A stretch of 64,000 nucleotides of DNA from Anadara kagoshimensis (Eukaryota > Mollusca > Bivalvia > Arcoida > Arcidae), in assembly GCA_021292105.1 (NCBI GenBank), contig CM037869.1, forward strand, positions 36,949,155-37,013,154, in the 5' to 3' direction. The notes beneath the pieces were generated by a model. The model saw only the letters and a program-made list of their open reading frames with translations, searched no databases and was not told the DNA's origin. Shown here one piece after another: positions 1 to 64,000 of the stretch. The position numbers and the translations under genes are program-made. The stretch's first letter is position 1; every line of letters begins with the position of its first letter.

Positions 1-90
1 AAATTTACTGTAATATCTTTATTTTAATTTTAATAATTTTGATCTCTGAGTTGATACAATTACATGTATTACATTTTTATGTTTTTTTAG

Positions 91-3000
91 AGAAGACGAA
101 ATTGCCACAACAGTCCAGGAATCTGTTGGATTTACCTGTTCCAGACTTCTCCTTTTATGTGAAACAGTGTTTGAGGAATAAAGAATCGGGCAAAGTTTGG
201 AACAAAGCTGTTGATGAGGCAGCTAATTATTACTTGGCATTTTATCCAAATGATGTCGACAACCAGAAAGCTTACAGAATAATTGGGCAGAAAATCTGTC
301 AAGCATTTCCAGACATTAAGAGAGAAGGGGAACTGCCATGGGTGAGATTATGTTTTAATTAAATTTAATTTTAGATTGAGTAATAAATATAAAGGAATAT
401 ACAAAAAACTTGTATTTAGTATTCTACAAGGTATACCATCTATAGTTTAGTTTTGAAGGATGATCAGTTGTACTTCCCGTCAAGGGAAATAACCCGATTA
501 TGACATATTTGTAGTGTTTGTTGAAACGAGTATTTTGTGACACTTAAACTACGTACTGGACAGTGTATAAGATATTTTTATTAAGTAATACACTTTATTC
601 AAATAATCTAATCCCAAACACCTAAATACTGGAATATTTATAAATAATGTCATGGTGAAAAAGAGAAATGATTGTTTTATGGAGGCATAATCTTGATTGC
701 ATTACATGACAAACTATGTAATGAAATAGAAAATACAAAATATTGCATTATAATTAAGGTTATTTTTCACAAGTTTTGCTTTGATTGGTAAGGGCGCAAT
801 TATTTTAAACATATATTGTTCCTTAAATACCTAGTTTTTGTGTCGCCTGCTGGAAGCAGAGTTGACACATAGGGATCACTATCCGTCGTCGTCGTCTGTC
901 GGTTTGTTAATCCGCAACTCCTCCTAAACCATAAGTTAGAATTCAACCAAACTTTCAGGATATCTTATTCATGTGACCTAGTTGTGCACCTTATACTTGA
1001 AATTTTGATTTTATTGATTTTAGAGGCACACTGAGCAAAAACGGCTCATTTGGATATACTGCTTTGTTAATCCGCAACTCCTCCTAAACCATAAGTCAGA
1101 TTTCAACAAAACTTTCAGGATATCTTATTCATATGACCTAGTTGTGCATCTTATACTTGAAATTTGGATATTGTTGATTTTAGAGGCACACTGAGCAAAA
1201 ATGGCTCATTTGTATATGTTGCTTTGTTAATCCACAACTCCTCTTAAACCGCAAGTCAGATTACAGCAAAACTTTCAGGATATCTTGCTTATGTGACCTA
1301 GTTGTGCACCTTATACATGGAATTTTGATTTTATTGATTTTAGAGGCACACTGAGCTAAAATGACTCATTTAGATCTGTTGCATTGTGAATCCCCAACTC
1401 TTCCAAAACCATTAGTTGGATTTTAATCAAACTTTCATGTGATCTGGTTCTGCAGTTTATACTTGAGATTTACATTTTACTGAATTCTGAGGCTCAATGA
1501 GCCAAAAATGCTCATTTGTATCTGTCTGTTTGCAAATTCACAACTCCTTCAAAATGTAAGTGAGATTCAAACCAAACATAAACAATATCTTGCTCAGATG
1601 ATAAGGTACACCTTGTATTGTTTTATTGAAATAAAAAAGTTTTTTCGATTCAAGATCGTACAGGCGACACACGTGTTCCCTGGAACACCCATTTTATTTT
1701 TTATTGTTTTTCTTTAATTGTAACAAATAAGCACTTTCACTTCGGGTTGTGTTTTTGTGGCAAAAATTGAGTGGGTGCATGCAAAATCTCATGAAAAAAT
1801 AATGTCGCAATGAAGAATCATTTGTTTACTGAAATCATTTTGCGGGGAAAACATCACTTTCCGGCTCATTTCCCACCACAGCTCCACGATTATCATGAAA
1901 GGATCTTTTAACTTACACTATGTACTGTACTTTGCAGATTTTTTTTTTTGGGTTTACAGCACTGTTGGCTTACTATATATTATATTTATAGTATCTCGTT
2001 TGATTTTGATTTCGATTTATTACAATTTATTTTCAGTCAACATTTACTAGAGCTCTAAGTCAGAAAATGAGAGCCCAAAGACTTTCAAGAAAGAGGAAAA
2101 GTACCGAGTGTAATGAAACAGAAGTCAAAAGTAAGAAAAAGGAGGAAACGCCAAAAAAATTTAGATCATCTGAGGCTCCAGTTCCTGTTTCTAAAATGTT
2201 ATCTGAGGATGACTATGAGAGCCACATCAGTGAAATAAAAAAGGAATGTGTTAAAAACAACAGTAATGAGAATCATATTCAACTTCTTCTGAGAGAATCA
2301 TTTTTTAACAGGAGGGATTGGATAAAAAACTCAACAGGAGGAAAGGTCCAGCCTGTGTTTGAGAAGTTCCCTTGCTTTGAATATGGGAAATTTGTAAGTA
2401 TATGTCAGTTAGTTGAGTTAATTAATAAATGAAAGGTTGTGCGATGTACAAAACTTGGCAATCACCTGTTCTTTAAAAAATCTGGCAGAGATGTAAATTG
2501 TGGTATTCTTAAAATATTTTAAAACCTTAATATATTTTTATGTTTTATACATACATACATCACATTTGATTCACATGTGTAATGTATCTATAAATAGAAC
2601 TATAAACAGTCACTTATGTTACAGAAAAGAAATAAAATATATAATTAACAATTTTTGCGAAAATGACCACAATTTACAATTTCATCATGATTTGTCATTA
2701 GTTCAATGATAACGATAACTGTATATGTTTTCACTTTAAATATGTGTATTGCCGTTTTCCCAAACATTAAGGCTAAAGTTTTAGGTAACAGATCTACATA
2801 CTTGGCATCACTTACGTGATTGCCAAGTAAAAATAAATGAAGATTCTTTTTAAAGAAGGATGATGAAAAAGTTTGAAATCAGTAGAAAAACCATATATGA
2901 AACTGTTTCTAAGACTAAAGAAGGGACATTAAGAATTTAATTCGTCAATTTATCTATGACATCATCAAAAGTACAGTCGATTGCCATGACAATAGCCATG

Positions 3001-4728
3001 AATATACGCTAATTATACTATGGGCTATTATACCAAGCGAATGAAGGATGCCATATTAGAATCTGACGAATCTTGTCAAGTCCATGATTATATAATTTTG
3101 CATGATGGTGTCTGATATTTCCTTGTCTTGAACTTCCACTTGTGTTTGATTTTATTTCTCCCAAATGATTGTTGATTTTATATTGAAATCTATTGCAGAT
3201 CTGGACAGAATTTAAGATTATAATGGAAAAGGAGTTGCAGTTGGAAGTTTCAGATCTGCAGCAGAAGTTGGAGGATCTGTTGGCATACCTTGGCAGAAAC
3301 ATCCCCAAAAAAGACCTGAAGGTAGCTTATGAAACTTCAAGATATTTTCTGTTGTAAGAACGGAAGCATGATATTTTCAAATAAATACAATGTACACTAA
3401 GAAAAAACAAATTTACCAAAGATTTGACTAAACAAAATATGACACTAAATCACTAAAAATATGACACTAAATCACAGAAGGCACGAACTCTAGAAAAATA
3501 AGAAACTTATCAGTTGCTTTGGAAACATGAGAACCATCCTCTGCACATGTGTTGCTCACCATTAAGCTTAAATGTTGAAATACAATGTAATAATGTGAAA
3601 ATCTTCCACTTTTTTCCCTTTTGGGAATTTGGGAAGAGGGATTTGGCATTTTATTTTTATGGGAATGCGGGATGAGACTCCCTCCTACCCAACCTCATCT
3701 TTTGAATTCTTATAAGAAGATGACCCAAACAGTGATTGAGTGTAAAGTATCTTCAATATTTACAGAACAAGCAATATCAGATATATTATGTATATGGAGA
3801 ATTTACAAGGAGAACTAAATTATAAACTGAACAAACAAAGGTGGAATCACAATTAAGAAATGCGTATCAAGAAAACCAGGACATCATCAAAATCATCTGT
3901 TTACTGAGATTTTTCAGATGTTTGCAATAACAAAAGATATTCAAAACATTAGTACTGATCGTTTGTGATTTCAACAATGAAAAGGATAATTGATCTGTTG
4001 ACCCTTCATGAAGGAACAGTGTGTAAATATTTACTGATCTGTTGACCCTCATGTACAGGGAACGGTGAGATTGTTCTAAGAATTGTTTAACCTCTTAAAA
4101 GGAACTCAGAAATGGTGTACTTAATTTTTGTCTCATCTTTTTTACAAGAGCTCTTAGGTGACCAAAAAAGAATAATTGAATATAAACTGATAAATCTCAA
4201 ATCACATGTCTCTTTTTTGATTAAAAACAAAAAAATAGTATCGGTAGTTTTTGTTTTGTTTTGTTCATTTACAGTAAATATCAAATTGTTTTGTAGGAAT
4301 GTGAGTATAAAGTTCCATCTTTGATAAGATTTCTGGAAAAAGAGACTGCCTATGATAAAGGGAGAGGTGAGAAGTCTGCATCTTTTATCACTATCTATGA
4401 GGATATAGATGAAAAGGACGTTGAAAAACTAACTAAAAGTCACCAGGAAGAAGGACCAAGATTGGTCCTTTTCCTCAAAGGAAAGGATCACTTGGAGATG
4501 TCTGTTATTCCCACAGATACCTGTAGGATATACTGTCAGGCTAAAACAATTATAGACAGCCTCCTCATACTTATAGGCACATATTATGTCTTCCATTTAG
4601 ACTATCCTAGGAAGTATACCCAGTGTTTGGGATTTTTGCAGCAAATTGTTTTAGGGGATGCCTTCACTGGCGACAAATCCACAAAATTTAAGCATTTTCT
4701 TCGCAAATTTCAAAAAGATTTAAAATAG
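91..4728 (+). CDS. Host gene, last four exons; SAMD3-like uncharacterised protein
   Basis: Four exons fit together: 91-341, 2037-2393, 3199-3321 and 4297-4728 (stop TAG). Every junction has AG/GT borders and the phases are consistent: the first exon ends on a complete codon, the second and third are whole-codon lengths, and the last runs open to the stop. About 385 residues are visible; the start lies left of the window. Exon 1 has an acidic/aromatic segment ending in AFPDIKREGELPW. Exon 2 opens with ALSQKMRAQRLSRKRKS and a lysine-rich, nuclear-localisation-like stretch. Exon 3 is coiled-coil-like (QLEVSDLQQKLEDL). The C-terminus has YCQAKTIIDSLLIL and LGFLQQIVLGD. From memory, this arrangement resembles the sterile-alpha-motif-domain-3-like uncharacterised proteins of fish and invertebrates. 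No catalytic motif is seen, and the function is unknown. The introns hold a tandem repeat (842-1681) but otherwise nothing recognisable in 342-840, 1740-2030, 2394-3198 and 3322-4296. Confidence 0.65.
842..1681. repeat. TIR-bounded tandem repeat element, about 160-bp units
   Basis: Five diverged units of about 160 bp begin near 905, 1065, 1225, 1385 and 1530. Each has TTAATCCGCAACTCCTCCTA followed by CAGGATATCTTATTCATGTG or variants. The array is bracketed by GTGTCGCCTG on the left (about 841) and its inverse CAGGCGACAC on the right (about 1671), with a GTC-rich stretch (CCGTCGTCGTCGTC) just inside the left end. It lies in the first visible intron of the SAMD3-like gene. No protein is encoded. 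Confidence 0.7.
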
Positions 4729-5040
4729 TACATGACAGTCTGGCATGGGACTTTTGTCCTTGACCTCAATTTCACGGTCTAGCGACCAGGTTAAGTTTTT
4801 TTGCTTAAGTCCATTTCTCAAAAACTATAAGTGGTAGGTCAATGATATTTGGTATATAGGTTGGTCTTGGGTAGTACATTACAGTCTGGCATGGGACTTT
4901 TGTCCTTGACCTCAATTTCACGGTCTAGCGACCAGGTTAAGTTTTTTTGCTCAAGTTCATTTCTCTACAACTATAAGTGGTAGGTAAATGATATTTGGTA
5001 TATTGATTGGTCTAGTGACCAGGTTAAGTTCTCATATTCA
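4729..5040. repeat. Tandem duplication, 146-bp period, in the 3' flank
   Basis: The segment containing ACAGTCTGGCATGGGACTTT occurs at 4735 and again at 4881. A third partial piece (GGTCTAGTGACCAGGTTAAG) lies near 5010. It starts immediately after the stop codon of the upstream gene, so it is probably in its 3' untranslated region. Confidence 0.7.
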
Positions 5041-6560
5041 TTCTCTATATCTAATTTTGGTATTTTTAAAAACATCACCATGTTTCTTTTGCCTTGTCTC
5101 TTTTTAACCCAAACTCAACGATCCATGTGCCGAAGGGCGATACATCTATTTGTGTCCACACTTGTTATATTATGTAATTAGTATTAGTTATTATTGTTAT
5201 TATGTTACATTTTTTGTACTTGTTTTTTAATTATCACTGACATTTTTATATTATGTAATTAGTATTAGTTAGGTCCAAAAATTTGTATTTACTGTAGACC
5301 TTGAAAAAAGTATTGTTGATAGGTTGGCATTTAAAAAAACCTTTCCTTTGCAGTTTTCAGACATATCCTTCCATTTTATTCATACATATTGTAAAGTAAC
5401 TTGAAATCGGTTTCCTTTGCCTTTCACACCAAATAGAGATCTTTAAAAAAAGTTTTTTTTTGTCAAAAATTTTGTAATGAAAAAAAATCCAGCAGATATT
5501 CAGAACAGCACATGTATATAGTGTATTTTTATTTCAGAAGAAAGCCAACCTTTTTTCAAACTAGAAAAACCAGGTCTGCACCCTAGGCATGATACATCAT
5601 TTGGTCATTTGCCTTTACATGAAGAACTTGTTTTAATTTTCAATTGTTATTTTAATATGTAAATATTATTTTTAAAGAAGTAATTTTACTTAGTTGCATG
5701 TAAAACTTTTCTGTCTTTTTTGCATTTACAATATAATACAGTCCAACTGAGACAGGTTTAAATTCACTGGAATGATATATAGAGGGTCTTTTATAGTGAT
5801 TTTGTCGTTACATTATATTACAATAATGGAAAAATATAATATATATATGGCAATGTATGGAAAAAGATAAAAAAATGTCCATACTATGCACTAAATAGGT
5901 AAAACAAAATGTATATTTTAATCAAGTGTATAAAGTAAAAGTGTACATTTCAGAAAATATGAACATGCATGTGTTTAGAAATTTTATTTGATTTGAAGCA
6001 GGACTTTGTCAACAAAGTAAAGGAGATCAAATTCAAAAAAAAAATCTCCACAACTCTGTTTTACAGTAATATCAGAATATGCATTATTGATTAAATTGAA
6101 TTAAAGATTGTAAATTTGTATCATTAACAAAAGTAAAAATTGAGTTGATTATATTTCTGGGGATTACAGTTTTTCATTGATAAGATAAAGAGTTCATCAC
6201 CTTTTAGTGTCCTAACTGGTAAACTGCATAATGTTATAAACTGGAATAATAATTTGTTGTATTATCAAAAAGTTTGAATAAATAATAATTACTTCATAGA
6301 ATTGTTGTTATCGTTTACAGTATGTTGCTGAATGAAGGAAATGGAATAAATGGCAGAGACAAAAATCAATCTTGACGTGATTAAATTTTCTCAACTTCAA
6401 AAAAATGTACAGGGTGTTTATTTCGTGTTGTTGAATATGATATTGCAATCAAATGTGTCTCCATTGTTTCTTATATATTTTGTATAACAAGGAGCTTGTA
6501 TGTGTGCATTGGATTTGTTTCAGTATATATCAGATGGAAGTGGTGATATTTCTAGTTCTA
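5041..6560. other. AT-rich stretch without recognised genes
   Basis: No open frame of note. A short direct repeat, TATTATGTAATTAGTATTAG, occurs near 5168 and 5252. Nothing else is recognised. Confidence 0.5.
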
Positions 6561-6577
6561 GAGATTGGTAATATGTA

Positions 6578-7216
6578 AAACACACAGTGTTTTGTTGGTG
6601 TTTGTAGTCATTGTAGGAGTTTCCTGCCATCCCGTTCTTTGAACACAGGCCAAAACACATAATTTATAAAACACACAGGCCAAAACACATTCTACACAAA
6701 GCATACAAAACATCAAATGTAAAACACTTTGGAGTTTTTATGAAAACACTTTCAATTTAAAAACACTTGCAAGTGATTTAAAAGTGTGTCTCCTACAGAA
6801 AACACTCAAGGGTGTTTTAATTAAAACACTTGTATGTTCTATTTAAAACACTTAAGTGTAAAAAACAAAACACACTCTCTCCTCAGTGATTTACTTGAAA
6901 CACATACTGTGGTTTAATAAAAACATAATGTGTGTTTTATTTAAAACATTTAAGTGTGTAAAACAAAACACCCACACTCATTCTTAGTGATTTACTTTAA
7001 ACACATGATGTGTTTTAATGAAAACATGGTGCTTTATTCTAAATACCTTTGGCGTTTAATATAAAACAGATATATTTTTAAAATGATTTCATTTAAACAT
7101 ATAAGGTGTTTTGCTGAAAACAGTGTGTTTTGAAGAAAGCGCTTTTAAGTGATTTTAAAGTGTGTCCAATAAGTGTTTTAAAAGTGTTTTATTTTTGAAC
7201 ACTTGTTTTTACAGTG
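6578..7216. mobile_element. Non-autonomous element rich in AAAACACTT / AAGTGTTTT boxes, CACTG-ended
   Basis: The whole segment is built from short boxes in both orientations (GTGTTTTA, AAAACACTT, TTAAGTGTG). The right end reads GAACACTTGTTTTTACAGTG. Its complement begins CACTGTAAAAACAAGTGTTC, a plausible CACTA/EnSpm-type terminus followed by transposase-binding-like boxes. The left end (ACACAGTGTTTTGTTGG) is less clear and may be truncated. The same CACTGTAAA plus GTGTTCAA pattern is found at 21,599, next to a transposase gene. Confidence 0.45.
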
Positions 7217-7354
7217 TGTATTTGATTTAATAAAGTGAACTGCATGTTGTGAAAGCATCGTCTTATGTGTTTAGTGTTACCGGATTACTCACTTATTTCA
7301 CTCATGTAGTCAGAGGTAAGTTGTTATAAATATATCTAAAACTATTTCGTTGAC

Positions 7355-7435
7355 ATGTAAATTCGTGGGTGGAGGTGTCCACGAAAACAACGAAAATTGG
7401 GCTACCACGAAAATTGATGATTTCACAGTATTGCT
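7355..7435. repeat. Short palindromic repeat with CGAAAA boxes
   Basis: AAATTCGTGGG, CCACGAAAACAACGAAAATT and CCACGAAAATTGATGATTTC form a small inverted-repeat structure ending in CACAGTA, immediately left of the Gypsy gag remnant. Similar CGAAAATTA boxes recur near 55,490, 58,320 and 59,965. Probably a MITE fragment. Confidence 0.35.
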
Positions 7436-7439
7436 CAAA

Positions 7440-8094
7440 GCAATGGTTATTTAGAACTTAAGCGCGTTTTAGAACAAAGGTTTAATCCAAAGGAGAGATG
7501 TGCTGCTTATAAAACAGAATTTAAAACTAGAAGGTGGTTAAGGGGTGAAACACCCGAGGATTTTGGTCATGCTTTAAGGCGTCTTGGTAGTTTAGCTTAT
7601 CCTCATGTACAGTACGATGCTAGGGAGGAAAATGTTATTGATAAATTTTTTTAAGGTTTAGGCAATAAGGAGTTAAGCAAACACATTCAGTTTAAACATC
7701 CTGAAACATAAGATGAAGCAATTGCTTTTGCGATAGAATATGGGGCTTTTGACAGTGCTTTTGAGATTGGTTCGATTAAGACCAAGTCTACTAACGATAG
7801 GCCTGATAGTGTGCGTTCGGTTAAGCCGGTTCGTCCTTCTAAGCTTGAATCCTATAGGGAACGTAAAGCAGCTGTTGAAAATGTTGAATGTCAAAGCATG
7901 ATGGGTTCGATGGTCAAGGAATGTCAAAAGCTTTGCAATGAGCTTAAAGTTGTATAAGGATTTTCAACAGAATAGCGATAGACTTTTGTCTAATAAGGGA
8001 GCTTCAAGTCAACTTGTTAATACTGGTTGTTTTAACTGTGGCAAGTCGGATCATTTTATTGCTAGTTGTCCTTTAAATAAAGGTCAGGGAAACT
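7440..8094 (+). pseudogene. Gypsy gag remnant with CCHC zinc knuckle
   Basis: The reading frame from about 7,445 (NGYLELKRVLEQRF) carries the capsid-like segments RRWLRGETPEDFGHALRRLG and LAYPHVQYDAREENVIDKF. It then meets a stop near 7,652 and another near 7,709. A zinc knuckle, CFNCGKSDHFIASC, lies in a shifted frame at about 8,029-8,073, with C-X2-C-X4-H-X4-C spacing. Gag would package element RNA in cytoplasmic particles. The N-terminal part is missing, and the frame changes again before the protease. Confidence 0.7.
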
Positions 8095-8200
8095 AACCGG
8101 AGCTACACTTGAGGCCGAAGATTTAGCCCATGTAGTTGATGAGCAGTCTGGCTCTAGGCCTAATGTTAAATTTTCAATCAGTCCTATTTCAAAATCTTGT

Positions 8201-8902
8201 TTGTTTGCCCCTATAACGGTTAAGGATAAGAATTTAAATTTTTTAGTTGATACTGGTGCATCAGTTAGTGTGTTAGCTAAGGATATTTATTTGGATTTAG
8301 GTGATGTTCAACCATGCTTAAAAAGGGATTTGAGAACCCTGACCACAGCCGATGGAAGTGTCATGGATACTTTAGGCATAGCTCCTCTTGTGTTTGGTAT
8401 AGGAGATTTTGAGTTTAATTTTGAACTTGTTGTGTCTGATCTGAATGGTTTGGATGGTATTTTAGGTTTTGATTTTTTAGAGGACAATGACATCACAATT
8501 GAAACTTCACAAAAACAGTTTCGTATTGCTGGCCAACCTATACATTTACATAAGCTAGAAAGTACCACTTGTGCTAGAATTAAGGTGTCTAGGAATGTCA
8601 CAGTACCTCCACAGTCTCAGTTGCTTGTTAAGGGCTATGCTGATGGTGATTTAGATTGTAAACAGGAGGCTTTAATAGAACCATGTAGTTCTTTGGGCAA
8701 TAGGGGTATGTTGATGGCTAGAACCTTAGTTTACCCTTATAAGGACGACTTTGTTTTATCAGTGATTAACATTACTGACAGGCCTGTCAAATTAAGGAAG
8801 CACATAGCTAGCATTGTGTCAGTTGATCTGTTGCCCTATATCTCAAATGATAGTTTAAGTTTACAAGATTCTGTGCATCTATCTCCAAGCTTTATTAGAT
8901 AA
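8201..8902 (+). pseudogene. Gypsy aspartic protease region
   Basis: An open frame of 233 residues. The catalytic motif LVDTGAS is at about 8,245-8,265, followed by the second conserved part LDGILGFDFL near 8,449, typical of retropepsin-like proteases that cut the element's own polyprotein. The remainder (to 8,902) is the linker to reverse transcriptase and includes a basic segment before the stop. The frame has no natural start here, since it belongs to a polyprotein. It is separated from gag and RT by frame changes. Confidence 0.75.
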
Positions 8903-8939
8903 TGCTTCGAAAGAACTGACTGACGAGCAAAGGTCACGT

Positions 8940-9870
8940 TTGGCTAGCTTATTAGTGGAATTTCAAGATACTTTTGTTGGTCCTGATGGGAAGCTTGGTC
9001 GAACTAGTTTAACTAAGCATAAGATTGATACAGGGGATTCGGCTCCATTTAAGCTTCCACCTCTTAGACTCCCTATTTCTCAAAAGGAGATTGTTGAGAA
9101 AGAGTTAAATAAAATGTTGGACAATGATATCATAGAGCCTAGTGAAAGTCCTTACTCGAGTCCAGTTACCTTGGTTACCAAAAAAGGATGGGCCAATACG
9201 TTTTGCATTGATTACCGGAAGTTGAATTCTGTGACTAGAAAGGATGCTTATCCTTTGCCTAGAATTGATGAATGTAGTGGTGCAAAGTGGTTTAACACTT
9301 TGGATTTGGCTCAGGGTATTGGCAATGTGTTATGGATGAACAGGATAAGGTTAAAACAGATTTACGACTCATAAGGGCTTATTTCAATGTAAAGTCCTTC
9401 CATTTGGGTTATCCAATGCACCTGCATGCTTCGAGAGGTTGATGGAATTAGTGCTTAGGGGTTTACAGTGGGAACATTGTTTGTGTGATCTCGATGACGT
9501 CATTGTGTTTGGGGCTACATTTGAAGATACAATAAAAAATTTACGTTTAGTTTTCAATCGCTTTAGAAGTGCAAATTTGAAATTAAAACCAAGCAAGTGT
9601 GTATTATTTCAAGCTGAGGTTTTGATTCTGGGACATGTTGTTTCATATGATGGGGTGAAATGTGATCCTGCTAAAATTGAGGCTATTACAAATTGGCCTG
9701 CACCTACAAATGTCAGTGAAGTACGTAGCTTTCTATGCATTGCTGGTTATTATAGGAAGTTTGTTCCAGATTTCTCCACGGTTGCAAAACCATTGACTAG
9801 TCTTACCCGGAAAAATAAAGTTTTTATTTGGTCATCCGAGTGTCAGAAATCGTTTGAAGTGTTTAAAGTC
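8940..9870 (+). pseudogene. Gypsy reverse transcriptase, frameshifted
   Basis: Fingers and palm motifs are visible: SPYSSPVTLVTKK, FCIDYRKLNSVT, YPLPRID and TLDLAQG (first catalytic Asp present). Frame breaks at about 9,320 and 9,360 precede THKGLFQC and LPFGLSNAPACFERLM. The catalytic box that is normally YLDD reads DLDD (CLCDLDDVIVFG, about 9,478-9,513), so a conserved aromatic residue is lost while both metal-binding Asp remain. The connection region CVLFQAEVLILGHVVSYDGV and the thumb RSFLCIAGYYRKFVPDFS follow. Frameshifts plus the altered box make this copy inactive. Confidence 0.8.
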
Positions 9871-9899
9871 TCTATTAATTTCATCTCCTATTTTAGCTT

Positions 9900-10250
9900 A
9901 AAGGTGAAGGAATTTTTATTTTGGATACAGATGCTAGTCTCCATGGTATTTGGGCTGTTCTATCACAAGTACAGAATGGGGAAGAAAAGTAATAGTTTAT
10001 GCTAGTAAAACACTTAGTAAAACTCAAAATAGATATTGTGTTACATATCGTGAACTTTTAGCTGTTGTTAGTTTTGTTAAACAGTTTAGGCATTATCTTT
10101 GGGGTAGAAAATTTATTATTCGGACAGACCATGCTTCACTTATTTGGCTCAAGAATTTCTGACGCTTTGTCCAGGAGACCATATAGTCATTGTAAACGTG
10201 ATGATTGTCCAGGCTGTTGTGATTTGTCCCAGTTTACCAGTGTGGAGGCT
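9900..10250 (+). pseudogene. Gypsy RNase H domain and tether remnant
   Basis: ILDTDAS near 9,918, YRELLAVVSF near 10,048 and IRTDHASLIWL near 10,119 supply the D-E-D residues of a retroviral-type RNase H in two frames. Just after WLKNF the sequence jumps to DALSRRP, a motif that normally lies well downstream. An internal deletion of the tether is therefore likely at about 10,155-10,160. A short cysteine cluster (CKRDDCPGCC) follows. Confidence 0.7.
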
Positions 10251-10675
10251 AACTTGAAACATACAGATTTTGCAGAGTCTGTCTTAAGTTTGGCAGGTAA
10301 AGCAGATTCTAAAGAGTCTCTTTATATTACTCCACGTTTTGCTGGTAATCAAAGGGATGAGAGTATAAATGTTTCAGTTCTGATAGTGATTCTGATTGTT
10401 CAGAGGTTGTAGGTGTTCCGAATTTGTTCAGAGATTGTGGGTGTTCCGAATTGGTTATCATATTGGTCACATCAACAGTTGAAAGAATATCAATAAAATG
10501 ACCCTAAAATACGAAAAATTTGGATTTAAAACAAAATTTCGATGGAAAACCTGAACGGTGTCATGTTGCAAATGCGGTTTTTGAGGTTCGTCAACCTTGG
10601 AGTGTTTGGGAATTATTGGTAGTTGACAATGAGTTACTTTATTATAAATGGGATATTGGAGATGGGGAGTTTACT

Positions 10676-11776
10676 CTAGTTTAAGTGGCTCCACGGGAAA
10701 TTAGAAAGCAAATTCTTTATGAGTTACATAACAAACGCACTGCAGGGCATTTGGGTAGAGATAGGACACTGAGTTCAGTTCGGCGTCGGTGGTATTGGCC
10801 TGGTATGAGTTCAGATGTTAAAAGGTGGTGTAAACAATGTCATCTTTGTGCTAGGTCTAAAAGAGGCCCAAGTCTTGGTCGGTCCCCTTTACAACAGTCT
10901 ACTGTGGGTACTCCGTTTCATAGAATTGGTATTGATATAGTTGGTAGCTGTCCAATTACTGAAGAAGGCAGGCAATGAATATATAATAGTCGTTTGTGAC
11001 TACTTTACAAAATGGGTTGAATGTTATGCTGTTCCCAACCATACAGCATTAACTGTTGCTGATAAGTTAGTCACTGAATTGTTTTGTAGATTCGGAGTAC
11101 CTAAGCAGATACACTCTGATCAGGGTTCTGAGTTTGAGTCAGAATTGTTTTCAATTTTGTGTGAAAGGTTTGGTGTACAGAAAACCCGAACTACACCTTA
11201 TCGGTCTCAATCAGATGGTTTAGTTAAACGATTTAATAGAACTCTAATTCAAATGCTTTCGGTTTTTATTAATGAAAATCGTTCAAATTGGGATGACCAT
11301 TTACCATTTTTGTTGATGGCATATCGTGCTAGTGTTCATAATAGCACCGGCTATACACCTAATATGATGATGTTTGGTAGGGAAACTTTGTGTCCTTTGG
11401 ATCTCATGGTAGGCAGCCCACCTGATTTTTATATCGAGACATGTCCAGTTGAATATGTTGAATGGTTTAAGTTTACTATGTCAAAAACTCACGAGTTAGC
11501 TCATAGTCATTTGAAAAAAGCTGCAGTTAATCAGAAAAAATTATTATTATCGGGGTCTGAAACCTCGTGCTTATAATGAAGGAGACTTTGTTTGGAGGTG
11601 GTACCCCCCTCAGGCAAACATTAAGCTTGGTTTGGGATGGACAGGTCCTTATTGCGTTCTCGAGAAGTTGTCACAAGTAACTTATAAGATTAAAAAAGAT
11701 CCACATGGTAGATCAATTATTTTTCATGTAGACCACTTAAAACCATATGAGGGTGGTGATATTCCTGAAAACTGGT
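10676..11776 (+). pseudogene. Gypsy integrase with catalytic Glu replaced by Lys
   Basis: The zinc-binding HHCC part (HNKRTAGHLG, CKQCHLC) is at about 10,727-10,854. The core first Asp is in RIGIDIVG near 10,930, and the second is in HSDQGSEF near 11,116. The third acidic residue, expected in a GLVERFNRT context, is Lys here (GLVKRFNRT, about 11,218-11,243). Frame changes occur near 10,960 and 11,565. A C-terminal GPY/F-type segment (GWTGPYCVLEKL) lies at about 11,635. Integrase would insert element cDNA into chromosomes. Loss of the Glu alone should abolish strand transfer. Confidence 0.8.
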
Positions 11777-12122
11777 AAGTTACAGATCTGGAGATGATCT
11801 TGATTCTTCTCAGAAGTATAAGACTGATATTTTTCTGATGCCGGCGATGGAGCAGACATTTTAATCTCCCCATCCCCCCAATATGCGACACCCCCTAGAA
11901 CCAGGGCGGGTAGACAAATCAGAAAACCTGTACCTTATTCACCATCAATATAAGGGTTGCCACTGTCAGTCGTGTAAATATGTAAATAAGTTTTTGTTGT
12001 ATTCTTGTCTATTTTTGTAAATGTGTCCATGGAAAGTTTAATAAATATTAGTTTACAAAATTGTGCACCAGTATAAGATGCTCTATCAGTTCAACTATTG
12101 AAATGTTCCTTCGGTACTTTGA

Positions 12123-12232
12123 TTATAGTCCACCATCATTTAGTCTCAGTAGGTCACTATTTAACAATTATTATGATTATAGTCCACCATCATTTAGTCT
12201 CAGTAGGTCACTTTTTAACAATTATTAGTCAG
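12123..12232. repeat. 55-bp direct tandem duplication
   Basis: GATTATAGTCCACCATCATT followed by TAGTCTCAGTAGGTCACT occurs twice in a row (about 12,120 and 12,174) and is nearly identical. It lies in the non-coding interval after pol. Confidence 0.75.
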
Positions 12233-12790
12233 CTAATGGGTATAAATGTATAATGATTGACCGTTTGCCACATATAATATAGGGCTTTCGTAACAGGTAG
12301 CTATTCTGTGGTATGGTCATTGATTGCAGTCGCTGTTTAGGCTGTTTTGGGCACTATGACTATGTGGGGGCTAATAATATGTCATAGATGATAGTTAATA
12401 TTGTACCAATAATGGCTTTATTGGAGTTGAGTTTCATATTCAATGGATGTCTATATTATTATTTTTCAAAATTTAGTCAATTTCCATTGGTTGGTGAGCT
12501 GTGTCTAGTCAGCACTGCTTATTCAATAATGGACATTATCAATATCAACGGTGGAGTTGTAACTGACTACTACAGCACTATCATTGATATTGTGACTTTC
12601 TTCAACTGAAATAGAAATAAAACTCATTAATAAATACATGACATACACGATATGTTTTTGTAGGATTGTGGATAATTAAAATTTTTGGTGAAAAACTTCT
12701 CGTAGTCCTATGTAGGAATATTTCGCTGGGTTGTTTCTTAAATAAACTTTACTTACAGTCTTATAATTACTATATTTCAGAAAAATGGCA
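12233..12790. other. Stretch without recognised genes between pol and C2H2 frame
   Basis: A TATA-like GGTATAAATG lies at 12,239 and an AATAAA-type box near 12,616. The only open frame here (12,388-12,609) shows no motif. Probably non-coding sequence of the LTR element. Confidence 0.4.
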
Positions 12791-12799
12791 GATGTATTA

Positions 12800-13333
12800 T
12801 ATATTTAGACGTTACGGCTGACGAGATGCTGTCTCTGAATGATGACTTACGGGACGTGTGGCCAGAGGGTGGCATGGAGTGAAGGGTTGCTGGTTGTGGA
12901 AAAAGGGGGCTCTTCACAACCCTGCCTCTCTACAGAAGCATTGGAATAAGTTCCATGTAGCCACTGCTAGTTTTAATGGTTGCCCGGCATGCAGAAGGAG
13001 TTTTGGGTTTAGGTGGGAAGCAACAAGGCACTTGAAAAAGCACTATCGGGTGGCAGATCGTTAGCAAAAGAGATGTGTGCGGGGGTTGTGGCCCAGGAGC
13101 GGCCAAACCCTAAATACATCCCTCCGGGGGATGTACTTCCATCCAAGAGGAATCAGGTGATTCATGTAGAGACGAGGGAGGCCGCAAAGAGATAAAGGGA
13201 GGCGGAGATCGGTAATTTGGAACCTTTGTTCTCTCTGCCCGCTCATACCGTTGCGAGAGACCAAGATGTTTCTTTAAAGTACAATGAAGGGGAGAAGGTG
13301 AAATTCTCTATTGGCAAGAAGTATAGGAAGTAA
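12800..13333 (+). pseudogene. Degenerate C2H2 zinc-finger reading frame between pol and 3' LTR
   Basis: One classical C2H2 finger is intact: CPACRRSFGFRWEATRHLKKH, C-X2-C-X12-H-X3-H, at about 12,982-13,044. A partial finger ending LQKHWNKFH lies just upstream with only one of its cysteines. Frame changes and a stop at 13,193 break the rest. The frame resumes with AHTVARDQDVSLKYNEGEKV and ends at 13,333 (KKYRK then TAA). It lies between Gypsy pol and the polypurine tract, the position of an accessory or envelope-like reading frame. It may be the element's own extra gene or captured host sequence. Confidence 0.5.
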
Positions 13334-13404
13334 ACTCGTATTGTGTATAGTGACTTTGTGTGCCATTCCTGAATGTTTTATGTGCGTGACTTAATATTTG
13401 ATCC

Positions 13405-13996
13405 TGTTTTTGTGACTGTGTTTTGTTCCCATGGACTGTGATAGTGTTTTTTTTGTTCCCATGGACTGTGATAGTGTTTTTTAGTTCCCGTGAACTGTGT
13501 GATAGTGTTTTTTGTTCCCATGGATTGTGATAGTGTTTTTTTTTTGTTCCCATGGACTGTGATAGTGTTTTTTTGTTCCCATGGACTGATAGTGTTTTTT
13601 TGTTCCCATGGACTGTAAGTTTTTTTTGTTCACATGGACTGTGATAGTGTTTTTTTGTTCCCATGGACTGTGATAGTGGTTTTTTTGTTCCCATGGACTG
13701 TGATAGTGTTTTTTTTTTTTGTTCTTATGGACTGTGATAGTGTTTTTTTTGTTCCCATGGACTGTGATAGTGGTTTTTTTGTTCCCATGGACTGTGATAG
13801 TGTTTTTTTTTTGTTCTTATGGACTGTGATAGTGTTTTTTTTGGTTCTTATGGACTGTGATAGTGTTTTTTTTGTTCCCATGGACTGTGATAGTGGTTTT
13901 TTTTGTTCCCATGGACTGTGATAGTGTTTTTTTTTGTTCTTATGGACTGTGATAGTGTTTTTTTTTTGTTCTTATGGACTGTGGTAGTGTTTTTTA
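13405..13996. repeat. Minisatellite, about 30-bp units with CCATGG core
   Basis: About 18 units of GTTCCCATGGACTGTGATAG followed by TGTTTTTTTT. The T-run length varies, and some units have GTTCTTATGG instead. The varying T-runs shift the frame, so open frames across it are accidental. It precedes the 3' LTR. Confidence 0.9.
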
Positions 13997-14214
13997 TTAC
14001 TACTATTTAACTTATACCGTTGTTGTTGTTTTTATGTGGGATTATAAATGGACATTTATACATGAACTTTTATTTATTTCCATTACATTTTGGTAAAATG
14101 CTTGATAATATTGATGCTTACATACATGTTATTTTTATATTTTTATATTAATTTACAATTCTTGATATGTATACAAATATTTTCTCTATGATCAAATTTA
14201 TTAAATTTGTTCTT
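13997..14214. other. AT-rich non-coding spacer before the polypurine tract
   Basis: No coding signal or repeat is recognised. It is probably the 3' untranslated region of the LTR element. Confidence 0.4.
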
Positions 14215-14227
14215 AAGGTGGGGGGAG
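14215..14227 (+). other. Polypurine tract of LTR retrotransposon
   Basis: AAGGTGGGGGGAG directly precedes TGTAACGGCG, the expected TG start of a 3' LTR. A polypurine tract primes plus-strand DNA synthesis in LTR elements. Confidence 0.65.
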
Positions 14228-14606
14228 TGTAACGGCGACTATTTTTTCTACATGATTAGCCAAGTGTCAGCAGCAGCAGTTTACTTGTTCTTGCACGTTC
14301 AGTATCTATTTCACTTATATTTATTGTTTATGCAGTCAGCTAAAGCTGTCATGACTTACTTTAAATTCAGTCGGTTATTTTCATTTTATTTTAATCTGTT
14401 GCACTGTGACAGCCATTTTGTAAATTCTGCCAGAACCCCGTTTTATAATACACATTTTCATTGGTTAAAGTTATTTCTTTTGGCCAATCAGAATAGATCT
14501 TGTTATATTAAGTTCAGCCTTGTTTTCGCTTATCTGATTGGTTTATTTACTTACGCACCTTGGCAAAATAGTATAAAAGGCGCTAGAGAACTGCTCTAAC
14601 AGTCCT
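14228..14606 (+). mobile_element. 3' LTR, U3 part, interrupted by a repeat insertion
   Basis: It starts TGTAACGGCGACTATT right after the polypurine tract and contains a complete-looking promoter near its right end. It is cut at about 14,606 by the 4-kb TTTTAGCTC repeat. Sequence after that repeat (18,685 to about 18,785, with an AAATAAAG box near 18,757) may be the R-U5 remainder. No second LTR in the window allows the borders to be confirmed. Confidence 0.55.
14455..14602 (+). promoter_or_regulatory. LTR promoter: three CCAAT boxes and TATA box
   Basis: CATTGGTTAAAG at about 14,459, GGCCAATCAG at 14,494 and CTGATTGGTTT at 14,534 are CCAAT boxes in both orientations. GTATAAAAGGCG at 14,571 is a strong TATA box with about 30 bp to a likely start near 14,600. 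Confidence 0.6.
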
Positions 14607-14689
14607 TTTTAGCTCAACTGGCTATAGCCAGCTGAGCTTATGCCATGGTGAAGCGTGTGTGCGTGCGTGCGTGCGTGCGTCCGTGCGTA

Positions 14690-16770
14690 AACTTTAATCT
14701 TCTCCTCTGAAACCACTTGGCCAATTGAAACCAAATTTGGTGTGGAAAGTCCCTAGGTGGAGTAGATTAAAGTTTGTACAAATTATATTCCTGCGGCATC
14801 CAAGATGGCCGCCATTGCTATAAATAGCAAAAACCTATAAATAGTCATTACATGTTTATTTTTGGACCGATTTAGTTCAAATTTGAGATTTAGAAAGTAG
14901 ATGTCTAGCCATTTAATATATGTAACGGGTTTTTCTGTAACTTTTTCTGTTTGCTCGTAATTAGCGGAATATGCAAATTAGATGCTAAATTTAGTCGATT
15001 CTTTGAAAATCTTCTTCTCTGAAACCACATACCCAAATGATGCCAAATATGGTGTGGAAAGTCCCTAGGTGGAGTAGATTAAAGTTTGTACAAATCAACT
15101 TCGTGCGGCATCCAAGATGGCCGCCATTGCTATAAATAGCAAAAACCTATAAATGGTCATTACATGTTTATTTATGGACCGATTTAGTTCAAATTTGAGA
15201 TTTAGAAAGTAGATGTCTAGCCATTTAATATATGTAACGGGTTTTTTTGTAACTTTTTCTGTTTGCGCGTAATTAGCGGAATATGCAAATTAGATGCTAA
15301 ATTTAGGCAATTCTTTGAAAATCTTCTTCTCTGAAACCACATACCCAAATGATGCCAAAAATGGTGTGGAAAGTCCCTAGGTGGAGTAGATTAAAGTTTG
15401 TACAAATCAACTTCGTGCGGCATCCAAGATGGCCACCATTGCTATAAATAGCAAAAACCTATAAATGGTCATTACATGTTTATTTATGGACCGATTTAGT
15501 TCAAATTTGAGATTTAGAAAGTAGATGTCTAGCCATTTAATATATGTAACGGGTTTTTTTGTAACTTTTTCTGTTTGCTCGTAATTAGCGGAATATGCAA
15601 ATTAGATGCTAAATTTAGGCAATTCTTTGAAAATCTTCTTCTCTGAAACAACATACCCAAATGATGCCAAATTTGGTGTGGAAAGTCCCTAGGTGGAGTA
15701 GATTAAAGTTTGTACAAATTATATTCCTGCGGCATCCAAGATGGCCGCCATTGCTATAAATAGCAAAAACCTATAAATGGTCATTACATGTTTATTTATG
15801 GACCGATTTAGTTCAAATTTGAGATTTAGAAAGTAGATGTCTAGCCATTTAATATATGTAACGGGTTTTTCTGTAACTTTTTCTGTTTGCTCGTAATTAG
15901 CGGAATATGCAAATTAGATGCTAAATTTAGTCGATTCTTTGAAAATCTTCTTCTCTGAAACCACATACCCAAATGATGCCAAATATGGTGTGGAAAGTCC
16001 CTAGGTGGAGTAGATTAAAGTTTGTACAAATCAACTTCGTGCGGCATCCAAGATGGCCGCCATTGCTATAAATAGCAAAAACCTATAAATGGTCATTACA
16101 TGTTTATTTATGGACCGATTTAGTTCAAATTTGAGATTTAGAAAGTAGATGTCTAGCCATTTAATATATGTAACGGGTTTTTCTGTAACTTTTTCTGTTT
16201 GCTCGTAATTAGCGGAATATGCAAATTAGATGCTAAATTTAGGCAATTCTTTGAAAATCTTCTTCTCTGAAACCACATACCCAAATGATGCCAAATTTGG
16301 TGTGGAAAGTCCCTAGGTGGAGTAGATTTAAGTTTTTACAAATTATATTCCTGCGGCATCCAAGATGGCCACCATTACTATAAATAGCAAAAACCTATAA
16401 ATGGTCATTACATGTTTATTTTTGGACCGATTTAGTTCAAATTTGAGATTTAGAAAGTAGATGTCTAGCCATTTAATATATGTAACGAGTTTTTTGTAAC
16501 TTTTTCTGTTTGCTTGTAATTAGCGGAATATGCAAATTAGATGCTAAATTTAGGCAATTCTTTGAAAATCTTCTCTGAAACCACATACCCAAATGATGCC
16601 AAATTTGGTGTGGAAAGTACCTAGGTGGAGTAGATTAAAGTCTGTACAAATCAACTTCCTGCATCATCCAAGATGGCTGCCATTGCCATAAATAGCAAAA
16701 ATCTATAAATGGTCGTTACATGTTTATTTTTGGACCGATTTAGTTCAAATTTGAGATTTAGAACGAAGAT
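14690..16770. repeat. 312-bp tandem repeat, seven units
   Basis: TGGTGTGGAAAGTCCCTAGG recurs about every 312 bp (near 14,740, 15,050, 15,362, 15,675, 15,987 and 16,299, then a variant at 16,607). Each unit includes CATCCAAGATGGCCGCCATT, followed by CTATAAATAGCAAAAACC. Units are 90% or more alike by eye, the last one more diverged. Confidence 0.9.
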
Positions 16771-17479
16771 GTCTAGTTTAAAAATAAAATTAAACTTTTG
16801 TGACACATAAATATTGTGAAAATGCTGGCAGAGGAGTAGTTTATAGCTCACCTGGCCAAAGGCGTGCGTCAGTAAACTTTAATCTTCTTCTCCGAAACTA
16901 CTGGGCCAATTGAAACCAAATTTGTTGTGGAAGGTCCTTGACAGAGTTTAACAATAGTTTTTTAGCTCACCTGACCGAAAGGTCATGTGAGCTTATGGCA
17001 TAGCGCAGCGTGTGTGCATGCGTGGGTGCGTGTGTGTGTCGTTAACACCTATTTTCGACATCTCCTCTGAAACTACGACACAGATTTCAATGAAACTTGG
17101 TGAGAAGTATATATGGGCCGGTGCAATTCAGATTTGTTCCTGGCATTGCCATGGCTACAATAACTAGGTCAAGTTGACCTAGGGGTGCAAAAATCTTAAA
17201 AAATCTTCTCCTCCGAAAGAATTGATTGGAGAAAAAATCTGATGTGATATTTGGCTTCTCTAGGGTCTTAAGCCTATAGTTTGTTCATTTTGTGAAATTC
17301 GGACAAAAAATGGGTTATGCATTTTTACGTTTAATTTGGAAAAAATCATAAAATAGCTTCAAATTGTTATAACTTGACTATTTCACCAGATAATGGCATG
17401 GGGTTTTCATCTTCTTGTTAGTATCTTCAAAATGAGGTCAAGGTCAATTGTTAAGGTCGTGACCTAATTTTTTTTACCT

Positions 17480-18215
17480 TTGATTATAATTATTATTTGG
17501 AAAACTATAAACTTTTTGTATAGGCATGTATATTAGAATGTTGTAGGTATTGATACAACAATCATTTTGATGTATAGAAAAAGGTCATGAGTTCAAAGGT
17601 CAAGTTCACAGATGCTAAACAATACCGAAATGGTTAATTATCTTGAAAACTATTAACTTTCTGTATAGGCATGTATATTAGAATGTTGTAGACATTGATA
17701 CAAGGATCATTTTGATGTATAGAAAAAGGCCATGGGTCCAAAGGTCAAGGTCACAGTAGCAAAACAATGCTTAAATGGTTAAATATCTTGAAAAGTATTA
17801 ACTTTTTGTAAAGGCATGTATATAAGAATATCTTAGGTATTGATACAATGATCATTTTGGTATATAGTAAAAGGTCATGGGTTCATAGGTCAAGGTCACA
17901 GATGCAAAACAAAATCAAAAACATTAATTAACACGAAAACTACAAATTTTTTGTATAGGTATGTATATTAGAATATTGTTGGTATTGATGTAATGATCAT
18001 TGTGATATATAGATTAAGGTCAGGGGTATAAAGGTCAAGGTCACAGATACGAAATAATACTGAAATAGTTAATTATCTTGAAAACTATTAACTTTTTCCA
18101 TAGGCATATATATTAGAATGTTGTAGATAATAATTCAACTACCGGTACTATTTTGATGTATAGAAAAAGGTTATGGGTTCAAAGGCCAAGGTCACAGATG
18201 CAAAAAATTGCTGAA
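17480..18215. repeat. 145-bp tandem repeat, five units
   Basis: TTGTATAGGCATGTATATTA recurs at about 17,516, 17,661, 17,806, 17,950 and 18,094. Each unit ends with an AAAGGTCAAGGTCACAG-type segment. Three units hold the exact AGGTCAAGGTCA (17,742, 17,887 and 18,032). Confidence 0.85.
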
Positions 18216-18822
18216 ATGGTTATATCTTCACTATTTGATCAGATAATGACATGGGGTTTTCAGTTTTGAAATATTTTTGTAATTACCTTCAAAATGAGGT
18301 CAAGGTCAATTGTGAAGGTTATGACCTAATGTTTTACCTTTCCTGAAAAAAAATTGTTGACCCAACTTTTAGGCAGTGTACAAATAAGATGTTTGTTTCA
18401 ACTAAATCATTGAAATTTTTTTCCTGAATTGGTCAATTCTAACCCAATACAGCATGAAAAGTCCTTTAGTAACAATTAAATCGGCCAAAATCCAAGGTGG
18501 CTCCAGTTCCTATAAATAGCAAAAACATTAAAGACCAATGCAGATTTGTTTTCCAACCATTTTGGTTCCAGTTGCAACTGTAAAAAGGAGGTGGAATGCC
18601 ATTTCATAGGATTTGCATGTTATTTATCAAAAATGTAAATTACCTGCCAGTTGAGCATTACAGGCCCTATTGGGCCTCTTGTTTTGCAGAAAAGACAGAT
18701 CGAAGAACACAGACGAAGATTTAAAGAATAGAAAAGTATCAGAAATAGGTAGAAAATAAAGAGAAAATTAAAGTAAGTCACTACTTATATTTAAGGATAT
18801 ATATATAGTTTCAAGATCAATC

Positions 18823-20012
18823 ATGGTTAACAAGAGAAGGGCTCAGTCCACCTCAGATGTAGACTATAACTTAGTCACCAACAAATAAGGGACGTGAACT
18901 CGAGTATGGACAAAGGACAGGCTAACTCCCTGTTCCTAATTATACTAATAGAGTACGCTGCTGCAGGTAAAGGGCTCCTTAAAGCCCTCTCCCACTCACT
19001 TATAAATAGTGGGATAAACAAGGCGCTGCACGGTCAGCATTTCACGGCAGAATCCACTGCCAAAAATAACATCGTGATCAAAACCAGGAATACGCCTGGG
19101 GCGCGCTCCCTCCTCCAGGCAGATGTACTAACAATCAATAACAATAACGTACCAATCAGATGTAAGCAGCTTAACCAACGCAAAAGCTTCGGAGTTATAA
19201 AAAACATATCAATGAACGAAACAGAAGACAGTATAATGAATCAATAAACGAAACAGAAGACAGTATAATGAATCTCATTAAGTCGAACCCAAACAACAGA
19301 GTAATTCCTACTCAAGTACTCAGACTTAACAATAAGGACAGAACTTCATCTCAGTCCGTTCGCCTCACTTTCAATCAGCAAAAATTACCGGCCTCCATCT
19401 GCATGTGGACATTCACTAACCCTATTTTTCAGTTTAATCATCCCGTCACCTTTTGTTATAACTGTTAGAAACAGGGACAGAAGGCCAATAAATGCAACAA
19501 CAGCATAGTCTGTTCACACTGCACTGGTCCGCACAAGTATGCTGACTGCAATAAGACCAGCAAAACCCCAGTGTGTGCAAACTGCCGTGGTCCTCACAGG
19601 CCAACCAGTAAACAAGGCTGTTAAAAATACTAAGCCAGTCAAGAATACCAAGCAGCCAATACCACAACAAGAAAAGGCCAAACCAACACCAACTATAACG
19701 CTAGCTCATGACTCCTATGCAACGGCAGTCAAAACTAGCACGCCAGTGCAACCAATTAAAAAGCCAATAAATAATCAGGATGAACAAAGTGACGATGTAT
19801 TTTTAAAATACACCGATCCTAGTGAAGAGTTATCACTTATCTCACAAACACAAGACACCTCTCAAGCCACCGATACCTCTCAGGATTCATCCCGCAGCTC
19901 GGTCGAGTCCACCCAAGAAACCAGTCAATCCTCCCAGGAATCGGATCAAGATGATGAAACTGTTGAGCAACTAGTCTCAACAATACTCCAACTAATGACT
20001 AAATTATCTTAA
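18823..20012 (+). pseudogene. LINE ORF1 (Gag-like, CCHC zinc knuckles), frameshifted
   Basis: The first frame starts at the ATG at 18,823 (MVNKRRAQSTSDVDYN) and stops after about 21 codons. The following pieces are in other frames. Zinc-knuckle-like cysteine/histidine runs, including CSHCTGPHKYADC and CANCRGPH, lie at about 19,465-19,605. A low-complexity Ser/Thr/Gln C-terminus rich in SSQES and DTSQ runs to the stop at 20,010. A 33-bp tandem duplication near 19,211-19,271 (AACGAAACAGAAGACAGTAT twice) adds a stop. ORF1 proteins of this class bind element RNA. Several breaks make it non-functional. Confidence 0.7.
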
Positions 20013-20125
20013 CACCCGGCCATTGATATGAAGGAGGTTACCAGGCAACTGATTGAACGTTTCCCCAATAGAACCCTAGCTCGCTAACGGGCCCTATACC
20101 TATAGCATCTTACTAACATGTTATA

Positions 20126-21298
20126 ATGTCTAATAACACCTCTATCCTCCAATGGAATGCTGGGGGGATAGAGCCCAAAATAGCTGAACTTAAAAACTTT
20201 CTAGATCATGCAAAACCGGATGTTCTCACCATTCAGGAATATTCTATAAATAGACCCACGTCTAAAACTTATAAAATTACGGGATATCAACCTCCAATAA
20301 TTAAACCAGATCACAGATTGGCTATTTACGTTAAAAACGAAATACAATATAAAGAAATAACAACATCTAACGACTCTCCCTTTCAAATAATTGAGCTACA
20401 CTCCAGTAACAACTCCAAAATAATACTTTACATTGTCTACCTAAGACCCAGTCACAAGTCTCCAGAATTCACGAAATATTTAAATTCAATAGATATAAAT
20501 AATAATAAATCTATAATAACCGGAGACTTTAATGCACTTAATAAAATCTGGGGTGACAAAAACACTGACCCTAAAGGGGAGATCACCGAAAACTGCCTAG
20601 ACATAAATAATTTAGTAATACTCAATGACGGGTCGCCCACCCGTGTGATGGGCAACTCCCGCTCTGTCATAGATCTATCACTAAGCACCCCTGATATATC
20701 TAACAAAATAACTTACAAAACTGTTAGTAACCAATTTGGATCTGATCACGTCTCTAGTACACTAAATATAGACACGCAACTAATCAAAATGGAGCAAAAA
20801 ACCCATCACCAGCTCTGCTCCCAAAGTGATCATGAACAAATTAAAAATCTTGATGTCGACATTTTCTACGGTAACTTACAAAAAACTATAAAAAATATAG
20901 CAGAAAACTCAATACCAAAAACCTCTGGCAAAACCTTCACTCATAAAAATAACCCATGGTGGAATAAGGAATGTAGCGACGCCCATAAACATAAAACTAA
21001 GTTATACAATAAATTCAGGAAAAATAATAACCCCGTTGACTTTCAAAACTTCAAACTTGCTCATAAAAAACTAAAATCAATAATAGACATAACTAGGAAA
21101 GAACACTGGGATAAATACTGCCACCCCCTAAACGATAACTCAAATATGAAACAAGTATGGACCAAAGTAAAAGCAATGAAATATAATCCACAAAAACAAA
21201 TCCCGGTCATTGAGGGCGCTACGACCGTGCAAGATAAAGCTAACTTGATAGCTGATACCTTCGCGAGCGCTAGCTCCAATCAAAAGTTAATTTTGTAA
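20126..21298 (+). pseudogene. LINE ORF2: apurinic-type endonuclease and start of RT (Jockey/I-like)
   Basis: A 390-residue frame from the ATG at 20,126. The APE-type endonuclease motifs are in order: ILQWNAGG (residue about 8), TIQEYSIN, YLRPSHKSPEF, IITGDFNALNKIWG, VIDLSLSTPDI and FGSDHVSST. All the usual catalytic N, E, D and H residues appear present. A linker with NPWWNKECSDAHK, typical of Jockey/I-group LINEs, follows, then WTKVKAMKYNP. The frame ends at NQKLIL, where the RT palm should begin. The next sequence is the extreme C-terminal part of RT, so the catalytic palm has been deleted. The endonuclease would nick target DNA for target-primed reverse transcription. Confidence 0.85.
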
Positions 21299-21598
21299 AA
21301 GAGCACAAATTCCTAGGCGTTATATTAGACCAAAAACTCACTTGGAAAAAACATATAGACCACATAGTGGTCAAGTGCAAAAAAGTACTCAAACTAATGA
21401 GAAACTTATCAGGTACGAGCCTTGGCGCTAACAAAAAAAACCTTATGCTCATATACAAAGCACTGCTACGCTCCAATCTGGACTATGCATGTCAAGCATA
21501 TAACTCGGCCTGTAAGACACGCTTACAGATACTTGACACAATCCAGCATCAAGCTCTACGCATTGCCCTTGGGGCAATAAAAAGTACGCCTATCAGTA
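21299..21598 (+). pseudogene. LINE ORF2 C-terminal RT fragment after internal deletion
   Basis: EHKFLGVILDQKLTWKKHI at about 21,300-21,356, then LIYKALLRSNLDYACQAYNS and LDTIQHQALRIALGA, are the post-palm segments of Jockey/I-type reverse transcriptases. They follow the endonuclease frame directly and lack the YADD region. The homology ends abruptly at STPISTL, exactly where CACTGTAAATATG begins (21,599). The LINE tail was therefore cut by, or replaced with, the next element. Confidence 0.75.
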
Positions 21599-22150
21599 CA
21601 CTGTAAATATGAAGGACGCCAGACGCGTCCGGACGTGTTCAATTTATAAACATACAGTGTTCAATTTTGAATGTCGGTGTTCAAGGGGATACTTTTATGA
21701 ATACTGGCGTTCAATTATCTAACACAAGTGTTCAATAAGTGAGCATTAGATGTTAAAAAAAATTAACGGGTGGTGTTCACATAAACCAGCTGATTGGATC
21801 TTGGGTTTCCACTCGGCATTTTTAAACCTCATTTTATTTATTTTTGTCTGCAAACTATAATAAGTAAAAGAAAATATTGGAAGATTTGTTTGTTGTCAAT
21901 GTAAATGCATTCCCCAAGTCTCAAAAATTAATTTACGTGGATCTGCGTGCGAGAGCATGACTTTGTTTTCAATGATAAACAAGTTTCAGATCGACAAATT
22001 AATTTTGCTTTATACTAAGATAATGCCTTATTTATTTTTTCTACAAATTTCGCTTAAATCGCTCGAAGTGTTCACTTTTTGAACACCTTGCGTTCAACAA
22101 CGGTTTTTTCAGTTTAACGCTAAGTGTTTAATTTTCCCGCCACAGTATCC
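21599..22150 (+). mobile_element. 5' end and subterminal repeats of a CACTA-like transposon
   Basis: The segment starts CACTGTAAATATGAAGG at the point where LINE homology stops. GTGTTCAA-type boxes then recur (about 21,636, 21,657, 21,678, 21,725, 21,772 and 22,065, with inverse or variant forms near 22,080). Subterminal transposase-binding repeats next to a CACT(A/G) end are a known feature of CACTA/EnSpm elements. The matching right end was not found before 25.1 kb. Confidence 0.45.
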
Positions 22151-22270
22151 AGAATTCATGCGCATTACACCGGAAACTGATAGTGACACTTTTGGCGCCT
22201 CCTTTGTTACAAGAACAACGAGTGAATTACAGAGACGGTATGATATAATTATAGACAAATCTGAAATGAA

Positions 22271-24743
22271 ATGGAAGAGGAAGAATGTTTCAAATGCAAT
22301 CTATGTTCTTTTAGCACCAGATTATTTAGAAAATTTACCAATCATTACGTCCGATATCACAAAAATGACCCAAGTTTTTCGGTTTCCTGTGGTGTCGGAG
22401 CTTGCGAATTCACAACGCGTAGATGGAACACTTTTAAAGTGCATGTTCATAGAAAGCATAAAATTGAAGATATACAGCCAGCTAATGTCAATAATTGCAA
22501 TGAGATCAACATGGTTTTAGATGATTACGAAACAAATCCTGTTCCATTTTATAGTCGGGACAGTTTAAGTCACCACAATGCACTCTTTACAATGGCATTA
22601 GAGGCCAAGTATAATGTTAGTCAAACAGCAATCGACAGTATAGTTTCTTCCATAAGTATATTGTTGAATGCGCAACTGGATCACTTAAAAAACAAATTGC
22701 TGGAGAGCTAGAGTTGAGGAACATAAACTCTGAATTTTTAAATGATATCAACATTGATCATATGCTGAATAATGTTAATAGTTCTACAAAACGATACTCT
22801 GTGTATGAGAAATGTGAAAATTTGCCCTTTCTAAAACCAGAAGAAGTAGTCCTAGGTGTTCGCCATGTGACTAAAAACAATGTAATTACTGAAAAACAAA
22901 AAATAGGTTATTATATCCCATTTTTGAAGTCTCTCAACATGTTACTGCAATTGCCTGAAGTGTGGAACTGCATTCAGAATCCTCATTTTTCAGCAAATGA
23001 GTTCATGTATGATATTTGTGATGGGAAATATGTGAGATCTAATCCTTTATTTCAACAGAACCCACATGCTCTTCAGATTGTTTTGAATACTGATATTGAA
23101 ATAGTCAATCCTTTAGGCACTCATATAAAAAAACACAAACTTTCAATGTTTTATTTCTTAGTTGCAAATATTCCACCCCAGTATCGGTCCAAATTGCATG
23201 TTATCCAGCTATTGGCGATTGCAAAAACAAGTGATGTGAGAGAAGAAGGGGGTATTGAAAAATTACTGGATGACGTTATATCAAGTACAAATATTTTAAA
23301 CAATGGAACTGAAATGTTGATAAATGACCGACCTGAAAACATACAGGGTGCATTGGTAATAGTACCAGCTGATACCTTAGCAGCAAATTGGCTTGGGAAA
23401 TTCAAAGAGGGAGTTGCGTTTGCTTTGGAAAATTGCAGAATGTGTGATGTCACAGGTATCGATATGAAAAACAAGTCGCTTGACTCGGAGTGTGTCATGA
23501 GAACAAATGAAAGGCACGCTGAGCAAGTTGATTTTCTTGATCAGCTTTCAAAAGGTACTCGGAGGTATTGGAGTAAAATGTGGGGTGTGAACAGGCGCAG
23601 CAGTTTAATGAATATACAGAATTTTTCTATTACATCTGGACTGGTACAAGACCCGATGCATATATTTTTAGAGGGGATTTTACCGAGAGAGTTGTCATTT
23701 GTCCTATATCATTTTGTCTACTCACAGAAACTATTCACACTAAAGTGGCTTAATGATAAAATCAGATCATTTGAATATAGCTACTTGCATCAAAAAAATC
23801 AACCAGAGGCCAATTTTGAGAAAGGGGATGTTGAAAATTGTACAACTGTAAAGCAGTCATCATCTATGCTTTTCACACTGTGTCAGGTATTGCCTTTAAT
23901 AATTGGCCAGAAAATACCTGAGGATAACGAATACTGGATTAATTTTCTTCGACTTATACAAATAGTGATACTATGCTTAACTTCCTATTGTCACAGAGAA
24001 ACTGCCGCAGTCTTAAGAATAATGATTGGTATATACCTCAGGAAAAATAAAACTTTGTATCCAAAAGCGTCCTTTATTCCAAAGAAACATTACATGATTT
24101 ATTTTCCGCAACAAATGTTACAGTATGGACCGGTGAAACATCACGGTTGTATGCGTTTTGAAGGGAAACATGGTTTTTTCAAAGCTAAAAAGATAAAAAA
24201 AATTAAAAATCTTCCTTATTCTCTTAGTCGACATCATCAGTTGTACATGTGTTTAAAACAAACAGGCGTTGATGGAAATAGATCAAATAACTTCTGTACG
24301 ATGGTGACACAGTTTCTACTGGGAAGGAAACAGAATTCAAAGCAAAGTATCCAAATTTATTTCCACAGTTTGCACAAATTCTAGGTGTTAGTCTTGATAA
24401 TGATTTAATTGTATACGAGACAGATGCTGTATCAATTCATGGTCTAAACTATCAGTGTGGTTGTGCATTAGTTCTGCACTATGAGGATGACATGACATTC
24501 CAATATTTGGAATTGTTAAAAACGTAATTGTTTTATAAAAAAGACAAGTACTTTGTTATTCAGTGTACTTCTGGACAAGCCGTTTTAAATCAGCATATAC
24601 TTCATTATAAGTTAGAACCTGTAGACAACTCGTTAGTAAAATCGTATTATTCCCTAGAATTTTAATGGCCACTTAGTGTGTATAGTTACAATGGAGAAAT
24701 TGTGACAATGAACATCAACACCCACACTTGTGAAATATTTTGA
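22271..24743 (+). pseudogene. CACTA-like transposase-derived gene with two N-terminal C2H2 fingers
   Basis: The protein starts at the ATG at 22,271 (MEEEECFKCNLCSF). Two C2H2-type fingers lie within the first 60 residues (CFKCNLCSFSTRLFRKFTNH, then CGVGACEFTTRRWNTFKVH). A one-base shift near 22,690 moves the frame into a long stretch of about 556 residues, to 24,384. It contains CRMCDVTG, ITSGLVQDPMHIFLEGILP with its D-x-x-H-x-x-x-E arrangement, PKKHYMIYFPQQML and HHGCMRFEGKHGFFK. Another shift near 24,310 leads to a C-terminus read to about 24,743, with two stops. From memory, the DPMH..LEG and MRFEGKH boxes mark the Transposase_21/DUF4218-like proteins common in invertebrates. With a CACTG end upstream, a transposase that cuts and pastes its own ends is the best reading. 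The superfamily is not certain. Confidence 0.65.
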
Positions 24744-25569
24744 ACTAAATACATATAAACAAAAGTGAGTGGATTGATTTTTTTTAATTACAGGCTTATA
24801 TACATGTACATGAATATTGAACTTTAAATAAAATGCCGTTGTATAAAATATGGAATTGTGCAAGATCAGTGAAAAAATGACCTGGATGATCTTAGGAGAA
24901 AGGGTAAGAAAACGTTCTTGATTGTTTTTAAATTTAAACCCTATCAAAATATTCTTATATGAAATCCCTCAGACGTTTTGTACAATAAATAATCTATTAT
25001 CGGAAATAATCAGACTACTATAATAGATTAATAATAAATTTTAAACGAAATTAATTTTATACTGCTTTTTTAAATATCAAAATAAAAGTTAAATGTTTTT
25101 AATTTTGATTTGCTATATTTACCGTGTATTTTTGTTTAACGAAATCAGAATTTTATCACTAATTCGACACATGATAATATGTTTAAGTATGAGAGGACTG
25201 ACATCTCCCTGCTCCCCTTATTTTTTATACGACTGCAAAAAAATTGATGTCGTATTATGGTATGGCGCTGTCTTCGTTGTCGTTGTCTGTATACACTTTT
25301 GTTTTTGATCAATAACATTAGTTCCAGTTGATGAAATTTTATCACAATGTTCCTTAGCATAAAAGCAGGGGTGTGGTTGGTTTGGTTGTGGTCCCGTCTG
25401 TTTAAAAAAAGGGCAAATTAGGGGTTTGCATATATTTGGCTGTAGAATATTTATTGTCTATGAGATTTTGATGTGTCCTGGGGAAACTTCCGGTCTGTAG
25501 GATGTTAACTGAGTAAATATTGAGTGAATGCACACAAGACAAAATCTCTACAAATACAAAATGTGCATG
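24744..25569. other. AT-rich stretch without recognised genes
   Basis: No coding motif was seen on either strand and no clear transposon end. It may contain upstream intron sequence of the CIDE-N gene whose exon starts at 26,072. Confidence 0.4.
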
Positions 25570-26013
25570 GTAAAAACTAAGCAATGCAATGGAACAACGC
25601 TTTTATTGTCGTTCTTCATCTTGAAGTCACCCTGAGGCCTTCAACAATGAGCTCTGCTCATACCTCATAGTAAGTTCAAGACAGCCCCTAGCACTGGTGT
25701 CCATACTTGTATTGTGCCCACACACATTTACCATATTGATTCAGGGTTCAGTGAGTAGGGGGTATAACTGGCTGTCATTCGGCGACAGCTAAGTAAAAAC
25801 TAAGCAATGCAATGGAACAACGCTTTTATTGTCGTTCTTCATCTTGAAGTCACCCTGAGGCCTTCAACAATGAGCTCTGCTCATACCTCATAGTAAGTTC
25901 AAGACAGCCCCTAGCACTGGTGTCCATACTTGTATTGTGCCCACACACATTTACCATATTGATTCAGGGTTCAGTGAGTAGGGGGTATAACTGGCTGTCA
26001 TTCGGCGACAGCT
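25570..26013. repeat. Perfect 223-bp tandem duplication
   Basis: The unit starts GTAAAAACTAAGCAATGCAA and ends TGTCATTCGGCGACAGCT. It occurs at 25,570-25,792 and 25,793-26,013 with no difference that I can see. The second copy continues into CTTGTTTT, a common end of mollusc repeats. It lies just upstream of the CIDE-N exon. Confidence 0.9.
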
Positions 26014-26071
26014 CTTGTTTTAGTGTAACAATGTCAGTGACTTGCAATACCTGTTATGCTCTTTTTTTCAG

Positions 26072-26154
26072 GTTGTGAAAAATTATCTATCGAATCAACA
26101 AAACTGACAAAAGTCGTTCTAGACAGTGATGGATCTGAAATTGAGGATACTGAT
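26072..26154 (+). CDS. CIDE-N (CAD) domain exon, left part, before hAT insertion
   Basis: The exon follows a strong acceptor (CTTTTTTTCAG, ending at 26,071). Read from 26,074 it encodes CEKLSIESTKLTKVVLDSDG and then SEIEDTD up to the hAT border. Removing the hAT and one CTGAT copy joins it in frame to 31,340. Together the parts match the second half of a CIDE-N domain: a beta strand ending in (V/L)xLxxDGxExxD, then a strand of the form TxxFLxxxExW. CIDE-N domains mediate pairing of DFF40/DFF45-type nuclease regulators and also occur in uncharacterised invertebrate proteins. The first half of the domain must lie in an upstream exon that I could not find. Confidence 0.6.
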
Positions 26155-26184
26155 TAGGGGCGTAGCTAGCTGAAATTGATGTAG

Positions 26185-26300
26185 AATCACCGACAAATGG
26201 AGCGGCGTAGCCGCGAGACGAGTCGTCGTAGGCGCCGAGTTGGGGTAGGTGCGGGAGGGGTGTCCCCTCCCGCTGGGTGGGTCTGGGGGCCTCCCCCAGA
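26185..26300. repeat. GC-rich subterminal palindrome of the hAT element
   Basis: GGAGCGGCGTAGCCGCGAG, GGGAGGGGTGTCCCCTCCCG and CTGGGGGCCTCCCCCAG are three successive short palindromes in otherwise AT-rich DNA, just inside the 3' end. The second hAT (39,745-39,845) has the same arrangement. Confidence 0.6.
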
Positions 26301-26499
26301 AAAAAATTGAAAAATAAATGCAATTTGGGTCATTTTCCTGCAAATTTGACTGTGCTTGAAAGACAATCCGAATTTTTTAAATAATGTTATTTTCAAACAA
26401 AGAAGAAACGCAATATGTTGACAAAATGGCCAAATTTAATAGATAATGCACCGCTGATGTCAATAGGAGAACGGAATTAAATGTAATCCGATGAGATCT

Positions 26500-28532
26500 C
26501 TACAGAAAGTCCAATTTTCTATTGCTTTTGCCTACAAATTCATTAATGATTTTATCAATATCTATATGGACGTTCTTATAGCTATGTAACATAGCCAGAC
26601 CGGACATGCGTTGTGAGGTCATGGTTGACCTAAGGTAAGTTTTAACACGACGCATTGCACTGAAAGCCCTTTCGGCTGAAGCAGTGGAAACGGGCATCGT
26701 GAGAAGAATCATCAAACATGTGAAAATATTTGGATACAAATCTTTATTGGTAGAATCCACAGTGCTTTTCAAATCCACCGGCTTCTCAGACTCTGACCCA
26801 TCGTATCTTCCAGCGGGAAACTTCACTCTGGAATGCCTCTTTATCCCCGATGAAGTCGTAGCTATAGGCAGCGTAGATTCCATCTACATGCGTTGTGGTC
26901 AGCTGATGTAGCTGACTTGGGATAAGGTATTGTGCCAGAAATCGGTCGTGTGCAGTGAGAAGACGATCCTCGAGCTCAGTCGCAAGGTGGTCCATGAAAG
27001 GAAAGAACAACGCCCTCTTCCAATAATCAGACACGGATTCAGCTGGAACATTCACTCTTTGCTGTTGTCTTCCGGTAGTTCTAGGTTTGGATGGTAGAAC
27101 ATCGTGTACAGTCGCCATAGTGACCGCTTTCTCATACAGCGCTTCCCATACTAAATCGTCCGCTCGTTCGGCACGGATCTGTGCGATCAAAACCCTTGCC
27201 TCTTTGGCTGCTTCAATTAAGTCACAACACTTCCCCTGTAACATATTATTTAGCGGTAAAAGTCCCTGGATAATAAATTCAACGGCCACAAGTGAAATAA
27301 TGAAGTCAAATTTCAAAATGCTGCATCGGTAGCTTCTTGCTTTTGCGTCCCCTTCATGTTCCAACACCTCTAGTGCATTCACTATAGTGGTAAAAGCTGC
27401 TTTGAATGTATAAAGTGAATTGGCCCTGCTTGCCCATCTGGTGTCACATAAACTTTGGAGTTTTGTACGCTTTTCCATTTCAGCTTTTGCTAAAGTATCG
27501 TTTTCAAGCTGTTCACTGAACGCTAAGAGTCGTTTTGCAGAGTAGTTGAATGCAAATCCAATTTGCTGCACCGTGTCAAACATATTTCGGACGAGTACTT
27601 CCTTGCAAGCATGAACTATAGCCAGGTTTAAGGAATGAGCTTTACAATGAATATATAGTGCCTGAGGAACAACTTCTCTGATACGCGTTTGAACACCTCT
27701 GTGACACCCTGCCATATAACTAGCCCCGTCATAACCCTGGGCCCTCATTTTTGCAATATTCAAACCGGCATTCCTCTGTCCATCGAGGAATTTTTCAGTT
27801 AGTGCCTCCCCAGTCGTAGATTCCGCCTGTATAAATCCAATAAAATCTTCGTGAATTTCCTTATCATGTAAGGAATAGAACCTCACGCACATGGCAATCT
27901 GCTCCATTGTCGATGCATCAGTAGCTTCATCAGCCATGAAGGAATAGCAAACAGACTCATTGCAATCCTTAACAATTTCATAACGGATATATTCTTCACA
28001 AATAGATATAATTTCAATTTGTATCATTGGTGAAGTATATTTTGATCTATAACTGGACTCCAAGTGCTCCTTCAATATGCTATCTCGTTTAGCTCGATCA
28101 TTAAGCAAAGCCATGAAGTTACTACTCTTGTCATCGTGGCTCCTGAGAGGGGTGTTCTGTCGGCCACATAACACTATAACTTCCGTAATAACTCCTAGCA
28201 CATGTCGATTCCGACGTACATCAGCAGCATGTTTACTATCTAACTGTGCCTGAACACTAAGTTTTTCACCACAATGTATCTTCATGAAACTTTCGGCACT
28301 TGCACATGCTCCATGGTGACCAGCACATAGACTGAGATGTCGTTTTATATATTTTCCCAAATTTGACCACTTTGTTACTGGTGTAGTGACAAGGCTTTTT
28401 TCTTGAGCGTTGTGTGGACTGAAAAGTACACATGGTGCACAGTAAACTGAGTCTTCGGACACTGAATACCTCAACAAGCAATACTTCTCCAACCATTCAC
28501 TTGAAAATTGTCTCCGAATGCCATACTCCACT
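26500..28532 (-). pseudogene. hAT transposase, exon 2, with a single frameshift near 26,810
   Basis: The acceptor is CTGCTGTTCTCTTTGTAG, ending at 28,533. Domains in order: a TTF-type finger (SVYCAPCVLF, HHGACASAE); a DUF4371-type RNase H-like core with FMADEATDAS and GYDGASYMAG supplying Asp residues, and HCKAHSLNLAI as the C-x2-H motif; then an alpha-helical insertion. The frame runs to about 26,810, where one base is lost. In the next frame the C-terminal dimerisation domain is intact, with YPNIFTCLMILLTMPVSTAS and AERAFSAMRR, whose Glu completes the D-D-E set. It stops at 26,500. About 790 residues in all. The protein would cut and rejoin the element's ends. Apart from the one-base loss it looks remarkably complete. 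Confidence 0.8.
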
Positions 28533-28916
28533 CTACAAAGAGAACAGCAGAACGAATCATTACTGACTATAAAGATTATCCGAATGGATGCCCCCGCTGT
28601 CAACCGACTTTTCGCCATATAAGTGAAAGCCAAGCATAAAAATGACTCATCTATAATGGCAACTTTCTCAAAACTTGCAGGTTGGACTTCGAAAAATACC
28701 TGTACCAGGTTTGAAGAATATTAATATATATTTAGAACTATAGAAGGAACTGATTCTACAAAAGAGTACTCTTTAGGTAAAAGTTAAAGCAGTGGCTAAG
28801 TTCACCTGATGGTAGTTTTCAGAGTCTAAGATATGGGTCCAAGGCTAAATTCAAAATTCATCAATTTTTGATCAGCATTAAAATGACACGTGCATCTCTT
28901 CAACGTGTCCTTTACC

Positions 28917-29256
28917 TACTTTGGTAGCTCAGCTGGATAAGTGCTCGCTCTGAAAATGGGAGGTCGTGGGTTCGATCCCGGGTCAGGTCTGACCCAGACT
29001 TGAAAATCGGTATTGACTGTTCATTTGCCAAGCACTCGGCATTAAGAAATGAAAATTACAGGTCTTTCGGACGAGACCTTTAAACTGAGCCCCAGTGTCA
29101 CGGTAGGCGTGGCATGATAAAGAACCCTCGCTGCACTATGCCATTAGCGCATAGCGCAGGTCAAAATTTCTGCACCTTCGCCTATAGCTGTCGACGTCTT
29201 GATATAAGTGAAATATTCTTGACTGGGGCGTTAAACTTCATTAATCAACCAATCAT
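28917..29256 (+). mobile_element. tRNA-headed SINE in the hAT intron
   Basis: The head has an A box, GGTAGCTCAGCTGG (28,923-28,936), and a B box, GGGTTCGATCCCG (28,968-28,980). The body includes GGTCTTTCGGACGAGACC and GCCTATAGCTGTCGACGTC. The tail is GATATAAGTGAAATATTCTT plus GGGGCGTTAAAC. Other copies of the family in the window share the tail. Nearly full length. Confidence 0.8.
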
Positions 29257-30798
29257 TAAATGTGATCATAAGATTTGCGAAAAATCTGTAGGAAATCTAA
29301 AAAAGTTTTAAAGAGCTGACTACACAGAAAAGACCCTAAGACTTAATTTCATGAAAAATGGTGAAGTTCAAATGTGCAAAATGTTCAAAAACACTTTTGC
29401 ATCGGTATCAATATTGCACATGCACATTTTCAATATGATCTGTGCAAGGTTTGAGGAAATTCTGCTAAAAGTTGTAGGAGCTGATTATAGATTACCGGCG
29501 GACGGAAGGTAGGAAGGGCAGACGTATCTATGGACAAGTGCAAATCAAAATTCCACCTGGCCAAACTTGTCGTCGCCGGGACAAAAAAGAGTAGCACGCT
29601 TAGGAATGAGCCTGAAAACCAAAAACCAAATGCGAGAATAGCAAAAGTGACAATTCACTACGTAAAATATAAGAAGAAAAATGCATGTAAATTCACGACT
29701 TTTAACATGCAGTGAATGTACTGGTTCAGTGGTATGGTCACAAAGTAATGATTTGTTAAGAGCCTTTAACCTTGCCAAGCCAAATCAGATCTTTTTAGTT
29801 CTACAGTTGTACGTCGCATTAGCAGCATATGCCATCTCAATCTCAATTTTTCATCTCGCATTTCATATGTTCGTGACTAAGTGGCAGTACAGTTGCTAAT
29901 GTGCCTGGAGTTTTCACTTTTAAAATATATTTTTATATATAATTAATAAAATCTGTTGTTGGCTAACTAAACTATTGTTTCGACAGCTAACTTCCCAAAA
30001 ATATTTACATGTTCTACATTTTATTGGTAATGTATTCATGTCTGGAGCATGGTTTGGTTAAATAAGGTTTATTTTTTTTTTTTATTATTTCAATGTTTTA
30101 GGTTCAAGTCCGCTGATTGTAAATTAAATGGGATGGTTAGGGCCCTACAAAAGTACTTGAACCACACCACTGGCGTCATAATAAATCAATCGTCCAGTGC
30201 CCGTACAAAGTTGTGATTTTTATTATCAGTGGATTTATTTATATGTGTATTGTGTCCTTTTACCTTTATACTTTTAGATTGTTTTGTGTTCTTTGCGGTT
30301 ATGGCTTTTGTCAACTACACCTTATTCAGCTGCAACTATATTTCAGTCTTTTTAATTGCAGAATTAAATTTGGTCTCTTGCAGTAATTATAAAATAATTT
30401 TCTGTTTTGTAATCGCGAGATAAAGACGAACTTAAATTTTTAAAAGTGTCCTTCGGACAGTATATAAACACACGGTATTTAGACCATAAAAATTTTGATA
30501 GGCGTTTACCAATTGATTTCTTGAAATTAAATTACCTGCATGATGCTTTATTTTATTCTGCAAATAACAATGAAAACTATGAAAATGGACATTACGTTTA
30601 TTTCTATTACTTTCGCTTACTTGTCTTCGGATTCTCATGCATCTCTTTTTATTTTTCAAACATAAGTATTTGGCTAATTAACACCTCGTAACTTATTTTT
30701 CTGTGTCATTAGAATCAGAAAGTGTGTACGTAGGGGGGGTGGTGGGGCAAGTGACTCAGGCCTTTGGAAGTGAAAATCAAGGTTTATGCATCTGAAAT
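29257..30798. other. Intron remainder of the hAT transposase gene
   Basis: Apart from the SINE, the 2.27-kb intron (28,533-30,802) shows only AT-rich sequence, a T-run near 30,070 and short accidental open frames without motifs. Confidence 0.45.
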
Positions 30799-30802
30799 TT
30801 AC

Positions 30803-31092
30803 CGTGTAGGAATCTTGTATCCTTTTACCCATTCTTTGTTGTTTTGCAAAATCAGTGCCTTAGTGGAATTGTCACATGTTGTGCTTACAGTAGCTATGTC
30901 CGGATAAGAAGATGTGACAGTTAAATACACTTGGTCGCTGTCTTGTGAAGTTATGTACGTCTTTTGTAGATCAGGAGATGTCTGTAGCCTCTGAGCCTTG
31001 TTCGAAGTGCCCTCAGCCGCCTGTGTGTCATGCTCAGAAGTTTTAGAATTTTCAAATTTTGGCACCAAAATTTTAATGCTTGCTTGCGCCAT
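30803..31092 (-). CDS. hAT transposase, exon 1
   Basis: ATG at 31,092, MAQASIKILVPKFENSKTSE. The exon ends ILQNNKEWVKGYKIPT plus two bases at 30,803, followed by the donor GTAAAT. Joining it to the acceptor at 28,533 completes an Arg codon and reads straight into VEYGIRRQFSSEWL, the start of the TTF-type zinc-finger region. This agreement in phase and sense is why I take it as exon 1 and not as a separate gene. The segment is low in motifs, as N-termini of this class usually are. Confidence 0.65.
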
Positions 31093-31339
31093 AACCGGAT
31101 ATTACGCAAAGCGCTGCTGTACAAAGTAAGAGTTATCGCGCATTGAACACAAAAACTGTAGATATGATGCGAATATTAGTTCCTCAGTTTTCACTTACAC
31201 AGTGGCACGGTGTACACACACACGCGCGCGCATTTATGATAATAATAATCTAAAATCATTATAATTAAAAAAAATGAAACAGGAAAATTGTGTGGATTCA
31301 CCTGCGTACTCGCGTATAAGCAGCTACGCGCCTGCTGAT

Positions 31340-31435
31340 GTTCTACTTGAAATTAAAGGTGAAACGATTTTATTCCTTGAAGAAGAAGAGGAGTGGCTGC
31401 CGGAGAAATCAATTGATATTAATTGTTCTGTTTGA
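31340..31435 (+). CDS. CIDE-N (CAD) domain exon, right part, with stop codon
   Basis: Continues the frame of 26,072-26,154 after the hAT element: VLLEIKGETILFLEEEEEWL, then PEKSIDINCSV and TGA at 31,433-31,435. The EEEEEW run corresponds to the Gly/Glu-x-x-W end of CIDE-N domains. A polyadenylation signal, AATAAA, follows at 31,456-31,461, so this is the last exon of the host gene. Alone it could be misread as a 53-codon gene from an ATG at 31,274, but that ATG lies inside the hAT end. Confidence 0.6.
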   Translation, partial: VLLEIKGETILFLEEEEEWLPEKSIDINCSV

Positions 31436-31455
31436 AATATTTCATGTTATGTGTT

Positions 31456-31461
31456 AATAAA
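31456..31461 (+). promoter_or_regulatory. Polyadenylation signal of the CIDE-N gene
   Basis: AATAAA lies 20 bp after the TGA of the CIDE-N exon and is followed by a T-rich stretch (TTTTGTAGTTTTTTATTTC). Confidence 0.5.
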
Positions 31462-32379
31462 TTATATGTTTTGTAGTTTTTTATTTCTAGTGGTTTTTGA
31501 GGTGTGAGAGCTATGTCATGACCCTGAAAATGAACATATAGCAGCCATACTGTGGTTTTCTCCGAAGTTGAATTTAATTCAAAGTTTTATAGATTTGAAC
31601 CCATATTTGAGTAGTTGTGCTGTTGTTAGCCGATTTGAACCCTTGGGTTCCGGTTACACAAGTTATTCCTGCAATTTTGATGTTTGAGATGGCATTTTTA
31701 CTAATTATTATTTAGCCATGACCTGTAAAGGGAGGGACCTTTAGTAACCTGAAAATTACTGACGGGCCCATTTTAATAACATTTATAATAGGACGAGCTG
31801 TTTAAAAAAAGCCACACCTTATGTCATTTCGGCCTTTCGTGTTACTGTTGCGTCACACCTTTAAGCATATGCTAGGCCACATTTAAAAGAATGTCTGTTT
31901 TTCCCTCCCCCGGGTCTACTCTTTGTCAACAGACCAGGCAGCCAGGTACTTTTTCCCCAACTGGATGTCATGGATGGTTTGACTTGTCCACTGGAGGCCA
32001 CTTATCAGTTGTTTGTGCTCAATTTTAGTGTATTTATTTAGATTATCAATCCTTTTGATTTCAAGCACTATTCAAAATATGCACATTTAGTGCATAAAAC
32101 TAATGTAGCATTAAAGTGTATATTTACTACTTTCTGATTTGACAGTTATTAAAGCTTTCATTAATAACATATTAATACATGTATGACAAGGTGTAGATTC
32201 CAAATTGCCATAGTTTGTTGCTTGTTATGCATATATACTGTATTCAATGCCAGGATATTTACCCTGGCACAAAAATCTCGAAAAATATATAACTGGAAAT
32301 AACATTAAGAAAATCAAACTTTGCAGTATTATATATATGTATTTATAATAATACATTTAAAGTGTCTGACTAGAACACG
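31462..32379. other. Stretch without recognised features
   Basis: Downstream flank of the CIDE-N gene. No coding motif, RNA gene or clear repeat was recognised. Confidence 0.4.
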
Positions 32380-32516
32380 CAATGACTAGAATGAAAAGAG
32401 GCACAGATATGGTTCAAATCCACCCATTTGTGTCAAGAGGAGAAGACCTTTGAAAAGTTTACGACGACGACGGACATAGAATGAATAGCAATAGCCCACA
32501 TAGATGAGCTAAAAAA
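32380..32516 (-). repeat. Truncated TTTTAGCTC-type repeat head
   Basis: On the - strand it reads TTTTTTAGCTCATCTATGTG, then CTATGTCCGTCGTCGTCG, then AAACTTTTCAAAGGTCTTCT. This is the head of the same family that fills 14.6-18.7 kb. Confidence 0.55.
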
Positions 32517-32844
32517 TTAATCACTATCATGTTTGGTATATAATATTTCCCTTTTACACCTACAAATTTTTCGAGGGCATCACATAATACCTCGACGCCA
32601 CTACGTGTGGTGGGGTATGCAGGGTATAAAAAATGACAAAGTCCACACCTGTAAAAAAATTCGGCAGCATTTCGCCTAGGAAGTTACCATTTTAGCCCCT
32701 CCCACATCATTTTCCAGGCCAAAAGTTTGGTATGTAGATGGAAATTGGGTTGGTGTGGGGCAGGTTAATTTATAATGACATGAACCATACACCATCTCAA
32801 GCCTTCAAGAAAATTTTTACCATAAATAATTTTAACATACTTAC

Positions 32845-32880
32845 CAGTAAATCTTGGTGCTGTTTCATCAAGTTTGGAAG
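32845..32880 (-). CDS. Unknown exon, downstream part, right of the TIR element insertion site
   Basis: On the - strand it continues the frame of 39,514-39,703 after removal of the 6.6-kb element: KLDETAPRFTG, with the splice donor GTAAGTATG beginning at 32,844. The join KVAPKLDETAPRFTG is in frame only without the insertion. Confidence 0.5.
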
Positions 32881-33116
32881 GGTACCTAGAAAATAAGCCC
32901 AGGGAACAAACTAAGCCCAGGGACATTTCACGCGCCCAGGAAGTTGTTGGGCACTGTAGAGATGTGAAAATTACATATATATCATAAATCATACTATATT
33001 TTATCATGTATAAATATTATAACGATCTATGCAAAAATAATGAAGTTATTGACCATTGTTTATTTCTCCATCGCCGTACACGATACGGAGTAAGGGAGAT
33101 AACTCGAACTGATACT
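32881..33116 (+). repeat. Left terminal inverted repeat of the 6.6-kb element
   Basis: Begins GGTACCTAGAAAATAAGCCC. The inner end is GAGATAACTCGAACTGATAC. It is the inverse of 39,278-39,513 with only scattered differences. Confidence 0.85.
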
Positions 33117-33429
33117 TTAAGACTTTCCTGGTGCTAATCCATATAATCAACAAATAATGAACTATTAATGAACTATTGATAAATTAATAAGATATTTCAA
33201 CCGATCGCGTCTTAAGTGTTTTTGTGGAATGGTGGATTGATAAAATATAAATTTATTATAGACTTACCGATAATATACATAACATGCGTTCGGACAACTA
33301 TGGAATGAATATTTTCCATAGTTGCGCCACCCCAAGGAGACTTCTGGCAGAGAAAATTATTATGTAACATTAAAGTACCTTTCTTAAATAAAAAATTTTA
33401 CAAAAAAAATTTAAAAAATTTTTGGCTAG
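33117..33429. other. AT-rich interior of the 6.6-kb element
   Basis: Contains one palindrome, CTATGGAATGAATATTTTCCATAG-like, near 33,298-33,322. Nothing else recognised. Confidence 0.4.
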
Positions 33430-33459
33430 TTTTTGAGATATTTGATGTTTTTTGTAAAA

Positions 33460-33835
33460 TTCCAATTGGAATTCCAATTGGAAAAACTAAAAATTCCAAT
33501 TGGAATTAATTCCAACAAAATTGTTTTTGGAAAAAAATTCCAAAAGACTGACTTTCTTTGGAAAAATATTCCAATTGGAAAAAAAATTCCAAAATTCATC
33601 CATTTTGGGAAAAAAATTCCAAAAAACACTACTTTTTCCAAAAAAAAAATCATAAATTGGAAAAAAATCCAAAATAACAATATTTGGAAAAAAATTCCAA
33701 TAACATTCAATTTTGGAAAAAAATTCCAACAACATTCAGTTTTGGAAAAAAATTCCAATAACACTCAATTTTGGAAAAAAAATCCAATAACATTCAATTT
33801 TGGAAAAAATTCCAATAACATTCAATATTTGGTTT
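33460..33835. repeat. Palindromic simple repeat, TTGGAAAAAAATTCCAA units
   Basis: About 14 units in which each TTGGAAAA(A) is followed by its complement TTCCAA, with short spacers such as TAACATTCAA. The left end is denser (AATTCCAATTGGAATTCC). Because every unit is self-complementary, both strands show similar accidental open frames. Confidence 0.85.
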
Positions 33836-34330
33836 AAACTGGCTTGGATATATCATATTTCTACATAATTATGTAATAATGAAATAATAAAAAAATTGTT
33901 AAAATCATTTAAAAATAAACATTTTGAATGAAATAAATATAATCAGTTATGAAAACATGCCTTTGTGTTTTATACAATTTCTCCACAACTACTGGGGTAA
34001 TTTCACTTCTATTATGATTTTTGTAAAACCCAATATTGGTGCTTCAAAATATAACAAAAAGTGAAATTCTCGAAATTTTTGACCTAAGGGCCCTTTTTGC
34101 ATGTGGATGGTCATATTGGAAATATAACATATTTTACACATTCTGACCAAAAATTAACTCCATCAGTCTAGTAAATAAAATTAATGCCAGGACGGTGGAG
34201 TACCTGATTATTTTCAGAATTTTCTGAATCTTTTAGGCATTATCATAGATGTAAAAAAAAATGGCCAACTAACAATACAGTGTCAATACACAACTTTCAA
34301 CACCTTTTAGTGTTCACATTGAGACACTGA

Positions 34331-34425
34331 CTTAGGCGTAGGAGGGTTTTTAATATTAGGGGGGGGGGCAAACCGAAGCTATGTCTATGTCGTGCCGCAG
34401 GCACGAGGGGGGGAGGGTATGAGAG
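34331..34425. mobile_element. Short hAT-like end fragment
   Basis: TTAGGCGTAGGAGGG at 34,331, followed by a G-run and GTGCCGCAGGCACGAGGGGG, resembles the terminal and subterminal structure of the hAT elements at 26,155 and 39,704. Confidence 0.35.
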
Positions 34426-34435
34426 AATTATAGTC

Positions 34436-34790
34436 ATTTCGTACCATGACCATTTCGTACCATGTCCATTTTGTACCATACACTCAAGCCATTTTACCAT
34501 ATATTACCACTACATTGCTACCATTTCGTACCACATTAAAGTGAAGTGTTACCAATTCCTACAATAAATTTTGTTAAAGTCTCCCTCTCTGTCTCAACAT
34601 AATATGAAAACTGAATAAGATGAACATCTTAAAAAAAGCTTGGACTTTATTTTATAAATATAGTACAAAATGGCAGATTTTGAATACATTATTTTAATAA
34701 AAATTTGCTAGCCATTTCGTACCATAGAAATGGACAATTTGGGTACGAAATGGTTACGGTACGAATTGTTCATATAGCATGGTACGAAAT
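34436..34790. repeat. Element built of CATTTCGTACCAT boxes
   Basis: CCATTTCGTACCAT or close variants recur (34,436, 34,450, 34,463, 34,521 and 34,711), with inverse boxes GGTACGAAATGG and ATGGTACGAAATCG at 34,742-34,790. It replaces the 3' end of the NADAR-SGNH-OTU gene. Confidence 0.6.
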
Positions 34791-35735
34791 CGCATTTTGG
34801 GTAAGTTTAGCGTTTCCGTGACAGGATTCTCCAGGATATTCACCTATATATTCAACTACATGTAAAGATAATTTGCCAGAATCTTGACCGGGCAGTTGTG
34901 TAAAATAGCTGACCCGTCTTTGGTACTTTTGATTTTTGGCGTGTTTTGTATAGTACCTTTTTAAAATTATGAATGATGTAGGGTCTGGTTGAGGTTCAAT
35001 TTGAACAAACTTTGATTTGATTTCTCTACAATACCTTTCATTTTTCTTTGTTACATTTACCAAAGAACCAGATTCAGCTTGTAATAACAGTACAGTTTTG
35101 CCAGAAGGTTTAACCCAAGAACCACAGTCATCAATATGCATATGTTTGTTATGTTCACCATTTAACTGACCTTTATCAATTACAAAATAAACATTTTCTT
35201 TAATACCACTTGGAATGTTTGTTCAAATCAGCCGTTTGAATGATACTGAATAACTGCTCTACGGTTAAGAATTTACCAGGTAACCCGTTAACAGAAGGAT
35301 TTTTATATGGATAATAAATAGAATTGTCTATTATCTCTGTAGATTGATCAATAATTGAGTTACTAGTATTTGCATGGTTTTTACTATCAAAATCCTTTAT
35401 TGGTTCATGGACATCAAAATTGGACTGTTCGCTGCAAGTGGAATGAACGGGTACCTCTACTGTTTCCTGTTCTGAAACAGCTTCTGACTGATCAGGTTCG
35501 AATAAAAAATCCCTATCAAATGGAACATTATCTGTTTCAAGTTCACTGCAAACATGAACTGTTTCATGCTCATTGAGAGCAAACTGACTTTCATTTTCGC
35601 TCTTTTGTGGTCCTTTGAGATCAAATTGAGTCGAATTACGAGTCAATGGGGGGGGGGGGGGGAATCCTCATTGCTAGATAAATTAATAACATCTACAAAT
35701 CCAGTTAAATCAGATTTGTTTAAGAGTAGTACAAA
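34770..35735 (-). pseudogene. C-terminal part of the NADAR-SGNH-OTU gene, right of the retroelement
   Basis: After the retroelement the frame continues LNKSDLTGFVDVINLSSNED, meets a C14 run (35,649-35,663 on the + strand, G) that shifts the frame, then an acidic low-complexity stretch (SEQETVEVPVHSTCSEQ). Then GLPGKFLTVEQLFSIIQTAD and, after another shift near 35,210, IPSGIKENVYFVID, DDCGSWVKPSG, YYTKHAKNQKYQRRVSYFTQ and VVEYIGEYPGES. From memory, this last domain accompanies OTU in uncharacterised invertebrate proteins. Its role is not known. Confidence 0.6.
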
Positions 35736-35816
35736 TCAAAAACAAACATACTGATCCATTTCCGAATCACAATCCAGAAGCAAAGTAAAAACTTTGGAAC
35801 TGACAAGTTAGGTTAG

Positions 35817-35902
35817 ACACGTGAACCTCCACCAGGGAAGTGAGGCCGGGTGCTCCGGAAGGGTAAGCACCTCCTGTTTAGCTAGCTACACCCGTCACGT
35901 GT
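35817..35902 (-). ncRNA. 86-nt structured segment of the retroelement 3' end
   Basis: On the - strand, an outer stem ACACGTG/CACGTGT encloses a hairpin GGTGCT-N11-AGCACC and a second hairpin of the CTTCC-CTGGT-GGAAG type (here one pair changed). The same 86-nt spacing is kept in four other copies (45,228, 47,056, 48,867 and 51,454). Unnamed; function unknown. Confidence 0.5.
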
Positions 35903-35933
35903 GTAATCAAAATTGTGTGAAAGGAACATGGAA

Positions 35934-36694
35934 CTATGAGACGTCAAATATATCCAAGGCAATCCTGGACACAGAGACATCAAACTTATCAACAATACTG
36001 TGATGACGGCCATAAAACTTTTTGAGGGCCTTGATAAGCCTAGGCTTGCAATATCCCTGAGTCAACAATTTATTTGCAAGCAGCCTACTTCGTTGTACAA
36101 AGTCCCCGTAGTGGGAACAAGCTCTACCATAGCGTATTAATTGGGAAACAAATACACCATAAGCAGGTATATTGCTGCATAAAAAGGAAAGTTGACAATA
36201 GAAAAATTGCAGGTCATCCCGTTTGTCATAAAGTTTCAAATGTAGCCTTTCTTGTGCGTCATAATTCAGGTATAAGTCTAAATATGAAGCAGAACTTGAG
36301 GAATCAGTCGTGTCTTTTATTTCAAGCTCACTAGGATAGATGACATTTACATAGTCTCCAAATTTAGGATTGTTAAGAGACAGAACGTCATCTATGTATC
36401 TGTATGTTGAGTTGAATGATTTGGCGACAGTTTTCTCTCCAGATTTAACAAGGTTCTGCATAAATTCTGCTTCGTAAGAATAAAGAAACAAATCAGCAAG
36501 CAATGGTGCACAGTTTGTACCCATTGGTATACCGATTGTTTGCTGAAATACTATATTACCAAACACAACAAATATGTTATCTATCAAAAACTCCAACATT
36601 TTGTTGATGGTATCTTCAGTATATTTTTGTTTGGAATCCGTATGATGCTTGACAAAATAACCAGAATCCCTGTTCAGCACCAGATATTTGTATC
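35934..36694 (-). pseudogene. Reverse transcriptase fragment, Penelope-like
   Basis: The open frame on the - strand begins within the fingers (RYKYLVLNRDSGYFVKHHTD). It then has QQTIGIPMGTNCAPLLADL, TYRYIDDVLSLNN with the catalytic YIDD (36,387-36,398), SASYLDLYLNYD, KLYDKRDDLQFF, AYGVFVSQLIRYGRACSHYG and LLTQGYCKPRLIKALKKFYG. It stops at 35,934 (FDVS). No GIY-YIG nuclease follows, so any endonuclease would be N-terminal or absent. The post-palm arrangement resembles Penelope-like RTs. I could not settle the exact clade. The palm is intact, and the loss is at the 5' end only. Confidence 0.7.
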
Positions 36695-36975
36695 TACAAA
36701 ATGATTTGGTGTCCATGTTTTACCATTGGGGGCCTTCGTAAGTACTGTATGTGTCCATAAAATATGAATTGGTTGAGACTTTGAGCTTTTAGTACCCAAG
36801 GGATAAAAACGTCTATTTAATATACCAACAGCATTGTCCAATATACCATTTACAGTTGAGAATACAGAAAAAATTGGAAGTCCTACTACTGTTGAAGCAG
36901 CCCTAATTGCCCATGGGCCTGCATCTTTGTAATTTACAGCAGAAGTCCTGCAGCTATAATCTATACTGTCACCTG

Positions 36976-37353
36976 TCAGGTGTAAAGAGAATTTTTGCCT
37001 TCAGTCAGATATGCACGTTTATTTCCAGTCAGTTCTATGCAAGTGCGAACTCTTAGTTCTGAAGCAAGACTTTCATTACCAACTAGTGAAATAGAAATTG
37101 TATTGAACAAACAGTTCCCATTGCCCGTGGAAGATATGGGAAGTTTGCCTGGAATGTCTAAGGCACAAGATTTTAACATTTCTTCGGCAACATGATCTAC
37201 AACTAGTGTATTGCTTTTATCAAATGTGAATCTTGAAGAAAGAGCGCTCATGTCCTCTTTTCTCATTAATATTTTCTCCATTTTGATACCACAGTCGAGA
37301 CGTTTCTCTTGAACAGCTTTTGTCAACCTTTGCAGCAACCACTCGCTTTGCAA
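36976..37353 (-). pseudogene. OTU-like cysteine protease domain (vertnin-type)
   Basis: Helix LQRLTKAVQEKRLDCG, then FTFDKSNTLVVDHVAEEMLK and the active-site segment TGNGNCLFNTISISLVGNES with the nucleophile Cys at 37,111-37,113. The Asp usual in GDGNCLF is Asn here. LRVRTCIELTGNKRAYL follows. The pattern of GNES plus LR.RT.IEL is that of OTU domains in vertnin-like proteins. OTU enzymes cleave ubiquitin. With the Asn replacement and no clear His downstream, activity is doubtful. The continuation in another frame reads DYSCRTSAVNYKDAGPWAI. Confidence 0.65.
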
Positions 37354-37613
37354 ATCTCAACTAAGTTCTTAATATCCCCTACCATTGCTGCCGGATCCCT
37401 TGTCTTTGAAATGTCATTTCCACCTATTTGAAGAAAGACTACATCTGGCTTAAAACTTAACATCTCGTCCACTAATTCACTAGGCACACAACTAGCTCTC
37501 ATACCGCCTTTAAAAAAGCGTTTGACCACACTAGGGACTTTAAAGTCACCCGCACACCAATTGTACACGCGCTTGATAACTAGATCCAAATACACAAATT
37601 TTAAGTCTTGACG
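37323..37613 (-). pseudogene. SGNH hydrolase domain (partial)
   Basis: LKICVFGSSY (about 37,605-37,576) is a block-I nucleophile motif. After a one-base shift, KRVYNWCAGDFKVPSVVKRF and KPDVVFLQIGGNDIS (block III GGND at about 37,413-37,424) follow. The region ends at LVEICKASGC, and the block-V Asp-His part is not seen, so a deletion is likely before the OTU part. SGNH enzymes are esterases, lipases or deacetylases. The substrate is unknown here. Confidence 0.65.
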
Positions 37614-37967
37614 TTGATCTGTCCCTCACATCCATCAATAATCTGCCGAATCGATTTTGTCCATAACCACACGATGTACCCCAGAAGTCGTCCTTAACGT
37701 TGTGCAAAAGATTATAATTATTCGTTGTCTCTAAATACTGTCTAAATATCGGAACTTGGCGATGTTATTCTTCAATGAGATTGTTCATAAGTTTCAATTT
37801 GTACGCTGACCATTCTGACGAACTATGAATTGCTTTCGAAATGCTCTTAGCTTCAAACGCATCTGCTGAGTAAAAGATCCTGTGGGCAAGGTCGTATTCG
37901 TAATGGAAATTGGCTTTCTTAAACTGATAAGCATGTTCAACACTTTTGAAATTTATACCATCATAAT
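37595..37967 (-). pseudogene. NADAR domain (YbiA-like N-glycosidase fold), one internal stop
   Basis: DYDGINFKSVEHAYQFKKA opens exon 2. AHRIFYSADAFEAKSISKAI follows, then the stop TAA at 37,767, then LLHNVKDDFWGTS and GQNRFGRLLMDV. Together with exon 1 these are all the characteristic NADAR boxes (LSNFY, F.S.EHAYQ, A.FEAK..GK, DDFWG, G.NRFGRLLM). The family acts on NAD/ADP-ribose-related N-glycosidic bonds; bacterial YbiA and NADAR proteins that reverse DNA ADP-ribosylation are examples. Except for the one stop codon the frame is open through to the SGNH region. Confidence 0.75.
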
Positions 37968-38019
37968 CTAAAAAATCAAAAAAAAATCAACAAAATCACT
38001 ACAAACTAATTAATAATAA

Positions 38020-38365
38020 TTTATCGATATAAGTGATAATGAAATAACGATCATAATGAAATAGTGAAATTCTACCCGCCCCTTTCTGATCACCGATGAA
38101 ATAACGATATAAGTGAAATTCTACCAGTTTTTTCTGAACACCGATGAAATAACGATATATTAAGTGAAATTCTACAAGTCTTTTTCTGAACACCGATGAA
38201 ATAACGATATAAGTGAAATTCTACCCGCTAACCCGTCTCTTTCTGAACACCGATGATAATAATTTATCGATATAATTGATAATGAAATAACGATATAAGT
38301 AATAATGAAATAACGATATAAGTAATAATGAAATAACGATATATGTGATGATCAAAATAACGATC
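38020..38365. repeat. Minisatellite in the NADAR gene intron
   Basis: Units of about 65 bp with CACCGATGAAATAACGATAT and AAGTGAAATTCTACCCGC, then a shorter 25-bp form, GTAATAATGAAATAACGATA. It lies entirely within the intron 38,559-37,968. Confidence 0.8.
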
Positions 38366-38559
38366 TACTGACCAGTACACCGGAATCATTTTTAAATTAA
38401 CAGCTCGTTTCTTATCCCTTTGTATTAAATGTCGCTTTAAAAATATAAGTGATAAGAAAATATCGCTATAAGTAAAAATCTACCCGCCTCATTCCTAATG
38501 CTGTATTCTGTTGTTAAATCAAGACTAATTAATAAAAGTAAATAAATAAATAAACTTAC

Positions 38560-38632
38560 CAATATCACAGTTGTAGAAGTTGGATAAAACAGTACCAGGG
38601 CCTTTAAAGTGTAGATTTTTCTCGTTTGTCAT
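38560..38632 (-). CDS. Exon 1 of the NADAR gene
   Basis: ATG at 38,632, MTNEKNLHFKGPGTVLSNFY then NCDI plus one base, with the donor GTAAGT at 38,559-38,554. LSNFY is the hallmark N-terminal strand of NADAR domains. Splicing to 37,967 gives CDIDYDGINFKSVEHAYQ, the expected continuation. Confidence 0.75.
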
Positions 38633-39277
38633 TGTATTAAATTTCAGTAGACTTCAGTGTATTCTAATATTTTTAACAGTATGATGACAGTCACTGACTC
38701 CAAGTTTATATATAACCTGGTTTTAACAGTGTTCACTAATTTGACAGATTGGCTTACACTGTTCATCTTTCTCGGAGATACAGCGGCTTGCAGTATTCAC
38801 GATGATGACAGTTATTACAATTGTAGTAGTACTCTTAATTACTTAAGCGTGTCAGGTACAATAGGTGATTTAGTGATCACGGTCATCAGAGTATCCACGC
38901 GACGTTAATCCGATAATTACCAGACTGCTAATAATCTTAATTACTGTGATGTCACACTGCTGGGAGGAATTTTGCACATGCGAAAAAGGGTTTGATGATC
39001 AATTTCAACATCATCATTATTATTAAAACCTGTATATTATTATTATAATTATTCTAATAATTATTATTTTAAAAACTTTATTTTTAAAAAAAATACTTTA
39101 TCACAGATAAGTAGTAAGAAATACATTAAATTTAATTTATTACATTATTCTATTATTTCTATAATGTATTCTCTTAAATAGCTTCCATATTTTGTAAATG
39201 TGATAATTAAACGTAATCTTAAATAAACAATCAGTACATGCATCTAATCTAATATTATAAATTGTATTATATGTAAC
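38633..39277. other. 5' region of the NADAR gene inside the element
   Basis: 645 bp between the start codon and the right TIR. It should contain the promoter. No clear TATA box at the right distance and no other gene were seen. Confidence 0.35.
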
Positions 39278-39513
39278 AGTATCAGTTCGAGTTATCTCCC
39301 TTACTCCGTATCGTGTACGGCGATGGAGAAATAAACAATGGTCAATAACTTCATTATTTTTGCATAGATCGTTATAAAATTTATACATGATAAAATATAG
39401 TATGATTTATGATATATATGTAATTTTCACATCTCTACAGTGCCCCACAACTTCCTGGGCGCGAGAAACGTCCCTGGGCTTAGTTTGTTCCCTGGGCTTA
39501 TTTTCTAGGTACC
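39278..39513 (-). repeat. Right terminal inverted repeat of the 6.6-kb element
   Basis: Read inward on the - strand it begins GGTACCTAGAAAATAAGCCC and ends CTCGAACTGATACT, matching the left repeat over 236 bp. Confidence 0.85.
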
Positions 39514-39703
39514 GAGTTTGGGGGCAACTTTCGAGTTTGCCTGAGTAGTAGCTTTTCTCATTAGGACATCAAATGCATTTTGTGCATTACTATTAGTATT
39601 AGTCTGATTATTGTTTTTGTCTTCTGAAGGTGGTGCGTCCCTCATAATGTCAAATTGGACGTATTTTAGTCTCTTGTCAAAATCATGAACAACTCTTATT
39701 TCT
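39514..39703 (-). CDS. Unknown exon, upstream part, split by two transposons
   Basis: On the - strand the frame reads RVVHDFDKRLKYVQFDIMRD, then a polar NNNQTNTNSN run, NAFDVLMRKATTQ and ANSKVAPKL. It then meets the TIR element at 39,513 and resumes at 32,880. Its upstream end meets the CAGGCATGAG terminus of a second hAT at 39,704, with no convincing acceptor between, so that hAT probably cut the exon too. The NAFDVLM box is common in uncharacterised proteins and hAT-related host proteins. The family is not known. Confidence 0.5.
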
Positions 39704-40500
39704 CAGGCATGAGAATGGGTTTTGAGAAAAATATTTGAAAATATTTCAGTGTGCCGAAGGCGCGATGGGGTAGAGTACGAGAGGGGGTATCCCCCTGTCG
39801 TTGGGGGGGGGGGGGGGGTCTGAGGGGGGCCTCCCCCATAACATTTTTGAAGGATCTAGGGTGCATTTTAAGCTACCAAAATCACACTTTGTAAAGTTTT
39901 AAGAAAGACAGTTGACTATTCACTTCTACCCATTTTATAGTATTACCTTTTACATTAAATTCTGTAAATAACAAAATAACTATGTCACTATATACAAAGT
40001 CAATGGCAAGTCATAAAACTACAGTCCTATATTTACACACAATCTAACTGAATTAATTGTCCTTTTTTGATTTTTTCATCATCAAAGTTTGATGGGCAAG
40101 TCTTGCTACTTTAGCTGCCCTTTCCATCTGTTCTGAAGCCTTTCTCTTTGTCTGTTTGTTAATTTCTTTTATTTTCAGTTCCTCTTGTTGTTTCTTTGTT
40201 TCCTTTTTTGCTTTATCCTGTTTCTTTATAATGTCTTGCTGCTGACATCATGTTGTTAATGAGTTTCCTATCCTGAGCCACATGTTTAAAGTCATCATCC
40301 AGAAAGTATTCAACTGCTGTTTTTCCACGAGATTTCAGAGCACTTTTTACTGTTTGGAGAGCACTTAATGATGACACTTTTAATCTTGATGACTTTGGAT
40401 CTAAAATGTCACTCATAATACTAAATGAACTTTCCACCTGTGGACCGTGAAAACATGTCATTAGAGCCAATGCCATTTTACACAATGTTGGATATTCACT
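39704..40500 (-). mobile_element. Second hAT transposon, 3' end, running into the assembly gap
   Basis: The terminus CAGGCATGAGAATGGGTTTT starts at 39,704. A GC-rich subterminal set of palindromes, including GAGAGGGGGTATCCCCC and GGGGGGCCTCCCCC, is at 39,745-39,845. The - strand C-terminal coding end is at 40,060-40,500. The other end is lost in the gap. Confidence 0.6.
40060..40500 (-). pseudogene. C-terminal part of a hAT-like transposase or related protein
   Basis: From the gap, the - strand reads MCKMALALMTCFHGPQVESS and FSIMSDILDPKSSRLKVSSL. The PQVESSFSIM box corresponds to the ERxFS part of hAT dimerisation domains. Then SALQTVKSALKSRGKTAVEY and, after a one-base shift near 40,240, a very basic tail: KKQDKAKKETKKQQEELKIK and KASEQMERAAKVARLAHQ, ending at about 40,063. 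The upstream part is hidden in the gap. It could instead be a host protein derived from hAT. Confidence 0.5.
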
Positions 40501-41500
40501 NNNNNNNNNNNNNNNNNNNNNNNNNNNNNNNNNNNNNNNNNNNNNNNNNNNNNNNNNNNNNNNNNNNNNNNNNNNNNNNNNNNNNNNNNNNNNNNNNNNN
40601 NNNNNNNNNNNNNNNNNNNNNNNNNNNNNNNNNNNNNNNNNNNNNNNNNNNNNNNNNNNNNNNNNNNNNNNNNNNNNNNNNNNNNNNNNNNNNNNNNNNN
40701 NNNNNNNNNNNNNNNNNNNNNNNNNNNNNNNNNNNNNNNNNNNNNNNNNNNNNNNNNNNNNNNNNNNNNNNNNNNNNNNNNNNNNNNNNNNNNNNNNNNN
40801 NNNNNNNNNNNNNNNNNNNNNNNNNNNNNNNNNNNNNNNNNNNNNNNNNNNNNNNNNNNNNNNNNNNNNNNNNNNNNNNNNNNNNNNNNNNNNNNNNNNN
40901 NNNNNNNNNNNNNNNNNNNNNNNNNNNNNNNNNNNNNNNNNNNNNNNNNNNNNNNNNNNNNNNNNNNNNNNNNNNNNNNNNNNNNNNNNNNNNNNNNNNN
41001 NNNNNNNNNNNNNNNNNNNNNNNNNNNNNNNNNNNNNNNNNNNNNNNNNNNNNNNNNNNNNNNNNNNNNNNNNNNNNNNNNNNNNNNNNNNNNNNNNNNN
41101 NNNNNNNNNNNNNNNNNNNNNNNNNNNNNNNNNNNNNNNNNNNNNNNNNNNNNNNNNNNNNNNNNNNNNNNNNNNNNNNNNNNNNNNNNNNNNNNNNNNN
41201 NNNNNNNNNNNNNNNNNNNNNNNNNNNNNNNNNNNNNNNNNNNNNNNNNNNNNNNNNNNNNNNNNNNNNNNNNNNNNNNNNNNNNNNNNNNNNNNNNNNN
41301 NNNNNNNNNNNNNNNNNNNNNNNNNNNNNNNNNNNNNNNNNNNNNNNNNNNNNNNNNNNNNNNNNNNNNNNNNNNNNNNNNNNNNNNNNNNNNNNNNNNN
41401 NNNNNNNNNNNNNNNNNNNNNNNNNNNNNNNNNNNNNNNNNNNNNNNNNNNNNNNNNNNNNNNNNNNNNNNNNNNNNNNNNNNNNNNNNNNNNNNNNNNN
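40501..41500. other. Assembly gap (1,000 N)
   Basis: Exactly 1,000 undetermined bases, probably a scaffold gap of nominal size. Confidence 1.
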
Positions 41501-41605
41501 GACAGCCTGTATTATTTACTGTCGTTTATGATTCATTTCTACATAACTTTATGACATGCGGTAAAAGCTAAAGACTAGTTTATATATATATATAATACAG
41601 TATAT

Positions 41606-41838
41606 ATACTCAACAAAAAAAGTGAAGGACCATTTTGAAAATACTACTTTGTTCTAACTGAAAAATCTTTAAAATTTCACTTGTGTTATGATAGCAAAAC
41701 ATCATTAATATGACATATACAAAGCAATAAAACCAAGCCAATGTTGTTTTACTAACAAGAAAAAGTTAATTATTTAAATTTAGGGTTCTGTAAAAAGTGA
41801 TATTTTCAAAGTGGTCCTTAACATTTTTTGTTGAGTAT
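41606..41838. mobile_element. MITE with Tc1/mariner-like ends
   Basis: The left end, ATACTCAACAAAAAAAGTGA followed by GGACCATTTTGAAAAT, is the inverse of the right end, ATTTTCAAAGTGGTCCTTAA followed by ATTTTTTGTTGAGTAT. The 233-bp element sits in a TATATA stretch, so a TA target is likely. Confidence 0.75.
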
Positions 41839-42504
41839 ATATATCGGTTCTATGTTTTTCAAAAAAGTTTTCTTCACATTTTGTTTTATATTTATTAGTT
41901 TTTATTTATTTTTTTAGTTATTTTTTTTTTATTTATTTATTTATTCAGCATTTACACCAAAAAGCAAGGTCGAGCTGATTACAAAGAAAACTCATAACAA
42001 TACAAAACATATGACAATCAAATGATTACATAGAAGAATCATAACAATACAAAACATATGCCAATTAAATGATTACATAGAAGAACCATAACAATACAAG
42101 ACATATGACAATCAAATACAAGTTCGTTTGGTACTCGTACCATAGATTGTGAACCATTATTATTATTACTGTTTATTTTTCCGACTATCAACTCAAAATA
42201 AAGACGTAATTCATATTATGACAATTGTATAGGCCAACAAAATTGATCTATCCACTCGACCTTTCATTCAGAAATAATCATTTAGGATGGCCACACATGG
42301 CCAGTACATACGTAGTGTCATGATTTTCGTAGTTGATAAAAATACAATGTACGGGTTCAGTGACATGTAGAAGGATTAAATACAAGTGTTTCCTATACGT
42401 AAATGTGCTATTTAAATTTAAGGTCAAGGGGCCAGGTCAATGATGCTTGCCTATAAATTTTACAACATATGTCTTCCAAGTTATATATTTCGCCAATTTT
42501 CTCT

Positions 42505-42547
<43 letters not shown>

Positions 42548-42691
42548 TCAATGATATAAAAAAGATATTCTATTTAATATTCACACTTGTAAACCGATTT
42601 ATTTGAAGGATAATATCTTGATACATATACTTATGGCTTCAAAAAACTTTTTTTTCAGTCCATAATGATATTTTTCGCTATTGTGTTGATA
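41839..42691. other. AT-rich stretch with short repeats
   Basis: Contains a triplicated segment, AATACAAAACATATGACAAT and relatives, near 41,998-42,118, and a (TTTA)n microsatellite at about 42,500-42,548. No gene was recognised. Confidence 0.5.
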
Positions 42692-43230
42692 CGAAATAGA
42701 CATAGAAATGTGTAGTTGTCGAATTATGCAAATGAGGTGTATTCACTGTGTACTCAAATACTGAATACATATTGAATATAATACAAAATGCACTATCCAA
42801 AAGTTACATTTTTATACATGCAAATTAGTGTCATTTAACGCTCTTTTGGGTCTATTGATATATTCAACCATGGGTACAGTACAGACCTGTCGAAAGTTTA
42901 TCACTAAGCTAACGAATAACAGCCGAATCGGAATATCATTTCCGGCCTCTTGTTAGCTTTATGTATATCTGGGCAGATTTTCGATACCTGTTATCTGTCT
43001 TTTCGACAGTTTTTCGTCATCTACAGTAAATATCTGTCAAAACTACATACATGCTTGAATATATCAATAGACCCAAAAGAGCGTTGAATGACACTAATTT
43101 GCATGTATAAAAATGTAACTTTTGGATAGTGCATTTTGTATTATATTCAATATGTATTCAGTATTTGAGTACACAGTGAACACACCTCATTTGCATAATT
43201 CGACAACTACAAATTTCTATGTCTATTTTC
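42692..43230. repeat. Large inverted repeat, 177-bp arms
   Basis: Left arm 42,692-42,868 (contains GAATTATGCAAATGAGGTGT and CATTTAACGCTCTTTTGGGT) and right arm 43,054-43,230 are nearly perfect inverses around a 185-bp spacer. Confidence 0.85.
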
Positions 43231-43910
43231 GATAGCTGTGTATTAGCTCCATATGGAGTCCAACGCCAAATAAAGTCTGGACTCCATTACTATTCATCAG
43301 ACGTTGGTCTTAATTAGGAGTTGTTACATAGGTGATATTAATTTTCGACATTTATTCAGCCACAAGCTATCCAATTGACGTATCGCTGATCACGCCCACA
43401 ATGTTCCGACAAAGGCCTGGCATGCTTGAATTACACGCAAAAAGAATGAAAACTCGGCCTGAATTGCACGGTTTAATGACGTCACTGGCACTATTACGTC
43501 ATTAGTTGTCGTGGCGCTGCTTTGGTTCCGTGATGGCGGCCTTTGTCGGAACATTGTAGGCGTGGCCGGCGATCTGTCAATTGACGTATCGCCGGCTATG
43601 CCTATTACGTTACGACACTGGCTTTCATTACCAAACATCAGCGTCACGGCAACTTATGACGTACTTGTGTCAGTTAGGTCATTAAATGGCACAATTCAGG
43701 GCGGGTTTTCATTTATTTTGCGTGTCATTCAAGCATGCCATCCCTTTCTCGGAACATGGTGGCTGTGGCCGGCGATCTGTCAATTCTCTGCCATTCAGGA
43801 GCTGAGCTTCTCTTGCTTTTTGTTTAGTTCAGGTCTGTTCTGTGGCTATAAATATCACGACCATTCAAGGCCGAATTTCGACTTCTTTTGTTAAACTTTC
43901 GACAGGTCTT
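42881..43910. mobile_element. TIR element copy A (ACAGACCTGTCGAAAGTTTA ends)
   Basis: Left end ACAGACCTGTCGAAAGTTTA with ACTAAGCTAACGAA inside. The right end, TTAAACTTTCGACAGGTCTT, is its inverse. It encloses the right arm of the inverted repeat above and the palindrome at 43,376-43,790. Confidence 0.6.
43376..43790. repeat. 415-bp imperfect palindrome
   Basis: CACAATGTTCCGACAAAGGCC near 43,398 is answered by GGCCTTTGTCGGAACATTG near 43,540. TTGACGTATCGCTGATCACG at the left edge corresponds to the inverse at 43,770-43,790 (CCGGCGATCTGTCAA). The centre lies near 43,583 in CCGGCGATCTGTCAATTGACG. GC content is well above its surroundings. Confidence 0.7.
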
Positions 43911-45046
43911 TAAGTACCGCAGTTATGTTTTATTTGCCGATAACTTTATGATATTTGGATGCGACCAATCCTTTATTTGTACACTGGCGTATCATCGATC
44001 TTCTTTATAATGGATTTTTTATTTTACAAACTAACATTGTATATGTTTTTTTATTTTCGACAAGGGTAAAATAATTTTACCTCATTTTTTCCAGTTATGG
44101 AGTCTATTTCGCTAATTTTGCCATTTTAGGGCCATATTTGTTGTTTGCAGGAAACATATGGTCATGCCATCAGGGTAATTGACCACAAAAAATCTCAGTG
44201 GAATTGTTTAATGCCATTTTATAGGTCTGGATCTATAGTGTCCATCTTTTCTTAAAAATACAAATGGCTAAGTTATCCAATAGATTTCGTCAATATACTA
44301 CGTCATCAATATCCCTTTTTTTGCACACCAGATAGAAAAAAATCCATAAAACAAGAGGTGCAAGATATCTCCATCTTGTAACACCCCCCTCCCCGTGCAA
44401 GATACCCTACATGCCGTTTTACTTGCAAACTTTTATCAACAAAGTCGAAGGTTTGTCGATAAGTTAAAATTGATTTTAAATTGAAAAAATGTACTGTCTG
44501 ATGCAAGAAATAGAATCAATCACTACTTGTAGTACCAGATAGAGAAACCTCAACCCTTGTTCTAGTACGTGTATATTAGGTCCAGAACTCGACAAGCCTC
44601 GTTCTGCTGTGTACATTGAGCAAAAACTAAGACCAAACACATGCTCGTCACATGGTGAACTACTTTTATTAAGTATGTTATACTGATGTATTCATACACA
44701 GGTGATAGAGTAACGTACAGAATAGAAAACGGAAATTCCAGTTATTAACAAAATAGTTCCATATACATTTAAATATACAACACAAATAACCCAGTCACAA
44801 CTAATATCTAGCCTTGACCTTGGACTTACAGACAATAATGTGGTAAGACACATATTGTCTCATGCGCAAAATATCAATTATCCCCGGTTTGGTTTCAAAT
44901 GTTTATCTAGTAAGTTTTTATTAAGCACTAGTGAATTGGTAGGACGACCTATAACCCAGTTCTTGATACAATAAAAGCTTAATCATACCCTATTTGATTT
45001 AGAGGTGTTTATAGTAAACACATAAACTTCTTGCCGGACATACAGG
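43911..45046. other. Stretch without recognised genes
   Basis: Holds a short segment, ACAAGAGGTGCAAGATATCT near 44,352, that looks like a repeat end, and otherwise nothing I recognise. Confidence 0.4.
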
Positions 45047-45536
45047 ACAGATCTGTCGAAAGTTTAACACTCAGCTAATTTATTGGTGCTTAAATGACAG
45101 ATCATCTCGACCACCCGATGGCTATATCGCGGACATTCAGTTGTAATCAAAAACAAACATACTAATTTATGTCCGAATCACAATCCAGAAGCAAAGTAAA
45201 AACTCTGGAACTGACAAGTTAGGTTAGACACGTAAACTTCCACAAAGGAAGTGAGGTCGGGTGCTCCGGAAGAGTAAGCACCTCCTGTTTAGCTAGCTAC
45301 ACACGCCACGTGTGTAATCAAAATTGTGTGAAAGGAACATGGTACTATGTGACGTCAAATATATCCAAGGCAATCATGGACACAGAGACATCAAACTTAT
45401 CAACAATACTGTGATTTATAAACTACTTTTTAAATCAACATGATTTCGACTACTACCTATCCATTTCTCGGCCACTCGACAGTCGAGCCTCGACCCCTTT
45501 TTTCGTTTGCTTAGTGGTTAACTTTCAGCAGGTCTG
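45047..45536. mobile_element. TIR element copy B, with a Penelope-like 3' end inside
   Basis: Left ACAGATCTGTCGAAAGTTTA, then ACACTCAGCTAA. Right GCTTAGTGGTTAACTTTCAG, then CAGGTCTG. Between them lies a reverse-oriented retroelement tail (45,146-45,416). Confidence 0.55.
45146..45416 (-). mobile_element. Penelope-like 3'-end fragment
   Basis: Same end as 35,736-36,000: AATCAAAAACAAACATACTA at its 3' border, AGCAAAGTAAAAACTCTGGA, then the 86-nt segment at 45,228-45,313 with one outer-stem mismatch. It ends in the RT C-terminus codons near TTATCAACAATACTGTGAT. Confidence 0.8.
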
Positions 45537-45639
45537 AAAAGTATCTCACAATACTAGTATCAGAAATGCATTTCTCAAACTATTCTATATAGAAACTTGA
45601 TATTACTTCATGGCATGATATTGTTACAAATGCTTTTAA

Positions 45640-45800
45640 TTAAAACATCATCTTCAGGCGACAAATTATTCAGGCGGCCATCTTGAAAAATGGCCGCCTT
45701 CTTGGATTACTTCATGGCATGACGTTGTTACAAATGCCTTCAAATCAAAACATCTTCAGGCAACTATTTAGGCGGCCATCTTTAAAATGTCCCCCTTCTT
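45640..45800. repeat. Imperfect tandem duplication with GGCGGCCATC palindrome
   Basis: TTACTTCATGGCATGA, then TTGTTACAAATGC, then CTTCAGGCGAC and GGCGGCCATCTT, occurs at about 45,602 and 45,708. The first copy forms GGCGGCCATCTTGAAAAATG followed by GCCGCC. Confidence 0.7.
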
Positions 45801-46190
45801 TGATTTTAAAATTGCCAATCAGATAGATTTAATAAGTAGCCCTTGGAGATCAATTGTGCCAACTTTGATGCTTGTATCATCATTTGCACGATTCTTCTAA
45901 AAATGACTTTTATCTGGTCCACAATTTACAATTTCTTAGAATTTCTGAAATGAATACTATGTCTTTTATCTCAATAGAGGCAAACGTACTTTACGCAACT
46001 AATTTAGTTGTGTATGGAAGTCGCAAATTAAAGGCAAATCTTACCAATTTCCCTCTTATTAACATTCCTTGACAAACCGTAGCCTTTAGGCAAATACTGT
46101 TTTAAAAGCATTGCAATTTGCTTTGCTACTTCTTATGATCATTATTAGCTGAACATAATTACTTTCATACACAGCAGGAAGCAATTACCG

Positions 46191-46770
46191 TACAGGCCTG
46201 TCGAAAGTTTAAAACTGAGCTAACGAAAGGAGTGGTAGGAGGCTCGACTGCCGAGTAGCCAAAATATGGATAGCTATGGTGACCGAAAGACAATCTGCAG
46301 AGGTATAGATAGCCATTGCCGCGATATGACAGTTGGTTGGTTGAAAAATGCTAAACGTCGAATCAGCAATTTTTCAGCTATTCGCGACAAGAACTATTTT
46401 ATTAATCTCTATGGATTTTTTTTGTATGCACGTGAAGTGTGAGTGTGTTTTATGGCCTGCGTTGTACTAGCGCGCACTGAGGGTGACTTTAACGTGCTAC
46501 CTCACAGAGTCAATACACCGCAGACAAGCGTACAACTCCCCAAGTCCATTATTTTGATACCAGGTGAACCAGTAAAGGCCGCCAACGGCAAGGAAAATTC
46601 ACTTTCCCATATGTGGTCTGAGCGGGACTCGAACTCACAGCGGTGAGAGGCCCTTGATTTGAAGACTGACGTCTTATCCATTAGGCCACCGCGGCCTAAC
46701 GTCGAGATATGACCGATATGAGATTCTGATTCGGCACTAATTCGTTAGCTTAGTGTTAAACTTTACTGTA
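46191..46770. mobile_element. TIR element copy C, with a tRNA-derived SINE inside
   Basis: Left TACAGGCCTGTCGAAAGTTT, then AAAACTGAGCTAACGAA. Right TTCGTTAGCTTAGTGTTAAA, then CTTTACTGTA. It encloses the SINE at 46,440-46,698. Confidence 0.65.
46440..46698 (-). mobile_element. SINE with degenerate tRNA-like head
   Basis: On the - strand the head reads GCCGCGGTGGCCTAATGGAT, AAGACGTCAGTCTTCAAATC, then GTGAGTTCGAGTCCCGCTCA. The A and B boxes are good, but the acceptor and anticodon stems do not pair, so it is not a working tRNA. The body (46,440-46,617) continues left with GGCCTTTACTGGTTCACCTG. Confidence 0.6.
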
Positions 46771-46952
46771 AATGTAATATGTTTTACAGCGATAAGCTGC
46801 TTATTGTAATTGCTGATCTTAAGTGCTACTGTCATTGACATGTTCTAACAAAAATTCTATTTGTTCAAATCATAAGCCTTAACGATGTAGAGGCATCGAT
46901 GGAAAAGTGATCTATGGATCATGAATCATTTTATCGGCGTACTGTGAGAAAG

Positions 46953-47222
46953 TGTGTTATTATTGTTGATAAGTTTGATGTCTCTGTGTCCAGGATTGCC
47001 CTGGATGTATTTGACGTCCCATAGTTCTATGTTCCTTTCACACAATTTTGATTACACACGTGGCGGGTGTAGCTAGCTAAACAGGAGGTGCTTACCCTTC
47101 CGGAGCACCCGGCCTCACTTCCCTGGTGGAAGTTCACGTGTCTAACCTAACTTGTCAGTTCAAAGTTTTTACTTTGATTCTGGATTGTGATTCGGACATG
47201 GATTAGTATGTTTGTTTTTATT
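46953..47222 (+). mobile_element. Penelope-like 3'-end fragment
   Basis: Starts in the RT C-terminus (TTGTTGATAAGTTTGATGTC; VDKFDVSVSRIALDVFDV) and runs through the untranslated end, with a perfect 86-nt structured segment at 47,056-47,141, to TATGTTTGTTTTTATT. Confidence 0.85.
47056..47141 (+). ncRNA. 86-nt structured segment, best copy
   Basis: ACACGTG (47,056-47,062) pairs with CACGTGT (47,135-47,141). Inside are GGTGCT-N11-AGCACC and CTTCC-CTGGT-GGAAG hairpins with no mismatch. The GTGTAGCTAGCTAAACAGGA segment between stem and hairpin is conserved in all good copies. Confidence 0.5.
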
Positions 47223-47816
47223 AGTAAAGGTGAAAGTAGGCGTTGTTAGTTTTTTTCTTGGGGTGTTCTTTGATGTTATAATCTATAATGACTGTCTCAA
47301 TATAAGTGAAAAAATCTTGACTAGGATGGGAACACCATTACTCGATTTCACTACACTCCATACTCATAGTCCCAACTAAAGCCTATCGGAAAAGTCCATC
47401 ACGTGAGTGCGTGTCCTGGTTCCAATGGCAAACAGTAAGCAGTAAGCAAGGCTGCAATAAACTTTGATGGTCATTGTCAAACTACTACATATATTTTATC
47501 TAAATCTACAATTACATCTTACGACTGAATGATTTTGTACTAATGAATATTGGATTTCCCAATTGTTCTTTGGTCGGAAACAATAGTCTTTTCGCAAGAA
47601 GCATAATGAGCAATTTAGGCCAATACTAAGTGTACAGATAAGTACAATAAACCAGACATTCCAAATTTACTTTCACCGGCGCTATCATATTACCACATCG
47701 GCAATAAGAGATGCATTACTTCGTAAGGAATACCCTTCTTGGTCACCCGACTTTACTACCATTGTGGAAATGCACGTGTTTAAACTTGCCAGTTTTCAAA
47801 GTTTTTACTTATTATA
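47223..47816. other. Stretch with a short SINE-tail trace only
   Basis: CTCAATATAAGTGAAAAAAT at about 47,286 resembles the SINE tail. No gene was recognised. Confidence 0.35.
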
Positions 47817-48072
47817 CCCCCCCGCTTAAAATTGGGGGGGGGGCTATATAGTGATGGAGATGTCCGTCCATGTGTCCGTCCTTCCGTTACACCTTTGGGT
47901 ACCTATCTCTTATCCGCAACTCCTCCTAAACCCTTCAATGGATTTTCATGAAACTTTCACACAATCTTTGTGATATATTGTAGATGTGCACCTCCTATTT
48001 AAAAATTTCATCCGATCGATTTTTGGGAGGGGGTATTTTTTGTGAGCTTGTGGCTCACATTTTTTCTAGTTT
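47817..48072 (+). repeat. Mollusc repeat with C/G-run start and GTGAGCTTGTGGCTCAC end
   Basis: TATACCCCCCCGCTTAAAAT, a G-run, TCCGTCCATGTGTCCGTCC, CTCTTATCCGCAACTCCTCC, then TTTTTGTGAGCTTGTGGCTC. The CGCAACTCCTCCTAAACC core is shared with the repeat at 842-1681. Confidence 0.55.
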
Positions 48073-48776
48073 TTATTATTATTATTGTTTTTTGATTTGT
48101 TTTAAGCTATAGAGTTTAAATTTGTCAGTTTACAAAGTTTTTACTTGGTTTTATATTAATATTATTTGTGACTTGAACATGAACCAGTGTATTTGTTTTT
48201 CCTTTGTTTTAACCTGTAGTGCATATCATGAATATTCATACACAGATTACGATCTATTTATTTTTATCGCCATGTAACAGAACGGAAACATACGGTATAT
48301 GTATACGGTATACATTTAGCTACAAGTTATGAGTACACGAGAACTACACATTTGCGCATGTAAACTTATGTTCTTTTTGCACTAAAAATCTTGTATTTAA
48401 TTTCCACTTGCAACCTGTTTCAATCTTCAGTTAAACGATTTATTGTACCTTTTTGGTGGGATGGTTTGGACAAGACATAAAGTTACCATAATAAATCATT
48501 TGTTACAATTTCATTTTTGCATTTGGTGCCTGCATATATAAAGATTAGAAGCTTGACTGGAGGTTATGGATTTAATGACAAAATCCATTGTTGTGTTAAT
48601 GATTCCTTATCATTCGCCTGCTTTTTTTCATATTCAAATTGTTATTTTCATGACTTTCATATAATTTGCGAGTTAAGGTCAATTCCATGTCAGTGTTTTA
48701 ATCTAAAAATTAAGCTAATTTTACAACAAAATTTGACTGTGAATACTTATGATACTACATGTATGTATCTGGATTT
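48073..48776. other. Stretch without recognised genes
   Basis: AT-rich. Only motif-free open frames. Confidence 0.4.
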
Positions 48777-49100
48777 AAAAAAAAAACAAACATAACGGTA
48801 TATGTCTAAATCACAATTCCAATGCCAAAGGAATAATCTTTGAACTTGACTGGCATATCAAGTTGAACACGTGAACTTCCATCAAAGAGACGAGACCGGG
48901 TGCTCCGGAAGGTTTGGCACCTCCTGTGTATCTAGCTATACCCGCCACATGTGAAATCCAAATTGAGAATGAAACGACCTTGTACGTCGAATATATCCAG
49001 GATAAGTTTGGATACAGAGACGTCATTTACAATATTGCTTTGATGGCCATAAAACCTTTTGACTAAGACCATGATAAACATATGCTTGTCCTATCATTGT
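48777..49100 (-). mobile_element. Penelope-like 3'-end fragment, diverged
   Basis: AAACAAACATAACGG border, the 86-nt segment at 48,867-48,952, and GATGGCCATAAAACCTTTTG near 49,034 from the RT C-terminus. In the outer stem a G-C pair is replaced by a wobble pair (ACATGTG with CACGTGT on the sense strand), so the stem can still form. Confidence 0.75.
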
Positions 49101-49202
49101 GTCAAACCAATAGAATTTCCCTATTAGATCATTAAGCCCGATTGTCGTCAGTCTGAAACGAAACCTGTTTATACACCAAGGTCTCAACTACCCAGAGAAC
49201 TA

Positions 49203-49254
49203 AAAAAAAAAAAAAAAAAAAAAAACCACACACACACACACACACACACACACT
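49203..49254. repeat. Poly-A and (CA)n microsatellite
   Basis: About 22 A followed by about 13 CA units. Confidence 0.95.
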
Positions 49255-49343
49255 TTTATACTTTTAAGATTTTTCGCATTATTTCTCAGTAGCATATTGT
49301 CATATTGCTATATTTTTTATGCTTTAGGGTTATAACGAAAACT

Positions 49344-49520
49344 TGGAGACGGGGATGGGTTTGGGTAAGTGAATTTCTATTCTGTGCCATCTGCTTATAT
49401 TGCCGGAATTGGATTTAGTAAAAAAAAAAAAAAAAAAAAAACATGTAGACGGGGATCGGTTGAGGTCAGCGCATTTCTATTCTGTACCCTCTGCTTATAT
49501 TGCCCAAGTTAAAGTTGATA
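49344..49520. repeat. Tandem duplication, about 100-bp units
   Basis: GAGACGGGGATGGGTTTGGG, then ATTTCTATTCTGTGCC and CTGCTTATATTGCC, recurs as TAGACGGGGATCGGTTGAGG and so on at 49,447. The two are separated by an A-run of about 22. Confidence 0.75.
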
Positions 49521-49600
49521 AAAACATTTTGTTACTTCTATTTTTTTTTTTTTTCATTTCAACATTTTAAAAATATTTGAATTTCAATAATTTAGGTCCC

Positions 49601-49650
49601 AGCACTACTGATGAGGAATTTTATTTCGAGACGACGATGTACGTAGTGCT
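49601..49650 (+). ncRNA. Hammerhead-ribozyme-like motif 1
   Basis: Stem I AGCACTA/TAGTGCT is perfect. The core CTGATGA is at 49,608-49,614, then a short stem II GGAA-TTTTA-TTTC. The expected GAAA reads GAGA, and stem III is short. One core base is changed, so activity is doubtful. Confidence 0.5.
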
Positions 49651-49982
49651 GAAAATTAAAACAGGTGAAGTAATATTTACATTTCAGGAATTTCATGGAT
49701 TCTCTGTGTTAATGATCTTGTTCCCACTTGAAACCAAAACTGATTTAGTTTTTTTAGCAGGTCAACTGTTTCCTATATTATATTAATGTTAACAGCGCTT
49801 CTGAAAATTGTTTAGTAGATGAACACTATAACTGATCTCAAGAAAACAACTTTCTGACGTAAGGGAGATAAATCGTTTGAACATTAAGGACTGTATATAT
49901 TTATTTCAGTGGAATTTATGTATTTTCTCATACACCAGAGTAATAGAAAATGGTTAAATGATTTCATTTAATATATATACAA

Positions 49983-50410
49983 TAAAAAAAACATAACAAT
50001 CCATGTCCGAACAAAAATCCTATAGCAAAGTAAAAACTTTGAAGAATAGCGAATTAAGTGAAACACATAAACTTCTACTAGGGAAGTGATGCCGGATGCG
50101 TAAGTAGGGTATGCACCTCCTGTTCAGCTAATTACACAGAATGAAAGTAACATGGAACTATAAGGCGCCAAATATATCATGGATGACTTTGGATACAGAT
50201 ACATCATAAACAATATTGTGATGCTGGTCATAAAACGTTTTAAAGAGGGTTTTGATAAGCCTATGCTTTCAATATCCCCAAATGAACATTCTCTTTGTTA
50301 ACTAGCAGCTTGTTTCGTTGTATAAGGTTTCCATATTTAGAAGCTCTACCGTAGCGTATTAACTATGTAACAAATGCATCATACAAGGAGAAACATATAT
50401 TGCTGAATAG
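49983..50410 (-). mobile_element. Penelope-like 3'-end fragment with RT C-terminus
   Basis: AAACATAACAATCCATGTCC border, ATAGCAAAGTAAAAACTTTG, GGTATGCACCTCCTGTTCAG, and RT codons (inverse of IRYGRA near 50,345-50,362). Diverged. Confidence 0.65.
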
Positions 50411-50462
50411 AACTAATGCAAATTGTCATGTTCTTTTTGTTTAGACTAGGAAATAAAATTGA

Positions 50463-50650
50463 ATTGAGGCCAGATGCTCCGGGACCGGAAAGGTATGCAT
50501 CTCGTGTTCAGCTAGTTACACAGAATGAACATGGGACTAAAAGGCGCCAAATATATCTGGGATAACTTTAGATACAGAAACATCATATTGTGATGCTGGT
50601 CTTAAAACCTTTTGAAGAGGGCCTTAATAATCTAGGCTTTCAGTATCCCC
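50463..50650 (-). mobile_element. Penelope-like 3'-end fragment, partial
   Basis: GAGGCCAGATGCTCCGGGAC, GTATGCATCTCGTGTTCAGC, then GGCGCCAAATATATCTGGGA. Closest to the copy at 49,983. Confidence 0.55.
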
Positions 50651-50825
50651 TAAACAGTATTGTTATCAGAGATTCTGAAAATTGTTTACTAGATGAAGGT
50701 CCGACGTAAGGGAGATAAATAATTTGAACATCAAGCACTGTATTTACCGGACTTTGTGTTTATTTCAATGTAGTGTGTATATCGCATTAACCAACCTCAT
50801 CAGAATAAAAAAATCATTTCAATTA

Positions 50826-50930
50826 ATAGAATAAAAACTTAACAATCCAAGCCCAAACCACAATTCTATAGCAAAGTAAAAACTTTGAAGATTAGCGAAT
50901 TAAGTGAAACACATGAACTTCTTTTTGTTT
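50826..50930 (-). mobile_element. Penelope-like 3'-end fragment, short
   Basis: AATAAAAACTTAACAATCCA, then ATAGCAAAGTAAAAACTTTG and GTGAAACACATGAACTTCTT. Breaks off before the 86-nt hairpins. Confidence 0.5.
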
Positions 50931-51407
50931 AGACTAGGAGACAGCGCCGACTGACAGTAGATGTTCTGTAAATAAAACAATCATGCCAGTCTATGTCCAA
51001 ATCAAAATAAGAAATTAACTGCGTTGGCATAGCAACAGGTTAGAGGAAACACAACAGCCACATTTTCGTGTCAAGAATATCTAACTTTCCCATCAAAACA
51101 AAGACAATTTGTCATGTTTACTTTTAAAATACCTTCAATTATTAAGTGTTAAATGTAAGAAATCACAAACATGGATAAATCATATTTCTCGTGTCGTCCT
51201 AGTGGAAAATTTAAGAACATTTAAAGTCACGTCATTATATTATTATGTATGATAATTTGATTCTTTTGAAACCTAAATTTAATTTAGAGTTTAATTGAAT
51301 TCACTTTTTTATCTTTATCGAACATAAAAACATTGCTTGCATTCTTTGACATCTATGGTGCAAAATGAACTTCTAGTGATATCGACTATTAAAGTATAAT
51401 TTATATA

Positions 51408-51622
51408 TTTGACGTCTCATAGTTCCATGTTCCTTTCACACAATTTTGATTTTACACGTGGCGGGTGTAGCTAGCTAAACAGGAGGTGCTTACCCTTCCG
51501 GAGCACCCGGCCTCACTTCCCTGGTGAAAGTTCATGTGTCTAACCTAACTTGTCAGTACCAAAGTTTTTACTTTGCTTCTGGATTGTGATTCGGACATGG
51601 ATTAGTATGTTTGTTTTTGATT
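51408..51622 (+). mobile_element. Penelope-like 3'-end fragment
   Basis: ATTTGACGTCTCATAGTTCC through TATGTTTGTTTTTGATT. The 86-nt segment is at 51,454-51,539. Directly after it, TGATGTATCTGTATCCAAAA at 51,624 begins another short piece of the RT C-terminus. Confidence 0.8.
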
Positions 51623-51714
51623 ATGATGTATCTGTATCCAAAATTGTCCTGGATATAATTGACGTGCCAAATTTCTTTCTTCTAGCGACCAGGATTAGAT
51701 TTGTTCTATTATCA

Positions 51715-51850
51715 CGTTTAGCGTGGCTCAATCAAAAACCCTGCTGTACAATGCCATCAGCGCAACACATGCAAAAATTTCTACGCCTTTGCCTATAGCT
51801 GGTGACGTCTCGATATAAGTGTAATAGTGATGACTGGAACATTCACACCA
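51715..51850 (+). mobile_element. SINE fragment (tail half)
   Basis: AAAAACCCTGCTGTACAATG, TTGCCTATAGCTGGTGACGT and CTCGATATAAGTGTAATAGT match the body and tail of the SINE at 28,917. The tRNA-like head is absent. Confidence 0.65.
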
Positions 51851-52177
51851 TTACTAAAATCGTATTTAGAACTTGATAACATACGGCAATACAAGCTTAA
51901 CAGACACGAATAAATTATATTTCTGGTGTCGTCACTGCGGAAAATTTAGAAAAACTTCCCGAGGAAAGAGAGATAAATCTTTTGAACAATAAGACGCACA
52001 GTTTCATGACCAATTGACAATCCTAAAGATAAAGTCAAAATGCTATTTAAAATGCCAAATTAAGTTCAACACTGTCATCGATTATAAATTATTCATTTAT
52101 CTATTTATTATTTATTTATTTATTCATTTATTTCTGTAGACTAATGCGAAAACGTACAATTACTATAAGAATTGTTA

Positions 52178-52510
52178 CGATCAAAAGCAAACATACTTAT
52201 AGCTTGTACAAATCACAATCGCAAAGCAAAGTAAAAAAAAAATTGAAACTGGCTAATTATGTCAAACATGTTCATTTCCATCAGGGAAATGAGGCCGGAT
52301 CCTCAGAAAAGGTAAGTACCTTCTGTGAATTTTAGCTAGTTACACCTGTCACGCGTGCAATTAAAATTTAGGATGAAATAAATATAGAGCGAAGAGTATG
52401 TCAAATATACCCAGAATAATTTTGGATGTAGAAATCATACTTAACAAGATTTTGATGACGGCCATAAAAATATCGGATGGCTTTGATAAGCCTAGGCTTC
52501 TAATATCTTG
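52178..52510 (-). mobile_element. Penelope-like 3'-end fragment
   Basis: GATCAAAAGCAAACATACTT, TTCCATCAGGGAAATGAGGC, TAGCTAGTTACACCTGTCAC, then TTGATGACGGCCATAAAAAT and GATAAGCCTAGGCTT. Confidence 0.7.
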
Positions 52511-52578
52511 ACTTTCAACATTGTGATCGGCATTGATTTCAAAGAAATTTCCAATAACAACTGATTTCGGATATAACA

Positions 52579-52720
52579 TAAAAAACAAACATACTTATCC
52601 CTGTTCGAATCACAATTCAGAAGCAAAGTAAAAACTTTCTGACAAGTCCGGTTAGACACATGAACTTCCACCAAGGAAGTGAGGCCGGGTGCTCCGGAAA
52701 GGTAAGCGCCTCCTGTACAT
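52579..52720 (-). mobile_element. Penelope-like 3'-end fragment, short
   Basis: AAAAACAAACATACTTATCC through GGTGCTCCGGAAAGGTAAGC. Truncated inside the 86-nt segment. Confidence 0.65.
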
Positions 52721-52801
52721 ACTAGTAATTTCTCTTTACTTGTTTTATTTTTATAATTAAGCACATCTCAAAAATGTTTGGATTTCCAGAATTTTGGCTC
52801 G

Positions 52802-52847
52802 AGCATTACTGATGAGCAATTTTATTTTGAAACGACCGTCTAGTATT
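52802..52847 (+). ncRNA. Hammerhead-ribozyme-like motif 2
   Basis: Core CTGATGA at 52,809-52,815, GAAA at 52,829-52,832 and cleavage triplet GTC at 52,838-52,840, with a minimal stem III (ACG/CGT). Stem I AGCATTA/TAGTATT has one mismatch and wobble pairs. The most complete core of the four. Minimal type I hammerheads with short stem III are known from Penelope-like elements. Confidence 0.55.
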
Positions 52848-53203
52848 GTAAAATTAAAACAGGTTTAGTAATCACAGCTACTAGATAGGTATATTTGCTG
52901 GTAGACTAAGCACCATCGAGGATATCGTCAACCCAGTAGGCAGTACATAGTAGTCATTTATAAACATTTTATCATAAAAATTATTTGGTTCTTAAATATT
53001 TAAGTTCCTCAAAAATAATATCTTTGAAAGAAAAAATTTGATTTCATAATTTCCTGCAAGTTAAAATTTGAAATTTCTCAAAAACTAAGGTATACTTCCT
53101 CACGCAAAGTATTTCCTTAACTTAATTTGGTAAAATATATTTTGGTCCTTTGGGTAGCTTTTCAAAATCTTGAAAATAATTTTGGTTTCATAATGTTGAT
53201 CCA

Positions 53204-53248
53204 AGCACTACTAATGAGGATTTGTATACCAAACGCTCGCCTAGTGCT
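53204..53248 (+). ncRNA. Hammerhead-ribozyme-like motif 3, degenerate
   Basis: Stem I AGCACTA/TAGTGCT is perfect, but the core reads CTAATGA and the GAAA box is CAAA-like. The flanks (TAATGTTGATCC before, TGTAAAATTCAAAC after) match motifs 1 and 2. Confidence 0.4.
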
Positions 53249-53472
53249 GTAAAATTCAAACTTATTATGTAATATACTTATAATTAATCCTAAGACACAG
53301 GTGGTTTGGGTTTTTTATTTTTATTTCATTTCAAAAATTTAAAAATTATTACATGGTCATCTATTTAATAAGACTATAAAACGTCTGTATTTATCATAAT
53401 TCTTATTACCATGTCATTTTTATAACAAACGTGATGACTTCAATTTTTCTATTGTCAACTTTCCTTTCTATG

Positions 53473-53640
53473 CAGCGATACACCTGCTCCTCCTGCTTAT
53501 GGCGTATTTGTTTCCAAATTTATACGCTATGTTAGAGCTTGTTCCCATTACGGGGACTTTGTACAACGAAGCAGGCTGCTTACAAATAAACTGTTAACTC
53601 AGGTATATATCAAGGTTCTCAAAGGTTTTATGGCCGTCAT
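53473..53640 (+). pseudogene. Penelope-like RT C-terminal fragment
   Basis: The + strand encodes PAPPAYGVFVSKFIRY, RACSHYGDFVQRSRLL and NKLLTQV, closely matching the RT at 35,934-36,694. It is followed head-on by a - strand 3' end of the same family. Confidence 0.75.
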
Positions 53641-53642
53641 CA

Positions 53643-53895
53643 GAAAAGTAAGTTAAAACATTGGAACTGACAAGTTAGGTTAGACACGTGAACTGCTACC
53701 AGGGAAGTGAGGCCATGTGCTCCGGAAGGGTAAGCACCTTATGTTTTGCTAGTTACACCCGTCGTGTGTGTAATCAAAATTGTGTGAAAGGAACATGGAA
53801 CTATGGAACGTCATGTATATCCAGGGCTATCAAGGGCACAGAGACATTAAACTTATCAACAATACTGTGATGACGGCCATACAACTTTCAACTTC
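53643..53895 (-). mobile_element. Penelope-like 3'-end fragment, inverted next to RT fragment
   Basis: AACTGACAAGTTAGGTTAGA, then ACCAGGGAAGTGAGGCCATG and CTCCGGAAGGGTAAGCACCT, to TGTGATGACGGCCATACAAC. Confidence 0.75.
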
Positions 53896-54589
53896 CAACT
53901 TTTCAAAGGTCAGACGATTGTTTGACGGATCAAACTGTCGACACTTAAAATAGTGATGATGGCAATGATCATTATGACTGGCATCATGTGGCTATACCTA
54001 CTGACACCGCCGATTTTGATTTGACCTTCAGATGACCATAAATTTGTTTATAAGTTTTTACCTAATCTATTCTCCTTATTTCCTTTTTCCATTTTTAAAG
54101 GATAGCGTTCTATTACAAAGTAAAATTTACAAGCATGTTGTAATTGTCTACGTAAATTATATTTGAAGCCAATCAAGGGCATAAAAAGGTGGGAAATCAT
54201 TATGCGTTCATTCATTTAGGATAGGGTAGTCCCTATTCAACATTGATACTCAAAATGGAATCATATAGTCTTATTTAAAAATTTGCAAATAAAATACTTC
54301 ATATAGAACCATTAATATTAGTGTGGTTAAAATTTCTCGGTTTTCTGATTTCTGGAAGTAAATCCCAATTGAGGGTCATGATAATGAAATTTTTGTTGTC
54401 AATAAATTTTGTAAAATTCAAATACCCACGAAAATATTTAAATTTAATCCCCCTTTTATTATTTGAGATTTTATATTATCAGTAATAACTTGTTATCCTT
54501 TAAATTGAAAATTTATGCATTTTTCTTTAAATACAGTCTTTCTTTTATAAAGTCTATAAAAGCCAGCCACTTACCCGGAGTTGAGTTAG

Positions 54590-54913
54590 AGTTAAGTAAT
54601 GGTGTTTAACGTCCCAGTCAAGAATATTTAACTTATATCGAGACGTCGCCAGCTATAGACGAAGGTGCAGGCATTTTGCGTTCCGCTGATGGCATACATC
54701 GAGGTTCTTTAGCGTGCCAAGCCCACCGTGACATGGAACCTAGTTTATTTTAGATTCCCATCCGAAAGGACCGTGACTTTCTTTTCGTAATGCCGCGTGA
54801 ACGAAAGAAGAGACACTACCCACTTTCAAGTCTTAGTTCAGACCCGGCAAGGATCGAACCCGCGACATTTCGCTTACGAAGCGAGCACTCAACCAACTGA
54901 GCTAAGGCAGTGG
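54590..54913 (-). mobile_element. tRNA-headed SINE, full length
   Basis: On the - strand the head contains TAGCTCAGTTGGTTGAGTGC and GGGTTCGATCC-type boxes (54,850-54,912). The tail is CTCGATATAAGTTAAATATT, then GACTGGGACGTTAAACACC. Same family as 28,917. Confidence 0.75.
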
Positions 54914-55654
54914 TTATACCAGCCAAGGAAACCAGTAAAAGTGACCTTTATGGACAGATGACCTTTACATACAGCTTAAAATAATATTAATTAAGAACAA
55001 CTGGGATACAATTTAACTGGCATTAATATGCAGTTGGTTCTTATATAGAGGTGGCCTTTAAGGCAGTTAGGAATGTATTTGTTTTCTTTCAGAGTCCAGT
55101 TCAGATATTCTAATTAAAATTTAATGTGTTTTCTTTAAAATAAATTATAATCGAATCAAAAGACAATCTTAACACTTTTGACAGATTTGTTTTTCTAACA
55201 CATATTAAATCTGGAACAGCGTACAAACACAAGATAAATCTTTCTTAAATTGGCTCAAAAAATATTGTTCTAAACATACATCGTAGTGACCAGGTTTGTA
55301 TTAATAGTATGTCACTAACAGGAAAATTAAATTTCACAATAGTTTTTTTACAGAATGAGCGTGTACGCATTTGTTCAAAATAAAATCTCGAAAGCAAAGT
55401 AAAACTTGCAAACGTTTTTAATTCCGCGTGCAATTACTATAATTTTCTCAAGATATTAATTTTCGCTAAAAAACAAACGCCCGCGAAAACAGCGAAAATT
55501 AGTACACACCGAAAATAAATACGTTTACAGCATATTAAACACGCCACCTTCCATAAGAAATTTTAAAAAATTCAGTAATTGGATAATAAAAATAATAACA
55601 TCAGGCAAGTTAAACTTTGAAGATTGTTTTTGATGTGTGTACATATTAAATAAA

Positions 55655-55745
55655 AAAGAAACACACATATCCAAATCATAATCCAAAAAGCAAAGTAAAG
55701 GCTGTGAAAACTTGCAAATTAAGTTAAAAACGTGAAGTTCTTTGG
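55655..55745 (-). mobile_element. Penelope-like 3'-end fragment, short and diverged
   Basis: AAAGAAACACACATATCCAA, CCAAAAAGCAAAGTAAAGGC and AAGTTAAAAACGTGAAGTTC. Confidence 0.4.
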
Positions 55746-55920
55746 TCCAATTACAGATATATTCTAATTATGATGTAATGAGTTTTCTTAATATAAATCA
55801 TGATGGGAACAAAGATAATCTTAATACATTTGACAGGTGCGTGTTACTGACATGTATTAATCTGAAAAAGCATAGAAATACAACATATATTTTATTGGGT
55901 TGTTTGTTTGGGTTTTTTCC

Positions 55921-55921
<1 letters not shown>

Positions 55922-55967
<46 letters not shown>

Positions 55968-55970
55968 GTT
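55922..55970. repeat. (GT)n microsatellite
   Basis: About 22 GT units. Confidence 0.95.
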
Positions 55971-56005
55971 GTTGAATCAGGGATATTGCAAGCCTAGGAT
56001 TTAGC

Positions 56006-56150
56006 CTGTTTAGCTAGCTACACCGTCACGTGTGTAATCAAAATTGTGTGAAAGGAACATGGAACTATGGGACGTCAAGTATATCCAGGGCAATTCTGGA
56101 CACAGAGATATCAAACGTATCAACAATACTGTGATAACAGCAATAAAACT
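56006..56150 (-). mobile_element. Penelope-like 3'-end fragment, inner part
   Basis: GCCTGTTTAGCTAGCTACAC, then GTGTGTAATCAAAATTGTGT to CAACAATACTGTGATAACAG. The outer 3' border is missing. Confidence 0.65.
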
Positions 56151-56404
56151 TTCAACTTTCAACTTTCAAAGGTCAGACAATTGTTTGACGGATCAATCTG
56201 TCGACAATGCAAATAGTGATGATGGCCAGACCATTATGACTGTCATCAAGCGGCTACCTACTGACACATCGCTGATTTTGATTTTTCCTTCCTATGACCA
56301 TAAGTTTGTTTTCAAGTTTGTTATCTAATCTAGGTACATTCTCCTTATTTCCATTTTTAAAGGAAAGCGCTCTATTACAAAGTAAACTTTACAAGCGTGT
56401 TATA

Positions 56405-56535
56405 ATACCGCGTGAACGACGAGAGAACAGTCACTATCCACTTTCAAGTCTTAGTTCAGACCCGACCGGTGATCAAACCCACGACCTCCCCTTACGGAGC
56501 AAAAACTCTACTAACTGAGCTACTGCAGTAGTCAT
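56405..56535 (-). mobile_element. SINE fragment (head half)
   Basis: - strand head with TAGCTCAGTTAGTAGAGTTT and GTGGGTTTGATCACC, then the GACTGTTCTCTCGTCG body. The tail is absent. Confidence 0.6.
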
Positions 56536-57159
56536 ACCAGCCAGGGAAACCAGACAAAGTGGCCTTTATGGGCAGATAACCTTTACATACAGATTAAAAT
56601 GATATGGATAAAGAACAATTGGGATACAATTTTACTGGCCTTAATAAGCAGTTGGTCCTGATATAAAGATGGCCCTTAAGGTGGGTGGGAATGTATTTGT
56701 TTTCCTTGAGAGTCCAGTTCAGATATTCTAATTAAAATTTAACGTGTTTTCTTTAAAATAAATTATATTCGAATCAAAAGATAATCTTAACACATTTGAC
56801 AGATTTGTTTTTCTGACACATATTAAGTCTAAAACAGTCAAATACAACATCAATCCTATTTTTTTAAATTGCTTTAAAAATATAAATAGTCTATTTTTTC
56901 ATCATACAATCATACAATCATACATCGTAGTTTGCCAGGTTTATATAATATCATAAACAGGAAAATTTAACTTAAAATGATTTTTACAGAAACATGCCTG
57001 CTCTTATGTGTTCAAATCATATTCTCAAAAGCAAAGTAAAAAGTGACAAACTATTCAATTTCGCGTGTACTTATTTCCGAGGTATATGAAATTTATGGGT
57101 ATTTGCGTAGTTAAATTTCTGCCTTTCTTAAAATGCACTTGCTCACAATAAGCAATCTC

Positions 57160-57265
57160 ACTTTCCTGATCGAAGTTCACGTGTTTAAACTAAATTGTCA
57201 ATTTCTAAGTTTTTACTTTGCTTATGAATTATTATTCAGACATAGCTTAATATGTATGTTTTTTA
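57160..57265 (+). mobile_element. Penelope-like 3'-end fragment, short and diverged
   Basis: CTGATCGAAGTTCACGTGTT, TTTCTAAGTTTTTACTTTGC, then TATGTATGTTTTTTAATTAT. Confidence 0.45.
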
Positions 57266-58015
57266 ATTATGAACAATCTTACACAGAATCATGAAAGTGG
57301 TGTTTTCCTGTGTTTTCGGGTCATTTTCTGAAATTCAGTTACTCACGAAAATATTGAAGTTAATCTCCCTTTTATTATTTGAGACTTTACATTATCAGTA
57401 ATAATTTTTGTTAACCTTTAAATTGAAAATCTATGCATTTTTTTCTTAAATTCTAGTACTGTTTTTCTATTATACATTCTATAAAGGCCAGCCAAAGAAA
57501 CCAGTCATAAAAGCCTTTATGGACAGGTGGCCTTTATATACAGATTGAAATAATATGAATAAAGAACAACTGTGATAAAATTTTACCGGTTTTAATAAGC
57601 ACGTGGTCATTATATAAAGATGGCCTTTAAGGCAGATTGAAATGTACCTGTTTTCCCTTTATAGCCCAGCTGCAGATATTATAATTAAAATTTAACGTGT
57701 TTTCTTATAATAAATTAAAATGGAAACAAAGGAAATCTTAATACATTTGAATGATTTATTTTACTGACACATATTTAGTTTAAAACAGCATACAAATACA
57801 CCCTAAATTGTTTTTAAATTTCTATAAAATAATATAAATAAAAAACGACCTCGACCTCAGTCTATTTTTTTTATCATACAATAATACAATCATACATCGT
57901 AGTTTGCCAGGTTTATAAACAGTAAAATTTAACTTGAAAATAGTTTTTACAGAACCATGCGTGCTCTTATTTGTTCAAATCATATTCTAAAAAAGCAAAG
58001 TAAAAAGTGAGAAAC

Positions 58016-58180
58016 TACAGTCGAACCAAGGGAACTAGTAAAAGTGGCCTTTATGGGCAGGTGGCCTATATATACAGGTTCAAATAATATGAATAAAGAA
58101 CAATGGGGATACAATTCCACTGACCTTTATAGGCAGGTGGCCCTTATATAGAGGTGGCCTTTAAGGCAGGGTTGACTGTA
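58016..58180. mobile_element. 165-bp MITE, TACAGTC ends
   Basis: Begins TACAGTCGAACCAAGGGAAC and ends AAGGCAGGGTTGACTGTA. The ends are inverse (TACAGTCAACC against TACAGTCGAACC). Related GGCCTTTAAGGCAG segments occur at about 55,040, 56,668, 57,620 and 59,415. Confidence 0.7.
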
Positions 58181-58721
58181 TTCAATTCCGCGTGTAGTTA
58201 TTTTCGAGGTATGTGAAATTTATGGGTATTCGCGAAGTTAAATTTTTGCCTTTCTTAAACATGCACAATCACACAATAAGCGTACTATAATTTTTATAAA
58301 AAAACAAACGCCCGTTAAATTAGCGAAAATTAGTACATTGCGAAAATAAATACGTTAATAGTAGGTTAAACACGCAACCTTGCACCAGAGAAAAATAATA
58401 AAAGAAAATAAAGAAATAACAGTAAAAGATAATAAAACTAATATCATAAGGAAGTAAAACTTTGAAGAGTCCATGTCCGAATTGTAATCTCAAATGCAAA
58501 GTAAAGACTCCGAAAACTTGCAATTTAAGTTAAAAACGTGAAGTTCTATAGTCCAGTTCCAGATATTCTTATTATGATGTTTTCTTAAAATAAATTATAA
58601 TGGAAAAATAGGAAATCTAATACATTTGAATGATTTGTTTTACTGACACATATTAAATCTTACACAGCGTACAAATACAACATACAATTTTTTTAAACTT
58701 TATTTTTTTTTTGTGCGTTGG

Positions 58722-59040
58722 TTGTTGACGCAGAGATATTGCAAGCCTAGGCTTATCAAGTCCCTTAAAAAGTTGTATGGTCGTAATCACAGTATTATTG
58801 ATAAGTTTGATGTCTCTATGCCCAGGGTTGCCCTGAATATATTTGGCGTCCCATAGTTCCATGTTCCTTTCACACAATTTTGATAACACACGGTGTAGCT
58901 AGCTAAACTGGAGATACTTGCCCTTCCAGATCACCCGGCTTCACTTCCCTGGTGAAAGTCTACATGTTTAACATAACTTTTCAGCTTCTTAGTTTTATTT
59001 GGCTTATGAATTATGATTCGGACATGGATTATTATGTCGG
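58722..59040 (+). mobile_element. Penelope-like 3'-end fragment with RT C-terminus
   Basis: CAAGCCTAGGCTTATCAAGT, ATTGATAAGTTTGATGTCTC, the AGCTAGCTAAACTGGAGATA variant of the 86-nt segment with several changes, to TATGTCGGTTTTTAAT. Confidence 0.7.
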
Positions 59041-60339
59041 TTTTTAATAATGAACAATCTTGCACGGAATCATGGAAGTGGTATTTTCTGGTGTTTTCCG
59101 GTCATAATTGTTAAATATTTGTTGATATTATTTTTTCTGAAATTCAATCACCAACGAAAATATTGAAATTTAATTCCTTTCTATTATTTGTGATTTTCCA
59201 TTATCAGTAACAATTTGTTATCCTTAAAATTGAAAATTTGTGCATTTTTTCTTGAAATACAGTCTTTATTTTATACAGTCTATAAAGGCCAGCCAAGGAC
59301 ACCATTAAAAGTGACCTTTATAGGCAGATGTCCTTTATATACAGATTAAAGTAATATTAATAAAGAACAACTTAGATATAATTTTACTGGCTTTAATAAG
59401 CAGGTGATCCTTATGTGTTCTTTAAGGCAGGTTGGCATGCACTTGTTTTTCTTCATAGTCCAGTCACAGATATTCTAATTAAAATTTAATGTGCTTTCTT
59501 TGAAATTAATTATAATCGAAACAAAAGATAATCATAATACATTTGACAGATTTGTTTTTCTGACACATTTTAGGTCTGGAACAGCGTACAAACACAAATA
59601 AATTATTTTTTAAATTGGCTCTAAAATTATAATTACAGAACGACCTCAACCTCAGTCTATTTTTTCGAAATCATACATCGTAGATTGTCAGTTTTATATA
59701 ATATCATAAAAACAGAAAGATAAAACTTGAAAATTTTTTTGCAGAACGCGCGTACTCTTATTTGTTCAAATCATATTCTCAAAAGCAAAGTAAAAAGTGA
59801 CAAACTTTTCAATTTCGCGTGTACTATTTCTGAGGTATATGAAATTTATGGATTTATTGGCGAAGGTATTTTTTTGCTTTTCTTAAACATGCACTTTCAC
59901 ACAATACGCATACTAAACTTTTCTCAAAGTATTAATTTTTGCGAAAACAAACTCTAGCAATTAACGAAAATTATTACACCGCGAAAATAAATTCGTTAAT
60001 AGTAGGTTGAACACGCAACCTTCCCTCGGAGAAAAATGATGAAAAAATAAAGGAACAACAGTAAACGAATAATTAAAATAATAACATAAGGCAAGAAAAA
60101 TTGTGTTTGATATGTGTACTTGATTCATAAGAAAGAAACATATGAGTCCAAATCATAATCCCAAAACCAAAGTGAAAACTTGCAAATTAAATTACACACG
60201 ACACCTTCCACCAGAAAAGAAAAATATAAGACAATAAGACTATAGCTGTAATAATAAAGAATAATAAAATTTTTACAGAACGACGTGTGCCATTTGTTAA
60301 ATATATAGATGTGTACCATGGTTATTAAAACGGGTCTCA

Positions 60340-60376
60340 GTTGAGTTGATTTATGGTGTTTAACGTCCCGAATGTT
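60340..60376 (-). mobile_element. SINE tail trace
   Basis: GAGTTGATTTATGGTGTTTA, then ACGTCCC. The tail only of the 54,590-type SINE. Confidence 0.4.
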
Positions 60377-60674
60377 TCACTTACTTTTTTTGCAAACTCT
60401 GCGAGTCAACAACTTTAATCGCTTGTACATATCTAAGAGAATTAAAATGACATTTCTCGACTAAGTGACTAGCTCAATAAATTCAAAGATTGTAAGTGGT
60501 TTTTTTTTTTTTTTTGGGGGGGGGGTTAACCTTTCTTCATAGTTGCATTTGTTCCTATATTGCAGCCAGACATTTTAATCTCGTACGTTCAATGGTCCAT
60601 ATTACTGTCTGGTAAATTTTATTGGTCAACATTATTTTATTTACGTTGCAAGGTTCAAATACTTAAAGTATGTA

Positions 60675-60865
60675 TCAAAAACAATCATATCAGTCCATGT
60701 TCAAATAACAATTAAAAATCAAAGTAATTACTGAAAACTGGCAATTTTTCTTTAATACGTGAACTTTCGCCAGAGCAGTGGGGCGTGGATGTTCCCGAAA
60801 CGTAAGCACTATAACAATATTAAAGGGGCATGTGACTATAAGGCTTCAAATATATACAGAATAAC

Positions 60866-60870
<5 letters not shown>
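60675..60870 (-). mobile_element. Penelope-like 3'-end fragment, diverged
   Basis: AAAAACAATCATATCAGTCC, TTTCGCCAGAGCAGTGGGGC, then GGCTTCAAATATATACAGAA. Confidence 0.5.

Positions 60871-60917
<47 letters not shown>
60869..60917. repeat. (GATT)n microsatellite
   Basis: About 12 units of TTGA/GATT ahead of a SINE tail. Confidence 0.95.
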
Positions 60918-60919
<2 letters not shown>

Positions 60920-61146
60920 GGGGTTTTACGTTATATCGAGACGTCGCCAGCTATAGGCGAAGTGATAGAAATCGTGACCTTTGCACTGCGCTCAGGACAA
61001 TGTGCAGGGAGACTTCTTTAACATGACACGCCTGCCGTGACACGGGTCCTCGTTTTTTTAAGTTCCCATCTGAAATAACCGTGACTTTTATTTCGTAGTG
61101 CCGAGTGATTGGCGAAATAACAGTCACTATCCACTTTCAAGTCTTT
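60918..61146 (-). mobile_element. SINE fragment (body and tail)
   Basis: TTATATCGAGACGTCGCCAG, CACGCCTGCCGTGACACGGG, then AGTCACTATCCACTTTCAAG. The head is missing. Confidence 0.65.
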
Positions 61147-61376
61147 GCTGCCGTAATGGTTCTCAATAAAAAAGGGGTATGTTTATGTAAATCTATATAC
61201 TTCGGTTTAGCCATGGTCCACAGTTCTCCTAAACCTTGTTTTTTATTTATTGTTTGTGTTTGGTTTTTTTATCGTTTATGTTTTAGCTTATTTTGGTCGC
61301 AATGCCTGAAGACATATATTTCTTTTTTTTTCTCCATATCGAAAACAATACAAATGTACTTGGGTAAAACTCAATA

Positions 61377-61485
61377 AAAAACAAACAAACTAATCCATGT
61401 TCGAATAAAAAAATTTGAAACCGACAAACACGCAAACTTTCACCAGGGAAGTGAGACCGGGTGTTCCGGAAAAGTAAGTTTCAAA
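61377..61485 (-). mobile_element. Penelope-like 3'-end fragment, short
   Basis: AAACAAACAAACTAATCCAT, then TTCACCAGGGAAGTGAGACC and GGTGTTCCGGAAAAGTAAG. Confidence 0.55.
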
Positions 61486-62190
61486 TTAAAAAAAACAGTC
61501 GCAGGGTAAGTCTCAAAATTTGAAATACTGACAGTTTTGTATGTACATATGCACTATATTATGGATGTAGCCAGTCTTCAAAGACACATACGTTAAAGGA
61601 GCATAAAAAGGAAGCTTATTTATTGGTTAAAAATGTATCTTCTAAACTGTTGAAATTATTGCATAATGTCTAATCTTGCAAATGAAAAAAAAGATTATAT
61701 CTTTAGCAAAATGTTCAGCATGATTTAACATTTTAATTACTGACTGGTCACCGATTGAATTGGTATAATAGCGTAAATCAAGATGAACACGTGTCATTTG
61801 TCATAGAACAACAACTGGTAAATAGTCACGTGGTATGAGTCTTTAGTTCAATCGTGACAAGAAAATAATGAAACAAATAAAAAAGGATACTACAGAGAAG
61901 TAATGAAAGGCTTAAAGGTATATAAAGAGCTTTCAAATTCAAAATGGGATCTTCTGTAAAAACTGTGGAAAACAATGAAGATCGAAAAGAAGAGGAAAAC
62001 AAAAAGGTAGGGTAAATTTGTTAATTTAATCAAATATAATTTAATAGAAGGTATGACTGAAGCAAATTATAGGTATTCCTGTGTTAGATGACGCAACTCT
62101 ATAGTAAAGCGTGCCCCGCTCAACGCAGTGAAGAGCCAGGCACTGTTGAGAACCTACAGTAACATTAAATTGACAAATTATTTCGACAAT
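61486..62190. other. Stretch with one weak first-exon candidate
   Basis: From ATG 61,944, MGSSVKTVENNEDRKEEENK reads into a GTAGGG donor. It is preceded by TATATAAAG only about 25 bp upstream. Too little to call a gene. Confidence 0.25.
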
Positions 62191-62198
62191 TTTGGTCC

Positions 62199-62248
62199 GA
62201 ACACTACAAAGAAGGGATTTTATTCTAAAAACGACCATCTAGTAATGC
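62199..62248 (+). ncRNA. Hammerhead-ribozyme-like motif 4, decayed
   Basis: GGTCCGAACACTACAAAGAA in place of the CTGATGA core, then AAAACGACCATCTAGTAATG. The flanks AAAATTAAAACCGGTTTAGT match motif 2. Recognisable only by comparison. Confidence 0.3.
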
Positions 62249-62834
62249 AAAATTAAAACCGGTTTAGTAATAATTAGAAGAGGGAAAATTAAGTCCGTCG
62301 GTTAGAAAATGTGTTCGCCTGCATGCGGAGAAGAAATGTCCTTAAGAAAAGAGCCTTTATTCAAAGTAAGATACAACATCAAAAATAGATAGAGAGAGAG
62401 ACAGAATCCAACTCGTAGCTTTAATATAATTCAAATGGTGATACTAGTAGCAGAAAGGAAAGTCAGTTAGTGTGCTTATATAATTATATATTTAGGTGGC
62501 AAAAGACAACCGAACCATCTATTTAATTTTTTCTACAAATCAGGGAACCAGTATTTTAAAGTTAAATTAAATTTCAGAGTTATATAAATGGTCAAGAGGT
62601 TTTTTTTAGAATATTCTAGATGATTTTTCGTGCGATTTTTTTTTCTTTTTTGTGAAGATGGAAATTGAATGTCAATACCAACTATGAATTATTGCGTTTT
62701 TTCTATAAAAGGCTACATTTAAGCTATATTAAAACAAATGATAAATTTCAGTTTTCTATGGTCAGATTTCTTTTGTTTGCAGGAATACACCTGCTTTTCT
62801 TGTCATTGTTTTATTTGTTTCACAGTAAATATAC
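62249..62834. other. AT-rich stretch without recognised genes
   Basis: A short GA-repeat at about 62,390. Nothing else recognised. Confidence 0.4.
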
Positions 62835-62963
62835 AATAATTGCCCTCTAGGTATGTGGACATCCAGAATTGTCACCCGACAGAAGGGTTGATGCCCGAGG
62901 GCGAAATCCCTTCTGAAGGGTGACAATTCTGGATGTCCACATACTTAGAGGGCATTGATTATT
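62835..62963. mobile_element. Near-perfect 129-bp palindrome (MITE-like)
   Basis: Arms CCAGAATTGTCACCC and GGGTGACAATTCTGG extend out to TGCCCTCTAGGTATGTGGAC and GTCCACATACTTAGAGGGCA. The centre is AGAAGGGTTGATGCCCGAGG. Confidence 0.8.
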
Positions 62964-63483
62964 TTATTATACCGAAACAAAACTTACCATGTAAATTGAC
63001 GCAACCAATATCTAAATTTTAAATTAAATTCAATGCTGCCAGTTTACACTTTCAACCATCCCGGGGGGGGGGGTGTGGGTGGGTCATACTTTAGATTCCG
63101 CAGAATTTCCGTTTCCATCAAATACATTTCCATTATTTTCACTGAAGCTTGGGTGACCCTTTTTGTGTTTTCTGCATCTTTGTCATACATAATTAATAAC
63201 AAGTCCGCCTCCGACGAACTGCAAAAAACGACTGGCCGCCATTGTTATTGTTTACCAAATGACAACACAGTTCTGTTGTACGAGTTGTTTCCCTTGCACC
63301 GGGTTATCACCGGATGATAATAGTATTATCACATGGCTGTGAAAGGTTGTCACACGCTGACAGTGATTCTGTGGAAAATATCTCATTTATTACATGTCAT
63401 GTGATTTGAAAACATCCAATGAAAAGTGTTTTAATATATGTCAGGTATAATAATATGCTTTAATAGAGATTTATCAAACAATG
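62964..63483. other. Stretch without recognised genes
   Basis: A G-run at 63,063 and a short GC-richer part. The open frame 63,033-63,317 shows no motif. Confidence 0.35.
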
Positions 63484-63780
63484 AGAATTTTTGACGACGA
63501 AGCAAGCTATTACGAATAAAAGGTTTGCTTGAGAATATAACAAGTCTATACGAACAATGTCATCAAAAATGGTCGTCATCTCCATGCTGTTGATATGTAT
63601 GATGTCTTTGTATCCCAAATTTATCTGTTTATATTGTACCTATCCAGGAGAATTTTAGATAAACCGATATCTCGATGGCGGCCAAACATTTCATAATTGA
63701 CTGGATTCACTTTATTTGCTTGTTTCAAAGTTTTTGTTTTGCATTAGGCATGGATTGGTATGATTGCTTTTGACTATAAA
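63484..63780 (+). mobile_element. Penelope-like 3'-end fragment, strongly diverged
   Basis: GACGAAGCAAGCTATTACGA, GTCGTCATCTCCATGCTGTT, TTCAAAGTTTTTGTTTTGCA, then GGCATGGATTGGTATGATTG. Confidence 0.45.
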
Positions 63781-64000
63781 AGCCACTAAGAGACGTTATT
63801 GCATTTGGCGATATAGCCAGATTTATAAAAATTTTATGTAATTCACGAAGCCAGTGTACATTACTTTATTTTTGCTGTGTGAAATTTTCAGGTTTTGACG
63901 AAGCTCAGTGTATTCGCGATGTCAAATTTTCTTAACTGATTAAAAAAAGAAAGTGAATGAGAACCTGAAACGTTTACTGTATGCCTAAAAATGTTGTATT

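Follow-up and report, generated by a model that had tools for sequence, protein, structure and literature searches.

MULEs usually generate a 9-bp target duplication, within a range of 8 to 11 bp, and in the maize Mutator the accessory gene is mudrB. The element family described here, one copy of which lies within the window (the whole stretch of 64,000 nucleotides that was analysed), was similar to MuDR-type Mutator/MULE elements in its long terminal inverted repeats (TIRs), its 9-bp duplications and the MULE DDE transposase encoded by sister copies, which in copy L010 exhibited a fold match to the ISCth4 transposase. The family differed in that the transposase had an N-terminal PHD finger and OTU domain and in that the second gene encoded a NADAR-SGNH protein. 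Animal and plant Mutators with Ulp1, and Ginger1 elements with OTU, Ulp1 and PHD, have been described (PMC2836005, in part). These systems also join a de-ubiquitin/SUMO protease and a PHD finger to a transposase, but the Ginger1 modules are C-terminal of the transposase, whereas the PHD-OTU portion here is N-terminal in a MULE; the available portion of that paper does not mention NADAR or SGNH for them.

NADAR domains belong to an enzyme family with an established ability to remove ADP-ribose from DNA, and they are known from other settings. Those of the Ectocarpus Gypsy and oyster Tx1 ORF1 proteins are also located on transposable elements, but these are retrotransposons (PMC12477816, in part), whereas the present elements are cut-and-paste DNA transposons. 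The DarT1-NADAR toxin-antitoxin system likewise contains a NADAR domain in which the positions taken as catalytic are E and K, and its NADAR is an eraser of guanine-ADP-ribose (PMC11543638, in part). In contrast to DarT1-NADAR, no transferase domain was detected in Pfam scans of the element frames. Two proteins annotated as 'Vertnin'/MULE, each a single record, were related to the L010 transposase: P0004 (Pinctada), a 'Vertnin'/MULE transposase domain protein, aligned over 99% of it at 45%, OTU included, and P0003 (Mytilus) shared the pre-core region and the MULE domain. A full-text search found no paper joining Vertnin with a MULE transposase. Our main reading, to which we assign a probability of about 0.93, is that the segment belongs to a GGTACC-tipped MULE family moved by a MULE transposase and represents a decayed copy that is non-autonomous; the role of NADAR is left aside in this estimate.

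Ends and target site of the window copy

The earlier note described a TIR transposon at 32881 to 39513, bounded by 236-bp inverted repeats. The repeats (32881-33116 and 39278-39513) were identical at 232/236 positions and belong to a genome-wide family, with 43 matches to the 236-bp repeat. The bounds required a small correction, since 32880 and 39514 are element bases, one per side, and the element thus spans 32880-39514 (6,635 bp). The flanking repeat AGTTTGGAA / AGTTTGGGG matched at 7/9 positions, as had been proposed for the extended duplication, and at least 7/9 matches occurred between random 9-mer pairs from the window at a frequency of 0.0026. Ten two-ended copies were examined, and the target duplication was 9/9 in eight of these, 8/9 in one and 7/9 in the window copy; the paired aligned TIR stretch was shorter, at 32 to 82 bp, in 6/10. 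Excluded from the ten were L009 (a twin of the window copy), L014/L015 (a single C18 element with an unclean left tip), L019 (one tip absent) and L020, L021 and L022 (a single end found). An 11-bp duplication (8/11) was considered and rejected, as sister copies show 9 bp plus one element base per side.

Three empty paralogous sites were found. Each aligned with the full length of the joined flanks at 93% and contained a single target copy. When the element and one 9-bp copy were removed, the frame of the joined flanks was open as far as the GT donor, and all three empty sites exhibited this exon-plus-donor structure, with one extra upstream base in L045. The continuity of the host exon that had been reported across the excised element was therefore borne out, and the 9-bp target copies and empty sites indicated a true insertion rather than an assembly inversion.

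Features of the window copy and its flanks, ordered by position
Feature	Positions	Strand	Remarks
Host exon, distal piece	32845..32870	-	Ends at GT donor (32840-32844)
Target-site copy AGTTTGGAA	32871..32879	.	Identical to the sole target at three empty paralogous sites
Terminal inverted repeat, 3' end of genes	32880..33116	+	Tip GGGTACC
Element 3' end	32880..33280	-	98.5% identical to L010
Unrelated repeat-rich sequence, ~1.5 kb	33281..34791	.	Replaces MULE catalytic core
Linker and region just before MULE catalytic core	34792..35734	-	Matches residues up to 412 of L010 814-aa frame
Truncated reverse-transcriptase fragment	35735..36694 (about)	-	Inserted in OTU/linker coding region; 6-bp TTTGTA repeat at ends
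OTU part of transposase gene	36695..37334	-	Frame shift near 36985
Deletion junction	37335..37338	.	~1.4 kb of L025 (SGNH end, spacer, PHD finger) absent
SGNH/GDSL remnant	37338..37625	-	Truncated, frame shifted; half with Asp-His block gone
Exon 2, NADAR domain	37588..37967	-	PF08719, 59.5 bits; in-frame TAA 37765-37767
Intron	37968..38559	-	Simple repeats, GT...AG, by eye
Exon 1 of NADAR-SGNH gene	38560..38632	-	ATG to GT donor, by eye
Terminal inverted repeat, 5' end of genes	39278..39514	-	Tip CGGTACC; 98.3% identical to other arm
Second target-site copy AGTTTGGGG	39515..39523	.	7/9 match
Host exon, proximal piece	39524..39702	-	Within multi-copy sequence adjoining hAT-like gene

Gene content of the family and decay of the window copy

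Fuller copies contained one NADAR-SGNH gene and another encoding a PHD-OTU-MULE transposase, and at other loci too the family genes lay inside the repeats. With the repeat present elsewhere and empty paralogous sites available, none of the outcomes that would have spoken against the earlier note was obtained. Nearly all MULE modules were kept in 2/10 two-ended copies, with frames partly broken. An 814-aa frame inside the TIRs of L010 had acidic motifs but a Pfam MULE score of 23.6 bits, below the cut-off of 27.6; its 45% homologue P0004 passes this cut-off. The dN/dS values for the transposase parts of the compared copies were 0.58, 0.63 and 1.24, each on 10 to 17 changes, with no clear constraint. 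Because of the 9-bp duplications, the long TIRs and the MULE transposase in sister copies, the element is almost certainly a MULE. The earlier note had seen no transposase of a recognisable type, but the superfamily could be identified through the sister copies. Its suggestion that an unknown C-terminal domain drives transposition held in part: this domain is tied to transposition, yet it corresponds to the stretch immediately preceding the MULE core and not to the RNase H-like core itself.

The NADAR domain of the window copy exceeded the Pfam cut-off of 35.1 bits, whereas the GDSL/SGNH (27.8 versus 32.9 bits) and OTU (13.6 versus 23.3 bits) domains fell below theirs; GNGNC and NHF motifs were recognised by eye in the OTU part. 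Only 45% of SGNH was retained, with the last block missing, and 0% of the DDE core. Exon 1 and the intron appear sound. The pieces of NADAR, SGNH and OTU had been recognised correctly but do not form one intact spliced gene, as there are a stop in exon 2, frame shifts and an SGNH-OTU joint that coincides with the deletion junction. Nor was the three-domain fusion built as a single gene, for in relatives NADAR-SGNH stops at its own stop codon and PHD-OTU-MULE is separate. The apparent NADAR-SGNH-OTU gene is instead a scar: a deletion fused two genes, the core was lost and a reverse-transcriptase fragment was inserted. This fragment, which was overlooked when only one recognisable gene was reported, scored 20.2 bits with Pfam RVT_1 (cut-off, 29.6) and had no convincing solved relative (best E, 0.32); its motifs look Penelope-like. 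Rfam at the gathering score detected one tRNA-like match and no ribozyme in the window. The window copy is decayed and non-autonomous and does not contain an intact transposase gene of its own; with none of the DDE core left, it is unable to move itself, which agrees with the non-autonomous option of the earlier note. For annotation, a TIR element should be filed as 'without transposase' only after inspection of its sister copies.

In sister copies, PF08719 scores were 62.9 bits in L010 and 63.2 bits in L025 (cut-off, 35.1), and the presumed catalytic E and K were kept in 8/9 aligned sequences. The SGNH regions of L010 and L025 kept GSS, GGND and DxVH-type motifs at 30.4 bits, against a GDSL cut-off of 32.9 that was exceeded in L029 (36.8), L040 (45.3) and L041 (37.6) but not in L027 (31.5). 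OTU scores above 23.3 were obtained for L040 (29.4), P0002 (25.7), P0009 (24.9) and P0008 (23.7). The OTU domain was joined to a transposase in P0004, P0005, P0008, P0009 and P0012, which align with most of the L010 length; it passed the cut-off in P0008 and P0009 and was below it in P0004, P0005 and P0012. P0005 and P0009 begin with a PHD-like finger, also below the Pfam cut-off. When NADAR-SGNH minus exon 1 was used as a protein query, seven proteins were returned, which had 54 to 60% query cover and, by the table, possess the SGNH domain only; no NADAR-SGNH protein from another species was among them.

Two other origins for the segment were weighed against a decayed MULE copy. Taken alone, the window copy, with MULE ends, gene pieces inside and no transposase core, fits a Pack-MULE, a non-autonomous MULE in which NADAR, SGNH and OTU would be host pieces captured by chance. 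However, these pieces are the family's own genes and occur in the same order in the transposase-bearing sister copies L012, L013 and L025, and the joining of OTU to a transposase recurs in the five proteins from elsewhere; a Pack-MULE is very unlikely, and for OTU, capture is largely refuted. Still less credible is an assembly artefact, whether a false inverted duplication or a chimera. Contig C3 bears an identical copy of the element (0/6633 mismatches), and in the pieces compared its flanks match window positions 32279-40113 (with one 2-bp gap), 1-943 and 40114-40500, up to a 1,000-N gap at which the C13 piece stops. This identity suggests that the C3 copy is either part of an assembly contig present twice or the product of a very recent duplication, and it was not counted as a second insertion. 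This duplication concerns the neighbourhood and leaves the element ends unaffected, and the target duplication, the empty sites and the fact that members of this TIR family inserted independently all argue against an artefact.

NADAR and MULE sequences across the genome

At 14/165 sampled places, NADAR and MULE sequence were no more than 8 kb apart, compared to 0.35 expected from random placement. As copies inside a family are non-independent, this count is better taken as four architectures, one of which is a single-frame fusion of NADAR with a transposase. No listed MULE occurred within this 8-kb distance of the remaining 151/165 places, and hence NADAR is not MULE specific in this genome. 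Twelve NADAR loci were read (the window, L010, L012, L013, L025-L029 and L040-L042), and MULE sequence accompanied NADAR at nine of them; at L042, NADAR was in the same frame as a weak DUF6589 match. At L029, NADAR lay within a multi-copy repeat, and at L027 neither a MULE nor a multi-copy repeat was seen. The L029 repeat encodes a 335-aa NADAR-SGNH and has 125-bp inverted arms, but two copies share sequence beyond the arms and L029 is therefore not claimed as a MULE. Matching long arms were not detected in L025, L026, L027 or L028, where the stretches may stop short of the ends, and element ends were not found at L040 and L041. Location of NADAR-SGNH inside the same element at L040 and L041 is suggested by order and, for L041, also by three copies, two of them by coordinates. 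No title on NADAR in a MULE was present among the matches listed in a literature search, whose scope excluded Repbase and most subscription journals, and the available main text of PMC11125620 and PMC9503650 contains no word beginning with 'transpos'. That the NADAR and MULE pairing recurs in related transposons is a hint of an arms race centred on DNA modification.

Possible role of NADAR in transposition

In fuller copies both genes are on the same strand. The accessory gene, which has a single intron, encodes NADAR followed by a putative SGNH hydrolase; the transposase gene encodes a PHD finger, a putative OTU protease, a probable end-binding region and the MULE DDE core. In the proposed mechanism, the MULE transposase of a fuller copy would bind the 236-bp ends, cut, and insert with a 9-bp stagger, and would have moved the window copy or a less damaged ancestor. 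More tentatively, NADAR may remove ADP-ribose marks that would hinder excision, integration or repair, whether these are on DNA or on some other target, and OTU may take ubiquitin off the transposase or repair proteins, such that the extra enzymes would sustain transposition against host modification. Removal of hindering ADP-ribose for the element is the NADAR role that we favour; it is possible, with the odds somewhat against it.

Slightly closer to even odds is the alternative that NADAR-SGNH is a passenger, a drifting cassette like a retrotransposon ORF1 without a transposition role. The retrotransposon NADARs described above point in this direction, as does the presence of an esterase and PHD in LINE ORF1s (PMC4120745, in part), and the cassettes without a seen MULE (L027 and L029) are about as near to L010 (46 to 47%) as that of L040 is (49%). 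On the other side, the frames are open, the presumed catalytic positions are kept, and the pairing extends over four MULE architectures, including the fusion. A role of NADAR-SGNH in RNA or riboflavin/NAD metabolism rather than in erasure of DNA marks is unlikely. Viral NADARs have been suggested to act in this way, and Escherichia coli YbiA has been demonstrated to do so, with riboflavin intermediates as its substrates (PMC11543638, in part); by sequence, YbiA (2b3w) is the nearest solved structure; however, all tested NADAR/YbiA proteins were active on guanosine-ADP-ribose (PMC11125620, in part).

An extension of the ADP-ribose-removal reading is that the host marks guanine in DNA by ADP-ribosylation as a genome defence, which would explain why DNA transposons here repeatedly carry a NADAR eraser. 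NADAR-MULEs would then be anti-defence elements that parallel, in an animal, the antitoxin NADARs of DarT systems, and OTU would act against ubiquitin; we consider this improbable. A search for a host writer with PF22596, which we take to be the accession for the guanine-ADP-ribose writer (named Scabin-like), gave 0 matches in the genome, in a weak search in which 14/14 controls were silent too. A guanine-ADP-ribosylating DNA activity has reportedly been obtained from six edible clams, and the enzyme CARP-1 is said to have been cloned from one of these. If NADAR aids transposition, guanine ADP-ribosylation in clams becomes testable as a means of transposon control.

Insertion of the element and its repeat family

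The element occupies 32880-39514 (6635 bp), including one extra base on each side that was assigned because other copies were compared. In gene orientation its tips read 5' CGGTACC and 3' GGGTACC, as in all six copies of known gene orientation (the window copy and loci L010, L011, L012, L013 and L016 of the same genome). The proposal that this segment is a true insertion was borne out by a target duplication and by three paralogous, single-target empty sites. The target-site flanks were AGTTTGGAA and AGTTTGGGG, alike at 7 of 9 positions. When both host flanks were joined without the element, with one 9-bp copy kept, this query gave three end-to-end matches, in each of which TTCCAAACT, the left target copy reverse-complemented, was present once. 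As all of the empty sites match the left copy, the right target copy holds both changes. The GT donor was kept in all three; locus L045 has one added upstream base, which would shift the frame. The host of the insertion is a repeated sequence adjoining a hAT-like gene. Empty sites, which the earlier note had proposed to look for in other individuals, were found in the same genome as paralogous places; none is allelic.

A genome search with the 240-bp element end, close to the 236-bp TIR search proposed in that note, returned at least 43 matches (40 of 166 candidates scored). Sixteen stretches were retrieved, and ten elements, including the window copy, were two-ended; the identical twin on contig C3, one element whose tip was unclean and another four stretches that lacked an end or tip were left out of the ten. 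The note had suggested looking for target duplications of 7-9 bp; exact ones of 9 bp were present in 8 of the 10 copies, with 8/9 positions alike in L018. The copies do not all carry the same gene, a point that the note had proposed to check: contents differed when six modules (NADAR, SGNH, PHD plus OTU start, OTU end plus linker, pre-core region and DDE core) were scored by tblastn coverage, and L017, L018, L023 and L024 had no module. These four are short or gene-less copies of 274 to 3311 bp. One end of L012 was interrupted.

The twin (C3:27107933-27114565) had 0 mismatches in 6633 positions. The flank comparison covered window 32279-40113 (a single 2-bp gap), 1-943 and 40114-40500, all identical. 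Window 40501-41500 consists of 1000 N, where the C3 sequence continues, and the 1-kb C3 piece expected to face window 62947-63946 had no match there. The identity reflects probably a duplicated assembly contig, or else a very recent duplication, and the two copies were counted as one insertion.

Features of the window, family copies and NADAR-MULE loci
Feature	Location	Content
Inverted arms	window 32881-33116 and 39278-39513	232/236 positions identical
hAT transposase frames	window 26500-28720	DUF4371 and Dimer_Tnp_hAT
587-aa open frame	window 22621-24384	no convincing Pfam match; presumably transposase-like (motif DPMHIFLEGI)
Shared sequence	window 1-943 and 32279-40500; C3:27106946-27147342	identical in the pieces compared; ends at 1000-N gap
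Empty site	C13:3587448-3587718	93%
Empty site	C8:46802515-46802785	93%
Empty site	C8:44844617-44844888	93%
Window copy		all modules but DDE; SGNH 45%, PHD/OTU start 58%
L012, L013		all six modules, 91-100%; several frames broken
L010		lacks PHD/OTU start
L011		DDE only, 71%
L016		PHD/OTU start, half of OTU end/linker, 45% of DDE
L025		one-sided, additional to the ten; gene order as in family
L040	C13:1566360	PHD, OTU, pre-core region, core mostly absent, then NADAR-SGNH downstream
L041	C15:37622385	MULE core (35.5 bits), then downstream NADAR (85.4) and SGNH (37.6), all above cut-offs
Locus pair	C3:58869448, C3:59321185	order as in L041, by coordinates only
L028	C5:3149489 (C5:3148500-3154500)	one long open frame: NADAR 70.6 and MULE 32.3 bits, both above cut-off
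Single locus	C3:13742897	NADAR near MULE, by coordinates only

Two genes and their transposase

NADAR-SGNH in L010, L013 and L025 was a 313-aa post-intron frame with its own stop, and an OTU-MULE gene, which in L025 included the PHD, lay downstream on the same strand. In the window, the SGNH end and PHD start were absent and the two genes abutted at 37335-37338 (element positions 2177/2180), the missing span being L025 4146 to 5585. The two separate genes of the relatives and this deletion junction indicated that the NADAR-SGNH-OTU fusion gene of the earlier note is a scar. A reverse-transcriptase fragment (~35735-36694, with a 6-bp TTTGTA repeat), absent from L010, splits the OTU end/linker coding. 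The coding match to relatives ended five residues past HGNAK, and 33281-34791 is unrelated sequence. The element in the window did insert at its site, and it derives from a MULE by deletion. Elsewhere, window 45145-63615 held, on either strand, many pieces that resemble the inserted reverse-transcriptase fragment in its 3' part and are 66-96% identical; this region is a nest of truncated retroelements.

The C-terminal domain, which the note gave as a possible driver of transposition, had three protein matches among 252 candidates. P0001 (E 1e-17) and the Mytilus edulis "MULE transposase domain protein" P0003 (E 6.6e-8) continued into a MULE domain, at 16.0 and 21.8 bits, under the Pfam cut-off of 27.6; P0002 (E 1.6e-14), with PHD and OTU above cut-offs, stopped before the core. 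These homologues tie the domain to transposition, as the part that precedes the MULE core; the DDE core itself is absent from the window copy. The 814-aa frame of L010 had ten protein matches, the top being Pinctada imbricata "Vertnin" (P0004; 45% over 99%). The MULE cut-off was passed by P0004, P0006 and P0010; OTU was above cut-off in P0008 and P0009 and below it in P0004, P0005 and P0012, and PHD was below it in P0005 and P0009. OTU joined to MULE thus occurs outside the A. kagoshimensis genome.

An AlphaFold2 model of the L010 transposase (mean pLDDT 68.9, pTM 0.44) was compared with solved structures by Foldseek. ISCth4 transposase ranked top, above Hermes, integrases and RAG, which answers the proposed comparison with RNase H-like transposases in part: many RNase H-like enzymes follow ISCth4, so the fold is general, and TM-scores were low (0.14-0.33), owing to the size and loose packing of the model. 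Structure ranking, Pfam and duplication length together indicated a MULE.

NADAR beside MULE and its possible role

The points deserving attention are the TIR family itself and the recurrent NADAR-MULE pairing. The lists of 165 NADAR and 109 MULE places, with multiple rows per locus merged by hand, are samples (150 of 378, 150 of 341, 55 of 305 and 150 of 152 candidates scored). Fourteen of the sampled NADAR places lay within 8 kb of a sampled MULE place; random placement of MULEs, 2000 times, gave a mean of 0.35 and a maximum of 4. Eight of the 14, counting the twin, belonged to the window's family, leaving six others. The pairing takes four architectures, known for L040 and L041 from gene order, with element ends not located; in L028 the NADAR-MULE frame is followed by an Ulp1 protease plus PHD frame.

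PMC11543638 and PMC11125620 describe NADARs, including one eukaryotic NADAR, that remove ADP-ribose from guanine in DNA, and PMC11209040 describes guanine-directed DNA ADP-ribosylation in six edible clams; that NADAR removes the CARP-1 mark is, according to the authors of PMC11543638, experimentally unconfirmed. Viruses also bear NADAR, including annelid and bivalve picornaviruses (PMC9503650). Across nine aligned NADAR sequences, the E was kept in 9 and the K in 8. NADAR may shield the DNA of the element or intermediates of its transposition, the role that we favor for a first test; it is no less probable that NADAR-SGNH is a cassette carried along as a passenger. A single PF22596 profile search for a host writer of guanine-ADP-ribose had no genome match and was uninformative, as the controls were silent too. 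A protein search with NADAR-SGNH (313 aa, exon 1 left out) gave seven matches, scallops included, none with NADAR; they covered 54-60% of the query and were SGNH alone by domain table.

In L042 (C11:8402000-8406600), a long frame that matches DUF6589 weakly (17.9 versus 27 bits) carried NADAR close to its start, and Ser occupied the position read as the catalytic Lys. L029 with L033, and L034, L036 and L038, represent a multi-copy repeat in which NADAR-SGNH, open over 335 aa, makes up the long frame; 125-bp inverted arms were present at C17, and their core was mismatch-free at two C9 places and one C16 place.
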